Part shown: positions 1-64,000 of the stretch, in pieces
How the letters are laid out: every line of letters starts with the position of its first letter
Numbering within the stretch: the first letter of the stretch is position 1
Program-made: the position numbers and the translations under genes
Origin: Agrobacterium vitis
GTDB taxonomy: Bacteria > Pseudomonadota > Alphaproteobacteria > Rhizobiales > Rhizobiaceae
DNA length: 64,000 bases
Direction: 5' to 3'
NCBI RefSeq assembly: GCF_037039395.1
Contig: NZ_CP146243.1
Span: forward strand, 62,001-126,000
Notes under the pieces: generated by a model
Seen by the model: the letters and a program-made list of their open reading frames with translations, nothing else
What the model was told of the DNA's origin: nothing
The model's database searches: none

Positions 1-3000
1 GATCGAGATCCGCGAAATAGGATTGGTACGTCGCGTAGCTTTTGCCTTTGCACACGGCCGCCGACACGAGCTTCGGCGGGGTCGGCTCCGCCGGCGGGCC
101 TTTCTTCGCCGCCGCCGCGACCAATTGTGCGATCTCGGCATCCGTACCTTTTGAGGCCAGGCGGACCGGGCCGGGCGAGGTAGGCAAATCCAGCATCGCG
201 CTACTGCCGACGCCGCCGCCGCCGCTGGAAAACCCTTTGCCCCATTGTTTCCTGGTAACGATCCTGAACTTAATGTCGCGGATACCGGCCGAAAACGAGA
301 ACGTGAAGATCGCAGTGCCAACCAGCGCGCCTCCCGGCTGCTGACCGACGCGAATTTGCAGGAGTGCCGCGAAGCGGAACATCGCGATGCTCGCCTGCCC
401 GCCAGCCGACACGAAACCCTCGATAGTGCTGAGCGTCCTGCCGTCCTTCTTGAAGCTGCGTAGGAATATGCCGCTTGTGACGCGGCCGTTGCCCTTGAGC
501 GGCCCGATTTCGAATGCGACGACGGCGCCGAATTCGAAGGAGGCTTCAAACCCGACGATCCCGCCGGGCGTGGCGTAGAGCGCCAGATGTCCGCCTCCGC
601 CGTAAACGCCGATATTGATGAGGAAGGGCGTTTCGGGCGTGGAGAGGCCGACTTTAAACATCGCCTCGGTGCCATCGAAGGGAAGGATGCATGAGGTAGT
701 CAGCGAAAGGTTGCTGATGCCAAGGACGCCGAGACTGAGGCCCATGGGCGGCATTTCATAACCGGCCTCGATGCCCGGCGGATCAAACAGCAGGCGGATA
801 TAAAAGCCGTTGCTGCTGAACGATAGGTACGAACTCACTTGCTGTAGGAATTCGACCATCTTGCCGAGTTCGACGTCGACGATGTTGGTCTTGAACTTGC
901 CGCCGGTCTCGCTGCCGAATTTCGCACCATCGAATGACAGTGTCACGATGTCGAACGCGTCGCCAAAAAGGTTAAGTGAGAACGGGCCTAGATCTCCGCT
1001 CGAATTCACCTCGGGTGTCCCACCCTTCACCAGATCGATAACCGTACGTGCCTTTAAGGTGAGCCGTGTTCCGTTCTCAGGAATGAAGATCGGAGGGAGC
1101 GAGCCAACTTCCGTGTCGAGGTCGTAGGCAAGTGTGATCCGGGACGGGATCAGTTCCCTCAGCCGGCGTTCGATTTCCTGCTTGATCGCTCCGAAGTCGA
1201 TGATCGACGCCACATCGCCGCGCAGCACCTCTTTCAGGAGTTCTTCCAACGTTCGCGTCATTGCGCGCAGGATGAACAGCGGTGCGTTCGGTCCATTGCC
1301 CTGTTCATCATAGGACTGTGTTGGCTGGCTCGCTTCCTGGTCCCACGACCGCAGCAACCCGAGGAGTTTCTTGGCCGCCGACACTTTTACCGTGACTTCG
1401 CCGTGCCCGGCGAGATCGTTGGCGATCGTCCGCAGGAGGATGGCCTGTTTCACCATGCCATCCGTTGGGGGTTTGGGCAGCGGATCCGGCACTGTCGGGA
1501 CATAAGCGTAGAGCGAGCCCTTCAGTCGTTTTACGACGCCCGCGGCCACGGCAGGCGGAAGCATTTTTGATAGATCGTCGATTGACGTATCAAGCTGACC
1601 CCTGGCGTCCCTCGCCTTTTCAAACACCGAAGCGAGATCGCCAGTTACCACAGCCAATGGCGAACTGGCAGTGGTGACCGCCTTTTTGACGATCGCGTCA
1701 TAGACCTGGTCGATGCGGGCGGCGCCCTGCGCGAGGAATGCCAGCACGCGGCGCTCGAACGCTTCCTTGTCGGCCTCAAAGTCCTTCAACACATCGGCTG
1801 CCTTCTGCTCCCCGAAACCGATCAGCCTGTTGAGGATGCTGCTGCCAATTTCATGTAGCCCCTTCGTCTTCAGGGCCTCCCGAACGTCCTTGATCGACGA
1901 CTCCACTTCGGAAAGGGGGGTGTCGGAACTCTTGATGACATTGCGGATCGCCGTGACCGCGACGTTGATCTTGACCACGACCACGTCGAGGTCGGTGGCG
2001 ATCTTGGTCAGGTATGAATTTTGCGTCTTGTCCGTCAGGGCCGCATGGGCGGCAGTCAGCCAAGCGCCCACCCCGCCAATTTGGGCGTCGGCGGCCAAGC
2101 GCAGTGCGTCTAGTTTCTTGGTGAGATCCTCCCTGTGCTGCGCCCGGGATGCCTTTGGATCGGACTTGTTCGCCAGCGGCATGACGGGCACGCCCGCCAT
2201 GGAGGTCGCTTCGACAAGCTGGACGCTGGTGGTGAGAATTGGCAGGACGAGGCCGAGAATATCCTTTCGGGCGGTAACGGCGGCGTTGCTAGCGTCGCGC
2301 TCGTCCGTCACGCTCACATCGGCCCATTTCCAGAGCGCCGGATCGCCATTAGGGCTTGGGGAAGTTTGCGCGGGCAGGTCGTAGGGCGGCGGCTCGAGAC
2401 CGTTGCCAAAGGCGTCATCGTCGTTAAGGAAGCTGGCCAGCGGCAGGACGATCCCCTGAACCGTCTGTAGCACCGCCAGCCGGTCGTTGTTGAGTTCCTG
2501 CAGCGACCGTAACGCCAGCATCAGAGGTGCGGCGAAATCGTCCGGCTGGGTACATCCGGCAGCTATCTTGTCCGAGAACGCGCGATAGGCTGCTATACCG
2601 TGATTCAATCCGACGATCGCATGGACAAACTTGTCGTCCGCGAATTTGATCTGATTCGCCAACTGACTCAGGTTTACGCGCAGCTTAGCCAGGTTTCCTG
2701 CGATCAACTTGTGCTTGCTGCCAAGCGCCATCAGCTTCTTTTCGAGCTTGACCAGTTTTCCGCTTGAAGGGTCGGTCACTGCCAGCACACCGATCCGGAA
2801 CCTGATTAGTGCGGCCGCCAGCGCGAAGGGGCCCGACTTGCTGTCGTCCCAGGTTGTGCAGTCCTGGGTTCCGTCGACAATGCAGCTAGCCAGATCCTCG
2901 ACGAGATCGATCGGCAGGATCGTGTGGACGAGGTCATCGAGACCACCCAGCATGTTCTGGCAAAAGAAGGATGCATCCTTCGCCAGCGATCGTCCGATAT

Positions 3001-6000
3001 CGACCAGGGACAGAAGCCGCGTCTCGGCGGCGCCTATAACTCGACCGGCGTCGTCAAGGGTTTCGAGAACCGTGAGGACCGACTGCAGGCCGTTTTCCTG
3101 CAGTGCTTTCGTCCGCTTGTCGACCGTATCAACAATGTCGAATATCTGCGACCAGATATAACCCTGCAATTGCTCCGCCGCGGCTTTCCTGATGGACATG
3201 GCTTCTGCTTTGAGGCGCGCCTCCAACGGCGATGCGACGCTAGCCTCCAGGCTCGAGGCAACACCGGCCTGGAACGCCGCGAAATCAAACAGCTGCTTGG
3301 TCGTATCCGTAACGCCCGGCCAAGTTAAATCGGCGTTCAATCCCGCATCGATCGCGTCCGAAAGGGCCTTGGCGACCGCGTCTTCGTCAATGGAAGCCAG
3401 GCCGAACTTGACATCAGGCAGCGGCAAGGAGAACACGCTGCTCTTCAGCGGCTTCATGACCTCATCGCGGAGGATGTCGCGTGCAATGCTTCGCAATTTC
3501 TGCGGAGACAAAAATGGCTCGATGACTTTTAGAAGCGGAGCGACCTCCGCGTTGAATTTTTCCAACAACTGCGTGGATGCGTCATCGAGAACCTTGCGCC
3601 CCGCTTCGCGGATGGGCGTCACCGGATCGCGCAGCACCCTATCCAACGCGCTGACAAAACCGCGTCCGGTAGTGTAGACCGTCGTATAGGCGGCGAGAGA
3701 AGCCGTCACGTTGTCATTGGCGGGTGGCGCTGCCAGTGCGACAGCGATGGCGTCCACCAGCGCTGTCCGCGTCGACATGACATCGGGGTAAATCTTGGCA
3801 AGCGCGGCGGAACCCTCAAGCCCATTGAACTTCATTGCGTTGAGGCGCTCAGTAAACTCCATTAGAATCGCCTGCGCCGGAAGCAGGACGCGTTCCCGGA
3901 CAAGCCGGTCAGCGTCGCCGGCCAGGCCGCCGCCGAATTCCGTCAATTCCTGCAGCTTCGGTGTAAATGCGCTCCCGATGACGATTTCGATGATCTCTCT
4001 AAGCGAGACGAGACCAAGAAGCTTTGCGTTCATGTTGAACATGTCGCTAGCTTTTTGGACGGCTTTCAATGCGTCGATATTGTCGGGCAGTTGTTCTGGT
4101 ACCGGAACCGATACGTGCCCCTGCTCGAGTTGCACTTGCGCCTTCGGCTTCACGTCGTTGGCGCCGATGGCGCCGAGCGGTCGGCAGATGGCTTTAATGT
4201 CGAATTCGCCGCGGCCGACGGCGCCGCCGCGATCTCCAGCCGCGCCGTAGCTCATCGCCGGAGACGAATGGAGCACGAGCAGAAAGACCTCGTTGATATT
4301 CTTCCCATCCGCGAACGGCTTTTCACCGAAGCCGTTCAACGCGTAGTTCGGGTCGTACACCACATCGACCGGGGCCATCGGTTGCGTCGTCAAGCGCTCG
4401 ACCTGACCGAGCTTGACCCTTGCTCGCCGCACGGCGGGATAGAACGGCGGTTGATCCACGCCCTGCATGTAGGCGTCACTGGCGAACATGGTGTTGTCCA
4501 CCAGGGGACTGTACGCGGATGTATCCGAGCGATCCGCCACCGGCTGGCCGCCTTCAGCAGCAAACGTCATCGACAGCGTTTCCAACTGGGTGTCGCCGGC
4601 CTCTTTTTCGGGCGCGTAAGTTAGTTTCGCGCCATAGACATCCACCTCGACGAGACCGAGATTCGTGGTTGGTCCATCGAAATTGCCGAGCGCGTTATAG
4701 TGCTCGCAAATTCGCTTGATCGAAGCCTGGTTGTTCGCTGCCGCGTTGTCGATGAAGATGAGCGGCATGCGCACGGGAATCTGACCATCAACCAGCAGGT
4801 CGAACTTCACCTCGCTGCCGCGGCGCTTCGCGGTCCTCGGCCAGAATGCCGCGCCGGTGGCATCATCGGGCAACGCGATCAGGCCGCTTGACAGGATACC
4901 GCTGTCGTCGGGATTGCCGAGCCCGCGGTCGAACGGATCGACAATGTCCGGCGTCACCGTCGTTACCAGCTTAAGCCCGCTGAACGGCAGCCTGCGGCCG
5001 TCGTCGGGCTGTCGGAAGGCGGGGAACGCCTTGTCGGGCTTGCCAATCCGCAGGAACATTCGCTGGCGAAGGACCGCGACGGGTCCCGACCGGCCTTCGA
5101 CGAGCTGGAAACGCCGCTCGGTGATCTTAATGAGCGCGCACCGTATGCCGATGGGGAAAAGATAGCCCTTGTAGACGACCTCGGCGCTGATGTCGCGCCC
5201 GAGCACAATGCGGTGCCGCCAGCGCTCGATGGACAATGCGTCGAAAAACGAATCGCCCCGTCCATCCAGAATCGAGGCGGGAGGCTCGAAGCTGGCATTG
5301 ACGCGCAGGAACCCGCCAAGCGAGGAAAGCGCCAGTTCGAGGCCTTCGGGATCGAGCGGGCGCGGCACATAGACATCATTGAACAACCAAGGCTTTTCGC
5401 CACTGGCGAGCGTTGCCGGCCACCCGTCGGTCGACACCTGGAAACCCGCGGGAGGCTCGCGCTGGTCGATGCCAAGCCTGGCGCCGGTCTCCGGCTTAAT
5501 GCGCCCCATGACGGGAAGCCCATGCAGCGATGTCAAGGCGACGAGCTCGTGTCGGTCGAAGGCATCCAGCGAAGTTCGGAACTTCGATGGAAGCGAAACC
5601 CTTTTCGTCTGGAAGTCTTGCGTGGTCAGGCCACGCGACATTTCCCACGGCGCGTATGGGCCGCGCAACGGCGGGCGATTGCGACGCGCCGGGGCCGGTC
5701 GTCGGAAGAACCCCGCGGTAGCGTAGCCGATGTCGCGGACAAAGGCCTCGGGGTAAAAATCTGGCGACCAAACAGCGCGGACAGTTGTGCTAAGGTTAGT
5801 TTCGAGTTCGGCTGTCCAAAGCGGTTCGCTGACTGTTTTGTCGCCAGGCGCCGCGTCACCGAAAATCCAGGAAGGAACGGCGCGCCGTGTACGGAACCGG
5901 CCGTCCTGCGCAGGCGAAAGGAAAAGCCTGAACGGCATTTCGATTGCCGTCTCGAAGCGGGAGGGCGGCGCCGTGGCAAACGCAGTCGCCGCCGCGATAC

Positions 6001-9000
6001 GATCCTCGGCCCTGACATAGGTGTCAGGCCATGGCTGGGGTATCGGCTTTCCGTCCTCGTCTGAAAGCCAGCCGCCCCGTGTGAAGCCCTGATGGAGAAG
6101 TTGGCTGGCAAGATCGTGATCCTCGACCTGGTCCCACGCCGGGCGGCGGCTGCCGTCGCGATAGGGCTTCAACATCTTCTCGGCCCGGCGCACGACCGCC
6201 AACTCATGGCGTGACCAGTTCGTCAGTTCCTCGATTGATAGCGGCATCCCACCGCCGGGTCGGGATTGGTCGAAATCGTCGGTGTTGATCCTGAACGCGA
6301 GCCTTGAGGGGCCCGACAGGCGAGCTCGCGCGACTTTCCTGGGCTTTTCCTCGCCGCCTAGGCCGAGCGTCGTAAGCGCGGCAATTGCGTTCTGGCTGAT
6401 GAACTGTGCGAAGGCAGCGAGATCGTCATCCTTCACCTTTTTGACAACGCCGGTCGTTCCCTGCTCGCCACGCTGCCTTTCGATGAGGCCGCGCATTTGT
6501 CGGCGACCCTCGAAAGTTTGAAGTTCCGGGATTGCCTTGACGAGTGCGAGGCTTGAACTTTGCGAGTCGTAGCGGCATTTGAACTCGCTAAAAAATGGGT
6601 CCCGTATGCTTCTTGCAAGTTCGGTCTGCGCGGTGACTGCTTTCGCCTGAGCCTCCTCGGAGGAGGGAAACTTGCGCTTGGCATTGTCCAGAAAGGCCGC
6701 CTTTTCCTCGGCGAACACCGGATCTTCCGGAGCATCGTCGAACAGGACGCTCTTGGATGATGCCACGGATGACACCATTTCGGCGGCGAAGCGTGCTGCC
6801 GGATCGAGGAAATCCGGTCCTACGTAGATTTTCTGTTCCGGCGTCAGGGCAAACTTCGCGGCGGGCGGGACAAACGCGTCCCACGCTTCGCGGAAAGCAA
6901 GGAATTTCGCGACGGCGTCGACTTTGGCGGCGTCCTCGGAAAGCCCATCGACAATTTTGTTTAGGTCGGTTCGCCAGCCTCTCCGTCGCTTTTCCAATTC
7001 GGGCGCCGCTTCCAACTGCACCCCGGGTTTTGGGTCCACCACATAGGCGGTGCGCAATTGGTCGAGAAGCCGCCGCGCGAGAAGCGCCTGGTTGGGCTTG
7101 CCATTGTCCAACGACGGCTTGCCGAGCGCGGCAAGTGGGTAGGCCGGCAACGCCGGACGGGCCTCGCGCTGCTCAAAGAAAGCCTCTTCCGCGATATGCT
7201 GCGGGGGCAGTTCGACGATCATCATTGGTCGCGGGTCATAGGTCGGATCACCCGGAACGGCATTGGATCCTCTGTGCACCTGGGCCAGGCCACGCGGCCG
7301 TAGGTAGGGACCGTTGTCCTCATAGGTCAGATCGAGCCCAAGGAAACTGTAGGTCATGGTGGCAAGGTCGCGCCACCGCAGGATACGAAGCATCGCTCCT
7401 TCCATCGGGAGAGAGAACCGTGCCCCAAATAATCCGTCCGCCGGCTTCGCGCTTGCTGTCCAGCCAAGCGAGATCCGCCCGAGACCAGGCTCCACGGCTG
7501 CCTCGCCATTGAGGCCGTGCATACGGAACAAAACTTCCCTTCCGTTCGGGAAAGTCAGGTCGACGCTATGTTCCTGCACCCCGGTCGATGGCTTCTGGTC
7601 GCCGCTTGGGGGGCCGAGGTCCTTCAGTGCGATCGCCGTACTCAAGACGAGAGCATGAAGTTCAAATACTGTCAGCGTGCCATTGCTTGCCCTCAGGCGA
7701 GCCGGCGCATGGACGATGTTATCCCCCGGCTCGGACCGCTTCTCTTCTGGTGAAGATGCGATAAGGGGACCGTGCGCCGTCGAGACCTCGAATGCGGCGG
7801 CCCGCAGCGAAAACTGTGCCTCAAGGTTAAGAACCGAGGCGTCCGGCGGGCCTGACAGCGTCAACCGGGAATCGGAGAAACGGAACGGTCCTTCCTCCAG
7901 CGGGGGCCTTTTCGGCCGGCTTGTCGAAATGACCAAGCCGCCGCTCAACTTTGCGACCGTGACGATTTCCGGCGTGCCATTTCTGCCGGCGCCATCGACG
8001 CGCGTCAGATAGACGAGTGTACCCTCCCTGACGGCGTGGTCCTTAAGGATAGCCGACGGCCTTTGCTTGTTGCTGAGGTTGTGTTCGGCGAGGAACGTTT
8101 CGGTACCGCCGACCGTCGTGGGATCGCGAAGCATCCCGATAGTGCGGATCAGCGCGGCGTCCTGGGGCCGGCCGGAATCAGCTTGCGTGACGTCCCCTGT
8201 TTCCGGCGGAGGGACTTCACGCCAGATTTCTACCTCCGGCGCCCATATCAGCGTGAGGTTCGCGGGAGCAGACGCGACATTTGAGGCTATAGGGCGAGTC
8301 GCGATCGAGAGGCGCCCTGTAAAAGCTTCATTCTTCCTGCGGACCGCCAGCAGCCACCGCATCGGCTTGGCCGCGGATGACCATGGCAGCTTGATGAATA
8401 GACCCAATGCCGAGCGGCTGTCGGACATAAGGAGCCGGCGTCCGAAAATCTTGCTGCGGAAGGCGTTGGCAATCTTGGTCCCGCAGTCGACTTTCAAAGG
8501 CTTTTCGATTTTCAGTTCGTCCAGCGAAACCGCATTTACCAGCGAGATTGTGCCCGTCCCGAATACCCAGTTGGTGGCTTTGATGAAGGTCTCACCGGTC
8601 GCCTGGAATTTGTGAGGGTCATCTGCGTCAAGCTGAATGTTAGAGTGTCGGAACTCGAAGATCAGCTCAAAAAATTCAGGTGCCGAACCGGCCCGCGCCA
8701 GTTCCATTCCGGAGATTGTCAGTCGTATGTCGCGGATGGCGGTTGGAAGGCGACCTTTGTACCGCGCCGGAATTTGCGTCATGTACGCTTTGGCCCGTTC
8801 GCCGAAATCCACTTCCCGAAACGAACGGACGTGATCTCCGCCAAAGGTGATTTCGATGATGGATCGGGTGGGACGTGTCGGGTCGGGATTGATGGCGACC
8901 GCCCAGATCTTGGGTACGTTCGCAGAGGCGGCGCCGGTCGCATATGCGGCAGATGTCGCGCCCACCCCCACCAGCAACTGCCGACGGCTGAGAACGATAC

Positions 9001-9097
9001 CAGCCTGACCTCTGCCTCGAACACTTGCGTCAGGCTCAAACAATTCAGGATATGGATCTAAATCGGACGAATTCGCAGACAAACTGCCATCTGCCAT
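1..9097 (-). CDS. Giant Tat-exported protein of unknown function (3' end outside window)
   Basis: One open frame runs on the minus strand from an ATG at 9097 to the window edge, 3032 codons with no stop. The start has a GGGGAGAG Shine-Dalgarno-like stretch just upstream. Residues 37-44 read SRRQLLVG, a twin-arginine motif, followed by a small-residue segment ending near residue 59 (GAASA), so Tat export is likely. The first half is rich in beta-type sequence. Roughly residues 1500-2600 are more helical and Lys/Glu/Ala-rich. The last visible 300 residues are Gly-rich and beta-like (for example GVYGGGGHLALYATPGG). I recognise no family, catalytic motif or classical repeat. It stands alone, with about 700 bp of gene-free DNA upstream. 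A giant surface or secreted protein is an inference; the reading frame itself is solid. Confidence 0.88.
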   Translation of the reverse strand, partial: MADGSLSANSSDLDPYPELFEPDASVRGRGQAGIVLSRRQLLVGVGATSAAYATGAASANVPKIWAVAINPDPTRPTRSIIEITFGGDHVRSFREVDFGERAKAYMTQIPARYKGRLPTAIRDIRLTISGMELARAGSAPEFFELIFEFRHSNIQLDADDPHKFQATGETFIKATNWVFGTGTISLVNAVSLDELKIEKPLKVDCGTKIANAFRSKIFGRRLLMSDSRSALGLFIKLPWSSAAKPMRWLLAVRRKNEAFTGRLSIATRPIASNVASAPANLTLIWAPEVEIWREVPPPETGDVTQADSGRPQDAALIRTIGMLRDPTTVGGTETFLAEHNLSNKQRPSAILKDHAVREGTLVYLTRVDGAGRNGTPEIVTVAKLSGGLVISTSRPKRPPLEEGPFRFSDSRLTLSGPPDASVLNLEAQFSLRAAAFEVSTAHGPLIASSPEEKRSEPGDNIVHAPARLRASNGTLTVFELHALVLSTAIALKDLGPPSGDQKPSTGVQEHSVDLTFPNGREVLFRMHGLNGEAAVEPGLGRISLGWTASAKPADGLFGARFSLPMEGAMLRILRWRDLATMTYSFLGLDLTYEDNGPYLRPRGLAQVHRGSNAVPGDPTYDPRPMMIVELPPQHIAEEAFFEQREARPALPAYPLAALGKPSLDNGKPNQALLARRLLDQLRTAYVVDPKPGVQLEAAPELEKRRRGWRTDLNKIVDGLSEDAAKVDAVAKFLAFREAWDAFVPPAAKFALTPEQKIYVGPDFLDPAARFAAEMVSSVASSKSVLFDDAPEDPVFAEEKAAFLDNAKRKFPSSEEAQAKAVTAQTELARSIRDPFFSEFKCRYDSQSSSLALVKAIPELQTFEGRRQMRGLIERQRGEQGTTGVVKKVKDDDLAAFAQFISQNAIAALTTLGLGGEEKPRKVARARLSGPSRLAFRINTDDFDQSRPGGGMPLSIEELTNWSRHELAVVRRAEKMLKPYRDGSRRPAWDQVEDHDLASQLLHQGFTRGGWLSDEDGKPIPQPWPDTYVRAEDRIAAATAFATAPPSRFETAIEMPFRLFLSPAQDGRFRTRRAVPSWIFGDAAPGDKTVSEPLWTAELETNLSTTVRAVWSPDFYPEAFVRDIGYATAGFFRRPAPARRNRPPLRGPYAPWEMSRGLTTQDFQTKRVSLPSKFRTSLDAFDRHELVALTSLHGLPVMGRIKPETGARLGIDQREPPAGFQVSTDGWPATLASGEKPWLFNDVYVPRPLDPEGLELALSSLGGFLRVNASFEPPASILDGRGDSFFDALSIERWRHRIVLGRDISAEVVYKGYLFPIGIRCALIKITERRFQLVEGRSGPVAVLRQRMFLRIGKPDKAFPAFRQPDDGRRLPFSGLKLVTTVTPDIVDPFDRGLGNPDDSGILSSGLIALPDDATGAAFWPRTAKRRGSEVKFDLLVDGQIPVRMPLIFIDNAAANNQASIKRICEHYNALGNFDGPTTNLGLVEVDVYGAKLTYAPEKEAGDTQLETLSMTFAAEGGQPVADRSDTSAYSPLVDNTMFASDAYMQGVDQPPFYPAVRRARVKLGQVERLTTQPMAPVDVVYDPNYALNGFGEKPFADGKNINEVFLLVLHSSPAMSYGAAGDRGGAVGRGEFDIKAICRPLGAIGANDVKPKAQVQLEQGHVSVPVPEQLPDNIDALKAVQKASDMFNMNAKLLGLVSLREIIEIVIGSAFTPKLQELTEFGGGLAGDADRLVRERVLLPAQAILMEFTERLNAMKFNGLEGSAALAKIYPDVMSTRTALVDAIAVALAAPPANDNVTASLAAYTTVYTTGRGFVSALDRVLRDPVTPIREAGRKVLDDASTQLLEKFNAEVAPLLKVIEPFLSPQKLRSIARDILRDEVMKPLKSSVFSLPLPDVKFGLASIDEDAVAKALSDAIDAGLNADLTWPGVTDTTKQLFDFAAFQAGVASSLEASVASPLEARLKAEAMSIRKAAAEQLQGYIWSQIFDIVDTVDKRTKALQENGLQSVLTVLETLDDAGRVIGAAETRLLSLVDIGRSLAKDASFFCQNMLGGLDDLVHTILPIDLVEDLASCIVDGTQDCTTWDDSKSGPFALAAALIRFRIGVLAVTDPSSGKLVKLEKKLMALGSKHKLIAGNLAKLRVNLSQLANQIKFADDKFVHAIVGLNHGIAAYRAFSDKIAAGCTQPDDFAAPLMLALRSLQELNNDRLAVLQTVQGIVLPLASFLNDDDAFGNGLEPPPYDLPAQTSPSPNGDPALWKWADVSVTDERDASNAAVTARKDILGLVLPILTTSVQLVEATSMAGVPVMPLANKSDPKASRAQHREDLTKKLDALRLAADAQIGGVGAWLTAAHAALTDKTQNSYLTKIATDLDVVVVKINVAVTAIRNVIKSSDTPLSEVESSIKDVREALKTKGLHEIGSSILNRLIGFGEQKAADVLKDFEADKEAFERRVLAFLAQGAARIDQVYDAIVKKAVTTASSPLAVVTGDLASVFEKARDARGQLDTSIDDLSKMLPPAVAAGVVKRLKGSLYAYVPTVPDPLPKPPTDGMVKQAILLRTIANDLAGHGEVTVKVSAAKKLLGLLRSWDQEASQPTQSYDEQGNGPNAPLFILRAMTRTLEELLKEVLRGDVASIIDFGAIKQEIERRLRELIPSRITLAYDLDTEVGSLPPIFIPENGTRLTLKARTVIDLVKGGTPEVNSSGDLGPFSLNLFGDAFDIVTLSFDGAKFGSETGGKFKTNIVDVELGKMVEFLQQVSSYLSFSSNGFYIRLLFDPPGIEAGYEMPPMGLSLGVLGISNLSLTTSCILPFDGTEAMFKVGLSTPETPFLINIGVYGGGGHLALYATPGGIVGFEASFEFGAVVAFEIGPLKGNGRVTSGIFLRSFKKDGRTLSTIEGFVSAGGQASIAMFRFAALLQIRVGQQPGGALVGTAIFTFSFSAGIRDIKFRIVTRKQWGKGFSSGGGGVGSSAMLDLPTSPGPVRLASKGTDAEIAQLVAAAAKKGPPAEPTPPKLVSAAVCKGKSYATYQSYFADLD

Positions 9098-9800
9098 GTC
9101 TCTCCCCACGGATTCATATGTGACTAGACTAAATTGGATGAAAATTGTAGTCGAGAAATAAAGGAAGACTAGTTAGTGCAAGACGATCTGGAGAACTAAA
9201 TACACGGTAGGCATGGAATCATACATGTTTCTCAGAAGCGCTTGCTTCTGAAATTCCTGGGATACCTTAATAATTCACAACTCAGACTAGTTGTCGAGTC
9301 AATTCGTACTGGAAATTTTAATAAGGCTTCTTACCCATCGTAACCATCGTTTGTCCCTTCACCGCCTCGCATTTGAAGACAGTTTCGAGAAATCATATGC
9401 GCGCATGCCGAGTCCCGTCGATGCGGAAATGAATCTTCCGGCATACACACACTAGCAGAGGTTGGACCGGCTCACGGAGGAGCCAGTCTCCATGTAGCTC
9501 TTACGTTCGGCCACCGGTACTTCCGGCAGAGATGACAACAGTGTAAAGCACATCCTTGCGAGGCTTGACTTAGGCGACAAATTGGCATCAGCCCTTCGGG
9601 AGATCATCCTAGGCATGCCACGCCCTGAAATAGGTCGTCAGACACTTTTCAGAAAAACGAACTCAGCGACTCGGTTTCTGAAGCGGCTAAACAACGCGCC
9701 CCACTCCTAAAGGGCGATACCGAGTTCCAGGGTTCAAAATTACCAAGTATACCTTGGTCTACAGCTGGGAGGAAAGCTTCAGCGTTTTCAAGCAGTCACA
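9098..9800. other. Gene-free stretch upstream of the giant gene
   Basis: About 700 bp without a convincing reading frame. The part nearest 9097 must carry the promoter of the giant gene, but I see no clear -35/-10 pair. No IS ends, tRNA or strong hairpin were noticed. Confidence 0.5.
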
Positions 9801-10103
9801 CTACTCCTTCAATACAACGCCCTTGGCTTTGCACATTTTGACGGTATCCGTATCGTAAGTGTAGCACTTTTTAGTCTCTGAAGAGTCGTCCGTCTTAAGG
9901 GCTTTTGCTTCTTTGCAAGCCGCTTCGAAGGTTGGCTTAGTAACAAACACATCAGGGTACTGCGGGGCGCTCGCTGTTGAGACCCTTACGGTACACGTGC
10001 CTCCGAAGCCGGGTCCGTGAAAGACAGAGTAGTCGGCAAACGCCTGCGAGGCACAACAAGTCGACCCCGCAATGAAACCTATGGCAATTAAGAGCGTTCT
10101 CAT
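9801..10103 (-). CDS. Small secreted protein, Cys-containing, unknown function
   Basis: A 100-residue protein starting MRTLLIAIGFIAG, with a typical Sec signal peptide that probably ends at SQAFA. The mature part is about 75 residues and carries four cysteines (in GTCTV, EAACK, KKCYT and VKMCK), suggesting a small disulphide-bonded periplasmic or secreted protein. An in-frame start lies 22 codons upstream, but this ATG is preferred because it begins the signal peptide and has GAGGA about 10 nt upstream. No neighbour shares its strand closely, so it is probably monocistronic. I do not recognise the family. Confidence 0.6.
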   Translation of the reverse strand: MRTLLIAIGFIAGSTCCASQAFADYSVFHGPGFGGTCTVRVSTASAPQYPDVFVTKPTFEAACKEAKALKTDDSSETKKCYTYDTDTVKMCKAKGVVLKE

Positions 10104-10468
10104 CAGGATTACGTCCTCGCTTAATAGTTGCGCCAACGTAACGATGACGATACTTCGATGCGCAGTCAAGAAAGACTACAAAAGGTTCGTGTAATTTATG
10201 CCGATTCGGCATCCAACGCGGAGATTATCTTAGAGTCGAAGAAGACGGACGGTGACATGCCGAAGGCAAAAATTGGCGGTGGCAATCGTCCAAGGACGCC
10301 GGCGAGTTGATCAGATGGCAGAGCGACTGGCCGCCACTTTTGCGGGTCCGAACACGAGCTGGTCGCAAAGTAAACGCCCGGATGTTCTGCTATAGATAGT
10401 AGTTTAAGCAAATACAAAGAAGCTGGCGTTGAAAGCGAATGCGGTTTGCTGACACCAGACTCCTTCGC
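10104..10468. other. Intergenic stretch, no gene recognised
   Basis: About 365 bp between the small secreted protein and the ScpB-like gene. Short frames on either strand show no protein-like composition and no ribosome binding site. It must hold the promoter of the small secreted gene and the 3' end of the scpB-like transcript. No clear terminator hairpin was seen. Confidence 0.4.
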
Positions 10469-11104
10469 TTATTGATCGTATGTCTCCTCCTCTTCCAAAT
10501 CTTTGAGCGCCTCCACCACGTCTGGCAGTGAATCCCGGCTAAGCAATCCCGCATCTTCCAGTGCTTCTATGTTTGGCAGATCGCGCAACGTCTCCATTTC
10601 AAAGGCCGAAAGGAAATGCTGGGTGGTCACGTAGGTATAGGGCGCGCCCGGGGTCGGGCTTCGCGGTCCAGAACCGATGAAACCCGCGCCGCGGAGCGCA
10701 CCAATCGTGTTGCGGCTTACCTCTTTGCCGAAGATCTTCGAAAGCTCACCGCGGGTAATCGGTTGGAAATATCCCACCGCCATCAGCACCATCGCCTCGA
10801 AGTCCGACAGAGCAGCCGTCCCTCCCCGTGCGCCGGCGACCGACACCAGTTCGTAGGGCCGAGAACTGAGGTCCTCGCGCAGATCGTCGACCAGCAGATC
10901 GATGCTGCAGTCTTTTCCGACCATCCGCGCCAGGGTCTCGCGGCTGACAGGCTCGGCCGAAGCAAAAATCACCGCCTCGACCCGCAGCATCCATTCCCGC
11001 CAGCGCATCTCCGGCGGGAACTGATCCAGTTCACGATCATACAGATGTTCGTCTGCGGCGCTTGCCCTCCGACGCGATGATTTGGCTGCAGTGAATTCGG
11101 TCAT
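10469..11104 (-). CDS. scpB: ScpB-like segregation and condensation protein
   Basis: A 211-residue protein resembling ScpB, the winged-helix partner of ScpA in the bacterial SMC condensin. The core WREWMLRVEAVIFASAEPVS matches the ScpB N-terminal winged helix, and the second half (FQPITRGELSKIFGKEVSRN) matches the ITR(xE)I-type segment of the family. The C-terminus is acidic. The upstream DUF1403 frame ends in a TGA overlapping a GTG at 11110, so translation is probably coupled; the ATG at 11104 or that GTG can serve as start. This looks like a plasmid paralogue rather than the chromosomal copy, because no scpA or smc is nearby and the partner genes are DUF1403 and a tyrosine recombinase. A role in plasmid maintenance is inferred. 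Confidence 0.8.
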   Translation of the reverse strand: MTEFTAAKSSRRRASAADEHLYDRELDQFPPEMRWREWMLRVEAVIFASAEPVSRETLARMVGKDCSIDLLVDDLREDLSSRPYELVSVAGARGGTAALSDFEAMVLMAVGYFQPITRGELSKIFGKEVSRNTIGALRGAGFIGSGPRSPTPGAPYTYVTTQHFLSAFEMETLRDLPNIEALEDAGLLSRDSLPDVVEALKDLEEEETYDQ

Positions 11105-11106
11105 GA

Positions 11107-11868
11107 TCACAAACCAAACATTCGGAATGATGATCGGCCCGACAGTTCGCGCACGGCGTCTAACCTTTCGAGCCGCTCGAACAACCGGTTGGCCGCCCAG
11201 CGCGACATGCCGCTGGTAGACGCGGAGGCTGCCACGGCATCCTCGTTCAGCAATTTATGGATCACCGGCTCGTCGCCTTTTGTTCGAAGCTTCTGCACTA
11301 CAGCCAGTAGCCGTGCGGCACGGCGGTCAATCTCGACGGCGGAGCGGAGGGCAGAATCGACGCCGTCAACCAGTGCCAGGCAGATCGCTTTTGGATAAGC
11401 CGGTTCGCTTGGCCGGACGCGGCCTCTACCGCCGATCGTGCGGAAGGCCGGGCCATAGCGTTCAGGCAGCAAGAGGGGAATTGGTCGCGGCCATTTCAGC
11501 TTATGCGCCAAAACGGCCTCGGCAAGCCCAAGCGCCAATACCTCGGCATCCGGGCGAACGGCAGAATCGACCATGTCTGGAATCGAGGCAAGCCCCTCGT
11601 CCCAGCGAAGTTCTAACATTCCCGCAAGCTCTTTGACGAAGACCGAGCCGATCGTGTCCGATCGCCGCGTCAGCATTCGCGTGGCCAAAAACAGCTTTCC
11701 GGCCGGCCCAGGATCGCCGCCAGTGGCGGTGAGCAAAACCGCATCGCGGATGGCGGTTTCCTCCTCCTTTCGGCCGAGCATTCTGGCGGCGACGGCGGCT
11801 GATTTCAGGGCGAGGCGATCGCGCCAGCAGCCGAGCCATGGCGTGTCGGCGAGGATCAGATCGTCTAG
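11107..11868 (-). pseudogene. DUF1403 family protein, 3' part, split by an IS
   Basis: This is the downstream 253 codons of a DUF1403 protein, beginning [20 protein letters not shown] and ending in a TGA that overlaps the ScpB-like start. The 5' part lies on the far side of the IS at 11869-12715. Joining 12851-12720 to 11868-11107 restores one continuous frame of 297 residues, with Ser44 followed by Leu45. The IS end supplies a GTG (11877) immediately after an in-frame TGA, so a shortened protein could in principle still be made. DUF1403 proteins have no known activity; in Rhizobiales I recall them beside ScpB-like proteins and an integrase, as here. It was probably inactivated recently, because both flanks are otherwise intact. 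Confidence 0.88.
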
Positions 11869-11942
11869 GCCGCGCACTCATAAACCGGGTTTGCAAATCG
11901 GCCTGATTTTGATTCACTGAGGCCTTGATTTGGAGGCCTCTC

Positions 11943-12314
11943 ATGACCCGTCGCCGGTTTGATCTCACCGATTTCGAATGGACTGTCATCCAGCCCTTGT
12001 TGCCCAACAAGCCGCGTGGGGTGCCACGTGTTGACGACCGGCGTGTGATCAACGGCATCTTGTGGCGGTTTCGGACAGGCTCACCCTGGGCAGACGTTCC
12101 TGATCGATATGACCCATATACAACCTGCTACAACCGGTTCGTGCGATGGCGAAAGGCGGGTGTATGGGATCATGTTCTGGGCGAGATTTCCAAGGCTTTC
12201 GACGGCGATATCGTTATGATCGACAGCTCCTGTGTCCGTGTTCATCAACATGCGGCCACGGGAAAAAGGGGGATCAACACGATGGCTGCATGGGACGCTC
12301 CCGTGGCGGCTTGA
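11943..12314 (+). CDS. IS427-group transposase, OrfA
   Basis: A 123-residue N-terminal half of an IS5-family transposase, starting MTRRRFDLTDFEWTVIQPLL, with GGAGG 8 nt before the ATG. It includes the first catalytic Asp (VMIDSSCVRVHQ). The frame ends shortly after an A5G5 run at 12263-12272, the likely -1 slippage site that fuses it to OrfB. In the shifted frame the sequence continues CMGRSRGGLTTKIH, the usual family continuation. Confidence 0.88.
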   Translation: MTRRRFDLTDFEWTVIQPLLPNKPRGVPRVDDRRVINGILWRFRTGSPWADVPDRYDPYTTCYNRFVRWRKAGVWDHVLGEISKAFDGDIVMIDSSCVRVHQHAATGKRGINTMAAWDAPVAA

Positions 12315-12706
12315 CCACCAAAATCCACGCCGTTGTCGATGCCGATGGCCGACCGATCCGTCTCGCACTCACAGCCGGTCAAGCCCATGATGGTCGCACG
12401 GCAGAACCATTGTTACAGACAATCTCCAAGGGTGCGATACTGCTGGCGGACAAGGCCTACGATACCAACGCGATCAGAGCATTTGCAAAGCAAAGGCAGG
12501 CATCGGCCAATATTCCTGCCAAGAGCAATCGGAAGGGAAGCTTCCCTTTCAGCCAATGGGTTTACCGACAGCGCAATCTCGTTGAGCGTTTCTTCAGCAA
12601 ACTCAAACAGTTCAGAGGCATCGCAACCCGTTACGACAAAGACCCATTGAACTTTCTCGCCGCTGTCAAATTGGCAGCAGCAAGAATTTGGATCAGATCG
12701 TTATGA
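12146..12706 (+). CDS. IS427-group transposase, OrfB (made by -1 frameshift)
   Basis: Downstream frame of the transposase. The meaningful part begins about 12270 (MGRSRGGLTTKIHAVVDADG) and runs through LLADKAYDTNAIR (second Asp) to YRQRNLVERFFSKLKQFRG (catalytic Glu region). It lacks its own ribosome binding site and is expected only as the OrfAB fusion. It appears intact, so the element may be active. Confidence 0.82.
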   Translation: MAKGGCMGSCSGRDFQGFRRRYRYDRQLLCPCSSTCGHGKKGDQHDGCMGRSRGGLTTKIHAVVDADGRPIRLALTAGQAHDGRTAEPLLQTISKGAILLADKAYDTNAIRAFAKQRQASANIPAKSNRKGSFPFSQWVYRQRNLVERFFSKLKQFRGIATRYDKDPLNFLAAVKLAAARIWIRSL

Positions 12707-12715
12707 GTCTACGGC

Positions 12716-12851
12716 CTAGTGATTTTAGAGCTATACCGGCGGCGAAGGCGGTGTCCGTCTCGTTGATGTCGCGACGCCGCGCTAGCGTCCAGCCTGGCAG
12801 GCGAGGCGACCAGGTGGGAGCGGTTGAGGCGGAGGGCGTGAGCGAATCCAT
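12716..12851 (-). pseudogene. DUF1403 family protein, 5' part
   Basis: Starting at an ATG at 12851, the frame reads MDSLTPSASTAPTW and continues to DTAFAAGIALKS, where the IS begins. It is in frame with the 3' part at 11868 once one copy of the CTAG duplication is removed. The gene is divergent from the recombinase at 12976; the 124 bp between them must contain both promoters. Confidence 0.85.
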
Positions 12852-12928
12852 GCGCCGGAGTGTAGATCAGATGCGCGGTTTAGACGAGAATTCACGGAAA
12901 TAACCGCACTCCCCGTCGCCAAATAAAT

Positions 12929-12969
12929 ACGTCCAATAAGATTGCATTATCGGACATTATGCGCATTAT
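12929..12969. promoter_or_regulatory. Dyad plus three CATTAT repeats between DUF1403 and recombinase
   Basis: GTCCAATAA at 12931 and TTATCGGAC ending at 12955 form an imperfect inverted repeat (8 of 9 positions). CATTAT occurs at 12945, 12955 and 12964, roughly one helical turn apart. The site lies 7-47 bp before the recombinase start and 78-118 bp before the DUF1403 start. It could be an operator for the divergent pair or the recombinase's crossover site. A 23-bp part recurs, inverted, at 36962-36984. Confidence 0.55.
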
Positions 12970-12975
12970 AAAGAA

Positions 12976-14163
12976 ATGGCCCAAATCATCGCGCAAAACA
13001 CCGATATTCCCCTCCAGGAGAGCGGCGCGCCGTCGCTCAGCACGGCGGCTGAGGGTGATGTTTGCGCGCCGCAGGTGTCGGCCGCTGGCACCTCGATGCA
13101 GGCCCCTCCCCTCTCCTCCACCGACGAGCAGATGCCAACGCATCTTGCCAGCCTGGCGGACCGCGCCCGCGACTATGTGGCGGCGGCAAGTTCTGCCAAT
13201 ACCCGAAAAGCCTATGCCTCCGATTGGAAGCATTTTAGCGCCTGGTGCCGGCGTTTGAATTTGGCTCCCCTCCCCCCGGACCCACAGACCGTTGGCCTCT
13301 ATATCACCGCCTGTGCCTCAGGCGAGACCGTTGGCACGCCGACACTTGGCACACCGGCACTTGGCACATCGAAACCTGGCGCCAAGGCAAATGCTGTCTC
13401 GACCGTTGAGCGTCGCCTCTCCTCATTGTCTTGGAACTACGCGCAACGCGGGCTGATGCTCGATCGCAAGGATCGGCATATCGCCACCGTCATGGCCGGC
13501 ATTCGCAACAGCCACGCACGCCCACCCGTGCAGAAGGAAGCGGTGCTGGCCGAGGATATTATCGCCATGATCGAGACACTCGATCGAGGAACATTGCGCG
13601 GCCTGCGCGATCGGGCCATGCTGCTGATCGGCTATGCCGGTGGCCTGCGGCGGTCCGAGATTGTCGGGCTCGACATCAAGGCTGACCAGACCGAAGACGG
13701 GCGCGGCTGGATCGAAATATTCGACAAGGGCATGCTCGTCACCCTGCGCGGCAAGACCGGCTGGCGCGAGGTCGAGATCGGCCGTGGCTCCTCCGACACC
13801 ACCTGCCCGGTGGTGGCTGTTCAAACCTGGATCACCTTTGCCAGGCTTGCCCATGGCCCCCTGTTCCGCCGCGTCACCGGACAAGGCAAGTCCGTTGGCC
13901 CAGAACGCTTGAACGATAAGGAAGTGGCAAGGCTGGTGAAGCGGACTGCCATGGCTGCCGGGGTTCGCGGCGATCTCAGCGAGATCGAGCGCGCCTTCAA
14001 ATTCTCCGGCCATTCCCTGCGCGCCGGTCTCGCCTCCTCCGCCGAAGTCGACGAACGCTATATCCAGAAGCAACTCGGTCATGCCTCAGCCGAGATGACC
14101 CGCAGGTACCAGCGGAGAAGGGATCGCTTCAGGGTCAATCTGACCAAAGCCGCTGGGCTATAG
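12976..14163 (+). CDS. Tyrosine recombinase / site-specific integrase
   Basis: A 395-residue tyrosine recombinase. A SAM-like core-binding domain covers about residues 55-165 (YVAAASSANTRKAYASDWKH) and the catalytic domain about 185-390. Catalytic residues are visible: Arg225 in GGLRRSEIVGL, His346 and Arg349 in GHSLRAGLAS, His369 in LGHASAEM and the nucleophile Tyr378 in RRYQR. A low-complexity TLGTPALGTSKPG insertion lies between the two domains. The ATG at 12976 lacks a strong Shine-Dalgarno; only AAAG precedes it. It is divergent from DUF1403-scpB. A role in plasmid multimer resolution or cassette recombination is likely but inferred. Confidence 0.88.
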   Translation: MAQIIAQNTDIPLQESGAPSLSTAAEGDVCAPQVSAAGTSMQAPPLSSTDEQMPTHLASLADRARDYVAAASSANTRKAYASDWKHFSAWCRRLNLAPLPPDPQTVGLYITACASGETVGTPTLGTPALGTSKPGAKANAVSTVERRLSSLSWNYAQRGLMLDRKDRHIATVMAGIRNSHARPPVQKEAVLAEDIIAMIETLDRGTLRGLRDRAMLLIGYAGGLRRSEIVGLDIKADQTEDGRGWIEIFDKGMLVTLRGKTGWREVEIGRGSSDTTCPVVAVQTWITFARLAHGPLFRRVTGQGKSVGPERLNDKEVARLVKRTAMAAGVRGDLSEIERAFKFSGHSLRAGLASSAEVDERYIQKQLGHASAEMTRRYQRRRDRFRVNLTKAAGL

Positions 14164-14189
14164 TTCCCTCCCCCACCCGGCGAGCCGTC

Positions 14190-14498
14190 TCAGACCTGCG
14201 AACCGGGGCGAGAGCGCTCAGCGATGCTGGAAAGATCAACTTTCTCGCCCGCAACATCAGCAACGATCTTCAACGTATCGCCAAGGGATTCGGCATAATC
14301 GCGAAGGGTCGACAACTTCATATCGGCGCGCTTCTCCAGTCTTGAGACGTTGGTCTGCTTGAAACCTGTCCCAGCAGACACATCTTCCTGCGTCCGTCCA
14401 GCAAATGCCCCCAGTTTCCGTAGATTGTGCGCCGCAACAAGCTCGTCGGTGCGCTTCGCAACGGCGCGCTGTTGATCTTCAGGAAGCGTCTGTACCAC
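14190..14498 (-). CDS. XRE-family antitoxin, HigA-like
   Basis: A 102-residue helix-turn-helix protein. The segment TQEDVSAGTGFKQTNVSRLE is a Cro/CI-type HTH, followed by KLSTLRDYAESLGDTLKIVA as in HigA antitoxins of the Gp49/HigB group. It lies 9 bp downstream of the toxin-like gene on the same strand (toxin-first order, as in higBA). It would bind the operon promoter and neutralise the toxin. The antitoxin frame looks intact even though the toxin looks damaged. Confidence 0.78.
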   Translation of the reverse strand: MVQTLPEDQQRAVAKRTDELVAAHNLRKLGAFAGRTQEDVSAGTGFKQTNVSRLEKRADMKLSTLRDYAESLGDTLKIVADVAGEKVDLSSIAERSRPGSQV

Positions 14499-14507
14499 TT
14501 ATCGACA

Positions 14508-14780
14508 TCAGCTATGTCTCTTATCCAACGCGCTCATGTGCTCGTCATACCATTTGTCCGCCAGGTCGATCAGCCGCTTGTGGACGAGCTTCTGGCTCAC
14601 ACCGCTCTTCGCACCACCGCAGAGAACCACAGCCTTTCGCTCCGGATCGAAGGCAAAGGCAAACCGCCATTGCACCTTCAACACGTTGATGCGCAGCTCT
14701 TCCATGTTCGAGTGTCTGGATCCTGCGAAGGTGTCGACTTCAGACCGTCCAAGTCGAAAGCCCATCTCACAAAGCAGCAC
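14508..14780 (-). pseudogene. HigB/Gp49-like RelE-superfamily toxin, probably frameshifted at the 5' end
   Basis: The open frame from a GTG at 14780 gives 90 residues with the family core: LGRSEVDTFAGSRHSNMEEL, then FAFAFDPERKAVVLCGGAKSG and a C-terminal KWYDEH. Homologues start about 35 residues earlier. In another frame the upstream DNA (to about 14840) reads ALHDDQQASASDEG, which fits the missing N-terminal part. A single frameshift near 14785 would therefore explain the short protein. Either the toxin is dead or a truncated form is made from the GTG, which has AGGAGGGG close upstream. Family call fairly sure; state of the gene uncertain. Confidence 0.6.
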
Positions 14781-15215
14781 ACCCCTCCTTCATCACTCGC
14801 TGATGCTTGCTGATCATCGTGTAAGGCAGGCAAGACCCTTCCCGTCAGCTGATGCGAAGCTGATAGGAGCATATCAACCTGACCAGCATCTATTCCTGGG
14901 ACACCGAGCAGCAAATTCCCGAAAGCTTCAGATCCTTACGGCTTGCCGGCAGGATGATGCGGGCCGCCTAGCAGGGCGTGTTCACAATAGGGATATGCTC
15001 TCTAGCCTTGGATTTAATAAACTGCAGGCAACTCCGTAGTTGACTCTGTTTTCGCCCTGATACAGCATCAGCAAAGGTTGATACGACCTGCTGGTTGCTC
15101 CCGTGAGGGAATGGTGAACGTATCACGCCTCGACGGCTTTCCCTTTGCCCGAGCGACTAAGTCAGCTAACGCAACCATCTGGCGCTCTTGGTTCGCTCAT
15201 GCAAAGGACACGTCT
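14781..15215. other. Gene-poor stretch between toxin remnant and Glyoxalase_8 gene
   Basis: The first 60-130 bp probably hold the frameshifted 5' end of the toxin. The rest shows no convincing gene. AAGGA at 15204-15208 serves as the ribosome binding site of the next gene. Confidence 0.4.
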
Positions 15216-15998
15216 ATGCGCGATTACCGTGAAGCAAAAGTCATGGCTCGGACTCTACGCGATTCTCTTGCCATAAAAGACCTTACGATCAGTCATAGTG
15301 AAAGCCTCGAGCTCGTTTCGAAGATGCTTGGGCTCCCCGATTGGAACACCTTATCGGCGAAGATCCAGGGAGAACGCAATGGCGCGGCATCCAACCAAAA
15401 CAACGCCGACAGTTTGGGGATTTCAACAGATGAACGCAGCCAAAAATTAGCGGAGCAATCCGCGCCGCGAACCGCGATTCCGTTCGCTTCTCAACGTTTC
15501 GATAAGTTCGTGGGTTATTATCAGCTGGAACCGGGCATCCTCTTTAAAATCTATCGCGAAGGCGGAAGATTTTTCAGCCAAATCACAGGGCAAGCACCCA
15601 TAGAAATCTTCGCGGAAAGTGACAAAAAGTTTTTTACAACTGTTGTTCACGCTCAAGTAAGCTTCATCACCAATTCACGTGATCAAGTGACAGAGCTCAT
15701 TCTGCACCAGGATGGCTTTGAAAGACATTGGAAACGTATCGATAAAAAAACAGCAGACCAACTGATCACTGCGCTTGAGCGTCGCATCAAGAATAATCTA
15801 CCTGGAGCAGGCACAGAGGACGCGCTCCGCCGATTTATCGACGGAATAACGTCAGGAAATCCGAACTATGATGAGATGGCGTCCGAGCAAGCTCAAGCGA
15901 TACGCGATCAACTAGAGGGCGTCGCGCTGCTTTCCCGCCAAACAACGCTACGAGTGAACAAATTGCGACCTCCGAAACAACTGGGACCCGAATTTTGA
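15216..15998 (+). CDS. Glyoxalase-superfamily N-domain (Glyoxalase_8-like) plus DUF3471 protein
   Basis: A 260-residue protein. Residues 1-55 (MRDYREAKVMARTLRDSLA to SHSESLELVSKMLGLPDWNTLSAK) match the short helical domain found in PF20066-type proteins. Residues about 105-185 (FVGYYQLEPGILFKIYREGG to LILHQDGFERHWKRI) match the DUF3471 beta-domain often found after penicillin-binding-protein-like enzymes. An upstream in-frame ATG at 15078 exists; 15216 is preferred because AAGGA lies 8 nt before it and the conserved domain starts there. No signal peptide or membrane segment is seen, so it is cytoplasmic. Function unknown; the combination of the two domains is the best clue. Confidence 0.7.
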   Translation: MRDYREAKVMARTLRDSLAIKDLTISHSESLELVSKMLGLPDWNTLSAKIQGERNGAASNQNNADSLGISTDERSQKLAEQSAPRTAIPFASQRFDKFVGYYQLEPGILFKIYREGGRFFSQITGQAPIEIFAESDKKFFTTVVHAQVSFITNSRDQVTELILHQDGFERHWKRIDKKTADQLITALERRIKNNLPGAGTEDALRRFIDGITSGNPNYDEMASEQAQAIRDQLEGVALLSRQTTLRVNKLRPPKQLGPEF

Positions 15999-16032
15999 CT
16001 TTGACGTGAAGTTTGGAGCCGCTTAAGTTGAG

Positions 16033-16105
16033 GCGTGCGCAACTGGCGATTTGAGGTGGAGGACCACCGGGGAGCGCACGAAACATGCGCCGTTCGCCTG
16101 GGCCG
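16033..16105 (+). promoter_or_regulatory. ZTP (pfl) riboswitch upstream of folD
   Basis: The sequence shows the pfl-motif architecture. P1 is CGTGCGC (16034-16040) with GCGCACG (16074-16080), a perfect 7-bp pairing. P2 is GGTGG (16055) with CCACC (16064). The conserved CCACCGGGGAGC and CGCCTGGGC blocks are present. The pseudoknot GGCGA (16044-16048) with TCGCC (16094-16098) is perfect. A small hairpin (TCGGA/TCCGA at 16106-16118) and a GAGAGAG ribosome binding site follow, so control is probably at translation initiation. ZTP/ZMP accumulates when 10-formyl-THF is short, which fits a folD target. Confidence 0.88.
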
Positions 16106-16142
16106 TCGGACAATCCGATCACTTTCTTAAGAGAGAGCCCAT

Positions 16143-17027
16143 ATGCGCGCGAAAATCATTGATGGAAAAGCCTATGCTGACGGGCTGGCAGACCGAATAA
16201 CTGCCGCCGTCCCAGCTTTTATAGAAAAGACCGGACGCGTGCCGGGTCTGGCAGTGATACTTGTTGGCAGTGATCCGGCCAGCGAAATCTATGTCCGAAG
16301 CAAGGGGCGGAAGACCCGGGAGCTCGGCATGGCCAGCTTCGAGCATATTCTTCCCGCCGAGACGGGCCAGGACGAACTCTTGGAACTCGTCAAAGAATTG
16401 AACGCCGATAATAAGGTAGACGGCATACTCGTACAGTTGCCGCTTCCCGCTCACATTGATGAGTTGGCGGTTATTCAGGCAATCGATCCGAATAAGGACG
16501 TTGATGGTCTCCACCCCGAAAGTGCCGGTCGTCTGGTCTCCGGGCGACCTGGGCTGGTCTCCTGTACCCCGCTCGGGTGCCTGATGCTGCTTCGTGATCA
16601 ACTGGGCGATCTAACAGGGCTCGATGCAATCGTTATCGGTCGCTCTATCCTAGTCGGCAAGCCGATGGGACAGCTATTGTTGGGAGCGAACTGCACGGTA
16701 ACAATGGCGCATTCTCGAACGCGAAACCTTGCTGACAAAGTGCGTCAGGCGGATATCGTGGTAGCAGCGGCGGGCCAAGCCGGGATGATCAAAGGTGATT
16801 GGATCAAGCCAGGGGCAACGGTGATCGATGTGGGAACCACGAAAGCAGTTTTGGATGGCAAAAAGCGGCTGCTGGGTGATGTGGATTCCTCAGCCGCTCT
16901 TGAGAGAGCCAGTGCCATTACACCAGTACCCGGAGGCGTTGGGCCAATGACGATTATGGTTCTAATGCACAACACTGTGTTGGCAGCATACAACCGCGAG
17001 GGACTGCCGCATTTGCAACTCTGGTAG
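16143..17027 (+). CDS. folD: Methylene-THF dehydrogenase / methenyl-THF cyclohydrolase FolD (divergent copy)
   Basis: A 294-residue bifunctional enzyme interconverting 5,10-methylene-, 5,10-methenyl- and 10-formyl-tetrahydrofolate with NADP. Tyr50 and catalytic Lys54 lie in [22 protein letters not shown] and the [13 protein letters not shown] signature are intact. Several usual motifs differ: SCTPLGC for [14 protein letters not shown] for GRSxxVGx[13 protein letters not shown] for DVDGFHPxNxG and VIDVGTTKA for VIDVGINR. It is thus a divergent, probably accessory copy. The ATG at 16143 follows a ZTP riboswitch and GAGAGAG. Its job is probably to restore formyl-THF when one-carbon units run short. 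It is monocistronic; the Tn3 module begins just downstream. Confidence 0.92.
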
Positions 17028-17067
17028 GAGACGTATCGCTTACGATAGCGACGGATCGAAACGACGT

Positions 17068-17637
17068 TTACGCAGGGCGGCTGAGACCTAGGCGACGCAT
17101 TTCCCTGTATATGGTTGATCGCCCGAGCCCGAGTTGCCGTGCAGCTTCTGTTGGCGACGTTTTTGCTTCGATGAGTTTAATGGCGGCTTCGACTTTCTTC
17201 AGGTCAAGTGGCTGGCGACCAGGCTTCTTTCCCTTCGCCCTTGCTGCGGCGATACCGTCCTTCGTCCGCTCCGAGATCAGCCGTCGCTCAAAATGAGCGA
17301 TGGCGCCGAATACGTGGAAGATAAGCTCGCCGGAGGCGGAAGACGTATCGATCTTTTCCTCCAGGCTCAACAGGTCGATCTGGCGCTCGCGGAGCATCTT
17401 CACGATTTCGAGCAGTTCAGCCAACGACCGGCCAAGGCGGTCGAGCCGAACGATCGCCAGTGTGTCGCCAGCGCGAGCATAGGCAATCAGGTCTGTGAGA
17501 CCAGGCCGGTCCATGCTCTTTCCGGACTTCACGTCGGTGAACACCTTGATTGCACCGGCATGCTCAAGGCGTAGCGTCTGACCCGCGACATCCTGATCGC
17601 CGGTCGAGACACGTGCATAGCCGAGGATTGCCCCCAT
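17068..17637 (-). CDS. tnpR: Tn3-family resolvase TnpR (serine recombinase)
   Basis: A 189-residue serine recombinase starting MGAILGYARVSTGDQ, with Arg9 and the nucleophile Ser11 in YARVS. The catalytic core contains IVRLDRLGRSLAEL and IAHFERRLISERTKDG. The C-terminal helix-turn-helix is TEAARQLGLGRSTIYREMRR. The start is set by the conserved N-terminus; the open frame continues upstream for 123 codons through the res region without protein-like content. It is divergent from tnpA and acts on the res site between them to resolve cointegrates, and probably represses both genes. Confidence 0.93.
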   Translation of the reverse strand: MGAILGYARVSTGDQDVAGQTLRLEHAGAIKVFTDVKSGKSMDRPGLTDLIAYARAGDTLAIVRLDRLGRSLAELLEIVKMLRERQIDLLSLEEKIDTSSASGELIFHVFGAIAHFERRLISERTKDGIAAARAKGKKPGRQPLDLKKVEAAIKLIEAKTSPTEAARQLGLGRSTIYREMRRLGLSRPA

Positions 17638-17780
17638 GATAGCGTCTCCGAAACGGCCGTTCTGTGGACGGTGGCAGTCATCCTCATTCCGACACTGAAA
17701 AATCGTCCATAGAATACGTCTCTTTATTCCCTGCTGTCCATAGATTATCAGGGCCTTTTGTGGACGATTTAGGGGTAGAG
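17638..17780. promoter_or_regulatory. res site and divergent promoters of the Tn3 module
   Basis: The 143 bp between tnpR and tnpA contain repeated half-sites of the type TGTCCATA / TGTGGACG: GTGGACGG near 17663, CGTCCATAGA near 17704, TGTCCATAGA near 17738 and TGTGGACGATTTA near 17759. This arrangement of inverted 6-mers is what a three-subsite resolvase binding region looks like. Confidence 0.7.
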
Positions 17781-20744
17781 ATGCGCAAACATGAACTTCT
17801 GACCGAGCATGAACGGCGACAGCTCTTATCCATTCCTGAAAACCGAGACGGCCTGGCTCGCCTCTACACCTTTGAGCCAGATGATCTCGACCTGATCCGG
17901 TATCGGCGCGAGGATCACAATAAGCTTGGCTTCGCCTTACAGCTTTGTACCCTTCGTCATCCAGGTGTGCCTTTGGCTCGAATCCTCGGCACGATCCCGG
18001 CTTCAATGGTTTCCTTCGTGGCAGAGCAGATCGACGTTCGACCTGACGATCTAGCCAGCTATGGCCTTCTTCGAAGCCAGACGATGACGGACCATGCGCG
18101 TGAAATAGCGCAGATGATGGGCATGCGGGCGGCCGAACGCGGTGATATCCCTACGATGATCGAAGCGGGAGCGGTCGCCGCGACGGCGACAGATAAGGGA
18201 ATGCCGATCGCGATTCACATTGTCACGACATTGCGGCAGGCGGGCATCGTGCTTCCCACCATTTCGACAATCGAGAGAGCAGGAATTGCCGGAAGGGCGC
18301 GAGCTCGTAAACATGCCAGCCAGGAGCTTATCAGGGGCTTAAGTTCCCATCAGCTCGGCATGCTCGATAGCCTCGTTCAGATTGGTTCGAAGACTGGCCT
18401 GTCGTCTCTGGCGTGGCTGAAGGCCATGCCCGTTGCTGCGAAGGCCGACAACGTTCGCGATATTCTGGAACGTTTGTCCTTTGTCCGGGCGATCGGCATT
18501 CCGGCAGCCAACAGTATGGCCCTGCATCCCGACCGGTATCGCCAATTTGTCCGTGAAGGGCGTATGTCGCCGTCCTATATGATCGAGCGCTACACCCTTT
18601 CACGACGACGAGCGACATTGGTAGCATTCCTGATCGACGCCGAAGAGCGCTTGACAGATGCCGCAATCGATATGGCGGACAAGCTGATCGGTTCTATGTT
18701 CACCCGCGCCAAGAACGCCAAGGCCCGAAGATACGAGGCGACAGCCAAGGATGTGTCGCGATTGATGCGCCTGTTTCGAGGCACAATTGACGCGTTGGCG
18801 GATGCCATCGAGACTGACAGCGATCCGATCGACACCATCAATGCATCGGTCGGCTGGGCAAACCTGTTGCGAGCGCGCCAAGAGGTGGCAGAAATAGCGG
18901 ACACTGCGGATCAGGATCCGCTGATTGTTGCCGCTAACCGATACGCGACATTGCGAAAATTTGCGCCGGCCCTGATCGAGGCGCTTGAGTTCAAGGCCGG
19001 AAGAGGCAGCGCGCGGACCGTTTCCGCTGTCAGGGTGCTTAGAGAGGCTCATCGAACGGGAAAACGCGAATTACCTGCCGACGCGCCTATGCCGTTCAAA
19101 AAGGATTGGCAGAAGATCGTGGTCGGCGCGGACGGCAAGATCAATCGTAAGCTCTACGAGGTCGCGACACTCGCGCATCTGCGCAATAAGCTGCGGTCGG
19201 GCGACGTCTGGGTAGAGCGCTCATCGTCATATCGCCGCTTCGACAGCTATCTCCTGCCTCCGCAAATGGCGGCGCCAGTCGTCAAAGATTTAGGGCTGCC
19301 CGCATCTGCTGACGATTGGCTGGAGCAGCGGGGCCGGGAACTGGACTGGCGGCTGAAGCGGTTCTCAAAACGTCTCCAGAAAAATCAGGTTGAAGGCGTC
19401 AACTTCGATGGAAGCCGCCTGAGCATCACTCCTTTGAAATCAGTGGTGCCCGCGAGTGCGGAAACTCTGGTCAGCCAAATCGAAGGTATGATGCCGCGCA
19501 TACGGATCACCGAGTTGCTGCACGAGGTCGCCGGTCAGACCGGCTTCCTTGGAGCGTTTACGAACCTGAGGACGGGACAGACATGCCCGAACGACAGTGC
19601 AATGCTGGCCGCAATCCTCGCCGATGCCACCAATCTCGGCCTCTCCCGCATGGCCCGCGCCAGCGAAGGCATCACCCGAGATCAGTTGATATGGACCAAG
19701 GACGCCTACATTCGGGACGATACTTATACCGCCGCCTTATCAACGATCATCGATGCGCACCACCAGCTGCCGATCGCGTCGGTCTGGGGCGATGGCACGA
19801 CTTCAAGCTCAGACGGTCAATTCTTCCGGGGTGGAAAGCGTGCAAAAACCGGCGGTGATGTGAATGCCCGATACGGCGTCGATCCGGGGTTCGGCTTTTA
19901 TACCCATGTATCGGATCAGCATGGCCCTTACCACGTGAAGGTCATCTCGGCCGCTACGCATGAAGCGCCCTATGTCCTCGACGGTTTGCTGCATCATGGC
20001 ACGAGTCTCAATATCTCGGAGCACTACACCGACACTGGCGGAGCCACCGATCACGTCTTCGCTCTCTGCACTGCTCTGGGCTTCCGGTTTTGCCCGCGGC
20101 TGCGCGATTTCCCGGATCGACGTCTCATTCCGATCGAGCCGACCGGCAGCTATCCGCACCTAGCGCCCCTTCTCGGAAAGAGGGTCCGCGCGGACATCAT
20201 CCGAGAGCATTGGGATGATGTCCTGCGGCTCGTTGCCTCTCTGAAATCGGGTCACGTCGCACCTTCGGCCATGCTGCGAAAACTTGCTGCGTACGAGCGT
20301 CAGAACCAACTCGATGTCGCCCTTCAGGAAATCGGCAAGGTCGAGCGAACCCTGTTCATGCTGGATTGGCTGGAGAATCCGGCACTGCGCCAGCGTTGCC
20401 AGGCTGGCCTGAATAAAAGTGAGCAGCGTCATGTCCTTACGCAGGCTATCTGCACGTTCAGGCAGGGCCGTATCATCGATCGCAGCCATGAGGCCCAACA
20501 GTACCGCGCGTCCGGCCTTAACCTCGTCATCGCCGCGATCGTGTACTGGAATTCGACCTATATGGCCGACGCCCTTGCGCATATACGTTCGACCGGTAAG
20601 ATCGTGGATGACGCGATGATGGCACATACCTCACCCGTCGGATGGGAGCATATCGCATTCTCCGGCGACTTCCTCTGGGAGCAGGCCGCCAAAAGCAGGT
20701 CCCGGAAAACACTTGTCATCTCTGACGGAGCGCGGGCAGCCTGA
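17781..20744 (+). CDS. tnpA: Tn3-family transposase TnpA
   Basis: A 987-residue DDE transposase of the Tn3 family, full length for the family. It starts MRKHELLTEHERRQLL with AGGGGTAGAG before the ATG. The N-terminal DNA-binding domain covers about residues 1-150. The catalytic core contains SVWGDGTTSSSDGQFF (first Asp), the FCPRLRDFPDR region (second Asp) and RSHEAQQYRASGLNLVIAAI (Glu). It catalyses replicative transposition to cointegrates that TnpR resolves. No passenger genes are seen between tnpR and tnpA. I could not identify the 38-bp terminal repeats, so the module may be a remnant. Confidence 0.94.
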   Translation: MRKHELLTEHERRQLLSIPENRDGLARLYTFEPDDLDLIRYRREDHNKLGFALQLCTLRHPGVPLARILGTIPASMVSFVAEQIDVRPDDLASYGLLRSQTMTDHAREIAQMMGMRAAERGDIPTMIEAGAVAATATDKGMPIAIHIVTTLRQAGIVLPTISTIERAGIAGRARARKHASQELIRGLSSHQLGMLDSLVQIGSKTGLSSLAWLKAMPVAAKADNVRDILERLSFVRAIGIPAANSMALHPDRYRQFVREGRMSPSYMIERYTLSRRRATLVAFLIDAEERLTDAAIDMADKLIGSMFTRAKNAKARRYEATAKDVSRLMRLFRGTIDALADAIETDSDPIDTINASVGWANLLRARQEVAEIADTADQDPLIVAANRYATLRKFAPALIEALEFKAGRGSARTVSAVRVLREAHRTGKRELPADAPMPFKKDWQKIVVGADGKINRKLYEVATLAHLRNKLRSGDVWVERSSSYRRFDSYLLPPQMAAPVVKDLGLPASADDWLEQRGRELDWRLKRFSKRLQKNQVEGVNFDGSRLSITPLKSVVPASAETLVSQIEGMMPRIRITELLHEVAGQTGFLGAFTNLRTGQTCPNDSAMLAAILADATNLGLSRMARASEGITRDQLIWTKDAYIRDDTYTAALSTIIDAHHQLPIASVWGDGTTSSSDGQFFRGGKRAKTGGDVNARYGVDPGFGFYTHVSDQHGPYHVKVISAATHEAPYVLDGLLHHGTSLNISEHYTDTGGATDHVFALCTALGFRFCPRLRDFPDRRLIPIEPTGSYPHLAPLLGKRVRADIIREHWDDVLRLVASLKSGHVAPSAMLRKLAAYERQNQLDVALQEIGKVERTLFMLDWLENPALRQRCQAGLNKSEQRHVLTQAICTFRQGRIIDRSHEAQQYRASGLNLVIAAIVYWNSTYMADALAHIRSTGKIVDDAMMAHTSPVGWEHIAFSGDFLWEQAAKSRSRKTLVISDGARAA

Positions 20745-20987
20745 GTGTTCTGTCCCTGTTCACGCCAACCGTTGTTCAGCGGGAAACCAACGCGATGCCC
20801 TCAACTAAGTGGCTTGCAGCCCTTTATTGGAAAGGAGGGTGCGATAAAGTCTATTAGATTTATTGGGGTCCAAGATAACGGAGATGACACCTACCACGTC
20901 GAGCATGAAAAGCGTCTTTTCCGATGGACTATTGGGCTCGATTCGGATGGTAAAATTGAAAGATCATGGGTCACGTCCGGCGGTTAA
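20745..20987 (+). CDS. Small hypothetical protein, start uncertain
   Basis: A frame opens right after the tnpA stop (GTG at 20745). Only the last 50 residues look protein-like: IKSIRFIGVQDNGDDTYHVE, then RLFRWTIGLDSDGKIERSW. AAGGAGG at 20834 precedes that part without a good ATG/GTG at the right distance, so this may be the 3' fragment of a small gene cut by transposon insertion. Family not recognised. Confidence 0.3.
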   Translation: MFCPCSRQPLFSGKPTRCPQLSGLQPFIGKEGAIKSIRFIGVQDNGDDTYHVEHEKRLFRWTIGLDSDGKIERSWVTSGG

Positions 20988-21074
20988 GGGCGCGTCACAC
21001 AGTTTGATTGTGTTTGCTGATCGACCAAAACGCCGACCGGCTTAACGTGCAAGCAGGGCGTCAAGGCACGACCT

Positions 21075-21728
21075 TCACCCCGAAGCGAAAGCAAAAAGCA
21101 CGTTGGTGGCAACGACATCTCCGTTGCCACCATTCGGAAGTTTGCTATCCGCCCACAGAGCTTTATGAGAGTTCGCGGCGCGGTTCACTATCTGGCGCGT
21201 CTTGGCGCAGGATTTTGAACTGCTCGTGTCTCCATCCCTGATAGGGCTTATGCTTGGCATCTTCGAAACGCTCAACTCTGACGCCAGCAGACGGTCAAGG
21301 CGTGTGCTCGTTGGAAATGGAACCACCAGTTCTATCTGCAATTTCGTCCAATTGTCAGTTTCATGCAGAATCGCTTTTTCGATGCGAAAATCCGCAAACT
21401 CATCGACGCGCTGCGACTTGCGCCTCAAAGCTTCGAGGTTGAACGTTTCCGTCCGTATCCACTGTGGATCGTTGGACTGTAGCGCTTCAAGGACGACAGG
21501 ATCGATGTCGCGGACATTCTGTCGCTCAAAGATTGGCCGGTTCCATGTCTTTTCGCAGGTCACACACTTGTAGATAAGCCACGCATCAAGCTTGCGACCA
21601 TTGGCGTTGAGCCGGATTTTGCCGCTGGATTGGGAGGCTCTGAGGCCCCCACATCCGCTGCACACAATCCAAGGCTGGGGAGCAGTCTGGGGAATAATGG
21701 TCCATCGGACCCGAAGTGTATTGCACAT
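21075..21728 (-). CDS. DUF1062 domain protein
   Basis: A 217-residue protein starting MCNTLRVRWTIIPQTAPQPW, characteristic of DUF1062. Two Cys pairs (CSGCG near residue 22 and CVTCEKTW near residue 52) could bind a metal ion. The segment WNRPIFERQNVRDIDPVVL is also typical. The first half is well conserved. The C-terminal 60 residues (from about SKMPSISPIRDGD) look less regular and may reflect drift. An in-frame start 40 codons upstream is rejected because that stretch is not protein-like. Function unknown. Confidence 0.75.
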   Translation of the reverse strand: MCNTLRVRWTIIPQTAPQPWIVCSGCGGLRASQSSGKIRLNANGRKLDAWLIYKCVTCEKTWNRPIFERQNVRDIDPVVLEALQSNDPQWIRTETFNLEALRRKSQRVDEFADFRIEKAILHETDNWTKLQIELVVPFPTSTRLDRLLASELSVSKMPSISPIRDGDTSSSKSCAKTRQIVNRAANSHKALWADSKLPNGGNGDVVATNVLFAFASG

Positions 21729-22680
21729 ATCGTCTTGGTCTTCCGTTCGGAAGTCCACCAAGATGGTGCATGAGAAAACCCTTGCGGGCACGGCGTGGCG
21801 ATGTTTTGGGCGGCTGAAGAGCTGAGACAGCGGAGCTGCACATGGCACATTGTAACAATGCCAAACCGGTCTCTTGCCACCACCCGATGAACATGATCAT
21901 ACGCCGACAGCATGTTGCTATCCGGCAGTACGGGTGAAACTGGATTGAGACCGGTATTTACTTAGGCAAAGTCTACCTCGATGCGCCAATGCTCTTCAAC
22001 AACAGCGATAACAAATGATCTATCCGAATTGGAGTCCTTTGTCGCATCCTTAAGCTAAAACCTGCGGCGTTGCGGCTTTTATGTGACTTTGCAACGAAAG
22101 CAGGCTCGTTGGATACACAGCCGATGAATTTCCCGATAGACGGTGGAGCGTCCGAGTCCAAGCTGCCGCGCAGCCTCCGTCAGTCCATGCAGGCTGGCGC
22201 CGGACAGAAAACCCGGATAGCTCATCGAGGGATGAGCCGACTGGTAAAATCGATAGTCAAAATCGCCGCAGACGTATCGCGGGCGCGACCAGTTCAGACA
22301 ATGTTGCTCGGCGACCATCACTGCCGGGACGTGATGGTCAGTGTAGCCAGGGCGATCCGTGGAACACGGCTCGGCCAGAAGCTACCCCATTACGTCTCAG
22401 CTGGCAAAGCGTGGCGGCATTGCCCAGTGCAATGGCGGAGGTGAGTTTTTTCTTGCCGGCAGTCCGCTTCACGCTGGTCGGTCATAACTCGGATATTCTG
22501 CCCTTAGACTGACCGAGCGAGGCCACCGGCACTATCCTCGCATTCTCGGAAAGTTCGATCCGCTCAGAAACTCCGCTCATCGAACCCTGACGCGTCTTGA
22601 CCATCTTAAACCACGTCACCCGGTCTCGACGATCCCCTTCAGCTTGTTTTTCCAAGTGTTGCAAAATCAATGCCTTAGTA
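21729..22680. other. Degraded DNA between DUF1062 gene and repC
   Basis: About 950 bp without an intact gene. The only recognisable relic is the resolvase helix-turn-helix at 22118-22180. The rest shows no convincing frame, terminator or IS end. Confidence 0.45.
22118..22180 (-). pseudogene. Resolvase C-terminal remnant
   Basis: On the minus strand the frame reads TEAARQLGLGRSTVYREIHRL, nearly identical to the helix-turn-helix end of TnpR at 17068-17637. No catalytic domain precedes it, so this is a relic of a second Tn3-type resolvase. Confidence 0.7.
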
Positions 22681-22698
22681 TGTTGTCAGCTGACGACA
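22681..22698. promoter_or_regulatory. parS-like centromere site, copy 1 (downstream of repC)
   Basis: The 18-mer TGTTGTCAGCTGACGACA contains a near-perfect 16-bp palindrome of the GTT-N4-GC-N4-AAC type known for repABC parS sites. The same 18-mer, reversed, lies between repA and repB at 25182-25199. RepB is the expected ligand. Confidence 0.82.
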
Positions 22699-22747
22699 GC
22701 ACGCGAATCTGCCGAAAAGTCACACATCCGCAGTTGTTCTGCTTATT

Positions 22748-23959
22748 TCATGCCCGCATTGCCCCGACTGAATTGACTTTGAGAAGCGCCATCAGCATTG
22801 GCCCCAGAGAGAATTCACCGCGCCGCGTTCTGGACGTGAGGTCGCGGAGATATCCACCAGCCGAATTGATGTGCCCTGCCCGCTCAAGTATCGCAGCAAT
22901 CGCGACGGCCGCATTCTCGGCGCCCATAACCTCGCAGGCATCCTGATAGGCGGACGCGCTTACACCTAAAGTGGACCGGACAACAATTGCGGCAGACATC
23001 AGGTCTCGCCACCCTCGCACCTCGCCACCAGGTGCATAGGCCGCAATTTCAGGGCACGCACGCATGACCAATCCAATTGGGAAAACCTTGAGTGTCTCGA
23101 TACGACGCTCAAGGTTTTCCTCCGTCTTTTCGCCCTGGTCTTTTTCGGAGCTAGGTTCAAGTTCAGTTATAGATTCGGTATTTGAATTCTGTATGTGCTG
23201 GCGGATATCGCTATCATTGGTGCCGGATTTCTCGGAAAAAACCTGACATTCCAGTATATTGAGAATGCCTTCCCGCAAAAGCGACAATTCGTCCAGGATT
23301 GCTTCGAAGTCCGTTTTCGATTTGGCTGTCCGCAGCCTTGCTACTGCTGCGATATAGGCGGCCTCGATCATCGCCCAGTCCCCAGCCGCGCCGTCTTCAA
23401 CCGCAGCAGTGATGAGTTTTCGAACGTCCCTGCGGGCGATAGTCGTGCGTTCTTTGACAACCTTCAGGCGTCGGGCGTCTTCGGCAACCTGTTGCGCCAT
23501 GAGGGCGAATTCTTCCGACCTTGCAAGCAAGGGGCCAAGACTGAACCCATAAGCTGTCTCGACAGCACCGTCCTTGGCACGCCTCACGTAGCGCTTGCCA
23601 TTGGGGCTGTCGTTGCGATTGATCAACCCTGCATCTACGAGCACTGCCAGGTTCTCTCTCAGGGTCGTCCCAGCGATACCGTTTGCTCGAGCGATCAACT
23701 GGGCATTGGACGGAAAGACCACGAGGTTTTCATCGTGGCTGAGTTTCGTCTCGGGATAAAATGACAGGAGGGCGTTGAGTACGGCAAGCGCTCGATCGCG
23801 CAAGCCAAGAAGCGTTCGCGCGTCACAAACGTCACGATACACTTTCCACTTATCCGCAGACTTTCCCTCTCGAATCTCGGATGCTTTGAATTGGGCCTTG
23901 ACCAACGCAAGCGTCATCGGTCGCCGCCCGAAGGGCGTCGTCACACTTCCATTTTGCAT
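22748..23959 (-). CDS. repC: Plasmid replication initiator RepC
   Basis: A 403-residue RepC, the initiator of repABC replicons, which acts in cis on an origin lying inside its own coding sequence. The N-terminal winged-helix region contains FGRRPMTLALVKAQ, FPSNAQLIARANGIAGTTLR and INRNDSPNGKRYV, all typical. The C-terminal domain ends in the conserved AGHINSAGGYLRDLTSR. GAAAGG lies about 11 nt upstream of the ATG. It is the last gene of repABC, 168 bp after repB, and that gap encodes the ctRNA. Full length; no defects seen. Confidence 0.96.
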   Translation of the reverse strand: MQNGSVTTPFGRRPMTLALVKAQFKASEIREGKSADKWKVYRDVCDARTLLGLRDRALAVLNALLSFYPETKLSHDENLVVFPSNAQLIARANGIAGTTLRENLAVLVDAGLINRNDSPNGKRYVRRAKDGAVETAYGFSLGPLLARSEEFALMAQQVAEDARRLKVVKERTTIARRDVRKLITAAVEDGAAGDWAMIEAAYIAAVARLRTAKSKTDFEAILDELSLLREGILNILECQVFSEKSGTNDSDIRQHIQNSNTESITELEPSSEKDQGEKTEENLERRIETLKVFPIGLVMRACPEIAAYAPGGEVRGWRDLMSAAIVVRSTLGVSASAYQDACEVMGAENAAVAIAAILERAGHINSAGGYLRDLTSRTRRGEFSLGPMLMALLKVNSVGAMRA

Positions 23960-24053
23960 TTTTCTTTCACCTTTCGATCGGCAAAAGAAATCCGCTCACC
24001 AAAACGGTGCCAAAGACTCTTGACTGGGATTCATGGAAATGCGATTCTCGGGC

Positions 24054-24108
24054 TGCTTAGACCAATGAGAGAGGCTTCCACGACGGCAACGTTTGGGGGC
24101 CTTTTTCT
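24054..24108 (+). ncRNA. Counter-transcribed RNA (incA-type) in the repB-repC gap
   Basis: The antisense strand carries a promoter TTGACT (24020-24025), 17 bp, GATTCT (24043-24048). A stem AGGCTTCC (24072-24079) with GGGGGCCT (24095-24102), using two G-U pairs in RNA, is followed by a T-rich run to 24110. This is the expected small RNA of about 55 nt that represses RepC translation and determines incompatibility. The start point is estimated from the -10 element. Confidence 0.78.
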
Positions 24109-24127
24109 TTTGCGGTTTCTTCCTTCT

Positions 24128-25132
24128 CTAACTTTCGGATCCGGACGCGCTCTGCCGGAAGCTCTCGTAAAGATCGGGAATACGATCCATCACGAACTTG
24201 GCAAATGCCTCGTCTCGATCTCTATCAATTTGGATCTTGCAAACCTTCCCTGAGACAGCAAGTGTCGCGATCTCGGATCCATCTGCAGACTTTGCGACAA
24301 CGGCTTGGGGTTTCACAGAGATCGGCTTATCGATTGCCTTAACGGCACGAAGCACTGCGATAAAGCGATCATCGGACGTCTTGTGGTCGAAAGAACCGTC
24401 CCTCATTGCTTTGCGCGCTTTGGTTTCCGCGCCTTCGCTCTTCAGCACGTCGGCAAGCTCTTGCCACCGAGGCCGACCAATTTTCGGAGCTCTTCCTATC
24501 GCTTCACTTAGCCATGTGGGAACCGCGCGGCCTACGTTGATGAGCTTCGAGGCCTCTTGACGATCAACTGAGAGAGCAGTCTGAATGAGTGTCCGATCGA
24601 AGCCACCGTCTTCGAGTTTGAGAGCGAACATCGAGCGCTCAATAAAGGTAAGGTCTTCGCGCGCGGAGTTTTCGATGCCCTGTGCAAGAATGAGCCGGTC
24701 GTCCCCCAGCTCGCGGACGTAAGCTTTGACGTTGATGCCGAGTTCACTGGCAGCGCGCACACGGCGATGGCCGTAGGCAATCTGATAGCGGCCGGGCTCG
24801 GTCGGATGGTTGCGAACGAGGACAGGTATTTCCTGGCCGTTCTCCAGGAAAGAAGTCTTGAGTGCTTCGACAGCGGAAGGATCCTGATCTGCGAAACGAT
24901 CAGCGAAAGGGGAGGGATCAATCAGTGAGGGATCGAGTTCAATCGGCAAAGCGCCGTCCGCAACCCGCTGCTTGAGTTCCTCGTAATCTCTCTCAACTTC
25001 CGAGAACGTATCTTTCAAGGATCGCACCGCGCCTGACGCTACACGCTGCATCGGTTGACGGGTCTCCGCCGTGGGCACCACATCAGGCCCAGCGGCAAAG
25101 AGATTGCGAACGGATTGAGTTCGTTTGCTCAT
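24128..25132 (-). CDS. repB: Partition protein RepB (ParB family)
   Basis: A 334-residue ParB-type centromere-binding protein. The N-terminal segment MSKRTQSVRNLFA is typical of RepB. The ParB/Srx-like nucleotide-binding domain contains ENGQEIPVLVRNHP and the GHRRVRAASELG box. A helix-turn-helix follows around DRTLIQTALSVDRQEASKLI. Its likely binding sites are the two identical 18-bp palindromes at 22681 and 25182. It lies 103 bp downstream of repA and shares its transcript. Full length. Confidence 0.96.
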   Translation of the reverse strand: MSKRTQSVRNLFAAGPDVVPTAETRQPMQRVASGAVRSLKDTFSEVERDYEELKQRVADGALPIELDPSLIDPSPFADRFADQDPSAVEALKTSFLENGQEIPVLVRNHPTEPGRYQIAYGHRRVRAASELGINVKAYVRELGDDRLILAQGIENSAREDLTFIERSMFALKLEDGGFDRTLIQTALSVDRQEASKLINVGRAVPTWLSEAIGRAPKIGRPRWQELADVLKSEGAETKARKAMRDGSFDHKTSDDRFIAVLRAVKAIDKPISVKPQAVVAKSADGSEIATLAVSGKVCKIQIDRDRDEAFAKFVMDRIPDLYESFRQSASGSES

Positions 25133-25181
25133 CTTTGGTCTCCCCGATAAAAACCTAGCCCTCGTAGAGGCAATGACATTG

Positions 25182-25199
25182 TGTCGTCAGCTGACAACA
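25182..25199. promoter_or_regulatory. parS-like centromere site, copy 2 (repA-repB gap)
   Basis: TGTCGTCAGCTGACAACA is the exact reverse complement of the 18-mer at 22681-22698. Its location between repA and repB is a known parS position in repABC plasmids. Confidence 0.82.
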
Positions 25200-25235
25200 A
25201 GCTAAACGATTGATTTCTTTGATCGTGAAGCATGA

Positions 25236-26444
25236 TCATCTGCCCCATACGTCATTGATTAAGCCGACAGCTTCATGGTTGACGGCATTGATCGATTCCA
25301 TGGCGCGATCGTAAGTCGACCGACCTACAGCACCACGCGAAAGCTCATAGAGCGATTGTTTGGTCAAACCGGCATTGGCGATCGCAGTCGACTTCCAGGC
25401 TGCTGCAGCCATGACATCAGTTCCGAATACGTCGCGAAGCAGACCGACGATTTCCTGTTCAGGGACGTCGCGCGGATCATGGCGAGTAACAAGGAACCTT
25501 AGGAAATCATAATCAAGCTTACCGCCCGCCTCCTCGATGACGGAGACAAGATCGGACGTCATGAGAAGGAACTGGCTCATAGACGCGACGTCCACCATCT
25601 GTGGGTGGACGGTAACAATCATACCCGTGGCGGCATTGAGAGCCCCCATGGTTAGAAAGCCAAGCTGAGGAGGGCAGTCGATGACGACGATATCGTATTC
25701 ATCTTCAACCTGATTGATGGCGCTCGCGACACGCCTGAAGAACAGATCTTCCGGCCGACCTCGGTTCTGAAGCATGAAGCGAGGCGTCTGATGCTCGAAC
25801 TCCATCAATTCGAGATTGCCAGGGACAATGCTGATGCCCGTAAAGTATGTCGAACGGATCACATCTTTCATCGGCACGCGCTGGTCGTCGTATCTGATTG
25901 CGCCATAGATGGTGGCATTCTCGGCAACGTCAAACTCGGGCTGATACCCGAACATCGCCGAAAGCGAAGCCTGAGGATCGAGATCGATTGCGAGAACCCT
26001 GTAACCCTGTAGCGCCAAACCCTGTGCGAGATAAAGTGAGGTGGTCGTTTTGGCCGACCCTCCCTTGAAATTTGCGACGGTTATGATCTGAAGTTTGTCA
26101 CCTTCACGACGACGTGGCCAAAATCGCCCAGCCTCTTTCGGACGCGCCTCAGCGAGGTATCGCCGCAACTCGTTGATCTGCTCCAAGGTATAGGAGCGCC
26201 GTCCTCCCGCGCCAATATCCGGCGCGGGGCCAAGGCCATCCAGCGACAGTTGGCGCAGGTACCCATCAGACACGCCAACTATCTCGGCAACTTCGCCAGA
26301 CGTGAATGAGCGAAGCGACTTTTGCGCTGTTGGCGGAAAGGCGCGCTCACCGACCGCACGGAGTCGCGCAGACAGCGCTTCAGCGCGCTGCGTGATATGT
26401 GCAGACGTTGCTGCTCTACTGATGTGCCTGTCGATCACGTTCAC
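25236..26444 (-). CDS. repA: Partition ATPase RepA (ParA family)
   Basis: A 402-residue ParA-type Walker ATPase. An N-terminal MerR-like helix-turn-helix (FTSGEVAEIVGVSDGYLRQLS) mediates DNA binding and autorepression. The deviant Walker A is KGGSAKTTTS, and IDLDPQAS and VVIDCPPQLG follow. The start is a GTG at 26444 with TGAGG six bases upstream. It is divergent from traI across a 365-bp region with inverted repeats that are plausible operators. With RepB it segregates the plasmid and represses the repABC promoter. Confidence 0.96.
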   Translation of the reverse strand: MNVIDRHISRAATSAHITQRAEALSARLRAVGERAFPPTAQKSLRSFTSGEVAEIVGVSDGYLRQLSLDGLGPAPDIGAGGRRSYTLEQINELRRYLAEARPKEAGRFWPRRREGDKLQIITVANFKGGSAKTTTSLYLAQGLALQGYRVLAIDLDPQASLSAMFGYQPEFDVAENATIYGAIRYDDQRVPMKDVIRSTYFTGISIVPGNLELMEFEHQTPRFMLQNRGRPEDLFFRRVASAINQVEDEYDIVVIDCPPQLGFLTMGALNAATGMIVTVHPQMVDVASMSQFLLMTSDLVSVIEEAGGKLDYDFLRFLVTRHDPRDVPEQEIVGLLRDVFGTDVMAAAAWKSTAIANAGLTKQSLYELSRGAVGRSTYDRAMESINAVNHEAVGLINDVWGR

Positions 26445-26539
26445 TTTAACCTCAGGTTCAAGACGGTTTGCAAGCGTCAGACGCGCTTATGCCGTCTCAT
26501 GATAACGCACGATTCTAGCGATGCTGCAAGAGAATTAGA

Positions 26540-26556
26540 GTTAACAAGAAGTTAAC
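26540..26556. promoter_or_regulatory. Inverted repeat upstream of repA (operator candidate)
   Basis: GTTAAC at 26540 and again at 26551, separated by five bases, form a dyad about 100 bp upstream of the repA start. It lies in the expected repA promoter area. Confidence 0.45.
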
Positions 26557-26606
26557 ACAATTTCCTGAAATTTTGGCGGGAGGTTGAATTCTCGATATGT
26601 ATCCGC

Positions 26607-26628
26607 ACGTTAAGCTGATTCTTAACGT
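26607..26628. promoter_or_regulatory. Perfect 8-bp inverted repeat between repA and traI
   Basis: ACGTTAAG, six bases, then CTTAACGT. This perfect dyad is 163 bp upstream of repA and 182 bp upstream of traI. It may bind RepA/RepB or another regulator. Confidence 0.5.
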
Positions 26629-26646
26629 AATATCTATTCCCTGGGT

Positions 26647-26662
26647 TCTGCAGATCTGCAGA
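26647..26662. promoter_or_regulatory. TraR-box-like palindrome 1
   Basis: TCTGCAGATCTGCAGA is a perfect 16-bp palindrome containing TGCAGATCTGCA, the core of the Ti-plasmid tra box. In Ti plasmids such boxes in the repA-traI gap activate both the trb operon and repABC in response to acyl-homoserine lactone. Confidence 0.75.
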
Positions 26663-26725
26663 CAAAATCCTGTGGCTTTGCCGGGTCTGAACAACCGAAG
26701 GCGCAGTTACAAGCCGACTCAGCTC

Positions 26726-26749
26726 TCTGCAGATCTGCAGATCTGCAGA
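26726..26749. promoter_or_regulatory. TraR-box-like palindrome 2, three tandem half-sites
   Basis: TCTGCAGA is repeated three times head to tail, giving two overlapping 16-bp palindromes with the tra-box core. It lies 61 bp upstream of the traI start, a suitable position for activation of traI-trb. Confidence 0.75.
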
Positions 26750-26809
26750 TAGCCATCAATCGCCAGAGATGGTTTGTCTGCCGCATGTCCACATCATGCG
26801 GAGATAGAA

Positions 26810-27448
26810 ATGCTGATTCTGACCGCTTCCCCGGATCGATACGTCGATCGTTCAAATCTCCTAAAACAGATGCACTGCTTGCGCGCGGCAGTCTTCCGCG
26901 AACGTCTTGAGTGGGAAGTCACGATTACTGAGGCAGGAGAACGAGACGAGTACGACGATTTCGACCCGACCTACATACTTGCGATCACCGATGATGAGAG
27001 GGTCGTCGGCTGCGCTCGTCTCCTTCCGGCAATAGGACCGACCATGCTTGAGCGAACGTTTCCGCAGTTGCTGGCAACCGGTTCCCTCAACGCATCTGAC
27101 CGAATGATCGAAAGCTCCCGCTTTTGCGTCGACACATCCTTGCCTGCGGGCAGGGGAGGGGGGCAACTGCATTTCGCGACACTTACCATGTTTGCAGGCA
27201 TCATCGAATGGTCGATGGAAAACGGCTATGACGAGATCGTCACAGCAACCGACCTCCGTTTTGAGCGCATCTTGAACCGAGCCGGATGGCCAATGAAGCG
27301 GCTTGGCGATCCCGTGGCGATCGGCAACACCGTGGCAGTGGCTGGGACACTTCCAGCCGATCGGGAAAGCTTTGAGCGGGTCCGCCCACCGGACTATCGG
27401 TCGATCATAGCCGGATATCGCGGTCATCAGGTTAGGAGCGCTGCGTGA
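26810..27448 (+). CDS. traI: Acyl-homoserine-lactone synthase TraI
   Basis: A 212-residue LuxI-family synthase making the quorum signal (3-oxo-C8-HSL in Ti plasmids) from S-adenosylmethionine and acyl-ACP. It starts MLILTASPDRYVDRSNLLKQ with GGAG before the ATG. Conserved residues are visible: LRAAVFRERLEWEV, EYDDFDPTYILAI, GCARLLPAIGPTML, ESSRFCVD and VTATDLRFERIL. An upstream in-frame start at 26774 is rejected. It is the first gene of the traI-trb operon; its TGA overlaps the GTG start of trbB. The cognate regulator gene traR is not in this window. Confidence 0.94.
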   Translation: MLILTASPDRYVDRSNLLKQMHCLRAAVFRERLEWEVTITEAGERDEYDDFDPTYILAITDDERVVGCARLLPAIGPTMLERTFPQLLATGSLNASDRMIESSRFCVDTSLPAGRGGGQLHFATLTMFAGIIEWSMENGYDEIVTATDLRFERILNRAGWPMKRLGDPVAIGNTVAVAGTLPADRESFERVRPPDYRSIIAGYRGHQVRSAA

Positions 27449-28416
27449 CCCAACTTCGTTCCCATCCACGATTGGTCCGCAAACTGCAGGACGCCCTGGG
27501 CGACCAGCTCTGCGTTGCGCTTGAAGACGCGACGGTGGTCGAAATCATGCTCAATCCCGATGGCCGGCTGTTTATCGAACGGCTGGGGCATGGCGTGGCA
27601 GCTGCCGGCGCGATGAGCTCTACCGCCGCCGAAGTCGTCATTGGCAGCGTCGCCCACGCGCTCCAGTCGGAGGCCGACAACGAGCGACCAATCATCTCTG
27701 GCGAACTGCCAATCGGCGGACACCGCTTCGAGGGCCTGTTGCCTCCGATCGTATCAAGTCCGGCATTCACCATCCGCCGGCGCGCTTCGCGCCTCATCCC
27801 GCTCACCGACTACGTGAAGTCGAAGGTGATGACCGAGGCCCAGGCGTCCGCCATCCGTAGCGCGATCGACGCACGGATGAACATCGTCATTTCAGGGGGC
27901 ACGGGATCGGGGAAGACCACTCTCGCCAATGCAATCATAGCCGAGGTCGTGGCTGCTGCCCCGGAGGATCGGATGGTGATCCTCGAAGACACCGCTGAGA
28001 TCCAATGTGCGGCCGAGAACGCCGTGTCGCTACATACCAGCGATACCATCGACATGGCCCGCCTACTGAAAAGCACGATGCGCCTGCGACCCGACCGCAT
28101 CATTGTCGGCGAGGTCCGCGACGGTGCAGCCCTGACGCTGCTGAAAGCTTGGAACACCGGCCACCCCGGCGGCGTCACCACGATCCATTCCAACACGGCG
28201 ATGTCAGCTCTACGCCGACTGGAGCAACTGACGGCGGAAGCCAGCCAGCAGCCAATGCAGGAGGTGATCGGTGAGGCCGTCGATCTCGTCGTTTCCATTG
28301 AGCGAACGGGGAAGGGGAGGCGGGTCCGTGAGGTCATCCACATCGAGGGATACCGCAACGGCCGCTACCAGACCGAGCATTATGCCCAGATCGATGAGGA
28401 CAGCCATGTCGCGTAA
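27445..28416 (+). CDS. trbB: Conjugal transfer ATPase TrbB (VirB11 family)
   Basis: A 323-residue traffic ATPase of the mating-pair-formation type IV secretion system. Walker A is [15 protein letters not shown], followed by the Asp box [11 protein letters not shown], Walker B region [14 protein letters not shown] and the His box. It acts at the cytoplasmic face with TrbE. Translation starts at a GTG overlapping the traI stop (GTGA), so the two are coupled. Full length. Confidence 0.95.
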
Positions 28417-28810
28417 AATCTCCATTCTTCTCGTTGGCGCAGCGCTTGCCGCCGTTTCTGTCGGCTATGCCGACTTCGCACTCGCCTCTTCGGGCGGCGG
28501 TAGTCTGCCGTGGGAATCGCCGCTGGAGCAAATCCAGCAATCGATCACTGGACCCGTCGCCGGTTTTATCGCGTTGGCGGCGGTCGCCATTGCCGGTGCG
28601 ATGCTGATCTTCGGCGGCGAATTGAATGATTTCGCGAGGCGGCTTTGCTACGTCGCCCTCGTTGGCGGGGTACTTCTCGGAGCTACCCAGATTGTCGCTC
28701 TCTTCGGCGCGACCGGTGCCTCGATCGGCGAGGCTCATTCGCAGGCTGGGCGCAGCATGACCGAGCCCTCGATGACGGCGGCCACTGTGGGGGAGGGGGC
28801 CCATGGCTGA
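28406..28810 (+). CDS. trbC: Conjugal transfer pilin precursor TrbC
   Basis: A 134-residue VirB2-family propilin. The ATG at 28406 has GAGGA upstream and overlaps the trbB end by 11 bp. A long signal sequence ([22 protein letters not shown]) precedes the mature pilin. Two hydrophobic segments ([20 protein letters not shown] and [18 protein letters not shown]) are connected by a short loop, as in cyclised TrbC pilins. The tail [19 protein letters not shown] would be trimmed. Confidence 0.93.
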
Positions 28811-29102
28811 GGCTGGTTCCTCTCTCGCACGCTCGCGGGTACACCGGGCGTTATCGCGCCCGAACCTCTTGATGGGCGCCGACCGCGAACTGGTGTTGCT
28901 GACCGCGCTTGCGGCGGTCATCCTAATTTTCGTCGTGCTGACCTGGTACGCGGCTCTGTTCGGCATCGCGATTTGGCTGGTGGCTGTTGCGGCACTTCGC
29001 ATGATGGCCAAAGCCGACCCGCTTATGCGGCAGGTCTACCTCCGCCATATTTCCTACAAGACCTTTTACCGCGCGACGTCGTCGCCGTGGCGCAAGTTTT
29101 GA
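28803..29102 (+). CDS. trbD: Conjugal transfer protein TrbD (VirB3 family)
   Basis: A 99-residue inner-membrane protein. Two closely spaced membrane segments occupy about residues 32-65 ([20 protein letters not shown] then [16 protein letters not shown]), followed by [18 protein letters not shown], conserved in VirB3/TrbD. It overlaps trbC by 8 bp and precedes trbE by 12 bp. It anchors the TrbE ATPase at the membrane. Confidence 0.92.
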
Positions 29103-29114
29103 AGGGGGCTTTCG

Positions 29115-31412
29115 ATGGTCGCCCTCAAATCGTTTCGTCATTCCGGACCGTCGTTTGCCGATCTGGCACCCTACGCTGGTCTCGTCGATAACGGTGTCAT
29201 CCTGCTGAAAGACGGCTCGCTGATGGCCGGCTGGTATTTCGCCGGGCCGGATAGCGAAAGCTCTACCGACGCTGAGCGTAACGAGGTGTCGCGACAGATC
29301 AACGCCATCCTGTCGCGGCTCGGCTCGGGATGGATGATCCAGGTCGAGGCCATCCGGGTGCCGACCGGCGATTATCCGACCGAGGCTCAATCCCACTTTC
29401 CCGATCCGGTCACGCGCGCCATCGACGATGAGCGGCGGGCGCATTTCCAGAAGGAGAGGGGGCATTTCGAGAGCCGCCATGCTTTGATCCTGACCTGGCG
29501 GCCGCCGGAGCCGCGGCGCTCCGGCCTGACGCGGTATGTCTATTCAGATGCGGCCAGCCGTTCTGCGACCTATGCCGACACGATGTTGCAGAGCTTTCTG
29601 ACCTCGATCCGTGAAGTCGAGCAGTATCTCGCCAACGTCGTGTCGATCCGTCGCATGATGACGCGAGAGACGCCAGAGCGGGGCGGATTCCGCGTCGCGC
29701 TATACGACGAACTCTTTCAGTTCATTCGTTTCTGCGTCACCGGCGAAAACCACCCGGTGCGCCTGCCGGATATTCCCATGTACCTCGACTGGCTGGTGAC
29801 GGCCGAGTTGCAGCATGGTCTGACACCAATGGTCGAGAACCGCGTTCTCGGCGTGGTCGCGATCGACGGTCTGCCAGCCGAAAGTTGGCCGGGCATTCTC
29901 AACACGCTGGACCTGATGCCGCTCACCTATCGCTGGTCGTCTCGCTTCATCTTTCTCGACGCGGAGGACGCGAGGGCGCGGCTTGAGCGCACCCGCAAGA
30001 AGTGGCAGCAGAAGGTGCGACCGTTCTTCGACCAATTGTTTCAGACGCAATCCCGCTCGGTCGATCAGGACGCCATGCTGATGGTGGCGGAAACCGAGGA
30101 CGCGATCGCCGAAGCCTCATCACAGCTGGTTGCCTACGGCTATTACACGCCGGTCATCGTTCTGTTCGAGGAGGATCAGGCCCGCCTTCAGGAGAAGTGC
30201 GAAGCCATCCGCCGCCTGATCCAGGCCGAAGGTTTTGGCGCACGCATCGAGACGTTGAACGCCACGGACGCTTTCCTCGGCAGCCTGCCCGGGGTTTCTT
30301 ACGCCAATATCCGCGAGCCGCTGATCAACACCCGCAATCTCGCCGATCTCATTCCGCTGAATTCCGTCTGGTCGGGCAGTCCTAACGCGCCTTGCCCGTT
30401 CTATCCGCCGGCCTCGCCGCCCTTGATGCAGGTAGCATCCGGCTCGACGCCGTTCCGACTAAACCTGCACGTCGATGATGTCGGACACACGCTGATCTTC
30501 GGCCCGACCGGTTCCGGCAAATCGACGCTGCTGGCGCTGATCGCCGCACAGTTCCGCCGATATGCCGATGCCCAGGTGTTTGCCTTCGATAAGGGCGGCT
30601 CGATGCTGCCGCTGACCCTCGGTCTCAACGGCGATCACTACCAGGTCGGCGGCGATATCGGCCCGTCGGCTAGTGGTGAGGTGAAGGCGCTTGCCTTTTG
30701 CCCGCTCGCCGAACTCTCGACCGAGGGCGACCGTGCCTGGGCGGCCGAATGGATCGAGATGCTGGTGGCGCTGCAAGGTGTGACCATCACCCCGGATTAT
30801 CGCAACGCCATCTCCCGACAGATCGCACTGATGGCGGAGGCGCGCGGCCGCTCGCTGTCGGACTTTGTCTCCGGCGTCCAGATGCGCGAAATCAAGGACG
30901 CGCTGCACCACTACACCGTCGACGGTCCGATGGGTCAGTTGCTCGATGCCGAAGAGGACGGCTTGGCGCTTGGCGCTTTCCAGTGCTTCGAGATCGAGGA
31001 ACTGATGAACATGGGCGAGCGCAATCTCGTCCCAGTTCTCACCTACCTGTTTCGGCGCATCGAGAAACGCCTAACCGGCGCGCCCAGTCTCATCATCCTC
31101 GACGAGGCCTGGCTGATGCTCGGCCATCCGGTGTTTCGCGACAAGATCCGCGAATGGCTGAAGGTGTTGCGCAAAGCCAATTGCGCCGTCGTACTTGCCA
31201 CCCAGTCGATTTCGGATGCCGAGCGATCCGGGATCATCGATGTCTTGAAGGAGAGCTGCCCGACAAAGATCTGCCTACCGAACGGAGCGACGGGTAAGGA
31301 AGACCTGAAGCAAATTCGCACCCTGCATTCCGAACAGGGGGCCTCCTGGCCTCTCCACTGGCTCCAGCAAAGGGGGATCGCACATGCCGAAACACTCTTT
31401 CCGACCTCTTGA
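29115..31412 (+). CDS. trbE: Conjugal transfer ATPase TrbE (VirB4 family), internally shortened
   Basis: A 765-residue VirB4-type ATPase that energises pilus assembly and DNA transfer. Walker A is GPTGSGKS (residues 463-470); Walker B is LIILDEAW with Asp663-Glu664. TrbE of Ti-type systems is about 810-820 residues. Here, around residue 724, the sequence goes directly from KICLPNGA to TGKEDLKQIRTLHSE. Homologues have about 50 residues between these (the REFYERIGFN to FVGA segment). The frame is kept, so this looks like an in-frame deletion between Walker B and the C-terminus. Activity may be impaired. trbJ starts 29 bp before its stop. Confidence 0.93.
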   Translation: MVALKSFRHSGPSFADLAPYAGLVDNGVILLKDGSLMAGWYFAGPDSESSTDAERNEVSRQINAILSRLGSGWMIQVEAIRVPTGDYPTEAQSHFPDPVTRAIDDERRAHFQKERGHFESRHALILTWRPPEPRRSGLTRYVYSDAASRSATYADTMLQSFLTSIREVEQYLANVVSIRRMMTRETPERGGFRVALYDELFQFIRFCVTGENHPVRLPDIPMYLDWLVTAELQHGLTPMVENRVLGVVAIDGLPAESWPGILNTLDLMPLTYRWSSRFIFLDAEDARARLERTRKKWQQKVRPFFDQLFQTQSRSVDQDAMLMVAETEDAIAEASSQLVAYGYYTPVIVLFEEDQARLQEKCEAIRRLIQAEGFGARIETLNATDAFLGSLPGVSYANIREPLINTRNLADLIPLNSVWSGSPNAPCPFYPPASPPLMQVASGSTPFRLNLHVDDVGHTLIFGPTGSGKSTLLALIAAQFRRYADAQVFAFDKGGSMLPLTLGLNGDHYQVGGDIGPSASGEVKALAFCPLAELSTEGDRAWAAEWIEMLVALQGVTITPDYRNAISRQIALMAEARGRSLSDFVSGVQMREIKDALHHYTVDGPMGQLLDAEEDGLALGAFQCFEIEELMNMGERNLVPVLTYLFRRIEKRLTGAPSLIILDEAWLMLGHPVFRDKIREWLKVLRKANCAVVLATQSISDAERSGIIDVLKESCPTKICLPNGATGKEDLKQIRTLHSEQGASWPLHWLQQRGIAHAETLFPTS

Positions 31413-32193
31413 GACTGCAAACGTGGTCGCCGTCGTTGTGGCTGCGCTTACGATGGCGTTGCCGCTTCCAGCTGAGGCCGGCGGCGTGACGGGACAGGCA
31501 ACCGAATGGACACAGCTCGCCAACAATACCGAACTGATCTCACTTGTCGGCAAGTCGGCCGAGCAGGTCAACAACCAGATTACCCAGATCTCGCAGCTTG
31601 CCGAGCAAATCCAGAACCAGATCAACATCTACAACAACATGCTTCAAAACACGGCGCAATTGCCAAACCATGTCTGGGGCCAGGTCGAGAACGACCTGAA
31701 AAACTTGCAAAACGTCGTGGCCCAAGGGCAGGGCGTCGCCTTCTCGATGGGCAATATCGACGATGTCCTGAAACAGCGCTTCCAGAGTTTTTCCGAGATG
31801 AAGAGCAATCTACCGGATGGTGCAAGCTTCTCGTCGACCTATCAGAACTGGTCCGACACCAATCGCGATACGATCGGCGGCACCTTGAAGGCCGCGAACC
31901 TTACAGCGGACCAGTTCTCGAGCGAGGAGAGCACGATGTCGTCGCTGCGATCAATGTCGGAGACGGCCGACGGCCAGATGAAGGCGCTGCAGGTCGGACA
32001 CCAGATCGCCGCCCAGCAGGTCGCGCAAATGCAAAAGCTGCGTGGCCTGGTTTCCCAGCAGATGACGATGATGGGCACATGGTTCCAGTCGGAACAGGCG
32101 CAAAAGGATTTGGCCCAGGCGCGCCGTGAACAGTTCTTCAGCGGAAGCGAGCATGACATCCGCAGTGGGCAGACGATGGAGCCTCGCTGGTGA
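31384..32193 (+). CDS. trbJ: Conjugal transfer protein TrbJ (VirB5 family)
   Basis: A 269-residue periplasmic or pilus-tip protein. The signal peptide is NVVAVVVAALTMALPLPAEA. A long helical Gln/Asn-rich region follows (VNNQITQISQLAEQIQNQIN), likely coiled coil. The C-terminus FFSGSEHDIRSGQTMEPRW resembles the end of TrbK. The start lies inside the trbE end, and its TGA overlaps the GTG of trbK. Full length. Confidence 0.92.
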   Translation: MPKHSFRPLETANVVAVVVAALTMALPLPAEAGGVTGQATEWTQLANNTELISLVGKSAEQVNNQITQISQLAEQIQNQINIYNNMLQNTAQLPNHVWGQVENDLKNLQNVVAQGQGVAFSMGNIDDVLKQRFQSFSEMKSNLPDGASFSSTYQNWSDTNRDTIGGTLKAANLTADQFSSEESTMSSLRSMSETADGQMKALQVGHQIAAQQVAQMQKLRGLVSQQMTMMGTWFQSEQAQKDLAQARREQFFSGSEHDIRSGQTMEPRW

Positions 32194-32417
32194 GCCCGCG
32201 TCTTGTTATCATCCTTGTTGTCGTGGGGATCGTCGCATCGGGTGTAGGCGTCGCCCGGTGGATCGTGCAGCCCCATCCGGCGTCAGTGTCTGGAACGGGA
32301 GAAGCTTCGCAAGCAACCACATCCGATGCGGCCCGACGTGAACATCGAGAAAAATTCTTCGGTGGCGATACCGATCGCGACATTCGCGGTGGCCAGGAAA
32401 TGAAACCGAGATGGTGA
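32190..32417 (+). CDS. trbK: Entry-exclusion-type protein TrbK
   Basis: A 75-residue protein with an N-terminal membrane segment (LVIILVVVGIVASGVGVARWIV) and a short periplasmic tail ending [20 protein letters not shown]. It is placed between trbJ and trbL as in Ti plasmids. It starts at a GTG overlapping the trbJ stop; trbL begins before its own stop. TrbK in related plasmids reduces uptake of a second copy; here the role is inferred from position and the C-terminal motif. Confidence 0.85.
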   Translation: MSPRLVIILVVVGIVASGVGVARWIVQPHPASVSGTGEASQATTSDAARREHREKFFGGDTDRDIRGGQEMKPRW

Positions 32418-33601
32418 TCGTTGCACGTCCCCTCCGCCTCGAACTCGCCCTGGTCGCGATCGGCCTTGTGTTGTTTGCGAGCGCGCCGGCCTTTGCACAA
32501 CAGGGTCAGGTGCTGACCACCCTGGAGAATTCCGTTGTTACTGCAGCCAAAGGCTGGGAGACGACGGTCATGAATGCGGCCCGGTCATTGTTCTGGATCC
32601 TGGCGGGGATCGAGATCGGCATCGCCGCCGTGTGGCTGGCGATTAGCGCTGCCTCGCTTGATAGCTGGTTTGCCGAGCTGGTGAAGCGCATCATGTTCAT
32701 CGGATTATTCGCCTTCATCCTCGACCGGGGGCCGGCCTTCGCCAAGGCTGTCGTCGACAGCCTCTACCAAATTGGTGCTGGCGGTGGGTCTGCGTCGCCG
32801 GCCAACATTTTTGACGCCGGCATTCGCGTTGCGACCAAGATGTCGGAACAGGCGAAATTTGGCCTCTTCGAGGATAATGCCCTGGCGATAGCCGCCGTCT
32901 TCGCCATGGTCGTGGTCGTCGTCTGCTTCTCGCTTGTTGCTGCCATCTTCGTCTCGGTCATGGTCGAGATGTATGTCGGCTTGCTTGCCGGCATGATCAT
33001 GCTCGGATTGGGCGGAACGTCCTATACCAAGGACTTCGCCATCAAATACTTGGTCTACGCCTTTTCTGTCGGCATGAAGCTGATGGCGCTGGTGATGATC
33101 GCCAAGATCGGCTCCGACATCCTGCTGGGCCTGGCGGAGGCACCAACCGCAACCTCGGAGCAGTTCATCACGACGCTCGCGATCGCCGGCATATCGGTCG
33201 TGGTCTTCGTCATCGCCATGTATGTGCCGCCAATCCTGCAGGGTGTCGTTCAGGGCGCCTCCGTAACCAGTGGCATGGAGTCGATCCGCCACGGCGGACA
33301 GGCCGCATCTGTTGCGGCGGGCGCCGGCTTTTTGGCTACCGCAGCAGCCAGCAGAGGGTTTCAGGCTGCAAGTGCGGCAAGGGCAGGGGGAGCGTCCCTT
33401 GGCAGTGCCGCGATGCGCGGCATGGAGGCCGGCATCGGTGGCGCGGCAGGTGCTGTCGGTTCGGCCGCAAAAGACAAAGCGGTCGGGTCACCCGGTGCCT
33501 ATGCCGGTTCGCTGCTCGGCCTTGCCAATGCCAAACTCGACCAGCAGGCCAGCCGCCCCGGAGCTCCGCCTCCACCCCCGCCGATCAACGACACCAAATG
33601 A
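32411..33601 (+). CDS. trbL: Conjugal transfer protein TrbL (VirB6 family)
   Basis: A 396-residue polytopic inner-membrane protein of the transfer channel. It has a signal-like N-terminus and at least five hydrophobic segments (for example [40 protein letters not shown] and [20 protein letters not shown]). The C-terminal third is Ala/Gly-rich and ends in a Pro-rich tail ([12 protein letters not shown]). The ATG overlaps the end of trbK. Full length. Confidence 0.93.
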
Positions 33602-33618
33602 CTGGAGGCCGATCCACC

Positions 33619-34281
33619 ATGGCCGGACAAAACATGCCAGATAATCCCTATCTCGCTGCGCGCAACGAATGGAACGAGCGCTATGGATCCTACGTAAAGG
33701 CCGCCGCCGCCTGGCGGATCGTCGGTATCATCGGCATGACCATGGCGATGATCGGTTTTGGTTACGCACTCTACCAGAGCACCCAGGTGAAGCTCATCCC
33801 CTATGTGGTCGAGGTCGACAAGCTGGGTACAGCGGTCAATGCCGGGTTTCCGCAGCAGATCGAATATGCCGATCCGCGGGTGGTACGCGCCACCCTCGGC
33901 AGTTTCGTCTCGAGTTTTCGGAGCGTAACGCCCGATGCAGTGGTGCAGAAGCAATATATCGACCGGACCTATGCACTGCTCAGGACCTCGGACCCGGCAA
34001 CCGAGAAGGTCAATGACTGGTTTCGCTCGAACTCGCCCTTCGAGAAAGCAAAGAATTCGACCGTGGCTATCGAAGTGAACAACATCGTCGCGCTGTCGAA
34101 CCAGAGTTACCAGATCGACTGGACCGAATTTGAGCGCGACCGGCGCGGCAAGGAAACCGCCGTCCGCCGATTCCGTGGCATCGCCACCGTGACCCTCACT
34201 CCACCGCAGGATGAGGGTGTCATTCGCTTGAACCCCATTGGTCTCTATCTCCGCGATTTCGACTGGACAGCACAGCTTTGA
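33619..34281 (+). CDS. trbF: Conjugal transfer protein TrbF (VirB8 family)
   Basis: A 220-residue bitopic inner-membrane protein. The cytoplasmic N-terminus [20 protein letters not shown] is followed by one membrane helix ([20 protein letters not shown]) and a periplasmic VirB8-like domain ([12 protein letters not shown]). The ATG at 33619 has GGAGG 12 nt upstream and matches the family N-terminus. An alternative ATG at 33598 overlaps the trbL stop. It nucleates the transport channel. Confidence 0.93.
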
Positions 34282-34297
34282 AAGGCATGGCCTGAAC

Positions 34298-35152
34298 ATG
34301 ATTATCCGACTTGAGAATTTTTCGGCCAGGCTGACTTTAAGTACCCTTGGGTCAGTGATGTTAACTTCGGTCTTGCTCAACCCTCTCCACGCTTTAGCTG
34401 CTGACGGCGTCACTGCGAACGAGGCCAAGGGGATGGGGATTTCCACCCAATGGCGTGGGTCGCGGGGTCTCGTCACCAAGGGCGCTGATGGCAAGGTGAT
34501 CTTCCTCTATGGCGAGGTTCAGCCCTCCGTCGTCTGCTCGCCGCTGCAGGTTTGCGACATTGAGCTTCAGGGCGGGGAGGTGGTCCGCGACGTGTTGGTC
34601 GGCGATACCGTGCGCTGGAAGGTCGAACCCGCGACATCGGGAGCCGCTGGAGGTCAAGCCATCCATCTGATCGTCAAGCCGTCGGAGCCCGGTCTCGTTA
34701 CTTCGATGGTGGTGACGACGTCGAGGCGCACCTATCATATCCAGCTGAAGTCCCATTCGACCCAATATATGGCTCGTGTTGGCTTTGAATATCCAGAGGA
34801 TGTTTCAACCAAGCTTGCTGACGTCAACGCGCGGTTGGAGGCAAGCACCGTCCCAGGTGCGGGTGTCCCCGCCGAGCAGCTGAACTTCTCTTATTCTGTT
34901 TCGGGCAGCGCTGGCTGGCGACCGACCCGCGTCTATTCCGATGGGCTCAAGACCTACATTCAATTCCCACGCTCGATCTCCGGCCAGGATGCACCCGTCC
35001 TATTCGTGACATCAGGCGGACAGAACCGCATCGTCAACTACCGCTTGAAAAGCAACATGATGGTCGTCGACTATCATATCGACCGCGCAGTGCTCGTTTC
35101 CGGCGTCGGGTGGAAACAGGAAAAGGTAACGATCAAAAGGGGAGGGCAATGA
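34298..35152 (+). CDS. trbG: Conjugal transfer protein TrbG (VirB9 family)
   Basis: A 284-residue periplasmic core-complex protein. It starts [15 protein letters not shown] with a signal peptide ending near HALA. The beta-rich VirB9 domain contains [35 protein letters not shown] and the C-terminal [16 protein letters not shown] and [16 protein letters not shown] motifs. Its TGA overlaps the ATG of trbH. Full length. Confidence 0.94.
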
Positions 35153-35628
35153 TGGATACCTTTGCCCGTGCGAAAAGCTTCCTGAACCCAATCCGAAGAT
35201 TTGCCGCAGCCTGCGCCCTCACCATCCTCCTCGCCGGATGCCAGTCTACCGGAGCCGAAGGCCTCGCCACGAGCAATGCGCCGCCGGAGATTTCCGGCCA
35301 GGCGGCAAGTGCCATTGCCGGAGACATGATCAGCCGCCTTGCCGAACAGATCGGGCCGGGGAAGGCGACGGTCGCCCTTAAAGCGGATGCCTCGCCCTTC
35401 GGCCAGGCGCTGGAAGCCACGTTGAAGGGATGGGGCTACGCCGTCGTTACCGATCAGAAGACCGATAGCGGCACCGCGGTCATCCCGCTCGCCTATGTGA
35501 TCTTGGCTGTTGATGGTCAGGTGCTGGCCCGGCTTTCGACCAACACTATCGAGCTCGGACGGGCATACGCAGTCACGGACAACGGCGCGACGCCGGCAAG
35601 CGCCTTGTCGCTGATGCGGCGCGGGTGA
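35149..35628 (+). CDS. trbH: Conjugal transfer lipoprotein TrbH (VirB7-like)
   Basis: A 159-residue outer-membrane lipoprotein. The signal peptide ends in a lipobox, ILLAGC, at about residue 30, and the mature part follows. GGAGGG lies just before the ATG, which overlaps the trbG stop (ATGA). In related systems it stabilises TrbG in the outer membrane. Confidence 0.9.
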
Positions 35629-35639
35629 GGAGAACAACC

Positions 35640-36962
35640 ATGGTGCAATCTCTCAATCTCGGCGGCGCACAGGGCAACCAATCCCAGTCTGGAATGCGGC
35701 GGATCAACCGCCTGCCGATCGTCGTCATTATCGTGTTGGTGGTCGCATTCCTTGCCGTCATCTTTTATGGCCTAGCCTCCCGCGGGCTCTACTTCGGTAG
35801 GGACCGCGGTCCGGAGACAAGTTCGGGCAACCCTGCCTCCACCTACGCCGACCAGATCAAGCGCGGCGTCGCCGATGGCATTATCGGCGAGCCGCAGCAG
35901 CAGACCACCTTCAAGCCGACGCCGGTCGAAACAAAGCGGGTCGAAGAGAAGACCAGCAATCCCTTCGCGTCGCAGCCGGAAGGGCGAGAGAACCAGCAGC
36001 GGGTCCGTGAGCTTGAGCCCGAAGAGGTCTGGCGCGCTCGACTTCAGCGAGAACAGCAAGAGCAATATCTGCGGGAGCAGCAACGCCAGCGGATGGCTCG
36101 CCTGCAGGCGAACAATGCCGCATACGACGCGCCGCTCGCCATTGATCACAGCAAGTTCAAAGCGCGCGGGGTAGCAAAAGGCGCGACAGCGGACACGACC
36201 GCAGTTGCCACAACGCCGTCCGCAACGGCGGGGCAGCCGTCCGATCTCTATGCGGCTGCGTTGCGCGCTGGCTTGGGTGGTCAAAACGCCGATCCCAACG
36301 GACAGAACTCAAAAGAGGACTTTCTCAACGCTGATCTCAAAGATCTCGGTTACTTGTCGAACCGTGTGGTGCCTCAGCAATCGCCCTTCGAGTTGAAACG
36401 CGGGTCGGTCATACCCGCCACACTAATCACCGGCATCAATTCCGATCTCCCGGGCAGGATCACCGCCCAGGTGAGCCAGAACGTCTATGACAGCGCCACC
36501 GGGCATCGTCTGCTGGTCCCGCAGGGCACAAAGCTGTTCGGCCGTTACGATAGCAAAGTGTCATTCGGACAGAAACGTGTGCTGGTTGTCTGGACCGACA
36601 TCATCTTCCCGAATGGTTCGACTTTGCAGATCGGCGGCATGTCGGGGACCGATGCGCAAGGGTATGGCGGTTTCAATGACAAGGTGAACAACCATTATTT
36701 GAAGACTTTCGGCTCGGCCATGCTGATTGCCCTGATCGGGACGGGGATCGACGTGGCCATTCCGGAGAGCTCGACGTTGGCAACACAGGATACAGCCTCG
36801 GATGCGGCGCGTAGGAATTTCGCAGAAACGTTCGGTCGGGTTGCTGATCGAACCATCCAGCGCAATATGGATGTCCAGCCGACCCTCGAAATTCGCCCCG
36901 GCTACAAGTTCAATGTGCTGGTAGATCAGGATATTTCCTTCCAGAATGAATATAAAAACTGA
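35640..36962 (+). CDS. trbI: Conjugal transfer protein TrbI (VirB10 family)
   Basis: A 440-residue core-complex protein spanning both membranes. A single membrane helix near residues 25-45 (LPIVVIIVLVVAFLAVIFYG) is followed by a Gln/Glu/Pro-rich linker and the VirB10 domain (FELKRGSVIPATLITGINSD, YDSATGHRLLVPQGTKLFG, VWTDIIFPNGSTLQI). AGGAG precedes the ATG by 8 nt. It is the last trb gene; its TGA overlaps a motif shared with the recombinase promoter region. Confidence 0.95.
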   Translation: MVQSLNLGGAQGNQSQSGMRRINRLPIVVIIVLVVAFLAVIFYGLASRGLYFGRDRGPETSSGNPASTYADQIKRGVADGIIGEPQQQTTFKPTPVETKRVEEKTSNPFASQPEGRENQQRVRELEPEEVWRARLQREQQEQYLREQQRQRMARLQANNAAYDAPLAIDHSKFKARGVAKGATADTTAVATTPSATAGQPSDLYAAALRAGLGGQNADPNGQNSKEDFLNADLKDLGYLSNRVVPQQSPFELKRGSVIPATLITGINSDLPGRITAQVSQNVYDSATGHRLLVPQGTKLFGRYDSKVSFGQKRVLVVWTDIIFPNGSTLQIGGMSGTDAQGYGGFNDKVNNHYLKTFGSAMLIALIGTGIDVAIPESSTLATQDTASDAARRNFAETFGRVADRTIQRNMDVQPTLEIRPGYKFNVLVDQDISFQNEYKN

Positions 36963-36984
36963 TAATGCAAGATTATTGGACGTC
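36962..36984 (+). repeat. 23-bp motif repeated from the DUF1403/recombinase promoter region
   Basis: GATAATGCAA, two variable bases, TTATTGGACGT. It matches the reverse complement of 12929-12951 at 21 of 23 positions. Sequence similarity to that locus begins exactly here, at the trbI stop, and continues into a second DUF1403 5' end. Confidence 0.75.
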
Positions 36985-37081
36985 TAATATTCACGACGCT
37001 TCGTGCCGTTTGTTGCGATTTTTTCGGTATAACCCGCACTCATGATTTACCCTCTCTCGCATCGTTTCGCTCACTCCCGCA

Positions 37082-37190
37082 ATGGAACCGTCATCAACTC
37101 GGTCGCCTTGCCTGCCAACCTGGACACCGTCGCGTGGCCGCGAAACCAGCGAATCCGACACTGCCCTTGCTACCGGTATTGCCCTCAAAT
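37082..37190 (+). pseudogene. DUF1403 5' fragment, second copy
   Basis: The frame reads MEPSSTRSPCLPTWTPS and then ETSESDTALATGIALKS, homologous to residues 1-44 of the DUF1403 protein at 12851. Similarity stops at the same Ser codon at which the IS interrupts the first copy. MFS-type sequence follows in another frame. The two copies are diverged, so this is not a recent duplication. Confidence 0.75.
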
Positions 37191-37646
37191 CAATTGTTCT
37201 TCGCCAGCAGCGCGACCTCACTCGTTTTCTCTGTCTATGCCGGAATGGTGACTGATCGGAAGAACCGTCGTTATGTTATTCGTCAAGACAAAGCTTTGAG
37301 ACTTCTTGGTGTTGCCGCTTTGGCAGTCGGTGCGCTTAGTTTTCCATCTGCACCATGGCTGTTTGCTTACGCTGTTCTGTTTTCGGTAGGCACCGCCATG
37401 AACGCCGGCGTTTTAGATGGGATCGTCCAATTGGCCGGCGATGAATAGCTGCGCATGAAGCTCTCCATCCGGATCTCTATCTGTCGCCAGGTGGGAATCT
37501 TGTGCGGGACAGCTCTCGGAGGTGTAGCCCTTCACTATTTTCCAGCCATTTGGTCGGTGTTGTTGATGGTGGTACTTATGAGGGTGCAATTCATCATCAG
37601 TAGTTTTTTTGCTAACTATCAAAACGCCCCTTCAAATGTGCTCTGA
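37191..37646 (+). pseudogene. MFS transporter fragment
   Basis: The frame contains YAGMVTDRKNRRYVIRQDKA, then several hydrophobic helices (LRLLGVAALAVGALSF), a TAG stop at 37446-37448, and continues in the same frame with KLSIRISICRQVGILCGTAL. This is the N-terminal half of a major facilitator superfamily exporter, lacking both ends and carrying an internal stop. Non-functional. Confidence 0.72.
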
Positions 37647-37744
37647 TCCCCCAAAACTGGACCGTTCATAAGTAGAGTTTTCCGCGGTATGACGTGCACC
37701 CCGATTTTGGGCCAGCGGGAGCTGGAATTTTCCGGGGTTAAGGC

Positions 37745-38540
37745 TCATGTTGGCGCAGGTGCCGATGAGCCGTTCATGAGCGAAATCGGCACCTTGTTGC
37801 CGATCGCGCTGTGTGGCCGGAACTCGTTATAGTCTCTACGCCAATCCTCCATCTTTGCCCTCGCGTCGTCAAGGCTCATAAACCAGTGGGCGTTCAGGCA
37901 CTCTGCTCGGAACTTGCCATTAAAACTCTCGATGTAGCTGTTGTCCGTCGGCTTGCGCGGCCGCGAGAAGTCAAGCACGACGCCTCTATGATAGGCCCAG
38001 AGATCGAGGTCACGAGAGATGAATTCGCTGCCGTTGTCCACCCGAATGGTGGCCGGGTAACCGACCTGCCGGCATATGCGTTCGAGGGTCTGCACGACGT
38101 CCTCCCCTTTATAGCTGAAGCGGGCATCTACCGCCGGAGAGAAGCGCGAGAAGGTATCGACAACCGTGAGAACCCTGATCTTGCGACCTGTGGCCAGTTG
38201 GTCATGCACGAAATCCATGGCCCAGTCGTCGTTCGAACGGGTGGCTGCGGTGCGGTCCGATCGCAGCTTTGCTTTGACGCGCCGTTTTGGCACCTTGTTG
38301 CGCAGTTGCAGGTCCATCTCCTTGTAAAGACGATAGATTTTCTTCGGATTCACCACCCAGCCGTCACGCCTGATCAAGACATGCACACGACGATAGCCAT
38401 AGCGCACCCGCGTCTGGCAGATATCCTTGATCTTCAGCTTCAGTTCGGCCTGATCGCCGCGCTTGGACTTGTAGACATAAAGGGACCGGTCGATCTTCAA
38501 CACAGCGCATGCGCGTCGGATCGAAACGTCTTGATCCTGT
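37745..38540 (-). pseudogene. IS407-group transposase OrfB, frameshifted at its 5' end
   Basis: The long frame contains the integrase core: DDWAMDFVHDQLATG (first Asp), YPATIRVDNGSEFISRDLD (second Asp) and PTDNSYIESFNGKFRAECLN (Glu). Slippage at the A6 run near 38575 would give KKALRPDGKRNLVDRIKT. That frame then hits a stop, while DVSIRRACAVLKIDRSLY continues one base out of phase. A frameshift near 38535 therefore breaks the OrfAB fusion. Confidence 0.75.
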
Positions 38541-38567
38541 CGACAAGATTACGCTTGCCGTCAGGCC

Positions 38568-38834
38568 TCAGAGCTTTTTTGACAGCACATCCTGGAGCAT
38601 GGCCTTGTCCAGCGAAAGGTCGGCGACGATCCGTTTCAGTTTGGCATTTTCCTCTTCCAGCTGCCGCAGGCGCTTCATCTCCGAGGGCATCAGGCCGGCG
38701 TATCTTTTGCGCCAATTGTAGAACGTCGCATCGGAAATTCCTGCCTTGCGGCAGACCTCGCCAATGGGCGTTCCACCTTCCGCCTGCTTCAACACAAACG
38801 CGATTTGCGCTTCCGTAAACCTCGAGGCCTTCAT
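38568..38834 (-). CDS. IS407-group transposase OrfA
   Basis: An 88-residue protein, MKASRFTEAQIAFVLKQAEG, with a helix-turn-helix (PIGEVCRKAGISDATFYNW) and a C-terminal leucine zipper (RLRQLEEENAKLKRIVADL). GGAGAA lies before the ATG. It probably supplies only a DNA-binding subunit, since OrfB is broken. Confidence 0.85.
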   Translation of the reverse strand: MKASRFTEAQIAFVLKQAEGGTPIGEVCRKAGISDATFYNWRKRYAGLMPSEMKRLRQLEEENAKLKRIVADLSLDKAMLQDVLSKKL

Positions 38835-38959
38835 CAAATTCTCCTCTTCTTCCCAAAAGGGATCATAAGTGGAAAATTCCAGTTCAAAATGGCCCAATTT
38901 ATGGGGGCACGTCACAAAGTATTCACAGGATATTATTTCAGCATGGAAAGAAGGGGAGC

Positions 38960-39640
38960 ACCTCCATCGCTACGCGGACCTTCGGTTCAAGTGGCGACAT
39001 TTTCAGGGTGAGGTTATCCTTTGGGAGGTATGCTGGTACTGTCATTATGGTGTCAGCTACCGCGATCATTGAGCACATGATGGGTGAGTGGGGCGTGGCG
39101 GTGGATCACTCCACACTCTATCGCTGGGTCCAGAAATACGCTTCGGAGATTCAAAAACGGCTGCGCTGGCGCTGGCGCAGACGGCAATCAACGAGCTGGC
39201 GTGTCGACGAAACCTATGTAAAGGTCCGCAGACAATGGACTTATCTCTACCGGGCTGTCGACAAATTCGGCAACACGATCGATTTTTATCTTTCCCCAAC
39301 CCGCAATGCCAAAGTGGCAAAGCGCTTTCACGGTAAAGTCTTAAATTGCCTGAAGGATTGGGAGAAGCCGACTGTCATCAACACTGACAAGACACTGGCC
39401 GACGCCGACGGTATCGTCGCTTACAGAACTGAAGACTGAAGGCAAATGCCCCGGAGAGCTCGTGCATCGGCAGGTTCAATATCTGAACAACTTGGTTGAG
39501 GCTGATCACGGCAAGCTGAAGCAGGTGATCAGACCGGTGAGAGGGTTCAAACGCTGAAAACCGCCTACGCCACGATCAAGGGTTTTGAGGTCATGCGCAC
39601 TTTGCGCAAAGGCCAGGCAGCTATTTTCAACCTGACAGGT
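38960..39640 (+). pseudogene. IS6-family transposase, multiply frameshifted
   Basis: Pieces in different frames add up to an IS6/IS26-type transposase: FKWRHFQGEVILWEVCWYCH, then MGEWGVAVDHSTLYRWVQKY, STSWRVDETYVKVRRQW (first Asp), VINTDKTLADADGI (second Asp), and after another frameshift NNLVEADHGKLKQVIRP (Glu region) to the C-terminus. At least two frameshifts; dead. Confidence 0.8.
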
Positions 39641-40155
39641 GGTAATCCCCCCGTATTAACGGGGCCGACCAGTAGAATTTAGGCTGGCATTGTCAGTTTC
39701 TGCCTCGGCGTGATGCCGCCGATGGCCATATTGGGTCTATCGTTGTTGTATGTCCAGAGCCAGCGTGTGGCGTGATCCTGAACCGCTTGCATGGCCATCT
39801 CCTTGCGTTGAGATGGCCTCAGCGCTTTTTTCCGAGCGCTTCCTTCAGAAGATCGTTTTGCATGCTCAGTTCCGCATACATCTTCTTCAGTCGCCGGTTC
39901 TCGTCCTCCATGCTCTTCATCTGCGAAACCATCGACGCATCCATGCCGCCCAGCCGCGCCCGCCATTTATAAAAGCTGGCGTCGCTCATGCCGTGCTCCC
40001 GGCAAAGCTGCGCCACCGGAACGCCGTCCTCGGCTTGCCGAAGGATCGCCATGATCTGAGCGTCGCTAAATCGTGAGGTCTTCATCGAAATCCTCTCCAA
40101 AATCGTTGTGAGAAAATTCTACTTTTAAACCCGGGTAGTTTGCGGGGGGATTACC
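39641..40155 (-). mobile_element. IS3-family deletion derivative, 515 bp
   Basis: Both ends carry GGTAATCCCCCCG in inverted orientation. OrfA (starting at 40085, MKTSRFSDAQIMAILRQAED) is intact and frameshifts into RPSQRKEMAMQAV. The frame then jumps directly to the last residues of OrfB (HATRWLWTYNNDRPNMAIGG). About 750 bp of the transposase core are missing, so the element cannot transpose by itself. Confidence 0.82.
39819..40085 (-). CDS. IS3-family OrfA of the deletion derivative
   Basis: An 88-residue helix-turn-helix protein (VAQLCREHGMSDASFYKW) with a coiled-coil tail (SMEDENRRLKKMYAELSMQN). An upstream ATG at 40100 adds five residues. The GGAGAGG-type signal (reading from about 40100) supports starts in this region. 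It is orphaned because the catalytic OrfB is deleted. Confidence 0.75.
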   Translation of the reverse strand: MKTSRFSDAQIMAILRQAEDGVPVAQLCREHGMSDASFYKWRARLGGMDASMVSQMKSMEDENRRLKKMYAELSMQNDLLKEALGKKR

Positions 40156-40191
40156 GTGGAGGTGAGGCGGCGAGCGCCCCGAACATGAGGC

Positions 40192-41142
40192 CTAGATGTT
40201 TAGTCCCGGCATTTGATGGATCGGATCAATGATGAAACGATCCGGCACCAAAGTCCATCGTTTACAAATGAATTCGTAGGGCGTGAGGCCTTTTAGGGTC
40301 TTGAGCCTTCGCCCGAAATTATAGGCATCAATGAAGTCGGCGAGATGCCTTTTGAGTTGGTCGTGATTGTCGTAGTAGAAACGCTTGACGGTCGCTTCCT
40401 TGATCGTCCGGTTCATTCGCTCGACCTGCCCATTGGTCCAAGGATGCTTCACCTTTGTCAGCCGGTGTTCGATATTCTTCTCGTCACAGACCCGGTCGAA
40501 GATGTGATGGAAGGCGTAGAGATCGCAGGCCCGATTGGTGAACTGAATGCCGTTGTCCGTCAGAACCGTATGGATGGCATAGGGCACAGCCTTGACCAGA
40601 TTGCGCAGGAATTGGGCTGCATTCATCTTTCCGGCTTTGGCGTAAAGCTCGACGAAGGCAAACTTGGACGTTCTATCAATGGCCACAAACAGATAGAGCT
40701 TGCCCTCAGCGGTCTGGACTTCAGCGATATCGATGTGAAAGTAGCCAATGGGGTAACTCTTGAACTTCTTTTTTGGCTCCTTGTCGCCCTCGACTTCCGG
40801 CAGTCGTGAAATGTCATGGCGCTGTAGGCATCGATGTAAGGACGAGCGCGTCAGATGCGGGATTGTTGGCTGAAGGGCATAAAGGCAATCATCCAAAGGT
40901 AGAAGCGTGTGCCTGCGGAAGGCGACAATCACGGCCTCCTCCTCAAGGCTCAAGACTGTCGAATGCGGTTCCTTCGGCCCGGTCGCCAAATCGGCAACCG
41001 ATGTGCGCTTCTTCCACTTGGCAACGGTCTTCGGGTTGATCCCATACCGCTTTGAGAGCGCTCTCAGGCTCTCTTGACTATTTTGTATTGCTCGACGGAT
41101 TGCCTCTGTCGTTGTGGCGCGACCGTGTAGAACCTGGCCCAT
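40192..41142 (-). CDS. IS481-family transposase
   Basis: A 316-residue transposase. The N-terminal helix-turn-helix is SLRALSKRYGINPKTVAKWK. The rve integrase core contains GYFHIDIAEVQTAEGK (first Asp), VLTDNGIQFTNRA (second Asp) and HPWTNGQVERMNRTIKEAT (Glu). The stop codon (TAG at 40192) lies in the flanking CCTAG, so the coding sequence uses the target site to terminate. It starts MGQVLHGRATTTEAI; a start 5 codons earlier is possible. Looks intact. Confidence 0.88.
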   Translation of the reverse strand: MGQVLHGRATTTEAIRRAIQNSQESLRALSKRYGINPKTVAKWKKRTSVADLATGPKEPHSTVLSLEEEAVIVAFRRHTLLPLDDCLYALQPTIPHLTRSSLHRCLQRHDISRLPEVEGDKEPKKKFKSYPIGYFHIDIAEVQTAEGKLYLFVAIDRTSKFAFVELYAKAGKMNAAQFLRNLVKAVPYAIHTVLTDNGIQFTNRACDLYAFHHIFDRVCDEKNIEHRLTKVKHPWTNGQVERMNRTIKEATVKRFYYDNHDQLKRHLADFIDAYNFGRRLKTLKGLTPYEFICKRWTLVPDRFIIDPIHQMPGLNI

Positions 41143-41198
41143 AGTGCTTCCTTCCATTCGAGGGAAAATAATGCACCATTAAAGTCCGGGATCAAACA
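40197..41198 (-). mobile_element. IS481-family insertion sequence, 1002 bp
   Basis: The ends read TGTTTAGTCCCGGCATTTGA (left) and, reversed, TGTTTGATCCCGGACTTTAA (right). Flanks are CCTAGA and CCTAGG, consistent with a CCTAG target duplication. The insertion cut the ureidoglycine aminohydrolase gene. Confidence 0.85.
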
Positions 41199-41204
41199 CC
41201 TAGG

Positions 41205-41632
41205 TGGTGGATGGCCTGCAACCGCCGCCGGCCATCTTCACCTATGAAGACGCTTGCGAGATGCACCCCATGCCCGATACCGAGGGCCGATGGGCGACGA
41301 CCCGCTTCATCGATCCGGCCGATGTGCGCTACGACATGCACCTCAACATCGTCACCTTCGAGCCGGGCGCCATCATTCCCTTCATGGAAACGCATATCAT
41401 GGAGCATGGGCTCTACGTGCTGGAGGGAAAGGCCGTCTATCGCTTGAACGAGGACTGGGTTGAGGTCGAGGCCGGCGACTATATGTGGCTCCGCTCGTTC
41501 TGTCCTCAGGCCTGTTATGTCGGCGGCCCGGGACGCTTCCGCTACCTGCTCTACAAGGAAGTCAACCGCCATCCGGATTCGTACAGGTCGGATTGTACTA
41601 GCCTGCCTGAAATTGAAAATTCAATGAGTTAG
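41205..41632 (+). pseudogene. (S)-ureidoglycine aminohydrolase, 3' fragment
   Basis: About 125 residues of the C-terminal cupin domain are preserved: HPMPDTEGRWATTRFIDPAD, FEPGAIIPFMETHIMEHGLY (metal-binding His/Glu) and VLEGKAVYRLNEDWVEVEAG. The N-terminal half is lost at the IS481 end. The extreme C-terminus after NRHPD also departs from the family, suggesting a second rearrangement near 41580. The enzyme acts in purine (allantoin) degradation; this copy is non-functional. Confidence 0.8.
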
Positions 41633-41696
41633 ACAAAATCGCTGTCTTATAAAAGACGGGTTGAAGGTTGGAATCCGTTCAAGGCGATCGATGATT

Positions 41697-43235
41697 TTAG
41701 AGTGCCTTACTCATCGACCAAGAGGTGCGCTCAGCGATGAATTCCGCGAACGGTTTGACGTTCATGTGGACGCTCGCCTGTCCAAGGCCGGCCAAATAAG
41801 TTGACCGATCCTCAACCCTAACCACTGCCCATGGAAACCCACCCGAGGCGAACATGGCGTTCATCAGGAAGCGCGCCATCCGTCCGTTGCCGTCAGGGTA
41901 GGGATGAACATAGCCTATCAACCAGTGGCCAAGGACTGCCCTAACCGCTGGCTCGCTTTCCTTCTCCAGTAGATCGAACAGGGTCTCCATTCCATCCGGA
42001 ACTGCTTCGGAACGCGGTGGTACATGCCATGATCCGCGGAGATATACAGGGTGGTTTCGATAGCCCGCGAGGGCGCTGGGTTTCAGAATACCTGCGGCGA
42101 CCGACGGGCCGAACAGTTCGCGGTACCAATCCCTATGTTGTTTACGGATAACGGCTCCTGCCGGTGCACCGCGGAGAATCTCAGTAACAGATTCCTTCAC
42201 GCTCTGAAATGCCTGCCAATAACCGCGTGCTGCCAGGGCGTCCCGGTTTTGCCTATCCTGCTGATCCACATCCGGATCCCACGTACCAGCGCGCACGCGA
42301 TCAATGAGTTCCGGAGTAACGCTGTAGCCTTCGATCGAAAGTGAATGGTATGCGTCGTTCTTGTATATGTCCTCGACCGATTTCATGAAAGCGACTGTGT
42401 CCGAGGGAAGTCCGGGTGCAGCAGGAAAAACATCGAGGACCGCCTGACGCTGGCTTTCCCATATAGCATTGAGGCGCGCCACAATGGGAGATCCACCGAC
42501 AGCTAAGGTGGAGACTTGCTGGTTTTGATCGAACGGGTCGGTCTCTCTAACGTCGTACATCGCGCCTTTCATCGTTTTCAAGATATCGTCGGCGAACTCG
42601 CCTTTTCCTATGCGCCGAAATGCCCCGGCCAGGCGGCCTGCCACGGCCGAATGCCCTCCGTCGAGTAATCGACCGAGGACACCCGACACATCGCGCATGG
42701 ATTTCAGCACGATCTGGGCTTCGATAGGTGATCTTTGGAAAAACGCTTCAGCAACTTTTACCAGGGCGGCGTCCGCAGTATAGAACCTCAATCCGTTTTT
42801 CTCGATGAGATCCTCGCGCGGTGGCATTTGCTTGGTCTTGAGATCGTAGATGGATGTGCCAAAAAGCAGTGATAAATTGTTGCCCGTTGCCTTTGGACTG
42901 TTGACGATCACCTGGGGCGGAATCGCAGTTGCTTCTGCGTGGAGTAGCATCGATTGTTCCGGTGACAGATGCCATTCCCGTCCAAAGCGGTCGTTGCAGT
43001 AGAGGGAGCAGAACTCCCAGAATGAAGCGTACCAAAGGGTTGTGTCGCCGTCTTGGGACTGGGGTGCCGTTGACATTTGCCAGCCGCGGATGACTTCTTG
43101 GAGAAATCCGCTCCGTGTAAGGCGCTCTCGGTGTAGTCGGCTGAACTCGTCGGACTTGAATATTCGACGCCCGCCATCCTGCAATGTTTTGAGGGCTTGC
43201 AGGGCGTCAGCCAACTTTTCATTTGGTGTAGCCAT
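41697..43235 (-). CDS. Fic family protein (AMPylase-type)
   Basis: A 512-residue protein with a C-terminal Fic domain. The active-site loop is HPYPDGNGRMAR beginning at His444 (consensus HPFx(D/E)GNGRxxR), so transfer of AMP (or another nucleotide moiety) to target hydroxyls is expected. An upstream S-L-S-I-E-G segment (Ser298 to Gly303) matches the autoinhibitory (S/T)xxxE(G/N) motif, so activity is probably self-restrained. The N-terminal 290 residues are unrecognised (MATPNEKLADALQALKTLQD). The ATG at 43235 is preferred over one at 43289 because homologues, as I recall, begin there. It stands alone between IS relics, preceded by a 24-bp tandem array. Target unknown. Confidence 0.87.
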   Translation of the reverse strand: MATPNEKLADALQALKTLQDGGRRIFKSDEFSRLHRERLTRSGFLQEVIRGWQMSTAPQSQDGDTTLWYASFWEFCSLYCNDRFGREWHLSPEQSMLLHAEATAIPPQVIVNSPKATGNNLSLLFGTSIYDLKTKQMPPREDLIEKNGLRFYTADAALVKVAEAFFQRSPIEAQIVLKSMRDVSGVLGRLLDGGHSAVAGRLAGAFRRIGKGEFADDILKTMKGAMYDVRETDPFDQNQQVSTLAVGGSPIVARLNAIWESQRQAVLDVFPAAPGLPSDTVAFMKSVEDIYKNDAYHSLSIEGYSVTPELIDRVRAGTWDPDVDQQDRQNRDALAARGYWQAFQSVKESVTEILRGAPAGAVIRKQHRDWYRELFGPSVAAGILKPSALAGYRNHPVYLRGSWHVPPRSEAVPDGMETLFDLLEKESEPAVRAVLGHWLIGYVHPYPDGNGRMARFLMNAMFASGGFPWAVVRVEDRSTYLAGLGQASVHMNVKPFAEFIAERTSWSMSKAL

Positions 43236-43309
43236 TTTGGTTCTCACGACCTCGTTGTTCTTGCGCGAACTCACAATGCCGCGTCTCATAAGGCAATGCT
43301 TGCATCATT

Positions 43310-43453
43310 ACACGTTTTTGATGTCGTTTATATGCGCGTTTTTAACGTTGAATCAATACGCGTTCAAGGTGATGATTTAATAAACGTTTTTGATGATGAG
43401 TCATAACGCGTCTTTGGTGTCGTGAGTCATCACAGCATTTCGTGTCGAGCTAA
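43310..43453. repeat. Tandem array of 24-bp imperfect repeats upstream of fic
   Basis: Five units start at 43310, 43334, 43358, 43382 and 43406, exactly 24 bp apart, with a sixth degraded unit at 43430. The core is ACGCGTTTTTGATG. CGT at positions 4-6 and G at 14 and 17 are invariant in the five good units. On the plus strand one frame reads as 8-residue units of the type RVFDVESx, with a stop after unit four. Confidence 0.8.
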
Positions 43454-43479
43454 GCAGCCTGCTTCAAGACGCAAAAGTG

Positions 43480-43495
43480 GGTGTTGTCACGTTAA
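43480..43495 (+). repeat. 16-bp IS-end-like motif, copy 1
   Basis: GGTGTTGTCACGTTAA. The identical 16-mer is at 47787-47802, and an inverted copy with one change is at 54510-54525. Here it abuts the truncation point of an IS110 transposase. Confidence 0.7.
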
Positions 43496-43742
43496 ACGGC
43501 TTTACGTAGATCGGTGGAATTAGCCGTACATTATGACCACAGCCTTGAGCAAAGCGGCCCCAGAAATAGCTGGTGGCACAGGCCTCCATAGTGACGATGC
43601 ACGGCGACTGCTCGTTCAAAAGTTGCTGTAATCGGGTTCGCGAGAGAAGCCGGTTGAATAGAACTGCCCCGCCGCGATCAGTTCCACAGACTTGGAAGCT
43701 CCGCTTCGCGAGGTCGATCGCAAGGATATGCACCTGCGTCAT
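43496..43742 (-). pseudogene. IS110-family transposase, N-terminal fragment
   Basis: The frame reads MTQVHILAIDLAKRSFQVCG with the DEDD-type N-terminal Asp, then CIVTMEACATSYFWGR and IPPIYVKPF. Similarity ends at the 16-bp motif at 43480-43495. About 80 residues of some 340 remain. Confidence 0.82.
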
Positions 43743-44157
43743 CTGCCTTTCCTCCGTGAGCGCCACCATGGCGCTGGGCAGGCATCATACTTCGATGCCG
43801 GCCGGAGGGGGCATCACCCCATCAGTTCACGTCGCTGCTATCCCAGAGATTTCGTTTCTCCTCGGATACTTGGAGCCGCACTCGTTCTATCATTCTATCA
43901 TGCTTTCGAACGTGGACAGGTACGACATCTGAACAATTACAGCACGAGCTGAGAACACGGTCCGGTAACACAGGCTGAGCATTTCGATTTGAGCTCCGAT
44001 ACGTCGAGCGTCTCCTTCGGGAGGATGGATATCGGACCAAACATGTCGAGGACGCCAACCACTTCTTATCGAGCACAGCCCTGACGGTGCGGCAGGTGGC
44101 GAAGGAACTTCAAGAATCCGAGTGAGTTATTTCCGCAAACCAACCAGGAGGTTCGAA
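43743..44157. other. Remnant DNA between IS110 fragment and DUF3606 gene
   Basis: No intact gene. From about 43987 to 44125 the plus strand reads FELRYVERLLREDGYRTKHV and continues plausibly to ALTVRQVAKELQESE and a stop, but has no start codon and is cut off upstream by a TGA. It is probably the 3' end of a lost gene. Confidence 0.4.
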
Positions 44158-44334
44158 ATGGTAACCACAACTCGCGGACGCAATCAAGACAGGGCTCGTG
44201 TCGCGGCAGGACAGGATCACGAAGTGAGCTACGAGGCGAAGAAGGAGGGCGTGTCCCAGTCAGAGGTCAAGGAGGCTGTAAAGTCTGTCGGGAACAGCCG
44301 GACCGATGTCGAAGAGAAGCTCAAGAATGAATGA
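44158..44334 (+). CDS. DUF3606 domain protein
   Basis: A 58-residue protein, MVTTTRGRNQDRARVAAGQD, continuing HEVSYEAKKEGVSQSEVKEA to VKSVGNSRTDVEEKLKNE. This matches the small DUF3606 family common in Rhizobiales, usually of unknown function. AGGAGG lies just upstream of the ATG. An in-frame ATG at 44122 lacks such a site. Probably cytoplasmic; no obvious operon partner. Confidence 0.8.
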   Translation: MVTTTRGRNQDRARVAAGQDHEVSYEAKKEGVSQSEVKEAVKSVGNSRTDVEEKLKNE

Positions 44335-44818
44335 CAGCGGTCTCCTCGGCACGGTAGCAGATACCCGTCCGCTCGACGGTCGCGAGACAGACGAAACAAG
44401 GCAGACAGCATTGCGCGATGTGCAGCGTGCCGAAGTTTCGTTGATGGTGACGAAGGACAGCGGCCTCGGCAGCCCTGATTTAGCTGCGGAAAGGCGAGTG
44501 GCTGATGGAGCGACGCCGCGCAGGGGACCCCATCAAAACTGTCGCCGTCTACGGGCGACCGCTCAATCTACGCGATGAAGGCGTCGATGAATGTGAACGT
44601 TGCCTAGGGTCGCTCAGTCTGCGTCACGCGAACGGCGCGAGGGATGATCTCGAACCTAGCATTGGGGAGCGCCGCCGCGAAGGCGGCGCTATATTGCGGC
44701 GTTACGATCCTATCGCTTTCGCTTCAGATCAGCGTGAGCGATGGGGTGGACGCTCCCACTCAACGGCATCTTCGTGCCAGAATGGTTGTGTTGGAAACCA
44801 TTACAAAGGAGAGCGTCC
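44335..44818. other. Stretch before the IS110 element, no gene recognised
   Basis: Short frames on the plus strand show no family resemblance. The last 100 bp or so, ending in AAAGGAG, are probably the 5' non-coding end of the IS110 element, whose exact boundary cannot be fixed because the family lacks clear terminal repeats. Confidence 0.4.
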
Positions 44819-45844
44819 ATGGAAAAGGTTAGCATAATCGGCTTGGATTTGGCCAAAAGCATAATTCAAATCCATGCGGCCAGCGTAGACGGCTCGGTGC
44901 TTTTTCGGCGGAAGATTTCGAGCAAGAAGTTGCTTTCCTTCCTATCGGAGGTCGATCCTTGCGTTGTGGCGATGGAAGCATGTGCCGGAAGCCACCATTG
45001 GGGCCGCGAGATTGCCAAACTTGGGCATCGAGTGAAGCTGATTGCGCCCATTTACGTCAAGCCGTTCGTCAAGCGCCAGAAGAACGATGCAGCCGATGCG
45101 GAAGCTATCTGCGAGGCGGCTATGCGACCAACTATGCGTTTCGTCGCAGTCAAAAGTGAGGAGAAGCAGGCTGCGGCGACGGTATTCAAAGTACGTGACC
45201 TTCTCGTGCGGCAAAAGACCCAGATTATCAATGCGCTGCGTGGTCTAATGGCAGAGTTTGGAATTACCGTTCCACAAGGGCCCTCACATGTCGGAGTTCT
45301 GATCAATCACGTTGAAGATGATAGCTCAAGCTTGACGGAGGCAGCACGCGCACCCTGTTTGGCACTGGTTTTGACGCTGCGGGCACTCATTGATAAGGTT
45401 CGGGAACTTGATCTGGAGATTGGTCGGAGGGCTCGGCATGATGATGTTGCCAAGCGGCTCATGAGCATTCCCGGAATTGGCCCTGTCATCGCAACGGCGC
45501 TCGAAGCCTTAGCGCCGCCAGTTGAGACATTTACACGAGGTCGAGATTTCTCCGCGTGGATGGGTTTGACACCGCGGCAGCATTCGTCTGGCGGCAAGCC
45601 ACGGCTCGGCAAGACCTCGAAGATGGGGCAGCGAGATCTTCGACGACTGTTGATCATAGGGGCATCAGCCGTTGTTCGCTGGGCGTCAAGGCGCGGGGCG
45701 GTTGAAGGGTCCTGGTTGTCGCGCATGATCGGCAAAAAGCCGCCGATGCTGATCACCGTTGCACTCGCCAACCGTATGGGGCGTATTGCCTGGGCGCTTA
45801 TGACAAACGGAGGCCGCTACGAGGAAAAGAGGATCGCAGCATAA
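44819..45844 (+). CDS. IS110-family transposase
   Basis: A 341-residue DEDD transposase. The N-terminal RuvC-like domain shows IIGLDLAKSIIQIHAA (Asp), VVAMEACAGSHHWGRE (Glu) and KNDAADAEAICEA (Asp-Asp). The C-terminal domain contains MSIPGIGPVIATALEAL and the serine-bearing DFSAWMGLTPRQHSSGGK. AAAGGAG precedes the ATG. Full length, so the element may be active. Confidence 0.92.
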   Translation: MEKVSIIGLDLAKSIIQIHAASVDGSVLFRRKISSKKLLSFLSEVDPCVVAMEACAGSHHWGREIAKLGHRVKLIAPIYVKPFVKRQKNDAADAEAICEAAMRPTMRFVAVKSEEKQAAATVFKVRDLLVRQKTQIINALRGLMAEFGITVPQGPSHVGVLINHVEDDSSSLTEAARAPCLALVLTLRALIDKVRELDLEIGRRARHDDVAKRLMSIPGIGPVIATALEALAPPVETFTRGRDFSAWMGLTPRQHSSGGKPRLGKTSKMGQRDLRRLLIIGASAVVRWASRRGAVEGSWLSRMIGKKPPMLITVALANRMGRIAWALMTNGGRYEEKRIAA

Positions 45845-46576
45845 GATCAGCTCTGGCGGAGAGGATTTCTAATCCGCCATTGCGAGTGTAGGCAGGTCGA
45901 ACGAAGGATATGGACAAACGGTCAAGAGACGGGATTAGGAAAACCAGTTCTGCCGGACGGCACCTCGAGTGCGCGTGAGCGTGTTGGACCTGATCTGCGA
46001 ACTCCCATATGGGCCCGCGACGTACTACGGTCGCAACGAGAGGCCGGACACACGTCAGCACCCGAACAACGTTCAAGACTGAGTGAAGATTTTGCTTGCA
46101 TTCGAGGGAGCGTCCACACACGTCCGGCGAACGCATTTTCGTCTGGTCGAGCGGACGACTATGGGATGCGCTTTGCCTCATCGGCCATGACACGCTCGAT
46201 CGTATCGGTATCGCATTGTTCGCCATCGAGGAACTGACGTATTCTACCGTCGCACGCCCGTATGTTGGAAAGGAGATTTTGAAGGTCGTCGATTCCATCT
46301 TCGGTCAGACCCTTCGTGTCATCTTTACTGCCATCGCGGAGCTAAACCAGTTCGCCCTCGGAGATACTGTCCGAGTTGGCGGCCACCTCACGGCCGCTTA
46401 GCGTTGTAGAGCCCCTTTACCGCATGATGCTCCAGCGACTTCCGCTCGGCCGAGCGAGAGCAGTTCAACAAGTTTAATAGGCGGATCGTACATCTGAAGA
46501 TTGAATAAAATATATGCCGCACTATTTAGGAGGCGAAGCGTTCGCTCGATGGCGCCTGGCATTGGGGGCACTTTTG
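45845..46576. other. Stretch between IS110 and SDR pseudogene
   Basis: The first 100-250 bp should be the 3' non-coding part of the IS110 element. From 46096 to 46401 a plus-strand frame of 101 residues is open (part reads EELTYSTVARPYVGKEILKV) but has no ribosome binding site and no family resemblance. I do not call it a gene. Confidence 0.35.
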
Positions 46577-47574
46577 ATGATGGTGAATGGTAATAGCTCG
46601 GACCGCGCTCCGCCGTTGCAGACCGTTATAGTCACCGGGGGCAATTCCGGTCTGGGTTATGCCTGCGCCAGCGCGTTGCTTGCGGCGTCTCCGCCGTGGC
46701 ACGTCGTTATTGCCTGCCGCGATCCGGTACGTGCGCAAAGCGCTGTTGAAGCGTTGCGTGAATTCGCGGCGCCCGGCGCGAAGGTCCAAGCGATGGATCT
46801 TGATCTCGCATCCCTTGCATCGATCCGTGCCTTTGCGGCGAAGCTGGACGGCACATTAAAAACGGCGAGTTTGCCTCCGCTTCATGGCCTCGTCTGCAAT
46901 GCCGCTGTGCAAGGTGCAAAGACGTTCACAGTCGATGGTTTCGAGACGACTTTCGGTGTCGGTCATCTGGGGCATTATTTGCTTGTCAACCTGCTCTTGC
47001 CGCTGATGGAGAAGCCGGGTCGCATCGCCGTCGTGGCCAGCGGCGTGCATGATCCAGCGGAGCTGGCGAAGGTGCCGGCCAGCGCCGGTGTGCCCGTGCC
47101 TGCCTGGAACACGCCAGCTGCGCTGGCCAAAGGCGAACTCGGTCCGGAAGCGGCAAATGACGACGCCGGGGCGGACCGTGGTCGGCGCTATTCGACCACT
47201 AAGCTTGCCAACGTCTATTTCACCTATGGCCTCGCGCCACTGCTGCCTGTGGGCATCACGGTCAACGCCTTCGATCCCGGATTATGCCGGGAACCGGGCT
47301 TGCCCGCGACTATCCCGCGATCGCGCGCTTTGCATGGCATGCCATCCTTCCAAGATTGCTCCCATTGTTGCGATTGATCCTGGTGAAGAACATCCACACG
47401 CCCGAGGAGTCCGGCTCGGCGCTGGCGAGACTGATCGTGGACCCGGCGCTTGCCGCAACGAACGGAAGATATTTCGAGGGCATGCGCGAAATTCCGTCTT
47501 CGGTTGAATCGTATGACGAGGGACGAGCACAGGAGCTTTGGCGTGATAGTGCGACTCTCACCGGCATAGTGTAG
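46577..47574 (+). pseudogene. Short-chain dehydrogenase/reductase, frameshifted
   Basis: The N-terminal part has the NAD(P)-binding motif VTGGNSGLGYACASALL, GLVCNAAVQG and the catalytic YSTTK. After VNAFDPGL the frame is lost at about 47283 and resumes one base off with MPGTGLARDYPAIARFAWHA, which continues to the natural C-terminus (stop at 47574). A single-base deletion explains this. The substrate would be unknown even for the intact enzyme. Closest type: light-dependent protochlorophyllide-reductase/retinol-dehydrogenase-like SDRs. Confidence 0.8.
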
Positions 47575-47622
47575 CTGGTATTGCCAGGTTGTTTGACCCC
47601 AGCATTTCGGGTAGCGAGACGA

Positions 47623-47786
47623 ATGAAGGTACCCAGCTCATTTCCCCGTCTGAAGGAGGTTGGTTTTCCGAGTGAAATTATTGCCTACTTGGTTTGGATC
47701 TACCATCGGTTTGCCCTGAGCACGGCCGAGGTGGAAGACATTCTGACCGAGCGTGGCGTGATTGTCGGCCGGGAAACTGTTCGTCT
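47623..47786 (+). pseudogene. IS6-family transposase, N-terminal fragment
   Basis: MKVPSSFPRLKEVGFPSEII continues to YHRFALSTAEVEDILTERGV and VGRETVRL, the typical N-terminus of rhizobial IS6 transposases. It ends abruptly at the 16-bp motif 47787-47802, which supplies the stop. Confidence 0.8.
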
Positions 47787-47802
47787 GGTGTTGTCACGTT
47801 AA
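47787..47802 (+). repeat. 16-bp IS-end-like motif, copy 2
   Basis: GGTGTTGTCACGTTAA, identical to 43480-43495. It interrupts the IS6-type frame. Confidence 0.7.
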
Positions 47803-48534
47803 CTGGCTTGCAGTTGCCTACGTTTTGGGTTGGGCGTAAATTCTGGCCTTTGCCAGTGACATCGCCGCTGAGCTGGAGCTGAAGCTGGCTTCAGCGCCGA
47901 AGAAAAGGTTGGATCACAAGCGGCTGAGCCATCTGCCGAAGCACTTTTTTGGGATCGAAGCAATCCTGTGCCCGCCCGGTAGCTGGAAGGAGGAAGGCGT
48001 TCCGCCACCGGATTTCGTGCAGAAATCCTTGAGAGAGTTGTATCGTGGGGAGGAGGCTAGCGCCGTAGGCAAGGATCATCGGGATGCGGTCATCCGTCGC
48101 CTCGTGGAGCCGAGCAGCCTTGTCGTCAGCAGCGATGTTGGTCGTCGCTTGCCGGACGGTCCTTCGATCCGCGTTAGGCAACATGACGTGGACGTTCCGA
48201 CGATCACTTTTATTTCAGGGCGAACGACGGATGATCGGACGCCGAAAATCACCAACAATCCCGAAGCCCCGCAAGGGTGAGGTAAATGGCGGCGCTCTTG
48301 CGCCGCCGGCGAACTTCATGAACGGGATAGGGTCTCTGCCCTAAGGTCATGCAGGAGCAAAGAGATCGAGCCAGTCTTCTCAAATCTTGCGACAATACAA
48401 ACAGTTAGCGATTGACTCTTCGAATGATCCTCTAGAAATTCCACCCATAGGCACGTGCCTGCGAGATTGGGGTGAGCTATGCTGCTTTTGTAGACCTTGA
48501 ATGGGGAAAGCCTTCTCTAGACCGCCGCCATAAC
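47803..48534. other. Gene-poor stretch before the exporter operon
   Basis: About 730 bp. A plus-strand frame near 47850-47960 reads AELELKLASAPKKRLDHKRL and may be an IS66-type relic, but this is weak. The right part should contain the promoter of the exporter operon. TTGACT at about 48414 is one -35 candidate; no matching -10 is obvious. Confidence 0.35.
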
Positions 48535-48548
48535 ACAACTGTACTAAT
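48535..48548. promoter_or_regulatory. 14-bp motif upstream of the HlyD-ABC operon
   Basis: ACAACTGTACTAAT lies 152 bp before the HlyD-type start. It matches ACAGCTGTACTAGT upstream of the GG-leader peptide gene (52615-52628) at 12 of 14 positions. A shared regulator is plausible. Confidence 0.5.
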
Positions 48549-48699
48549 TACATTGCGGTGTGTTTTGCGATAAATGATGCACTCATATTAATGAAAGCCG
48601 CAGCAGGACGCCAAGCCGCGGATAAGAGTAACGGCGTCCGCGATGGTTACGACCTTACGGAGCATCGCACTTCAGGCTCCCAACCGCCAGGAGCCGACC

Positions 48700-49992
48700 T
48701 TGAAACACGAACCTCCACATCTCTTCCGTCCAGAAGTTCGTGAAGCTCAGTCTCTCGGTTGGATGGGTAGACCGGTTGTCATTCAGAGCTTACCGTTTCA
48801 ATTGAGTGCGGTGGTGTCGCTGTTGCTCGTTGCCGCCGCTGTCTTGATGATAACATTCGGGCACTACGCACGGCGAGTCCGGGTTGAGGGGATCATGATG
48901 CCTTTGACTGGAATCAGCCGCATTGCTTCACCCCAGAACGGATGGATCAGCAAGCAATGGGTTAACGACGGAGACAAAGTCTTTCTCGGTCAACCGTTGT
49001 ACACTCTTCGCCTCGATATCACGGCGTCGAGTGGATCCACCGAAGAAGCTGTGATCGCTTTATTGAGAGAGAAGAGAGGAGTTTTACGCGCTGACCTCGG
49101 CAGGCAGGATGCGATCAACCGAGAAAAAAAGGCCGGACTAGAACACGTTCGCCAGAGTGTCGAAGCCGAGGGAAGGCTGATTGACGACCAGATTGCCCTG
49201 GCGTCGGAACATGTTGATCTGTTGAAGGCAATGGCCGACAAGCAGAAGGCCAATTTAAAACGCGGCTTTGCCAAGGATTCTGATTACGAACCACGCCTGC
49301 AGAACGTCATGTCACAGCAGGCACAGATAAAACAATTGATGCGTGATCGAGCCGAAATCGAGACGCGCTTACAAGACACTTTGTCCCAGCTAGCCTCTTT
49401 CGATCTCAACGCCGCGTCCGAGCTAAGCAAAATGAAGCAGGAAATCATCGACGTCGAACAACGGCTTTCTGAGAGCGAAGCAAAATGGGAAATCACTCTC
49501 ACTGCGCCGAGAGATGGCACTGTAACTGCGCTAATCGGCCACGTTGGTCAGACGGTTTCCAGTGGCGCGCCGCTTCTTTCGGTTCTGCCCGAAGGCGATC
49601 CGCTATCAGCGCAGTTGCTCGTCCCCAGCAGTGCCATCGGCTTCGTCAAGGAGGGGCAACGCGTTCTCATGCGCTATGATTCGTTCCCTTATCAGAAATT
49701 TGGACAATACCGCGGGGTGGTCGCCGCAATCTCTGGTACGACGCTGTCGGGAGAAGAAATGCAGGTCTCCGGCCTGGGAACACCAGAAGCCGGCCAGCGT
49801 GAACATATGTACCGCGTCACCGTTCACCCCGACCAACCAGCGGTACTTGCATACGGAAAATTGGTCTCGATACAACCTGGAATGAAATTGGAGGCAAGCA
49901 TCTTGGCTGACGCGCGCCCACTCTATCAGTGGATATTGGATCCGCTTTACAGTTTGGGACGCGCAACTTCCACGGACGGATTAGTCCGATGA
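48700..49992 (+). CDS. HlyD-family membrane-fusion protein (bacteriocin exporter adaptor)
   Basis: A 430-residue periplasmic adaptor linking the ABC exporter to an outer-membrane channel. From a TTG at 48700 it reads (M)KHEPPHLFRPEVREAQSLGW. One membrane helix lies near residues 36-57 (LSAVVSLLLVAAAVLMITFG). A biotinyl-lipoyl half-domain (GISRIASPQNGWISKQWVND), a long coiled coil (residues about 110-270) and a C-terminal beta barrel (VLMRYDSFPYQKFGQYRGVV, as in CvaA/RaxA) follow. AGGAG six bases upstream supports the TTG; an ATG at 48643 in the same frame lacks such a site. The ABC gene overlaps its stop (ATGA), so the two are coupled. Confidence 0.87.
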   Translation: MKHEPPHLFRPEVREAQSLGWMGRPVVIQSLPFQLSAVVSLLLVAAAVLMITFGHYARRVRVEGIMMPLTGISRIASPQNGWISKQWVNDGDKVFLGQPLYTLRLDITASSGSTEEAVIALLREKRGVLRADLGRQDAINREKKAGLEHVRQSVEAEGRLIDDQIALASEHVDLLKAMADKQKANLKRGFAKDSDYEPRLQNVMSQQAQIKQLMRDRAEIETRLQDTLSQLASFDLNAASELSKMKQEIIDVEQRLSESEAKWEITLTAPRDGTVTALIGHVGQTVSSGAPLLSVLPEGDPLSAQLLVPSSAIGFVKEGQRVLMRYDSFPYQKFGQYRGVVAAISGTTLSGEEMQVSGLGTPEAGQREHMYRVTVHPDQPAVLAYGKLVSIQPGMKLEASILADARPLYQWILDPLYSLGRATSTDGLVR

Positions 49993-52124
49993 ATGTCCCG
50001 CCAGTCCTGTCCCTTCTCAGCTCAAAAATGTCCAGCGGAATGCGATCACAGCCGCCGATCATCATACAAGCTGAAGCAACCGAATGCGGTCTTGCGTGCA
50101 TGGCGATGCTTGCTGGTCATTATGGCTATCAGATCGATTTGCCAGCAATTCGGCGCAAATTTCCGACTTCCCTCAAAGGCGTCACAATTCGCAATCTTGT
50201 AACGATGGGCGCGGCGCTTGGGCTCGCCACCCGAGCGCTACGAGCGGAGCTAAGTGCACTCTCGAAGCTACGGTTGCCTTGTATTCTTCACTGGGATCAT
50301 AACCACTTCGTGCTTTTAACCAAGGTCGGTCGGCGCAGTCTCGTCCTTCATGATCCAGGCCACGGTCGGCGCGTCATCAAGATCAGCGAGGCGTCAAAGC
50401 ACTTTACTGGTGTTGCGCTTGAGGCCTGGCCGACAGAAAAATTCGAGAAGACGGAAAAAGACGCAGTGAGCGTTTGGAGAATGGTCTCAAGAACGCAGGG
50501 TCTCGGCAGAGTCGTCCTAGCGATCCTCGCGCATTCCCTCCTTCTCGAAACAGTGACGATTGCGATGCCGATCGGCTTCCAGCTCGTTTTAGACCAGGTT
50601 GTCGTGACGTCAGATTACGACCTTCTGGCTCTGATAGCCATCGGCCTTTCTGCTCTTCTGTTTATGAAGGTCTTTCTTGGATTTATCAGGTCAAGGACAG
50701 CCCTTGGCGTCGGGTCGAGCATTACCCTTCAGTGGAAGGTCGGGCTGTTCGACAAATTGATGCAGCTTCCTCTCGATTTCTTCGAGAAACGCCATGTGGG
50801 GGATATTGTGTCCCGGTTCGGGTCCCTGGATGAAATCCAGAGAACCGTTACCAACAAGGCGGTTTTCGCCATGGTGGATGGCCTGATGTCGATTGCGCTC
50901 GTTGCGATGATGATCATTTACGGTGGTAGCCTCGTATTCGTCGCGATCGCCTCCGTCTGCCTCTATGCCGTCTTGCGTTCGCTCACCTACCCCCGATATC
51001 GTGCCTTGTCCGACGAGGCGATTATCCATGAAGCTAAAGAACAGTCTCACTTCATTGAGACCGTGCGCGGGGCGGCAAGCCTCAAAGCACTCGGTCTTGA
51101 GAAGCAACGCCGCTCCCTTTGGACGAACTATCTTGTCGAACGCGTCAGCGCAAACATAGAGACCGAGAGATTCAACCTTGTTTTTCAGGCGGCAGCGCAA
51201 GCCCTTTTCGGAGCGGATCGAATCCTCATGATTTACCTGGGAGGCCATGCCATTCTCGGGGGAACCCTTTCCGTCGGGATGTTCGTCGCTTTCTTGACAT
51301 ACAAAGATCAGTTTGCCGACAGGATCAATAGCTTCCTCGACACAGCAATTTCTCTACGCATGATGTCTCTGCACGGAGAGAGAATTGCGGATATTGCCTT
51401 GACTACCGACGAGCAAACCTATCCGGCACCTATTGTAAGCGTCGATAGGACCGCTGCTGCATATGGGTCGTTGGCGTTGCGGGACATTGCCTTCCGATAT
51501 TCGGAGAACGAGCCGGAGGTCCTGTCCGGGATAGATCTGGATATTCCCGCAGGGGCATGTTTAGGAATCGCAGGGCCTTCTGGCGCAGGAAAATCGACAC
51601 TGCTTAAAATCATGGGTGGACTGATAAAACCAACGCGCGGCGAGGTATCATTCTCCGGCCAGTCCATCGCCGCACTGGGGCTTGCAAATTTCCGCGATCA
51701 TGTTGGCTTTGTACTCCAGGAAGACCGGCTATTTGCGGGATCCATTGCCGAGAATATTGCAGGTTTTGCAGGTGAAGTTGACGTCAGGCATGTGCAATTC
51801 TGCGCGGAGGTTGCCGCTATTCATGCCGATATCATGCGCATGCCAATGGGATACGACAGCGTAGTCGGCGATATGGGAAGTGCTTTGTCAGGAGGGCAGA
51901 GGCAGAGAATCGTGCTCGCCAGGGCGCTGTATCGCAAGCCCAAGATCCTTTTTCTCGATGAAGCGACAAGCCATCTGGATGAGGAGAATGAAGAGCGCGT
52001 GAACCAGGCCATCAAGCATCTGCCCATAACACGCGTTATTGTGGCTCATAGGCCCTCGTCTCTTGCTGTTGCCGATATGCTAATGCGAGTCGGCAGATCA
52101 GAAAAGCCAACTTCTGCCCTCTGA
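49989..52124 (+). CDS. Peptidase-containing ABC exporter (C39, CvaB/LagD type)
   Basis: A 711-residue exporter that cleaves double-glycine leaders and secretes the cargo. The N-terminal C39 peptidase carries Gln27, Cys33 (ECGLACMAMLAG), His106 (HWDHNHFVLL) and Asp122 (LHDPGHG), a complete catalytic set. Six membrane segments occupy about residues 165-440. The nucleotide-binding domain has GPSGAGKST (from residue 529), signature LSGGQRQR (about 634) and Walker B ILFLDEA (about 657). The ATG at 49989 overlaps the HlyD stop. The likely substrate is the GG-leader peptide encoded convergently at 52310-52516. Confidence 0.93.
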   Translation: MNVPPVLSLLSSKMSSGMRSQPPIIIQAEATECGLACMAMLAGHYGYQIDLPAIRRKFPTSLKGVTIRNLVTMGAALGLATRALRAELSALSKLRLPCILHWDHNHFVLLTKVGRRSLVLHDPGHGRRVIKISEASKHFTGVALEAWPTEKFEKTEKDAVSVWRMVSRTQGLGRVVLAILAHSLLLETVTIAMPIGFQLVLDQVVVTSDYDLLALIAIGLSALLFMKVFLGFIRSRTALGVGSSITLQWKVGLFDKLMQLPLDFFEKRHVGDIVSRFGSLDEIQRTVTNKAVFAMVDGLMSIALVAMMIIYGGSLVFVAIASVCLYAVLRSLTYPRYRALSDEAIIHEAKEQSHFIETVRGAASLKALGLEKQRRSLWTNYLVERVSANIETERFNLVFQAAAQALFGADRILMIYLGGHAILGGTLSVGMFVAFLTYKDQFADRINSFLDTAISLRMMSLHGERIADIALTTDEQTYPAPIVSVDRTAAAYGSLALRDIAFRYSENEPEVLSGIDLDIPAGACLGIAGPSGAGKSTLLKIMGGLIKPTRGEVSFSGQSIAALGLANFRDHVGFVLQEDRLFAGSIAENIAGFAGEVDVRHVQFCAEVAAIHADIMRMPMGYDSVVGDMGSALSGGQRQRIVLARALYRKPKILFLDEATSHLDEENEERVNQAIKHLPITRVIVAHRPSSLAVADMLMRVGRSEKPTSAL

Positions 52125-52192
52125 AAAACAGCAAGACGTTTGCCGAGCTCGTGAATTTTCGATCAAAAAGATGGTACGCATTCACTAATTGT

Positions 52193-52226
52193 GCGGCCGA
52201 GCCCTTTCTGCAAAAGGCTCGGCCGC
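52193..52226. terminator. Bidirectional terminator hairpin between exporter and peptide genes
   Basis: GCGGCCGAGCC, a 12-nt loop, then GGCTCGGCCGC: a perfect 11-bp GC-rich stem, 68 bp after the ABC stop and 84 bp after the convergent peptide stop. T tracts are short on both sides. Confidence 0.75.
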
Positions 52227-52309
52227 TTCTGAAGACTCATAAGATGAACTTTGATCGGGTGATCTACAAATCCGTCGCAACTATCACGGAAGTCGATCTC
52301 CCCAAGCCA

Positions 52310-52516
52310 TCATTTTGGCCAGCACACGTCATAATAAACGTAGCTGCCGCCCTTGGTGATTGTGGTCATCGATCCGCCGCCTGCGATGCCCGTGTGTTCG
52401 AACTTGTATCCCGCAGCTTCGAAAGACAAGCCGCCACTGACGTTATCAAGCTCGGTATCAGTTAACTCGCGCAGGGTCGAATACGAATCTTCCTGCGAAA
52501 CCATCAAATGTTCCAT
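52310..52516 (-). CDS. Double-glycine-leader peptide (bacteriocin precursor candidate)
   Basis: A 68-residue precursor. The leader MEHLMVSQEDSYSTLREL continues TDTELDNVSGG, ending at Gly28-Gly29. This is the class II bacteriocin/microcin leader consensus (LxxxELxxVxGG) recognised by C39 exporters. The predicted mature peptide has 39 residues, is Gly-rich (GIAGGGS, KGGS), has one Cys near the end (YYDVCWPK) and a net charge near neutral. AGAGGA lies 7 nt upstream of the ATG. It is convergent with the C39 exporter, separated by a terminator. No immunity gene is obvious nearby. The product could be an antibacterial peptide or a signal; its sequence family is not one I recognise. Confidence 0.82.
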   Translation of the reverse strand: MEHLMVSQEDSYSTLRELTDTELDNVSGGLSFEAAGYKFEHTGIAGGGSMTTITKGGSYVYYDVCWPK

Positions 52517-52614
52517 GTTATTTCCTCTTTTGATAACATTGAAGCGGACAGCCTGAAAGGCACATGGCCACCCGCAAAAAAATAAACAATAGAAGTGCAT
52601 AAGGCGCAATTAGA

Positions 52615-52628
52615 ACAGCTGTACTAGT
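52615..52628. promoter_or_regulatory. 14-bp motif upstream of the GG-leader peptide gene
   Basis: ACAGCTGTACTAGT, 99 bp before the peptide start, shared with 48535-48548. The LuxR-type fragment immediately beyond it suggests, but does not prove, that this is an activator site. Confidence 0.5.
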
Positions 52629-52667
52629 CGCGACAGGCAACTGATGGAGGTGCTGGTAGAATGCCCA

Positions 52668-52856
52668 TCACTCCAACTGCTTGTCATATACATTGATCAA
52701 GCCTTCACTGATGCCCTTGGTCACTGCTGCAGAGCGTGACGAAACGCCAAGCGCGCGCCCCATCGCTGACACGTGGATTCGAACCATGAAGGGAGATATT
52801 GACAAGATCACCGCAATTTCCTTGTTTGTCTTGCCAGCTGACGTTGGTGCGCGGCT
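52668..52856 (-). pseudogene. LuxR-type regulator, C-terminal DNA-binding fragment
   Basis: The minus strand reads GKTNKEIAVILSISPFMVRI, then HVSAMGRALGVSSRSAAVTK and a stop at 52668. This is a LuxR/NarL helix-turn-helix. The N-terminal sensory part is missing; the frame runs into the IS5 element at about 52860. The fragment lies on the same strand as, and upstream of, the peptide gene, so it was probably its regulator. Confidence 0.78.
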
Positions 52857-52893
52857 CAGCTAATCAGCGGATCTCGTTCTTTGATGGGTCCGC

Positions 52894-53892
52894 TTATTTG
52901 GCTGCTCCTGCCGAGGCTCGGCAACGAACGGATTTCGGTCGTCCGCAGGCGAGCATTCGGTTAAGAATGGCGACGCCGATCGCAGCTTCGGTCTGTTGAG
53001 CGAGGAATGACCGAGCGCGCAAACGCTGTCCAATGACGCCTTTATATCGACCCATCGCGGTTTCAACCAATGCTCGTTTGCCATAGCCGGTAGATGCCTG
53101 CCATTTAAGCCGGCCGTCTATCTGCACGGATGCGATGTGGTCGTGTCTCTGGCAGAACGCCTGGGCGTTGGGCTTTTCAACCGCATTCGAGCGCGGTGGA
53201 ATGACTACCCTTGCTCCTGGGCTGTGACGCAGGACAACGTCATAGGTGGGAGCACCATCATAGGCTCCATCGGCAGTGAACTGATCAATCTCATTGTTGA
53301 TCTGATCCAGCAAAGGTTCCAGTTGCGAGGCATCTCCAGTTTCTTGATCTGTCAGGCTATGGGCAATAATCTCGCCACTATCGGTATCAATAGCCAGGTG
53401 CAGTTTTCGCCAGTTGCGGCGGGACTTTACGCCATGCTTCTCCTCGAGCCATTGGCCGGCGCCATAGACCTTGAGCCCAGTACTGTCGACCACAACATGA
53501 ATGGGTCCGTCCGCCACATGCGGCCGGTCGTTGCCTCTGCCTGATGGCTTCCAGGTTCTGGCCCGTCGGCTTAGCGTGGTGTGATCGGGCACAGGCAGAT
53601 CCAATCCCATCATGTCCAGCACCGAACTCAGCAGGCCTTTGCTCTGGCGCAAACGCAGCCCAAACACCATGCCCAGCATCAGAGTAGTTTCGATCGCCAG
53701 ATCCGAATAGAGAGGCTGGCCACCACGCGTCCTGCGACGTGGAGCAGCCCAGCCCGCCAGCGCATCGGGAGTTATCCAAAATGTAAAGCTGCCACGGCGG
53801 CGAAGGCCCGCCTCATACTCCGCCCAGTTCGTCACTTTGAACTTCATCTTACCGATGCGATGGCGACGGGAGGCGTTATGTTTGTGCGGCAT
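52894..53892 (-). CDS. IS5-family (IS903 group) transposase
   Basis: A 332-residue DDE transposase: MPHKHNASRRHRIGKMKFKV, YEAGLRRRGSFTFWITPDAL, PDHTTLSRRARTW, IHVVVDSTGLKVYGAGQW (first Asp), QFTADGAYDGAPTYDVV (second Asp) and ETAMGRYKGVIGQRLRAR (Glu region). It looks intact. The element, roughly 52860-53970, cuts a LuxR-type gene on the left and an IS110 transposase on the right. I could not settle its terminal repeats. Confidence 0.9.
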   Translation of the reverse strand: MPHKHNASRRHRIGKMKFKVTNWAEYEAGLRRRGSFTFWITPDALAGWAAPRRRTRGGQPLYSDLAIETTLMLGMVFGLRLRQSKGLLSSVLDMMGLDLPVPDHTTLSRRARTWKPSGRGNDRPHVADGPIHVVVDSTGLKVYGAGQWLEEKHGVKSRRNWRKLHLAIDTDSGEIIAHSLTDQETGDASQLEPLLDQINNEIDQFTADGAYDGAPTYDVVLRHSPGARVVIPPRSNAVEKPNAQAFCQRHDHIASVQIDGRLKWQASTGYGKRALVETAMGRYKGVIGQRLRARSFLAQQTEAAIGVAILNRMLACGRPKSVRCRASAGAAK

Positions 53893-53969
53893 GCTGGATC
53901 AATCAACCTATTTTCGATCCCGGCCCCATAGATGCAAAATGTTGAAATTTGATCCCCGCACCAACGCCG

Positions 53970-54423
53970 CGGCGAATATGACACCTCTCTCAAGAAGAAC
54001 GGCACGCAGCTGATTGATCAAGGTCGTTCGCTCCGCAACCAGCCGTGATCGACCCCGATGCAACGTCTGGACATCCAACTGCTCCTGGTTCTTCAGTTCG
54101 ACAGACCGCATCGGCGGTCGTGATGCCGCCTCGGCAATGCCCTCGGCATCTTTGTCATCATTCTTCTGCGCCTTTACATATGGGCGGATGTATTCCGGCG
54201 ACATCAGCCGAACCTCATGGCCTCTAGCGGCAAAGAGCCGGCCAAGATGGTGAGCACCACAGCAGGCCTCCATCTCGATAACGCAGGTTGGTAGCTTCTC
54301 AACGAATTCAATCAATGTCTGTCGCCGCATCGTCCGGCGGACAAATACAGCGCCGCGGTCATCTACCCCAACAACGCTGCAGCTGTTTTTCCCGATGTCG
54401 ATGCCCAAGATAGAAATCTGCAT
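53970..54423 (-). pseudogene. IS110-family transposase, N-terminal part
   Basis: MQISILGIDIGKNSCSVVGV, CVIEMEACCGAHHLGR, YVKAQKNDDKDAEGIAEAAS and INQLRAVLLERGVIF form the DEDD domain of an IS1111/IS110 transposase. After about residue 150 the frame enters the IS5-type element and stops at 53908. A terminal half is lost. Confidence 0.85.
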
Positions 54424-54509
54424 GGCTCTGCTCCTTTCTCTTCAAGAAAAGGACATCATACTCGATGCCCTCGGAAGGGCGGGCCATCCCATAACCAACA
54501 GTTAAAAAC

Positions 54510-54525
54510 TTAACATGACAACACC
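54510..54525 (-). repeat. 16-bp IS-end-like motif, copy 3
   Basis: On the minus strand GGTGTTGTCATGTTAA, one change from the copies at 43480 and 47787. It lies about 90 bp upstream of the IS110-type start. Confidence 0.65.
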
Positions 54526-54651
54526 ACCCCCTGAAATCGACATGAAACGAAGCATTTCCGGAGAAAGCGAAATCTCCGAAAAGCTTCCTTTTTCCTTTCT
54601 CTAAGGCTTTTTCTCGCCAACGAACCGACGTCGCCCGCCGCAGCGAGAGAT

Positions 54652-55479
54652 CTAGTTCAGTCCGAGCGTGCCACGGAGCTTGGATAGGTCTTCGGCAAGC
54701 GTCGTGACTGGGCCGGCAAGAGCCTTGCGGTCGGCGTCAGTAAGCTTGTCGTAGGTCTCAAAACCGTCCTTTCTCTTGTATTTGGCAAGGATGCCGTCGA
54801 CCGTTGTAAAATTCTCATCGATCTTCTTCAGCAGAGCCGGATCCTCCTGCTTGATCAGCGGCGTGAGGAGATCAACAATCTTCTTGGCACCGTCGACATT
54901 GCCCTGGAAGTCATAAAGGTCGGTATGGCTGTAGCGATCTTCCTCACCCGTGATCTTAGTCGCTGCCACTTCTTCGATCAGCGCGGCAGCACCGCCTACG
55001 ACTTTTTCCGGCGGGAAGGTCAGGCCCTTCACGCGCGTTTGCAATTCCGTCACGTCTGCATAAAGCTTGTCGGCGAGTGCGCCGAGATCCTTGGCCGAAT
55101 TCTCGTGAAACAGGCTATATTCGATCCGGTGGAAGCCTATAAAGTCGGCAGACTTCTCTTTCTGCTCATGATCATCGGCGCGCGAGTCGATAGCGGCGTC
55201 GAGATCGGAGAATAGCTCGGCGACCGGCTCGATCTTTTCATAGGTCACACGCGTCGGGGCATACAGCATCTTGGCCTTTTCCAGGTCGCCAGCCTTGACC
55301 GCATCGGTAAAGGCCTTGGTGTCCTTGGCCAGCGTGGCAAGATTTTTCTCGACATAAATTTTGTAATCAGCGATCGGCTGGACGAGATCTTCAGGGGCGA
55401 CCTTGGCCTGGGCGAGGCCCGTGCTGGCCAGAAGGACCGTTGCGAAGACCGTGGACAGAAGCGAAGTGCGACGTATCAT
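54652..55479 (-). CDS. M75/imelysin-type iron-uptake lipid-free protein (EfeM-like)
   Basis: A 275-residue periplasmic protein. The signal peptide is [19 protein letters not shown]. The imelysin (peptidase M75) domain carries the GxHxxE motif in [18 protein letters not shown] and continues to [20 protein letters not shown]. It lacks the cupredoxin domain found in the companion EfeO. The ATG at 55479 has AAGGAAC upstream; an in-frame ATG at 55515 overlaps the efeB end. It is the last gene of the efeUOB operon, 32 bp after efeB. A role in periplasmic ferrous/ferric iron handling is inferred. Confidence 0.87.
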
Positions 55480-55511
55480 GAGGCTTGTTCCTTGGGTTGG
55501 AGAAATGCGGG

Positions 55512-56834
55512 TCAACCGCGTACATTCACGGGGCCGGTTGCTTCGAGAAGACCACGCCCGAGAAAATCCTGTTTGTCCTTGACGCCAGGCAGAACGAAAA
55601 AATAACCGCCGCCGATCGGCTTGAGATATTCCTCAAGCGGCTCGCCATTGAGCTTGTTTTGAACGTGAATGAACCCCTTCTCGAGATCGGCCTGATAGGC
55701 GATGAAGAGAAGGCCCATTTCCAGCTGCCCTGCCTTGCTGACGCCATTGGAATAATTGAATGGTCGACGCAGGATGAGATGTGCCTCAGCCTCTTTATCG
55801 CGCGCGTTGGCGAGCCGAATATGCGACGTCAGCGGCGTGACCTTGCCATCTGGATCGTTGGCATAGTCAGGAATGTCGGCCTCGACCCTGCCGCCGAATG
55901 GTGCGCCGCTGTCCTTCTGGCGGCCGATGATCGTCTCTTGCTCTTGCAAGGGCGTGCGATCCCAACGCTCGACAAAATTGCGGATGATGCGCACTGCCTG
56001 ATAGCTGCCATGGGCGGCCCAGGCGGGTTCGTCGCTGTCCTGCTGCACCCAGACGATCCTGTCCATGAGCCCGGAATTGCCGGAATCCGGGTTGGCGCTG
56101 CCGTCTCGGAAGCCGAGGAAATTGCGGGCACTTTCCTTCGCCTTTTCCGAATGCGGCGGTTGCACCGGGACGCTGCCTTCCTGTTTCCACCGCACCATCA
56201 TGAGGTCCGGCATATTTTTGATGACGTCCCGCAGCGCATGGATATTGGTGTCCTGCGTGTTCGAGCAGAACTGGATCAGGATATCGCCGTGGCAAAGCTC
56301 GTGCTGCAATGCGTCGTTCGGGAAATCTTTCATAGGCTGCAGACGCTTCGGCTTGGCATCTTTCAAACCAAAGCGATCGTCGAACAGGGAATTGCCGATC
56401 GAAACGGTAATTGTCAGATTGTCCGGGGTAACGACGGGGCCAAGGATGCCGGAATCGGCTGGCGGAAATTTGGGGGCGAGCTGTGGAACCGGCCCACCCT
56501 TCATCAGGAAAGCAGCGCGCTCCGTCAGGGTGCGGAAAAGCCGCTCAAGGTCTGCGCGGTTCTGGGCCAACACGTCGAAGGCAACGACGAGGCCTGCCGC
56601 CGGACGCGGCGTGACAATGCCTGACTGGTGCATGGCATAGAAAGGCTGGCTCTCCTCCAGCTTGTCGCTTTCTGGCGCATTGGTCACTGCGCTTGGCATC
56701 ATGTTGTCAGATGCCGATGCGCCTCTCGCACCGGCAATAACGCCCGCCGCGCCCATGCCTGCGCCGATCAGCAGGCAGCGGCGCTCAGGCGAAACAAGGA
56801 TATTATCGTCTTTTGTCTTGTTCTGGTGTGTCAT
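55512..56834 (-). CDS. efeB: Dye-decolorizing peroxidase EfeB
   Basis: A 440-residue Dyp-type haem peroxidase exported by Tat: [17 protein letters not shown] near residues 15-31. The GFRDG motif with catalytic Asp244 lies in [13 protein letters not shown]. The proximal His region is [12 protein letters not shown]. It oxidises Fe2+ or haem-linked substrates to feed EfeO/EfeU under low-iron or acidic conditions. The start ATG shares one base with the efeO stop (TGATG), indicating coupling. Full length. Confidence 0.93.
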
Positions 56835-58024
56835 CAGCTTAATCTCAGATTTTGGAGAAGCTTGCCGAGGTCGGCGGCAAGAGCTGCGGCCTGCTTCTTC
56901 AGGTCGGACTTGTCGTCTTCGGTAAGAGTGGAATAGCGCACATAGCCTTCAGTGCTGCGGTGCTTTCGAAGCGTCATCTGAAGGGAGGTGATGTTCTTAT
57001 CGACCTGCTCTGTCAGCGAGGGGGCCGTCTTGGCGGCGATTGGTTTGATAAGATCGGCCACCTTCTGCACGCCTGATAGCGCCGCATCGAAAGAGGCAAG
57101 ATCGCTATGGGCGTAGCGGTCTTCATCAAGCCCAGGCCCGGCCGTGGCGAAACGGTCCATCGCAGCGGCAGCCCCTGATATCATTTGGGCTGGCGTGATA
57201 CGAAGGTCATGGATGCGATCCGCCAGGGCCTGCGCGTTAGCGGCAAGCTTGTTTGCCACCGGTGCCATTTCTTCGAGACTGTTGTTCGAGAACAGGCCAA
57301 ACTCGATCCTGTGCAGCCCAACAAAGGCGGGATCCTGCTCTTTCTTCTCGAAATAATCAGCACGCGCTTCGATCGTCCTGTCGAGATCGGAAATCTGGCC
57401 GGCAATCGGCAAGAGATGGGCATAGACGATGCGTGCGGGCTCGTAGAGCGAGCGAACCTTTGCCAGGTCTGCAGCCTTGATGGCTTCCGCAAGGTCATTC
57501 GCAGCGGTCACGAAACCATCGGTCTCGCTGGCAAGGTACACCTTGTATTCCGCCATCGCGCCGATGAAGGCCTTCATCGAGGGCTGGGCGGCGGCTTGAG
57601 CTCCGCTGGCCGCGGCCGTAACATGCAGGGTGCCACGCGGGTTTGACAGCAGGCCGCAGGTGATCTGGTAAGTGCCGGGCTCCAGCATCGCCGTCAGGCT
57701 CTGGGTGAAGCCGGGGGCGATGTTTTCACGCTCTTCCAGAACCATGACGCCATCAAGGATTTCCCATTCGACAGCGCGATCCGACGTGTTGACGATCTCG
57801 AAAACGGTGCGGCCAGCCGGCACAGTCAGTTCGTTCGGATTGCAGCTTTTGCCAGCAATCGTCACCGTTACCGCGCCGCCTGCGGTGGTCTTCCTTACGG
57901 CGTGCGAATAACGCGAGGCATAGTAGAACGCCGTGCCCGAAACGAGCACCAGGACGGCAGATATCCCGATGCCAGCAGCCAAGAGCTTGCGCGGAAGGAT
58001 ATCCTTGGAGGGAATGCCATTCAT
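56834..58024 (-). CDS. efeO: Iron-uptake periplasmic protein EfeO (cupredoxin plus M75)
   Basis: A 396-residue periplasmic protein. An N-terminal anchor or signal (LLAAGIGISAVLVLVSGTAF) is followed by a cupredoxin domain (AGKSCNPNELTVPAGRTVFE to YQITCGLLSNPRGTLHVTA) and an M75 domain with the GxHxxE motif (FVGLHRIEFGLFSNNS). This two-domain layout is that of E. coli EfeO. The ATG at 58024 (MNGIPSKDILPRK) is 14 bp after efeU. A longer frame upstream overlaps efeU and is rejected. Confidence 0.93.
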   Translation of the reverse strand: MNGIPSKDILPRKLLAAGIGISAVLVLVSGTAFYYASRYSHAVRKTTAGGAVTVTIAGKSCNPNELTVPAGRTVFEIVNTSDRAVEWEILDGVMVLEERENIAPGFTQSLTAMLEPGTYQITCGLLSNPRGTLHVTAAASGAQAAAQPSMKAFIGAMAEYKVYLASETDGFVTAANDLAEAIKAADLAKVRSLYEPARIVYAHLLPIAGQISDLDRTIEARADYFEKKEQDPAFVGLHRIEFGLFSNNSLEEMAPVANKLAANAQALADRIHDLRITPAQMISGAAAAMDRFATAGPGLDEDRYAHSDLASFDAALSGVQKVADLIKPIAAKTAPSLTEQVDKNITSLQMTLRKHRSTEGYVRYSTLTEDDKSDLKKQAAALAADLGKLLQNLRLS

Positions 58025-58038
58025 TGAGATAGGTCTTT

Positions 58039-58881
58039 TCAGATTTTGCGCGCGGAATGAGAAGTTTGGACTTCTGGCGCGGGTGGATACGGCGCGAGGA
58101 AAAGGAACAGGGTGGTCGTCAAAAAGACGACATAGACCGTCACTTCGCTGATTGTCGGCGCATCGATATAGCCGAGAATACCGCCCAGGACTGAACCAAG
58201 AGGACTGTCGAGCGGCAGTCGGTCGCTCAGATCGAAGACGACGGACTGAAGATGGTTCCACAAGCCGGCTTCATGCAAGGCCTTGACCGCATTGGCCAGA
58301 ATGCCTGCCGCAACGATAAGGATGAAGACGCCCGTCCAGCGGAAGAAATGGCGCAGATTGAGCTTCAGGCCGCCCACATAGATGCCGCACCCGACGAGAA
58401 CGGCGAGAACAACGCCCAAAAGCGCTCCAAGTGGGGCGAGCCCGCTGTCTGACTGCTGGAATGTGGCAAGAAGGAAGAAGACCGATTCCAAGCCTTCGCG
58501 CACCACAGCCAAAAATGCCATGGTGGCAAGCCCGAAACCGCCGGAATGCGAGGCTAATGCTTCATCGATGGAGTGATGAAGCTCTGCCTTGATGGAGCGG
58601 GCCGCCTTGCGCATCCAAAACACCATCGATGTCAACACGATGACGGCGACCATGCCAATCACGGCCTCGAACAGCTCTTGCGCTTTCTGCGGAAACTCGG
58701 CGCTGACGACCTGCAGTCCGGCACCAACGAACAGCGAAACCGCGATTGCGAGCAGGATGCCGATCCATACAACAGGCATCCACATGCCGCGTCCGGTCTG
58801 TTTAAGATAGCTTGCAATTATCCCCACGATCAACGCCGCTTCGACGCCCTCGCGAAACATGATGAGAAACGGTGCAAGCAT
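58039..58881 (-). CDS. efeU: Ferrous iron permease EfeU (FTR1 family)
   Basis: A 280-residue polytopic inner-membrane permease with seven predicted helices. Two REGxE iron-passage motifs are present: REGVE at residues 10-14 and REGLE at 128-132. It starts MLAPFLIMFREGVEAALIVG, at the conserved N-terminus. It is the first gene of efeUOB plus the M75 gene. A minus-strand TTGACT near 58945 is a possible -35; no clear iron box (Irr or RirA type) was recognised. Confidence 0.94.
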   Translation of the reverse strand: MLAPFLIMFREGVEAALIVGIIASYLKQTGRGMWMPVVWIGILLAIAVSLFVGAGLQVVSAEFPQKAQELFEAVIGMVAVIVLTSMVFWMRKAARSIKAELHHSIDEALASHSGGFGLATMAFLAVVREGLESVFFLLATFQQSDSGLAPLGALLGVVLAVLVGCGIYVGGLKLNLRHFFRWTGVFILIVAAGILANAVKALHEAGLWNHLQSVVFDLSDRLPLDSPLGSVLGGILGYIDAPTISEVTVYVVFLTTTLFLFLAPYPPAPEVQTSHSARKI

Positions 58882-59035
58882 GTCAGTGTCTTTAATGTTG
58901 CTATGGGAGGAGAAAGCGTTGGGCCAGCAAATAGGACTAACAAAGTCAACTTTGTGGCAAACTTCAATGGCGTTACTTATGTTCACCGTCATGTGATCGC
59001 GGCAGCCGTGTTGCATCAATTAGGTTCCGTACGAG

Positions 59036-59868
59036 AGGGCTTCTCGCAAATTTTCGGGCTTAACCGCATGTCGACCATAGGCATGGAATTTGCCGCTCCG
59101 AAAGTTGCGGAGGGAGCCATGATTCTGAATACCATTGCCGAGAAGCTGAAGCGCCATTCGAAGGATGTTTTCAAAGGCAGACATTTCGAGGCATGGCTGA
59201 TTGTACAGGCGGTTGCCTGGTACTTGCGCTATCCGCTCAGCTATCGAGACCTTGAGGAGATGTTCCGGGAAGGTGGTTTCGAGGTCGATCATAGCACGGT
59301 CAACCACTGGGTATTGGCTTATGCGCCGATGATAGAAAAGCGGCTGCGGCAGTTTCGGCGCCCGCATTGTGGCTCGGTCCAGATCGTCGAAACCTACGTC
59401 AAGATTCGCGGCAAATGGCGCGCTCTTTACCGAGCCATCGACAAGCATGGCAATCCGGTGGATTTCCTGCTGACCGCTAAGCGCGATTTCGACGCCACCA
59501 AGCGGTTCTTCCGCACAATGCTGAAGGACGAGCCCCTGCTATCACCGGCAAAGATCGGGACGGACGGCGTCAGTACTTTTCCGTCGGCAATCAAGACATC
59601 AGTCGATAGTGAGCGCCTGCATCCGGGTAAAGAAGAACATGCCCGAGATCAGAGGCTTCCAGTCCTTTAACACGGCACGCCGAACCATTGCCGGTTTCGA
59701 AGCGACGCTCTGGCTCAGAAAAGGCTTCGGCTTTTCCGGCGGCTGGACTTTCAACAACCAGAACGATTTGCTTGCGCGCCTCTTCGGACTGCAAAAGGTT
59801 AACAAAGCATGAAAATGAAGATGCTCAGGGGATAATCACGCGCTCCGAAAATGTTTGCGACAAGCCCC
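59036..59868 (+). mobile_element. IS6-family element, about 833 bp, defective
   Basis: Ends read GGGCTTCTCGCAAATTTTCG (left) and, reversed, GGGCTTGTCGCAAACATTTT (right), typical IS6 terminal repeats. It lies just upstream of the efe operon and divergent from it. Confidence 0.8.
59119..59812 (+). pseudogene. IS6-family transposase with deletion and lost catalytic Asp
   Basis: MILNTIAEKLKRHSKDVFKG begins a normal IS6 transposase. The first catalytic Asp (IDETYVKIRGKW in relatives) is Val here: QIVETYVKIRGKW. After SVDSERLHPG about 20 codons are missing and the frame shifts, resuming with RVKKNMPEIRGFQSFNTARR to the normal end LFGLQKVNKA. Dead by three independent lesions. Confidence 0.85.
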
Positions 59869-60121
59869 CACGAGATCTCCTCAGACCATCATCGCGAACT
59901 GAGAACCGAAGCCATGCAATGTGGAGCGAAATTGCACGCCTGCAGACCGCATAAGCGAAAGCCGTGCGCAACATTTTTGAACGGTGTCGGTTAACTTTAC
60001 GGTGCCGTGATAATTTCCTTCATAGACGGCTCTCCTCATTGCGGCTCCTAACAACCGCATCATGGCACTTCACGCGCCGGGGCGGGATGCCGTCCACCTC
60101 ATCAAGCCCCATTGAAGTTCA

Positions 60122-61525
60122 TCATGGCGGGCTTGTCTTTGATAGGTGTGAGGCACTCCATTCTCCGCCCAGAGCCTTGATTAGGTTGGCGCTGGCAACG
60201 AGGCGGTTTTGCGCGATTAAAAGCGCCGTCTCCTGGTTGGTGAGCGAAGTCGCCTGCGCGGTCACGACTGTCGTGTAGTTCGTCGTCCCGGCCTGATATT
60301 CGTTGAGCGCAATCGTGACGGCCTTCCGTGCAAGCCGAACCGCTTCAGCTTGCGCCGCAGCCTGATGCTGGAGGATGCGCAGGTTCGATAGCTCGTCGTC
60401 GACATCGTGGAACGCGGTGAGCACCGTTTGCCGGTAATTGGCGACGCTCTGATCGTAGGTGGCCCGTGCGGCGTCCACGGCGGCGGAACGCGTTCCCCCA
60501 TCGAGCAAGGTCTGACTGCCGCTTGAGGCAAGCGACCAGACCATGTTGGTGGCCGAGACCAGTGGTGACACCCCGGAATAGCCGGCGACGGCCGACAAAT
60601 TGATGGTGGGATAGTAGGCGGCGACCGCAACGCCGATCAGGGCATTTTGCTGTCGCATCGTTCGCTCCGCCTCGGCGATATCTGGTCGGCGCTCCAGAAG
60701 CGCGGAGGGAACCACGAGCGGAATGTTTGGTACCGCCTGTGCCAAGGCTCCCGACTTGATCGTCAGTTCCGATGGCGACTTGCCAATCAGCAGCGCGATG
60801 GCATGCTCGTATTGGGCGCGCAGTTCTCCAGCGGCAATGGCGGAGGCTTGGGTCGAGGCAAGCTCCGTTTGAGCGGTGATAATGTCGGAGCGCGATGCCA
60901 CGCCAGCGGCATACTGGTTCTGCGTGATCTTGAGGCTGCGCTCATAGGCTGCCACCGTGTCGTTCAGGAGGCGAGCCAGCGAATCCTGATAGCGCAGCTC
61001 AAAATAATCCGTCACCAGATCGGCTTGGGCCGACAAGGTGAGGTCGGCGAGTTCTGCGGCACTGGCCTCGGCTGCCGCCTGATTGCTCTCGATCTTGCGG
61101 CGCACCTTGCCCCACAGATCGATGTCCCAGCTTCCCGTGACTTCAGCGGTCTGGGTGTTCGCAGTCACCGCAGAGCTGCGCTTGCGGGTTATACTCGGAC
61201 TGGCCGTTACTGTTGGGACCAGGCTCGAGCGTGTTTCACGTACCACGGCCTGCGCTTCGCGATAAGCGGCTTCATAAGCCTTCAAATTCTGATTGCTGAT
61301 CGCGACCTGAGGCACGAGTTCGTCGAGCAGCGGATCCTTGTAGACGCTCCACCACTTTCCTCGCGTCATGCCATTGCCTGGCTCTGCGACTTTCCATCCC
61401 TTCGGCGCCTCTTTAAAGGCGACCGGGGTTACAACGTCGGGCTTGAGATAGTCCGGCCCGACCGCACAGGCTTGGAGAAGAGACGACAGGCCGCAGAGCG
61501 TGCTGATGATGAGAAGTGGCTTCAT
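60122..61525 (-). CDS. Outer-membrane efflux channel (NodT/OprM family)
   Basis: A 467-residue TolC-superfamily lipoprotein. The lipobox LLQAC precedes AVGPDYLKPDV. Two internal repeats of long helices form the periplasmic tunnel (EAAYREAQAVVRETRSSLVP; VVPSALLERRPDIAEAERTM is the family signature). GNGMTRGKWWSVYKDPLLDE is the usual N-terminal segment. Its ATG overlaps the stop of the RND gene, so they form an operon, and it would be the exit duct for that pump. It appears full length even though the pump gene is broken. Confidence 0.92.
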   Translation of the reverse strand: MKPLLIISTLCGLSSLLQACAVGPDYLKPDVVTPVAFKEAPKGWKVAEPGNGMTRGKWWSVYKDPLLDELVPQVAISNQNLKAYEAAYREAQAVVRETRSSLVPTVTASPSITRKRSSAVTANTQTAEVTGSWDIDLWGKVRRKIESNQAAAEASAAELADLTLSAQADLVTDYFELRYQDSLARLLNDTVAAYERSLKITQNQYAAGVASRSDIITAQTELASTQASAIAAGELRAQYEHAIALLIGKSPSELTIKSGALAQAVPNIPLVVPSALLERRPDIAEAERTMRQQNALIGVAVAAYYPTINLSAVAGYSGVSPLVSATNMVWSLASSGSQTLLDGGTRSAAVDAARATYDQSVANYRQTVLTAFHDVDDELSNLRILQHQAAAQAEAVRLARKAVTIALNEYQAGTTNYTTVVTAQATSLTNQETALLIAQNRLVASANLIKALGGEWSASHLSKTSPP

Positions 61526-63780
61526 TGCGCCGTTTCCGTGATGGCCGATCCAGGGAACGCGCGATGCCAGAACTTGAGCGAGCGGTGCCGAAGGCGATCG
61601 AGATAGAGATAAACCACCGGTGTGGTGTAGAGCGTCAGCATCTGGCTGACGATAAGGCCGCCGATGATAGCGATGCCGAGCGGGCGGCGCAGTTCCGCGC
61701 CCATGCCCTGATCAAGGACGAGCGGCACGGCGCCAAACAGGGCCGCGCAGGTGGTCATCATGATCGGACGAAAGCGCATCACGCAGGCCCGCCGGATCGC
61801 GGCCTCGGGCGCCAGACCATCTTCACGCTCCGCCTGGAGCGCGAAATCCACCATCATGATGGCATTTTTCTTGACGATGCCGATCAACAGGAAGACCCCG
61901 ATCAGGGCGATTACGGTGAACTCGGTGTTGGCAAGGCTCAGCGCCAGCACGGCGCCTACACCGGCCGACGGCAGCGTCGAAAGAATGGTAAGCGGATGGA
62001 TGTAGCTTTCGTAAAGGATGCCGAGCACTACGTAAACGGCAAGCAGCGCTGCACCGATCAGGATCGGCATGGTTGCGATGATGGACTGCGCCGTTCCGGC
62101 CGAGCCGGCGAAACTGCCATGGATGGATGTCGGCATGCGGATGTCGCGCACGGCTTGTTCGATGGCAGCGGTGGCATCTGCGAGCTTGGCGCCAGGCGCG
62201 AGGTTAAAGGAAATGGTGGTCGCGGCGGCCTGGCCCTGATGGTTGACCTGGACGGGAGTGGTGGCACCCGCCAGCCGCGCGAAGGCGGCCAGCGGGATCA
62301 TGGTGCTGGTCGAAGTCGAGACTGCCGCACCACTGGAGGCGCTGCCGCCACTCGAGGTCGCGATCGAATTGGTCGCCTGGTTGCTGGCCGATGAACTCGA
62401 AGACGTCGTGGTTGAACTGCTTGTCGACGTGGTCGAGACCAGGGTGGAGGAGGCATTGGTCGAAGACGTGCCGCTCGCCGAATCTCCTGACGTACTCACA
62501 TAGATTAAATTGAGCGACTCCGGATCCTCCAGATAGCGCGGTGCCAGCTCCATGATGACCCCGTACTGGTTCTGCGCTTTGTAGATGGTTGAGACCTGCC
62601 GTTCGCCAAAGGCGTCATAAAGCGTCGCGTCGATGATGTTGGGCGTCAGGCCGTAGCGCATGGCCGTCGGCCGGTCGATCATGATCTTTGTGTTGAGGCC
62701 GCCGGTCTGTTGGTCCGAGGCGACATCGGCCAGCGCCGGGCTTTGCTTCAAGATAGCCGTCAGCTTCTCTCCCCACTTTCGCAATTCAGCCATGTCGTCG
62801 GCCTGCAAGGTATATTGGTATTGGGCAAAGCTCATGCGGCCCCCGATGAAGAGATCCTGCGTTGGAAACATCATCAGCTGCGCACCGGGAATAGCGGCGA
62901 GTTTTGCGCGCAACCGCGCCATTATCTGCAAGGCTGAGGCGTCGCGCTCCTCAAGCGATTTCAGGGTGACGAACACTTGGCCCTGATTGGTGCTGCCCCC
63001 ACCCGTGAAACCTACCACCGTCTGAACGGCGGGATCGGCCTTAACGATGTCCTGGGCCTGCGCCAGCTTCTTCGTCATGGCCTGAAACGAGATGCTCTCG
63101 TCAGCCATGATACCGCCCATCATCAGACCGCCGTCCTGTTGGGGAAACAGGCTCTTCGGAATGGCGGTGAAGAGAACGACGTTGAGCGCCACTGTGACGA
63201 GAAGCGTGACGAGAACCGGGAAAGGGTAAGCCAGCGCGCGCTGGAGGGACCGGTCGTAGAGGTGTTGCAGCCCATCGACCACGCTGCCGGCCGCACGCGC
63301 CAGGCTTCCGGGGGGATGATGGCCGCCGGAGCGAAGCAGCAGGGCGCACATCATCGGCGTGGTGGTAAGTGCGAGCACGAGCGAGACGCCGATCGCGACC
63401 GAAAGCACAATTGCGAACTCACGGAAGAGCCGCCCGACGAGGTCGCCGAGCAAAACGATGGGTAGGAACACAGCAACGAGCGACACACTCATCGAGACGA
63501 CGGTGAAGCTGACCTCGCGCGCGCCGCGCAGGGTGGCTTCCACACGTGACACGCCCGTCTGCATGTGACGCTCAATGTTCTCCAGAACGACGATTGCGTC
63601 GTCGACGACGAAGCCCGTGGCAATGGTCAGCGCCATCAGCGACAGATTATCGAGGCTTTAGCCGAGGAGTTGCATCGCACCAAAGGTGCCGAGGATCGAG
63701 ACCGGAACGGTGACCGCCGGGACAAGTGTAGCACGCCAGTTGCGCAGGAAGGCAATCGACATGTCGTTCACCCGCCCGCC
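61522..63780 (-). pseudogene. RND multidrug efflux permease (MdtB/C type), nonsense codon and 5' loss
   Basis: From 63636 a 704-residue frame covers the second membrane helix group to the end, including GFVVDDAIVVLEN with the proton-relay Asp pair. Upstream, the same frame reads [20 protein letters not shown] then [10 protein letters not shown], a TAA at 63660-63658 where relatives have Tyr, and SLDNLSLMALT. The first 330 or so residues are absent beyond about 63780. A Ser/Thr-rich insertion of about 65 residues (62300-62500) sits in the second periplasmic loop. No adaptor gene is present in the window. Confidence 0.88.
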
Positions 63781-63930
63781 TGGGCCAGAAGATCTCTACA
63801 ATTTGCATAGCTGCCATGCACGAAAATCATCTTATTGGCCATCGTCAACTGCAACATAATGCGAGAACAGAAATTTCAGTTTCATAAATTATGTCCCGTT
63901 CTGGGCGTGGTTGTAGCGAGGATGAAGGCC

Positions 63931-64000
63931 ATGATGATAGACGAACATTTCAAGTCCGGCATGCGGCGGCTTGCAAGCGGTGTCTCACTGATCACCACGA
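63931..64000 (+). CDS. Flavin reductase-like protein, 5' end only
   Basis: The first 23 codons are visible: MMIDEHFKSGMRRLASGVSL then ITT. The pattern FxxxMRRLASGVxxIT is the usual N-terminus of FMN-binding flavin reductase-like proteins that supply reduced flavin to monooxygenases. GAGGATGAAGG precedes the ATG pair at 63931/63934. It is divergent from the RND pseudogene. The rest lies outside the window. Confidence 0.7.
   Translation, partial: MMIDEHFKSGMRRLASGVSLITT

What the first reader, a model, noticed from the sequence alone, without database searches (positions are those of the whole stretch)
48535..52860. Compact GG-leader peptide secretion cassette on a rhizobial plasmid
An HlyD adaptor and a C39-peptidase ABC exporter with a full catalytic set sit tail-to-tail with a 68-residue gene whose leader ends TDTELDNVSGG. 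The mature 39-residue peptide is Gly-rich with one Cys and resembles no bacteriocin family I know. No immunity gene is evident. It may be a new microcin or a secreted peptide signal of root-associated bacteria.
Basis: partly seen in the sequence, partly recalled or inferred. Interest (0 to 1): 0.86.

Follow-up and report, generated by a model that had tools for sequence, protein, structure and literature searches.

The report
Signal-controlled peptide export cassette
A Rhizobium-type plasmid carries a small exported peptide and its export machine, and both genes have the same DNA switch, which elsewhere travels with a sensor family known to detect fatty-acid signals from other bacteria.

Summary
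In detail: HlyD adaptor, C39-peptidase ABC exporter and 68-aa GG-leader peptide stand as described. The peptide is no orphan: a syntenic copy lies on a Rhizobium sp. L51/94 plasmid (exporter 90% identical, peptide 57%), and a profile finds relatives in Agrobacterium, Pseudomonas and Paracoccus. The cassette is a remnant: L51/94 also encodes a LuxR-type response regulator and a hybrid histidine kinase; here an insertion sequence leaves only the regulator's last 47 codons. The kinase family is that of PA1396, the fatty-acid (DSF) sensor of Pseudomonas aeruginosa. A dyad, TAGNACANNTGTNCTA, lies about 95 bp upstream of both peptide and exporter genes. At one mismatch or fewer it occurs 22 times in six exporter loci with the kinase, 0 times in 82 without it; all nine peptide carriers among 398 Pseudomonas genomes have exporter, dyad and, somewhere, the kinase. 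This genome keeps such kinases and a regulator on another replicon. Best reading: a fatty-acid-type two-component system turns on synthesis and export of a small all-beta peptide. Export and co-regulation are well supported; the signal is inferred, the peptide's action unknown. No immunity gene was seen.

The parts
48531..48546 (.). Dyad TAACACAACTGTACTA (1 mismatch to TAGNACANNTGTNCTA), 96 bp upstream of the HlyD ATG; inferred regulator operator
   Evidence: the 12-mer ACARCTGTACTA occurs exactly twice in 6.04 Mb, both in this cassette; L51/94 has the dyad at the same place
48643..49992 (+). HlyD-family membrane fusion adaptor (449 aa from this ATG; start codon not proven)
   Evidence: 84% identical to L51/94 over 409 aa
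49989..52124 (+). C39-peptidase ABC exporter (711 aa)
   Evidence: 89.9% identical to L51/94
52310..52516 (-). 68-aa double-glycine-leader peptide gene, convergent with the exporter
52430..52516 (-). Leader, codons 1-29, ending NVSGG
   Evidence: pN 0.125, pS 0.451 against L51/94
52313..52429 (-). Core, codons 30-68, predicted four-stranded beta meander (block pLDDT 78-82)
   Evidence: pN 0.466, pS 0.434 against L51/94
52611..52626 (.). Dyad TAGAACAGCTGTACTA (0 mismatches), 94 bp upstream of the peptide ATG; inferred regulator operator
   Evidence: the only perfect match in the own genome
52668..52811 (-). Remnant of a LuxR/NarL-type response regulator (47-aa ORF, C-terminal helix-turn-helix part only)
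   Evidence: (GerE E 0.0039, below cut-off), 34, 43: 72% identical over 74 aa to the intact L51/94 regulator; DNA homology ends at 52840
52844..53964 (.). IS element of IS5-like kind (label recalled; DDE transposase 52894-53892, -) that cuts the regulator gene; ends inferred from a 13/15 inverted repeat
   Evidence: (PF13737, PF01609)

Best explanation
The cassette makes and exports a small all-beta peptide when a PA1396/PA1397-type two-component system is active. Inferred order of steps: a membrane hybrid histidine kinase of the family that senses DSF-type cis-2-unsaturated fatty acids leads to phosphorylation of a LuxR/NarL-type regulator. The regulator binds a 7-2-7 dyad about 95 bp upstream of both the peptide and the hlyD-ABC genes and switches them on together. 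The C39 domain cuts after Gly29, and the ABC/HlyD pair, with a TolC-type channel from elsewhere in the genome (not searched for), releases the 39-residue core. On this plasmid the regulator is cut and the kinase absent next to an IS. Control must therefore come in trans, from the kinases at C4:402059 (73% to the L51/94 kinase) and C4:507492 and the regulator at C4:506844 (same recognition-helix stretch), or be lost. For the peptide's action my first guess is a class II microcin-like competition peptide made when neighbours' fatty-acid signals are sensed; a surface or biofilm role comes next. Shown by sequence: parts, synteny, leader conservation, dyads and their linkage to the kinase family. 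Inferred: binding, signal, cleavage, activity.
For: Synteny and homologues. Kinase plus exporter in several lineages: 8 of 90 exporter loci have the kinase at 44-100% identity over at least 480 aa, 6 after removing near-duplicate Paracoccus; four more have only a generic kinase at 23-29%, not counted. Dyad at <=1 mismatch: 22 sites in 5 of 6 kinase+exporter loci (Markov mean 0.0; 13 of the 22 come from two closely related Pseudomonas loci and 3 from L51/94, where the motif was first seen), 0 in 82 exporter loci without the kinase (1.30 Mb, Markov 0.9), 7 sites in 7 of 12 kinase loci without exporter (Markov 0.1), 2 in the window (0.02); then 5 of 7 further kinase loci fetched after the motif was fixed (no shuffle run there). 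Peptide family in a genus that includes Pseudomonas cerasi: 9 of 398 genomes; 9 of 9 have HlyD+C39-ABC beside it and 9 of 9 a dyad in the gap between peptide and HlyD (Markov total 0.1), though only 4 of 9 have the kinase nearby. All 9 genomes carry the kinase (base rate 141 of 396; about 8e-5 by my arithmetic if genomes were independent, which relatives are not). Family identity: 33 of 33 residues named for PA1396 in PMC6536496 match one aligned kinase (L146) at the same positions, and its E8 is kept in 12 of 13 others.
Against: No binding, expression or secretion data. The dyad is tied to the regulator only by co-occurrence. In this strain the plasmid's own regulator is broken and the distal regulator is only 53% identical to the L51/94 one. 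DSF response is proven only for PA1396 (48.6% identical to the L51/94 kinase). Of 18 PA1396 positions compared, the L51/94 kinase keeps 9 and differs at 9, among them L123 and L128 of the triple change that abolished the DSF response of PA1396 in liposomes (PMC6536496 passages). The core shows no purifying signal against L51/94 (pN 0.466, pS 0.434, 37 codons), so it may be drifting. The Paracoccus ferrooxidans locus L005 has dyads only at 2 mismatches, and 2 of 7 late kinase loci have none at <=1. One review passage has PA1396 acting through an HPt protein to PA1397 (PMC4504480); I did not look for one.
Confidence: 0.6

Rival explanations
1. Peptide pheromone: the exported core is itself the ligand of the linked kinase, a Gram-negative counterpart of the ComC/ComAB/ComDE type of double-glycine peptide signalling (that comparison recalled).
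For: Peptide, exporter, kinase and regulator are linked in L51/94, Phyllobacterium, Paracoccus and Pseudomonas; peptide and exporter share the dyad, as a positive loop would; no immunity gene. Three exporter-linked kinases (Phyllobacterium and two Paracoccus) form one well-supported clade, and the exporter label is somewhat clustered on the tree (23 of 500 shuffles as low).
Against: All exporter-linked kinases together are not one clade (4 changes forced by well-supported branches); 12 of 12 kinase loci picked without regard to peptides lack exporter and GG ORF by my pattern; only 9 of 141 kinase-bearing genomes of one genus gave a peptide-family match at E <= 1e-6 (samples of 398 and 396); 5 of 9 peptide loci have no kinase nearby; E8 of the PA1396 input domain is kept in kinases whose neighbouring peptides differ completely.
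Confidence: 0.15
2. Conventional class II microcin or bacteriocin cassette whose regulator is incidental.
For: GG leader, C39 exporter and HlyD are the classical parts (recalled); other loci with the dyad carry hydrophobic GG peptides of bacteriocin-like look (L004 1386-1601, L063 14483-14698); the core differs from that of L51/94 as much at non-synonymous as at synonymous sites.
Against: No immunity gene in the 227-bp and 154-bp gaps around the peptide in L51/94 or seen in the window cassette; Pseudomonas group B cores are nearly identical to one another, which fits escalation poorly; dyads in the peptide-HlyD gap of 9 of 9 Pseudomonas loci speak for regulation as part of the system.
Confidence: 0.2
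3. Decaying remnant: after loss of its regulator the cassette is silent and the peptide core is drifting.
For: Regulator cut by an IS, kinase gone; core pN equals pS; IS and transposon genes lie around the cassette; this core is the outlier of its subfamily.
Against: Exporter and adaptor are under strong purifying selection against L51/94 (pN/pS 0.056/0.524 and 0.084/0.534) and the leader also (0.125/0.451); both dyads, the ribosome site and the C39 residues are kept. The regulator loss may simply be recent, so this is not excluded.
Confidence: 0.25

Closest known systems
PA1396/PA1397 two-component system of Pseudomonas aeruginosa (PMC6536496 and PMC4504480, passages read)
   Same: Same kinase architecture (membrane input domain, HisKA, HATPase, receiver) and family: 33 of 33 published residues identify the reference kinase in L146, which is 48.6% identical to the L51/94 kinase; adjacent LuxR-type regulator; a dyad at 1 mismatch also lies near it (L146 10294).
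   Different: No GG peptide or C39 exporter annotated beside it in L146; its reported outputs are pmr genes, biofilm and antibiotic tolerance; the passages read say that the part of PA1397 is unsettled. In the window strain the genes act, if at all, from another replicon.
Class II microcins with C39 exporter, HlyD adaptor and GG leader, such as microcin V with CvaAB (recalled; PMC9746304 and PMC10233263 seen as search listings)
   Same: GG leader, C39-ABC, HlyD partner, short core.
   Different: No immunity gene seen, core predicted all-beta, no sequence match (Pfam MccV hits 1 of 23 members at E 0.15), shared dyad linked to a two-component system.
Small secreted GG proteins of Synechococcus elongatus that enable biofilm development (PMC4997328, start of abstract in search listing)
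   Same: GG-motif small proteins with a non-bacteriocin role shown.
   Different: Cyanobacterial; sequences not compared here. The best NCBIfam match of the window peptide is the 'CTB family bacteriocin' model (cyan_ocin_like), 22.5 bits against a cut-off of 32.
RaxX peptide of Xanthomonas with the RaxABC exporter (RaxX recalled; PMC4216712 seen as search listing)
   Same: Plant-associated bacterium, small peptide, ABC-type exporter (recalled).
   Different: No sequence comparison made; a sulfotransferase gene was not searched for here.

Membership tests
C39 peptidase-containing ABC exporter | N-terminal C39 peptidase with catalytic Cys, His, Asp fused to ABC transmembrane and ATPase domains | tested here: met
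   PF03412, PF00664, PF00005 in order; Q27, C33, H106, D122 invariant in five exporters
Double-glycine-leader secreted peptide | Short precursor with a conserved leader ending GG/GA, beside a C39 exporter | tested here: met
   L18, E22, V26, G28 invariant and L23 nearly so in 23 aligned members; exporter adjacent in the window, L51/94 and 9 of 9 Pseudomonas loci
Class II microcin / bacteriocin | Antibacterial activity of the mature peptide | not testable with these tools
   needs an assay
Class II microcin / bacteriocin | Cognate immunity gene in the cluster | tested here: not met
   none recognised in the window cassette or in the gaps around the peptide in L51/94; immunity encoded elsewhere is not excluded
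CTB family bacteriocin (NF038167) | score at or above curated cut-off 32 | tested here: not met
   22.5 bits
PA1396-type DSF-sensing two-component system (for the linked kinase of relatives; absent from the window) | Homologous input domain with the E8 glutamate, HisKA-HATPase-receiver, adjacent LuxR-type regulator | tested here: met
   E8 kept in 12 of 13 kinases
PA1396-type DSF-sensing two-component system (for the linked kinase of relatives; absent from the window) | Autophosphorylation in response to cis-2-unsaturated fatty acids | not testable with these tools
   9 of 18 compared PA1396 positions differ in the L51/94 kinase, L123 and L128 among them
Double-glycine peptide pheromone system | Receptor kinase dedicated to and co-inherited with the peptide | tested here: not met
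   exporter-linked kinases not one clade, though three are; 12 of 12 other kinase loci without exporter or GG ORF; 5 of 9 peptide loci without a nearby kinase

The most novel reading that the evidence does not exclude
An unrecognised regulon in Proteobacteria: PA1396-family (fatty-acid-signal) two-component systems act through a 7-2-7 dyad (TAGNACANNTGTNCTA) on GG-leader peptides and their exporters, plus autotransporters and lipoproteins, so that bacteria release small all-beta peptides when they overhear the fatty-acid signals of other species. The plasmid cassette here is a satellite of that regulon, run in trans by a system on another replicon.
Probability: 0.35. Interest if true: 0.8.

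Novelty: new variant of a known kind. Interest (0 to 1): 0.62.

Why it matters
The passages I read on PA1396/PA1397 say that how PA1397 acts is unresolved. A concrete candidate operator that tracks this kinase family across several lineages makes that testable by a gel shift and a reporter. It also ties two fields: interspecies fatty-acid signalling and export of microcin-like peptides. If right, one dyad search would list the secreted peptides and surface proteins that many plant- and soil-associated bacteria deploy on hearing neighbours.

Tried and rejected
Single-sequence search of the peptide in 5.8 billion proteins found only itself, and 297 genomes of the order gave only the own genome: the peptide alone would have looked like an orphan. 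Profile A4 over 397 genomes of the order gave matches in 12; the own one is strong, the other 11 genomes weak (E 6e-5 to 8e-4, 26 bits or fewer, mostly leader positions), and I did not count them. A small genus near Pseudomonas gave 0 of 13. The exporter search in the own genus (E <= 1e-100, 18 candidates scored per genome) found only the own genome among 63.

Immunity candidates: a BamE-like lipoprotein between regulator and kinase of L51/94 had no clear relative in the other loci scanned, so I dropped it. Core similarity beyond the rhizobial subfamily is modest: window core against shuffled cores gave 0 of 2000 as high for the four closest relatives, 17 and 23 for two Pseudomonas B cores, 126 and 59 for D, 186 and 185 for E, 257 for Paracoccus C; C, D and E belong by leader, place and (D, E) dyad rather than by core. 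Rows dropped: 29 of 52 profile hits, E 1.3e-2 and above, were left out of A4. Kinase loci: of 18 places listed, 15 lie in the 12 loci I examined; G534, G783 and G265:C17 were not fetched.

Literature: no paper on a PA1397 operator was seen in searches (listings; passages of two papers read); searches gave nothing on this link in their listings; a RaxX/PctB search returned none. That the dyad is unreported rests on these searches alone.

Full report
What is there. The window lies on contig C3 of a 6.04-Mb genome; RepA-like, RepB and RepC genes are within it, so it is a repABC-type replicon, most likely a plasmid. Mature core: 39 residues, 7 Gly, one Cys.

The peptide has relatives. A single-sequence search finds only itself, but Rhizobium sp. 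L51/94 carries a syntenic cassette on a 365-kb plasmid: 82% DNA identity over 84% of the query, exporter 89.9%, peptide 57%. A five-sequence profile then gave 52 hits, 23 of them (the query included) at E <= 1e-10. They form three groups: rhizobial (A), Pseudomonas (B) and Paracoccus-like (C). Leader positions L18, E22, V26 and G28 are invariant. The four other group A cores match the window core better than any of 2000 shuffles, two group B cores better than about 99%, and C, D and E not significantly.

The cassette is a remnant. In L51/94 the peptide is followed by an intact LuxR-type response regulator (213 aa), a small lipoprotein and a hybrid histidine kinase. The window keeps only the last 47 codons of the regulator as an ORF (72% identity over 74 aa); DNA homology stops at 52840 and an IS with a 13/15 inverted repeat starts at 52844. 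Beyond the far side of the IS lies an IS110-type transposase fragment, not the rest of the regulator, so this is a rearrangement rather than a simple insertion. Elsewhere the genome has a kinase 73% identical to that of L51/94 at C4:402059 (no regulator beside it) and a second kinase-regulator pair at C4:507492/506844 next to an autotransporter. That regulator shares the stretch SPFTVRIHVSA with L51/94; the window remnant reads SPFMVRIHVSA, PA1397 of L146 SHYTVRIHVSS.

The same module elsewhere. Of 90 exporter loci examined besides the window, 8 carry this kinase at 44-100% identity over at least 480 aa: L51/94, Phyllobacterium zundukense, three Paracoccus records of one near-identical type, P. 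denitrificans, Pseudomonas cerasi and P. syringae pv. cilantro; 7 of the 8 also have the regulator. They carry different GG peptides, some hydrophobic, one beside a radical SAM enzyme. The exporter-linked kinases do not form one clade (4 changes forced by supported branches), although the Phyllobacterium and two Paracoccus ones do and the label is mildly clustered (23 of 500 shuffles as low). Twelve kinase loci taken without regard to peptides, two of them from the own genome, have neither exporter nor GG ORF by my pattern. So the sensor as a family is not dedicated to the peptide.

A shared operator. Both window promoters carry ACARCTGTACTA; it occurs exactly twice in the genome, both times here. 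It is part of a 7-2-7 dyad, TAGNACANNTGTNCTA, 94 and 96 bp upstream of the peptide and hlyD start codons; L51/94 has it at both places too. With at most one mismatch it occurs 22 times in six kinase+exporter loci (5 of 6 loci; Markov expectation 0.0), 0 times in 82 exporter loci without the kinase (1.30 Mb; expectation 0.9), 7 times in 12 kinase loci without exporter (7 loci; expectation 0.1) and twice in the window (expectation 0.02). The 22 are not all independent: 13 come from two related Pseudomonas loci and 3 from L51/94, where the motif was first seen. Kinase loci fetched after the motif was fixed: 5 of 7 positive, without a shuffle control. In the own genome the only perfect site is the peptide promoter; the three sites at one mismatch are the hlyD promoter, one on C2 that I did not study, and one upstream of the autotransporter beside the C4 regulator. 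Tail-to-tail heptamers 2 bp apart are, from memory, the arrangement bound by NarL-type regulators.

A second test. In the genus of genome G656, 9 of 398 sampled genomes have the peptide family at E <= 1e-6. All nine loci have HlyD and C39-ABC beside the peptide and a dyad (<= 1 mismatch) in the gap between peptide and HlyD; only four have the kinase within the 17 kb fetched. Two of the nine (L150, L151) lie on contigs of the same length as those of L074 and L063 (P. syringae pv. cilantro, P. cerasi), which names the genus and leaves seven new loci. The kinase is nevertheless present in all nine genomes against a base rate of 141 of 396. Trans control, as I propose for the window strain, is thus not exceptional.

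What the sensor detects. One member, on a P. aeruginosa plasmid (L146), matches 33 of 33 residues printed for PA1396 in PMC6536496 (passages read) at the same positions. PA1396 responds to DSF-family cis-2-unsaturated fatty acids. The L51/94 kinase is 48.6% identical to it; of 18 positions compared it keeps E8, Y116, L117, T121, W138, P142, M144, P156 and Y158 and differs at the other nine, L123 and L128 among them. So the signal class is a reasonable inference, not shown.

Selection. Against L51/94, pN/pS is 0.056/0.524 for the exporter, 0.084/0.534 for HlyD, 0.125/0.451 for the leader and 0.466/0.434 for the core. The machine and its recognition tag are kept; the cargo is free or diversifying. 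Pseudomonas group B cores in contrast are nearly constant.

Structure. An AlphaFold2 model from 23 sequences gives a four-stranded beta meander for the core (block pLDDT 78-82; whole model 67, pTM 0.43), with no significant known neighbour.

Verdict. The export cassette and its co-regulation are well supported, its link to a PA1396-type system is supported statistically, and the peptide's activity is open. I score it as a new variant of a known kind: the parts are known, while the peptide family, the operator and the regulatory link were not seen in the searches made here.

Noticed in passing
G000 C4:502706-502721 and L030 5707-9603: The same dyad (1 mismatch) lies about 90 bp upstream of the listed start of a 1087-aa autotransporter ORF next to the C4 kinase/regulator pair. 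In Enterobacter sp. 638 (L147) the pair also neighbours two autotransporter genes and two dyads, though not directly upstream of those genes.
   Followed up: partly
L006 8145-9775 (Paracoccus denitrificans): A dyad, a GG peptide with two Cys and a radical SAM enzyme follow a related C39 exporter: a possible modified-peptide branch of the same regulon.
   Followed up: partly
L063 14483-14833 and L004 331-1601: Further GG peptides of unrelated core (hydrophobic type; two-Cys type) with dyads nearby, so one regulator may serve several cargos.
   Followed up: partly
L002 12833-13340: BamE-like small lipoprotein (22.1 bits, cut-off 23.2) between regulator and kinase with a dyad upstream at 13340; no clear relative in the other loci scanned.
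   Followed up: partly
window 26774-27448: LuxI-type autoinducer synthase (PF00765 E 8.8e-68) between repABC and type IV secretion genes.
   Followed up: no
window 54652-59019: EfeO/EfeB/EfeU-like iron uptake genes (imelysin, Dyp peroxidase, FTR1; system name recalled) beyond the IS elements next to the cassette.
   Followed up: no
window 41697-43289 and 17664-20744: Fic-domain protein (PF02661) and a Tn3-type transposase on the same replicon.
   Followed up: no
L007 4087-4562 (Methylobacterium bullatum): Two tandem, nearly identical Gly-rich GG peptides upstream of a related exporter; similar single ones in L047 and L057.
   Followed up: no
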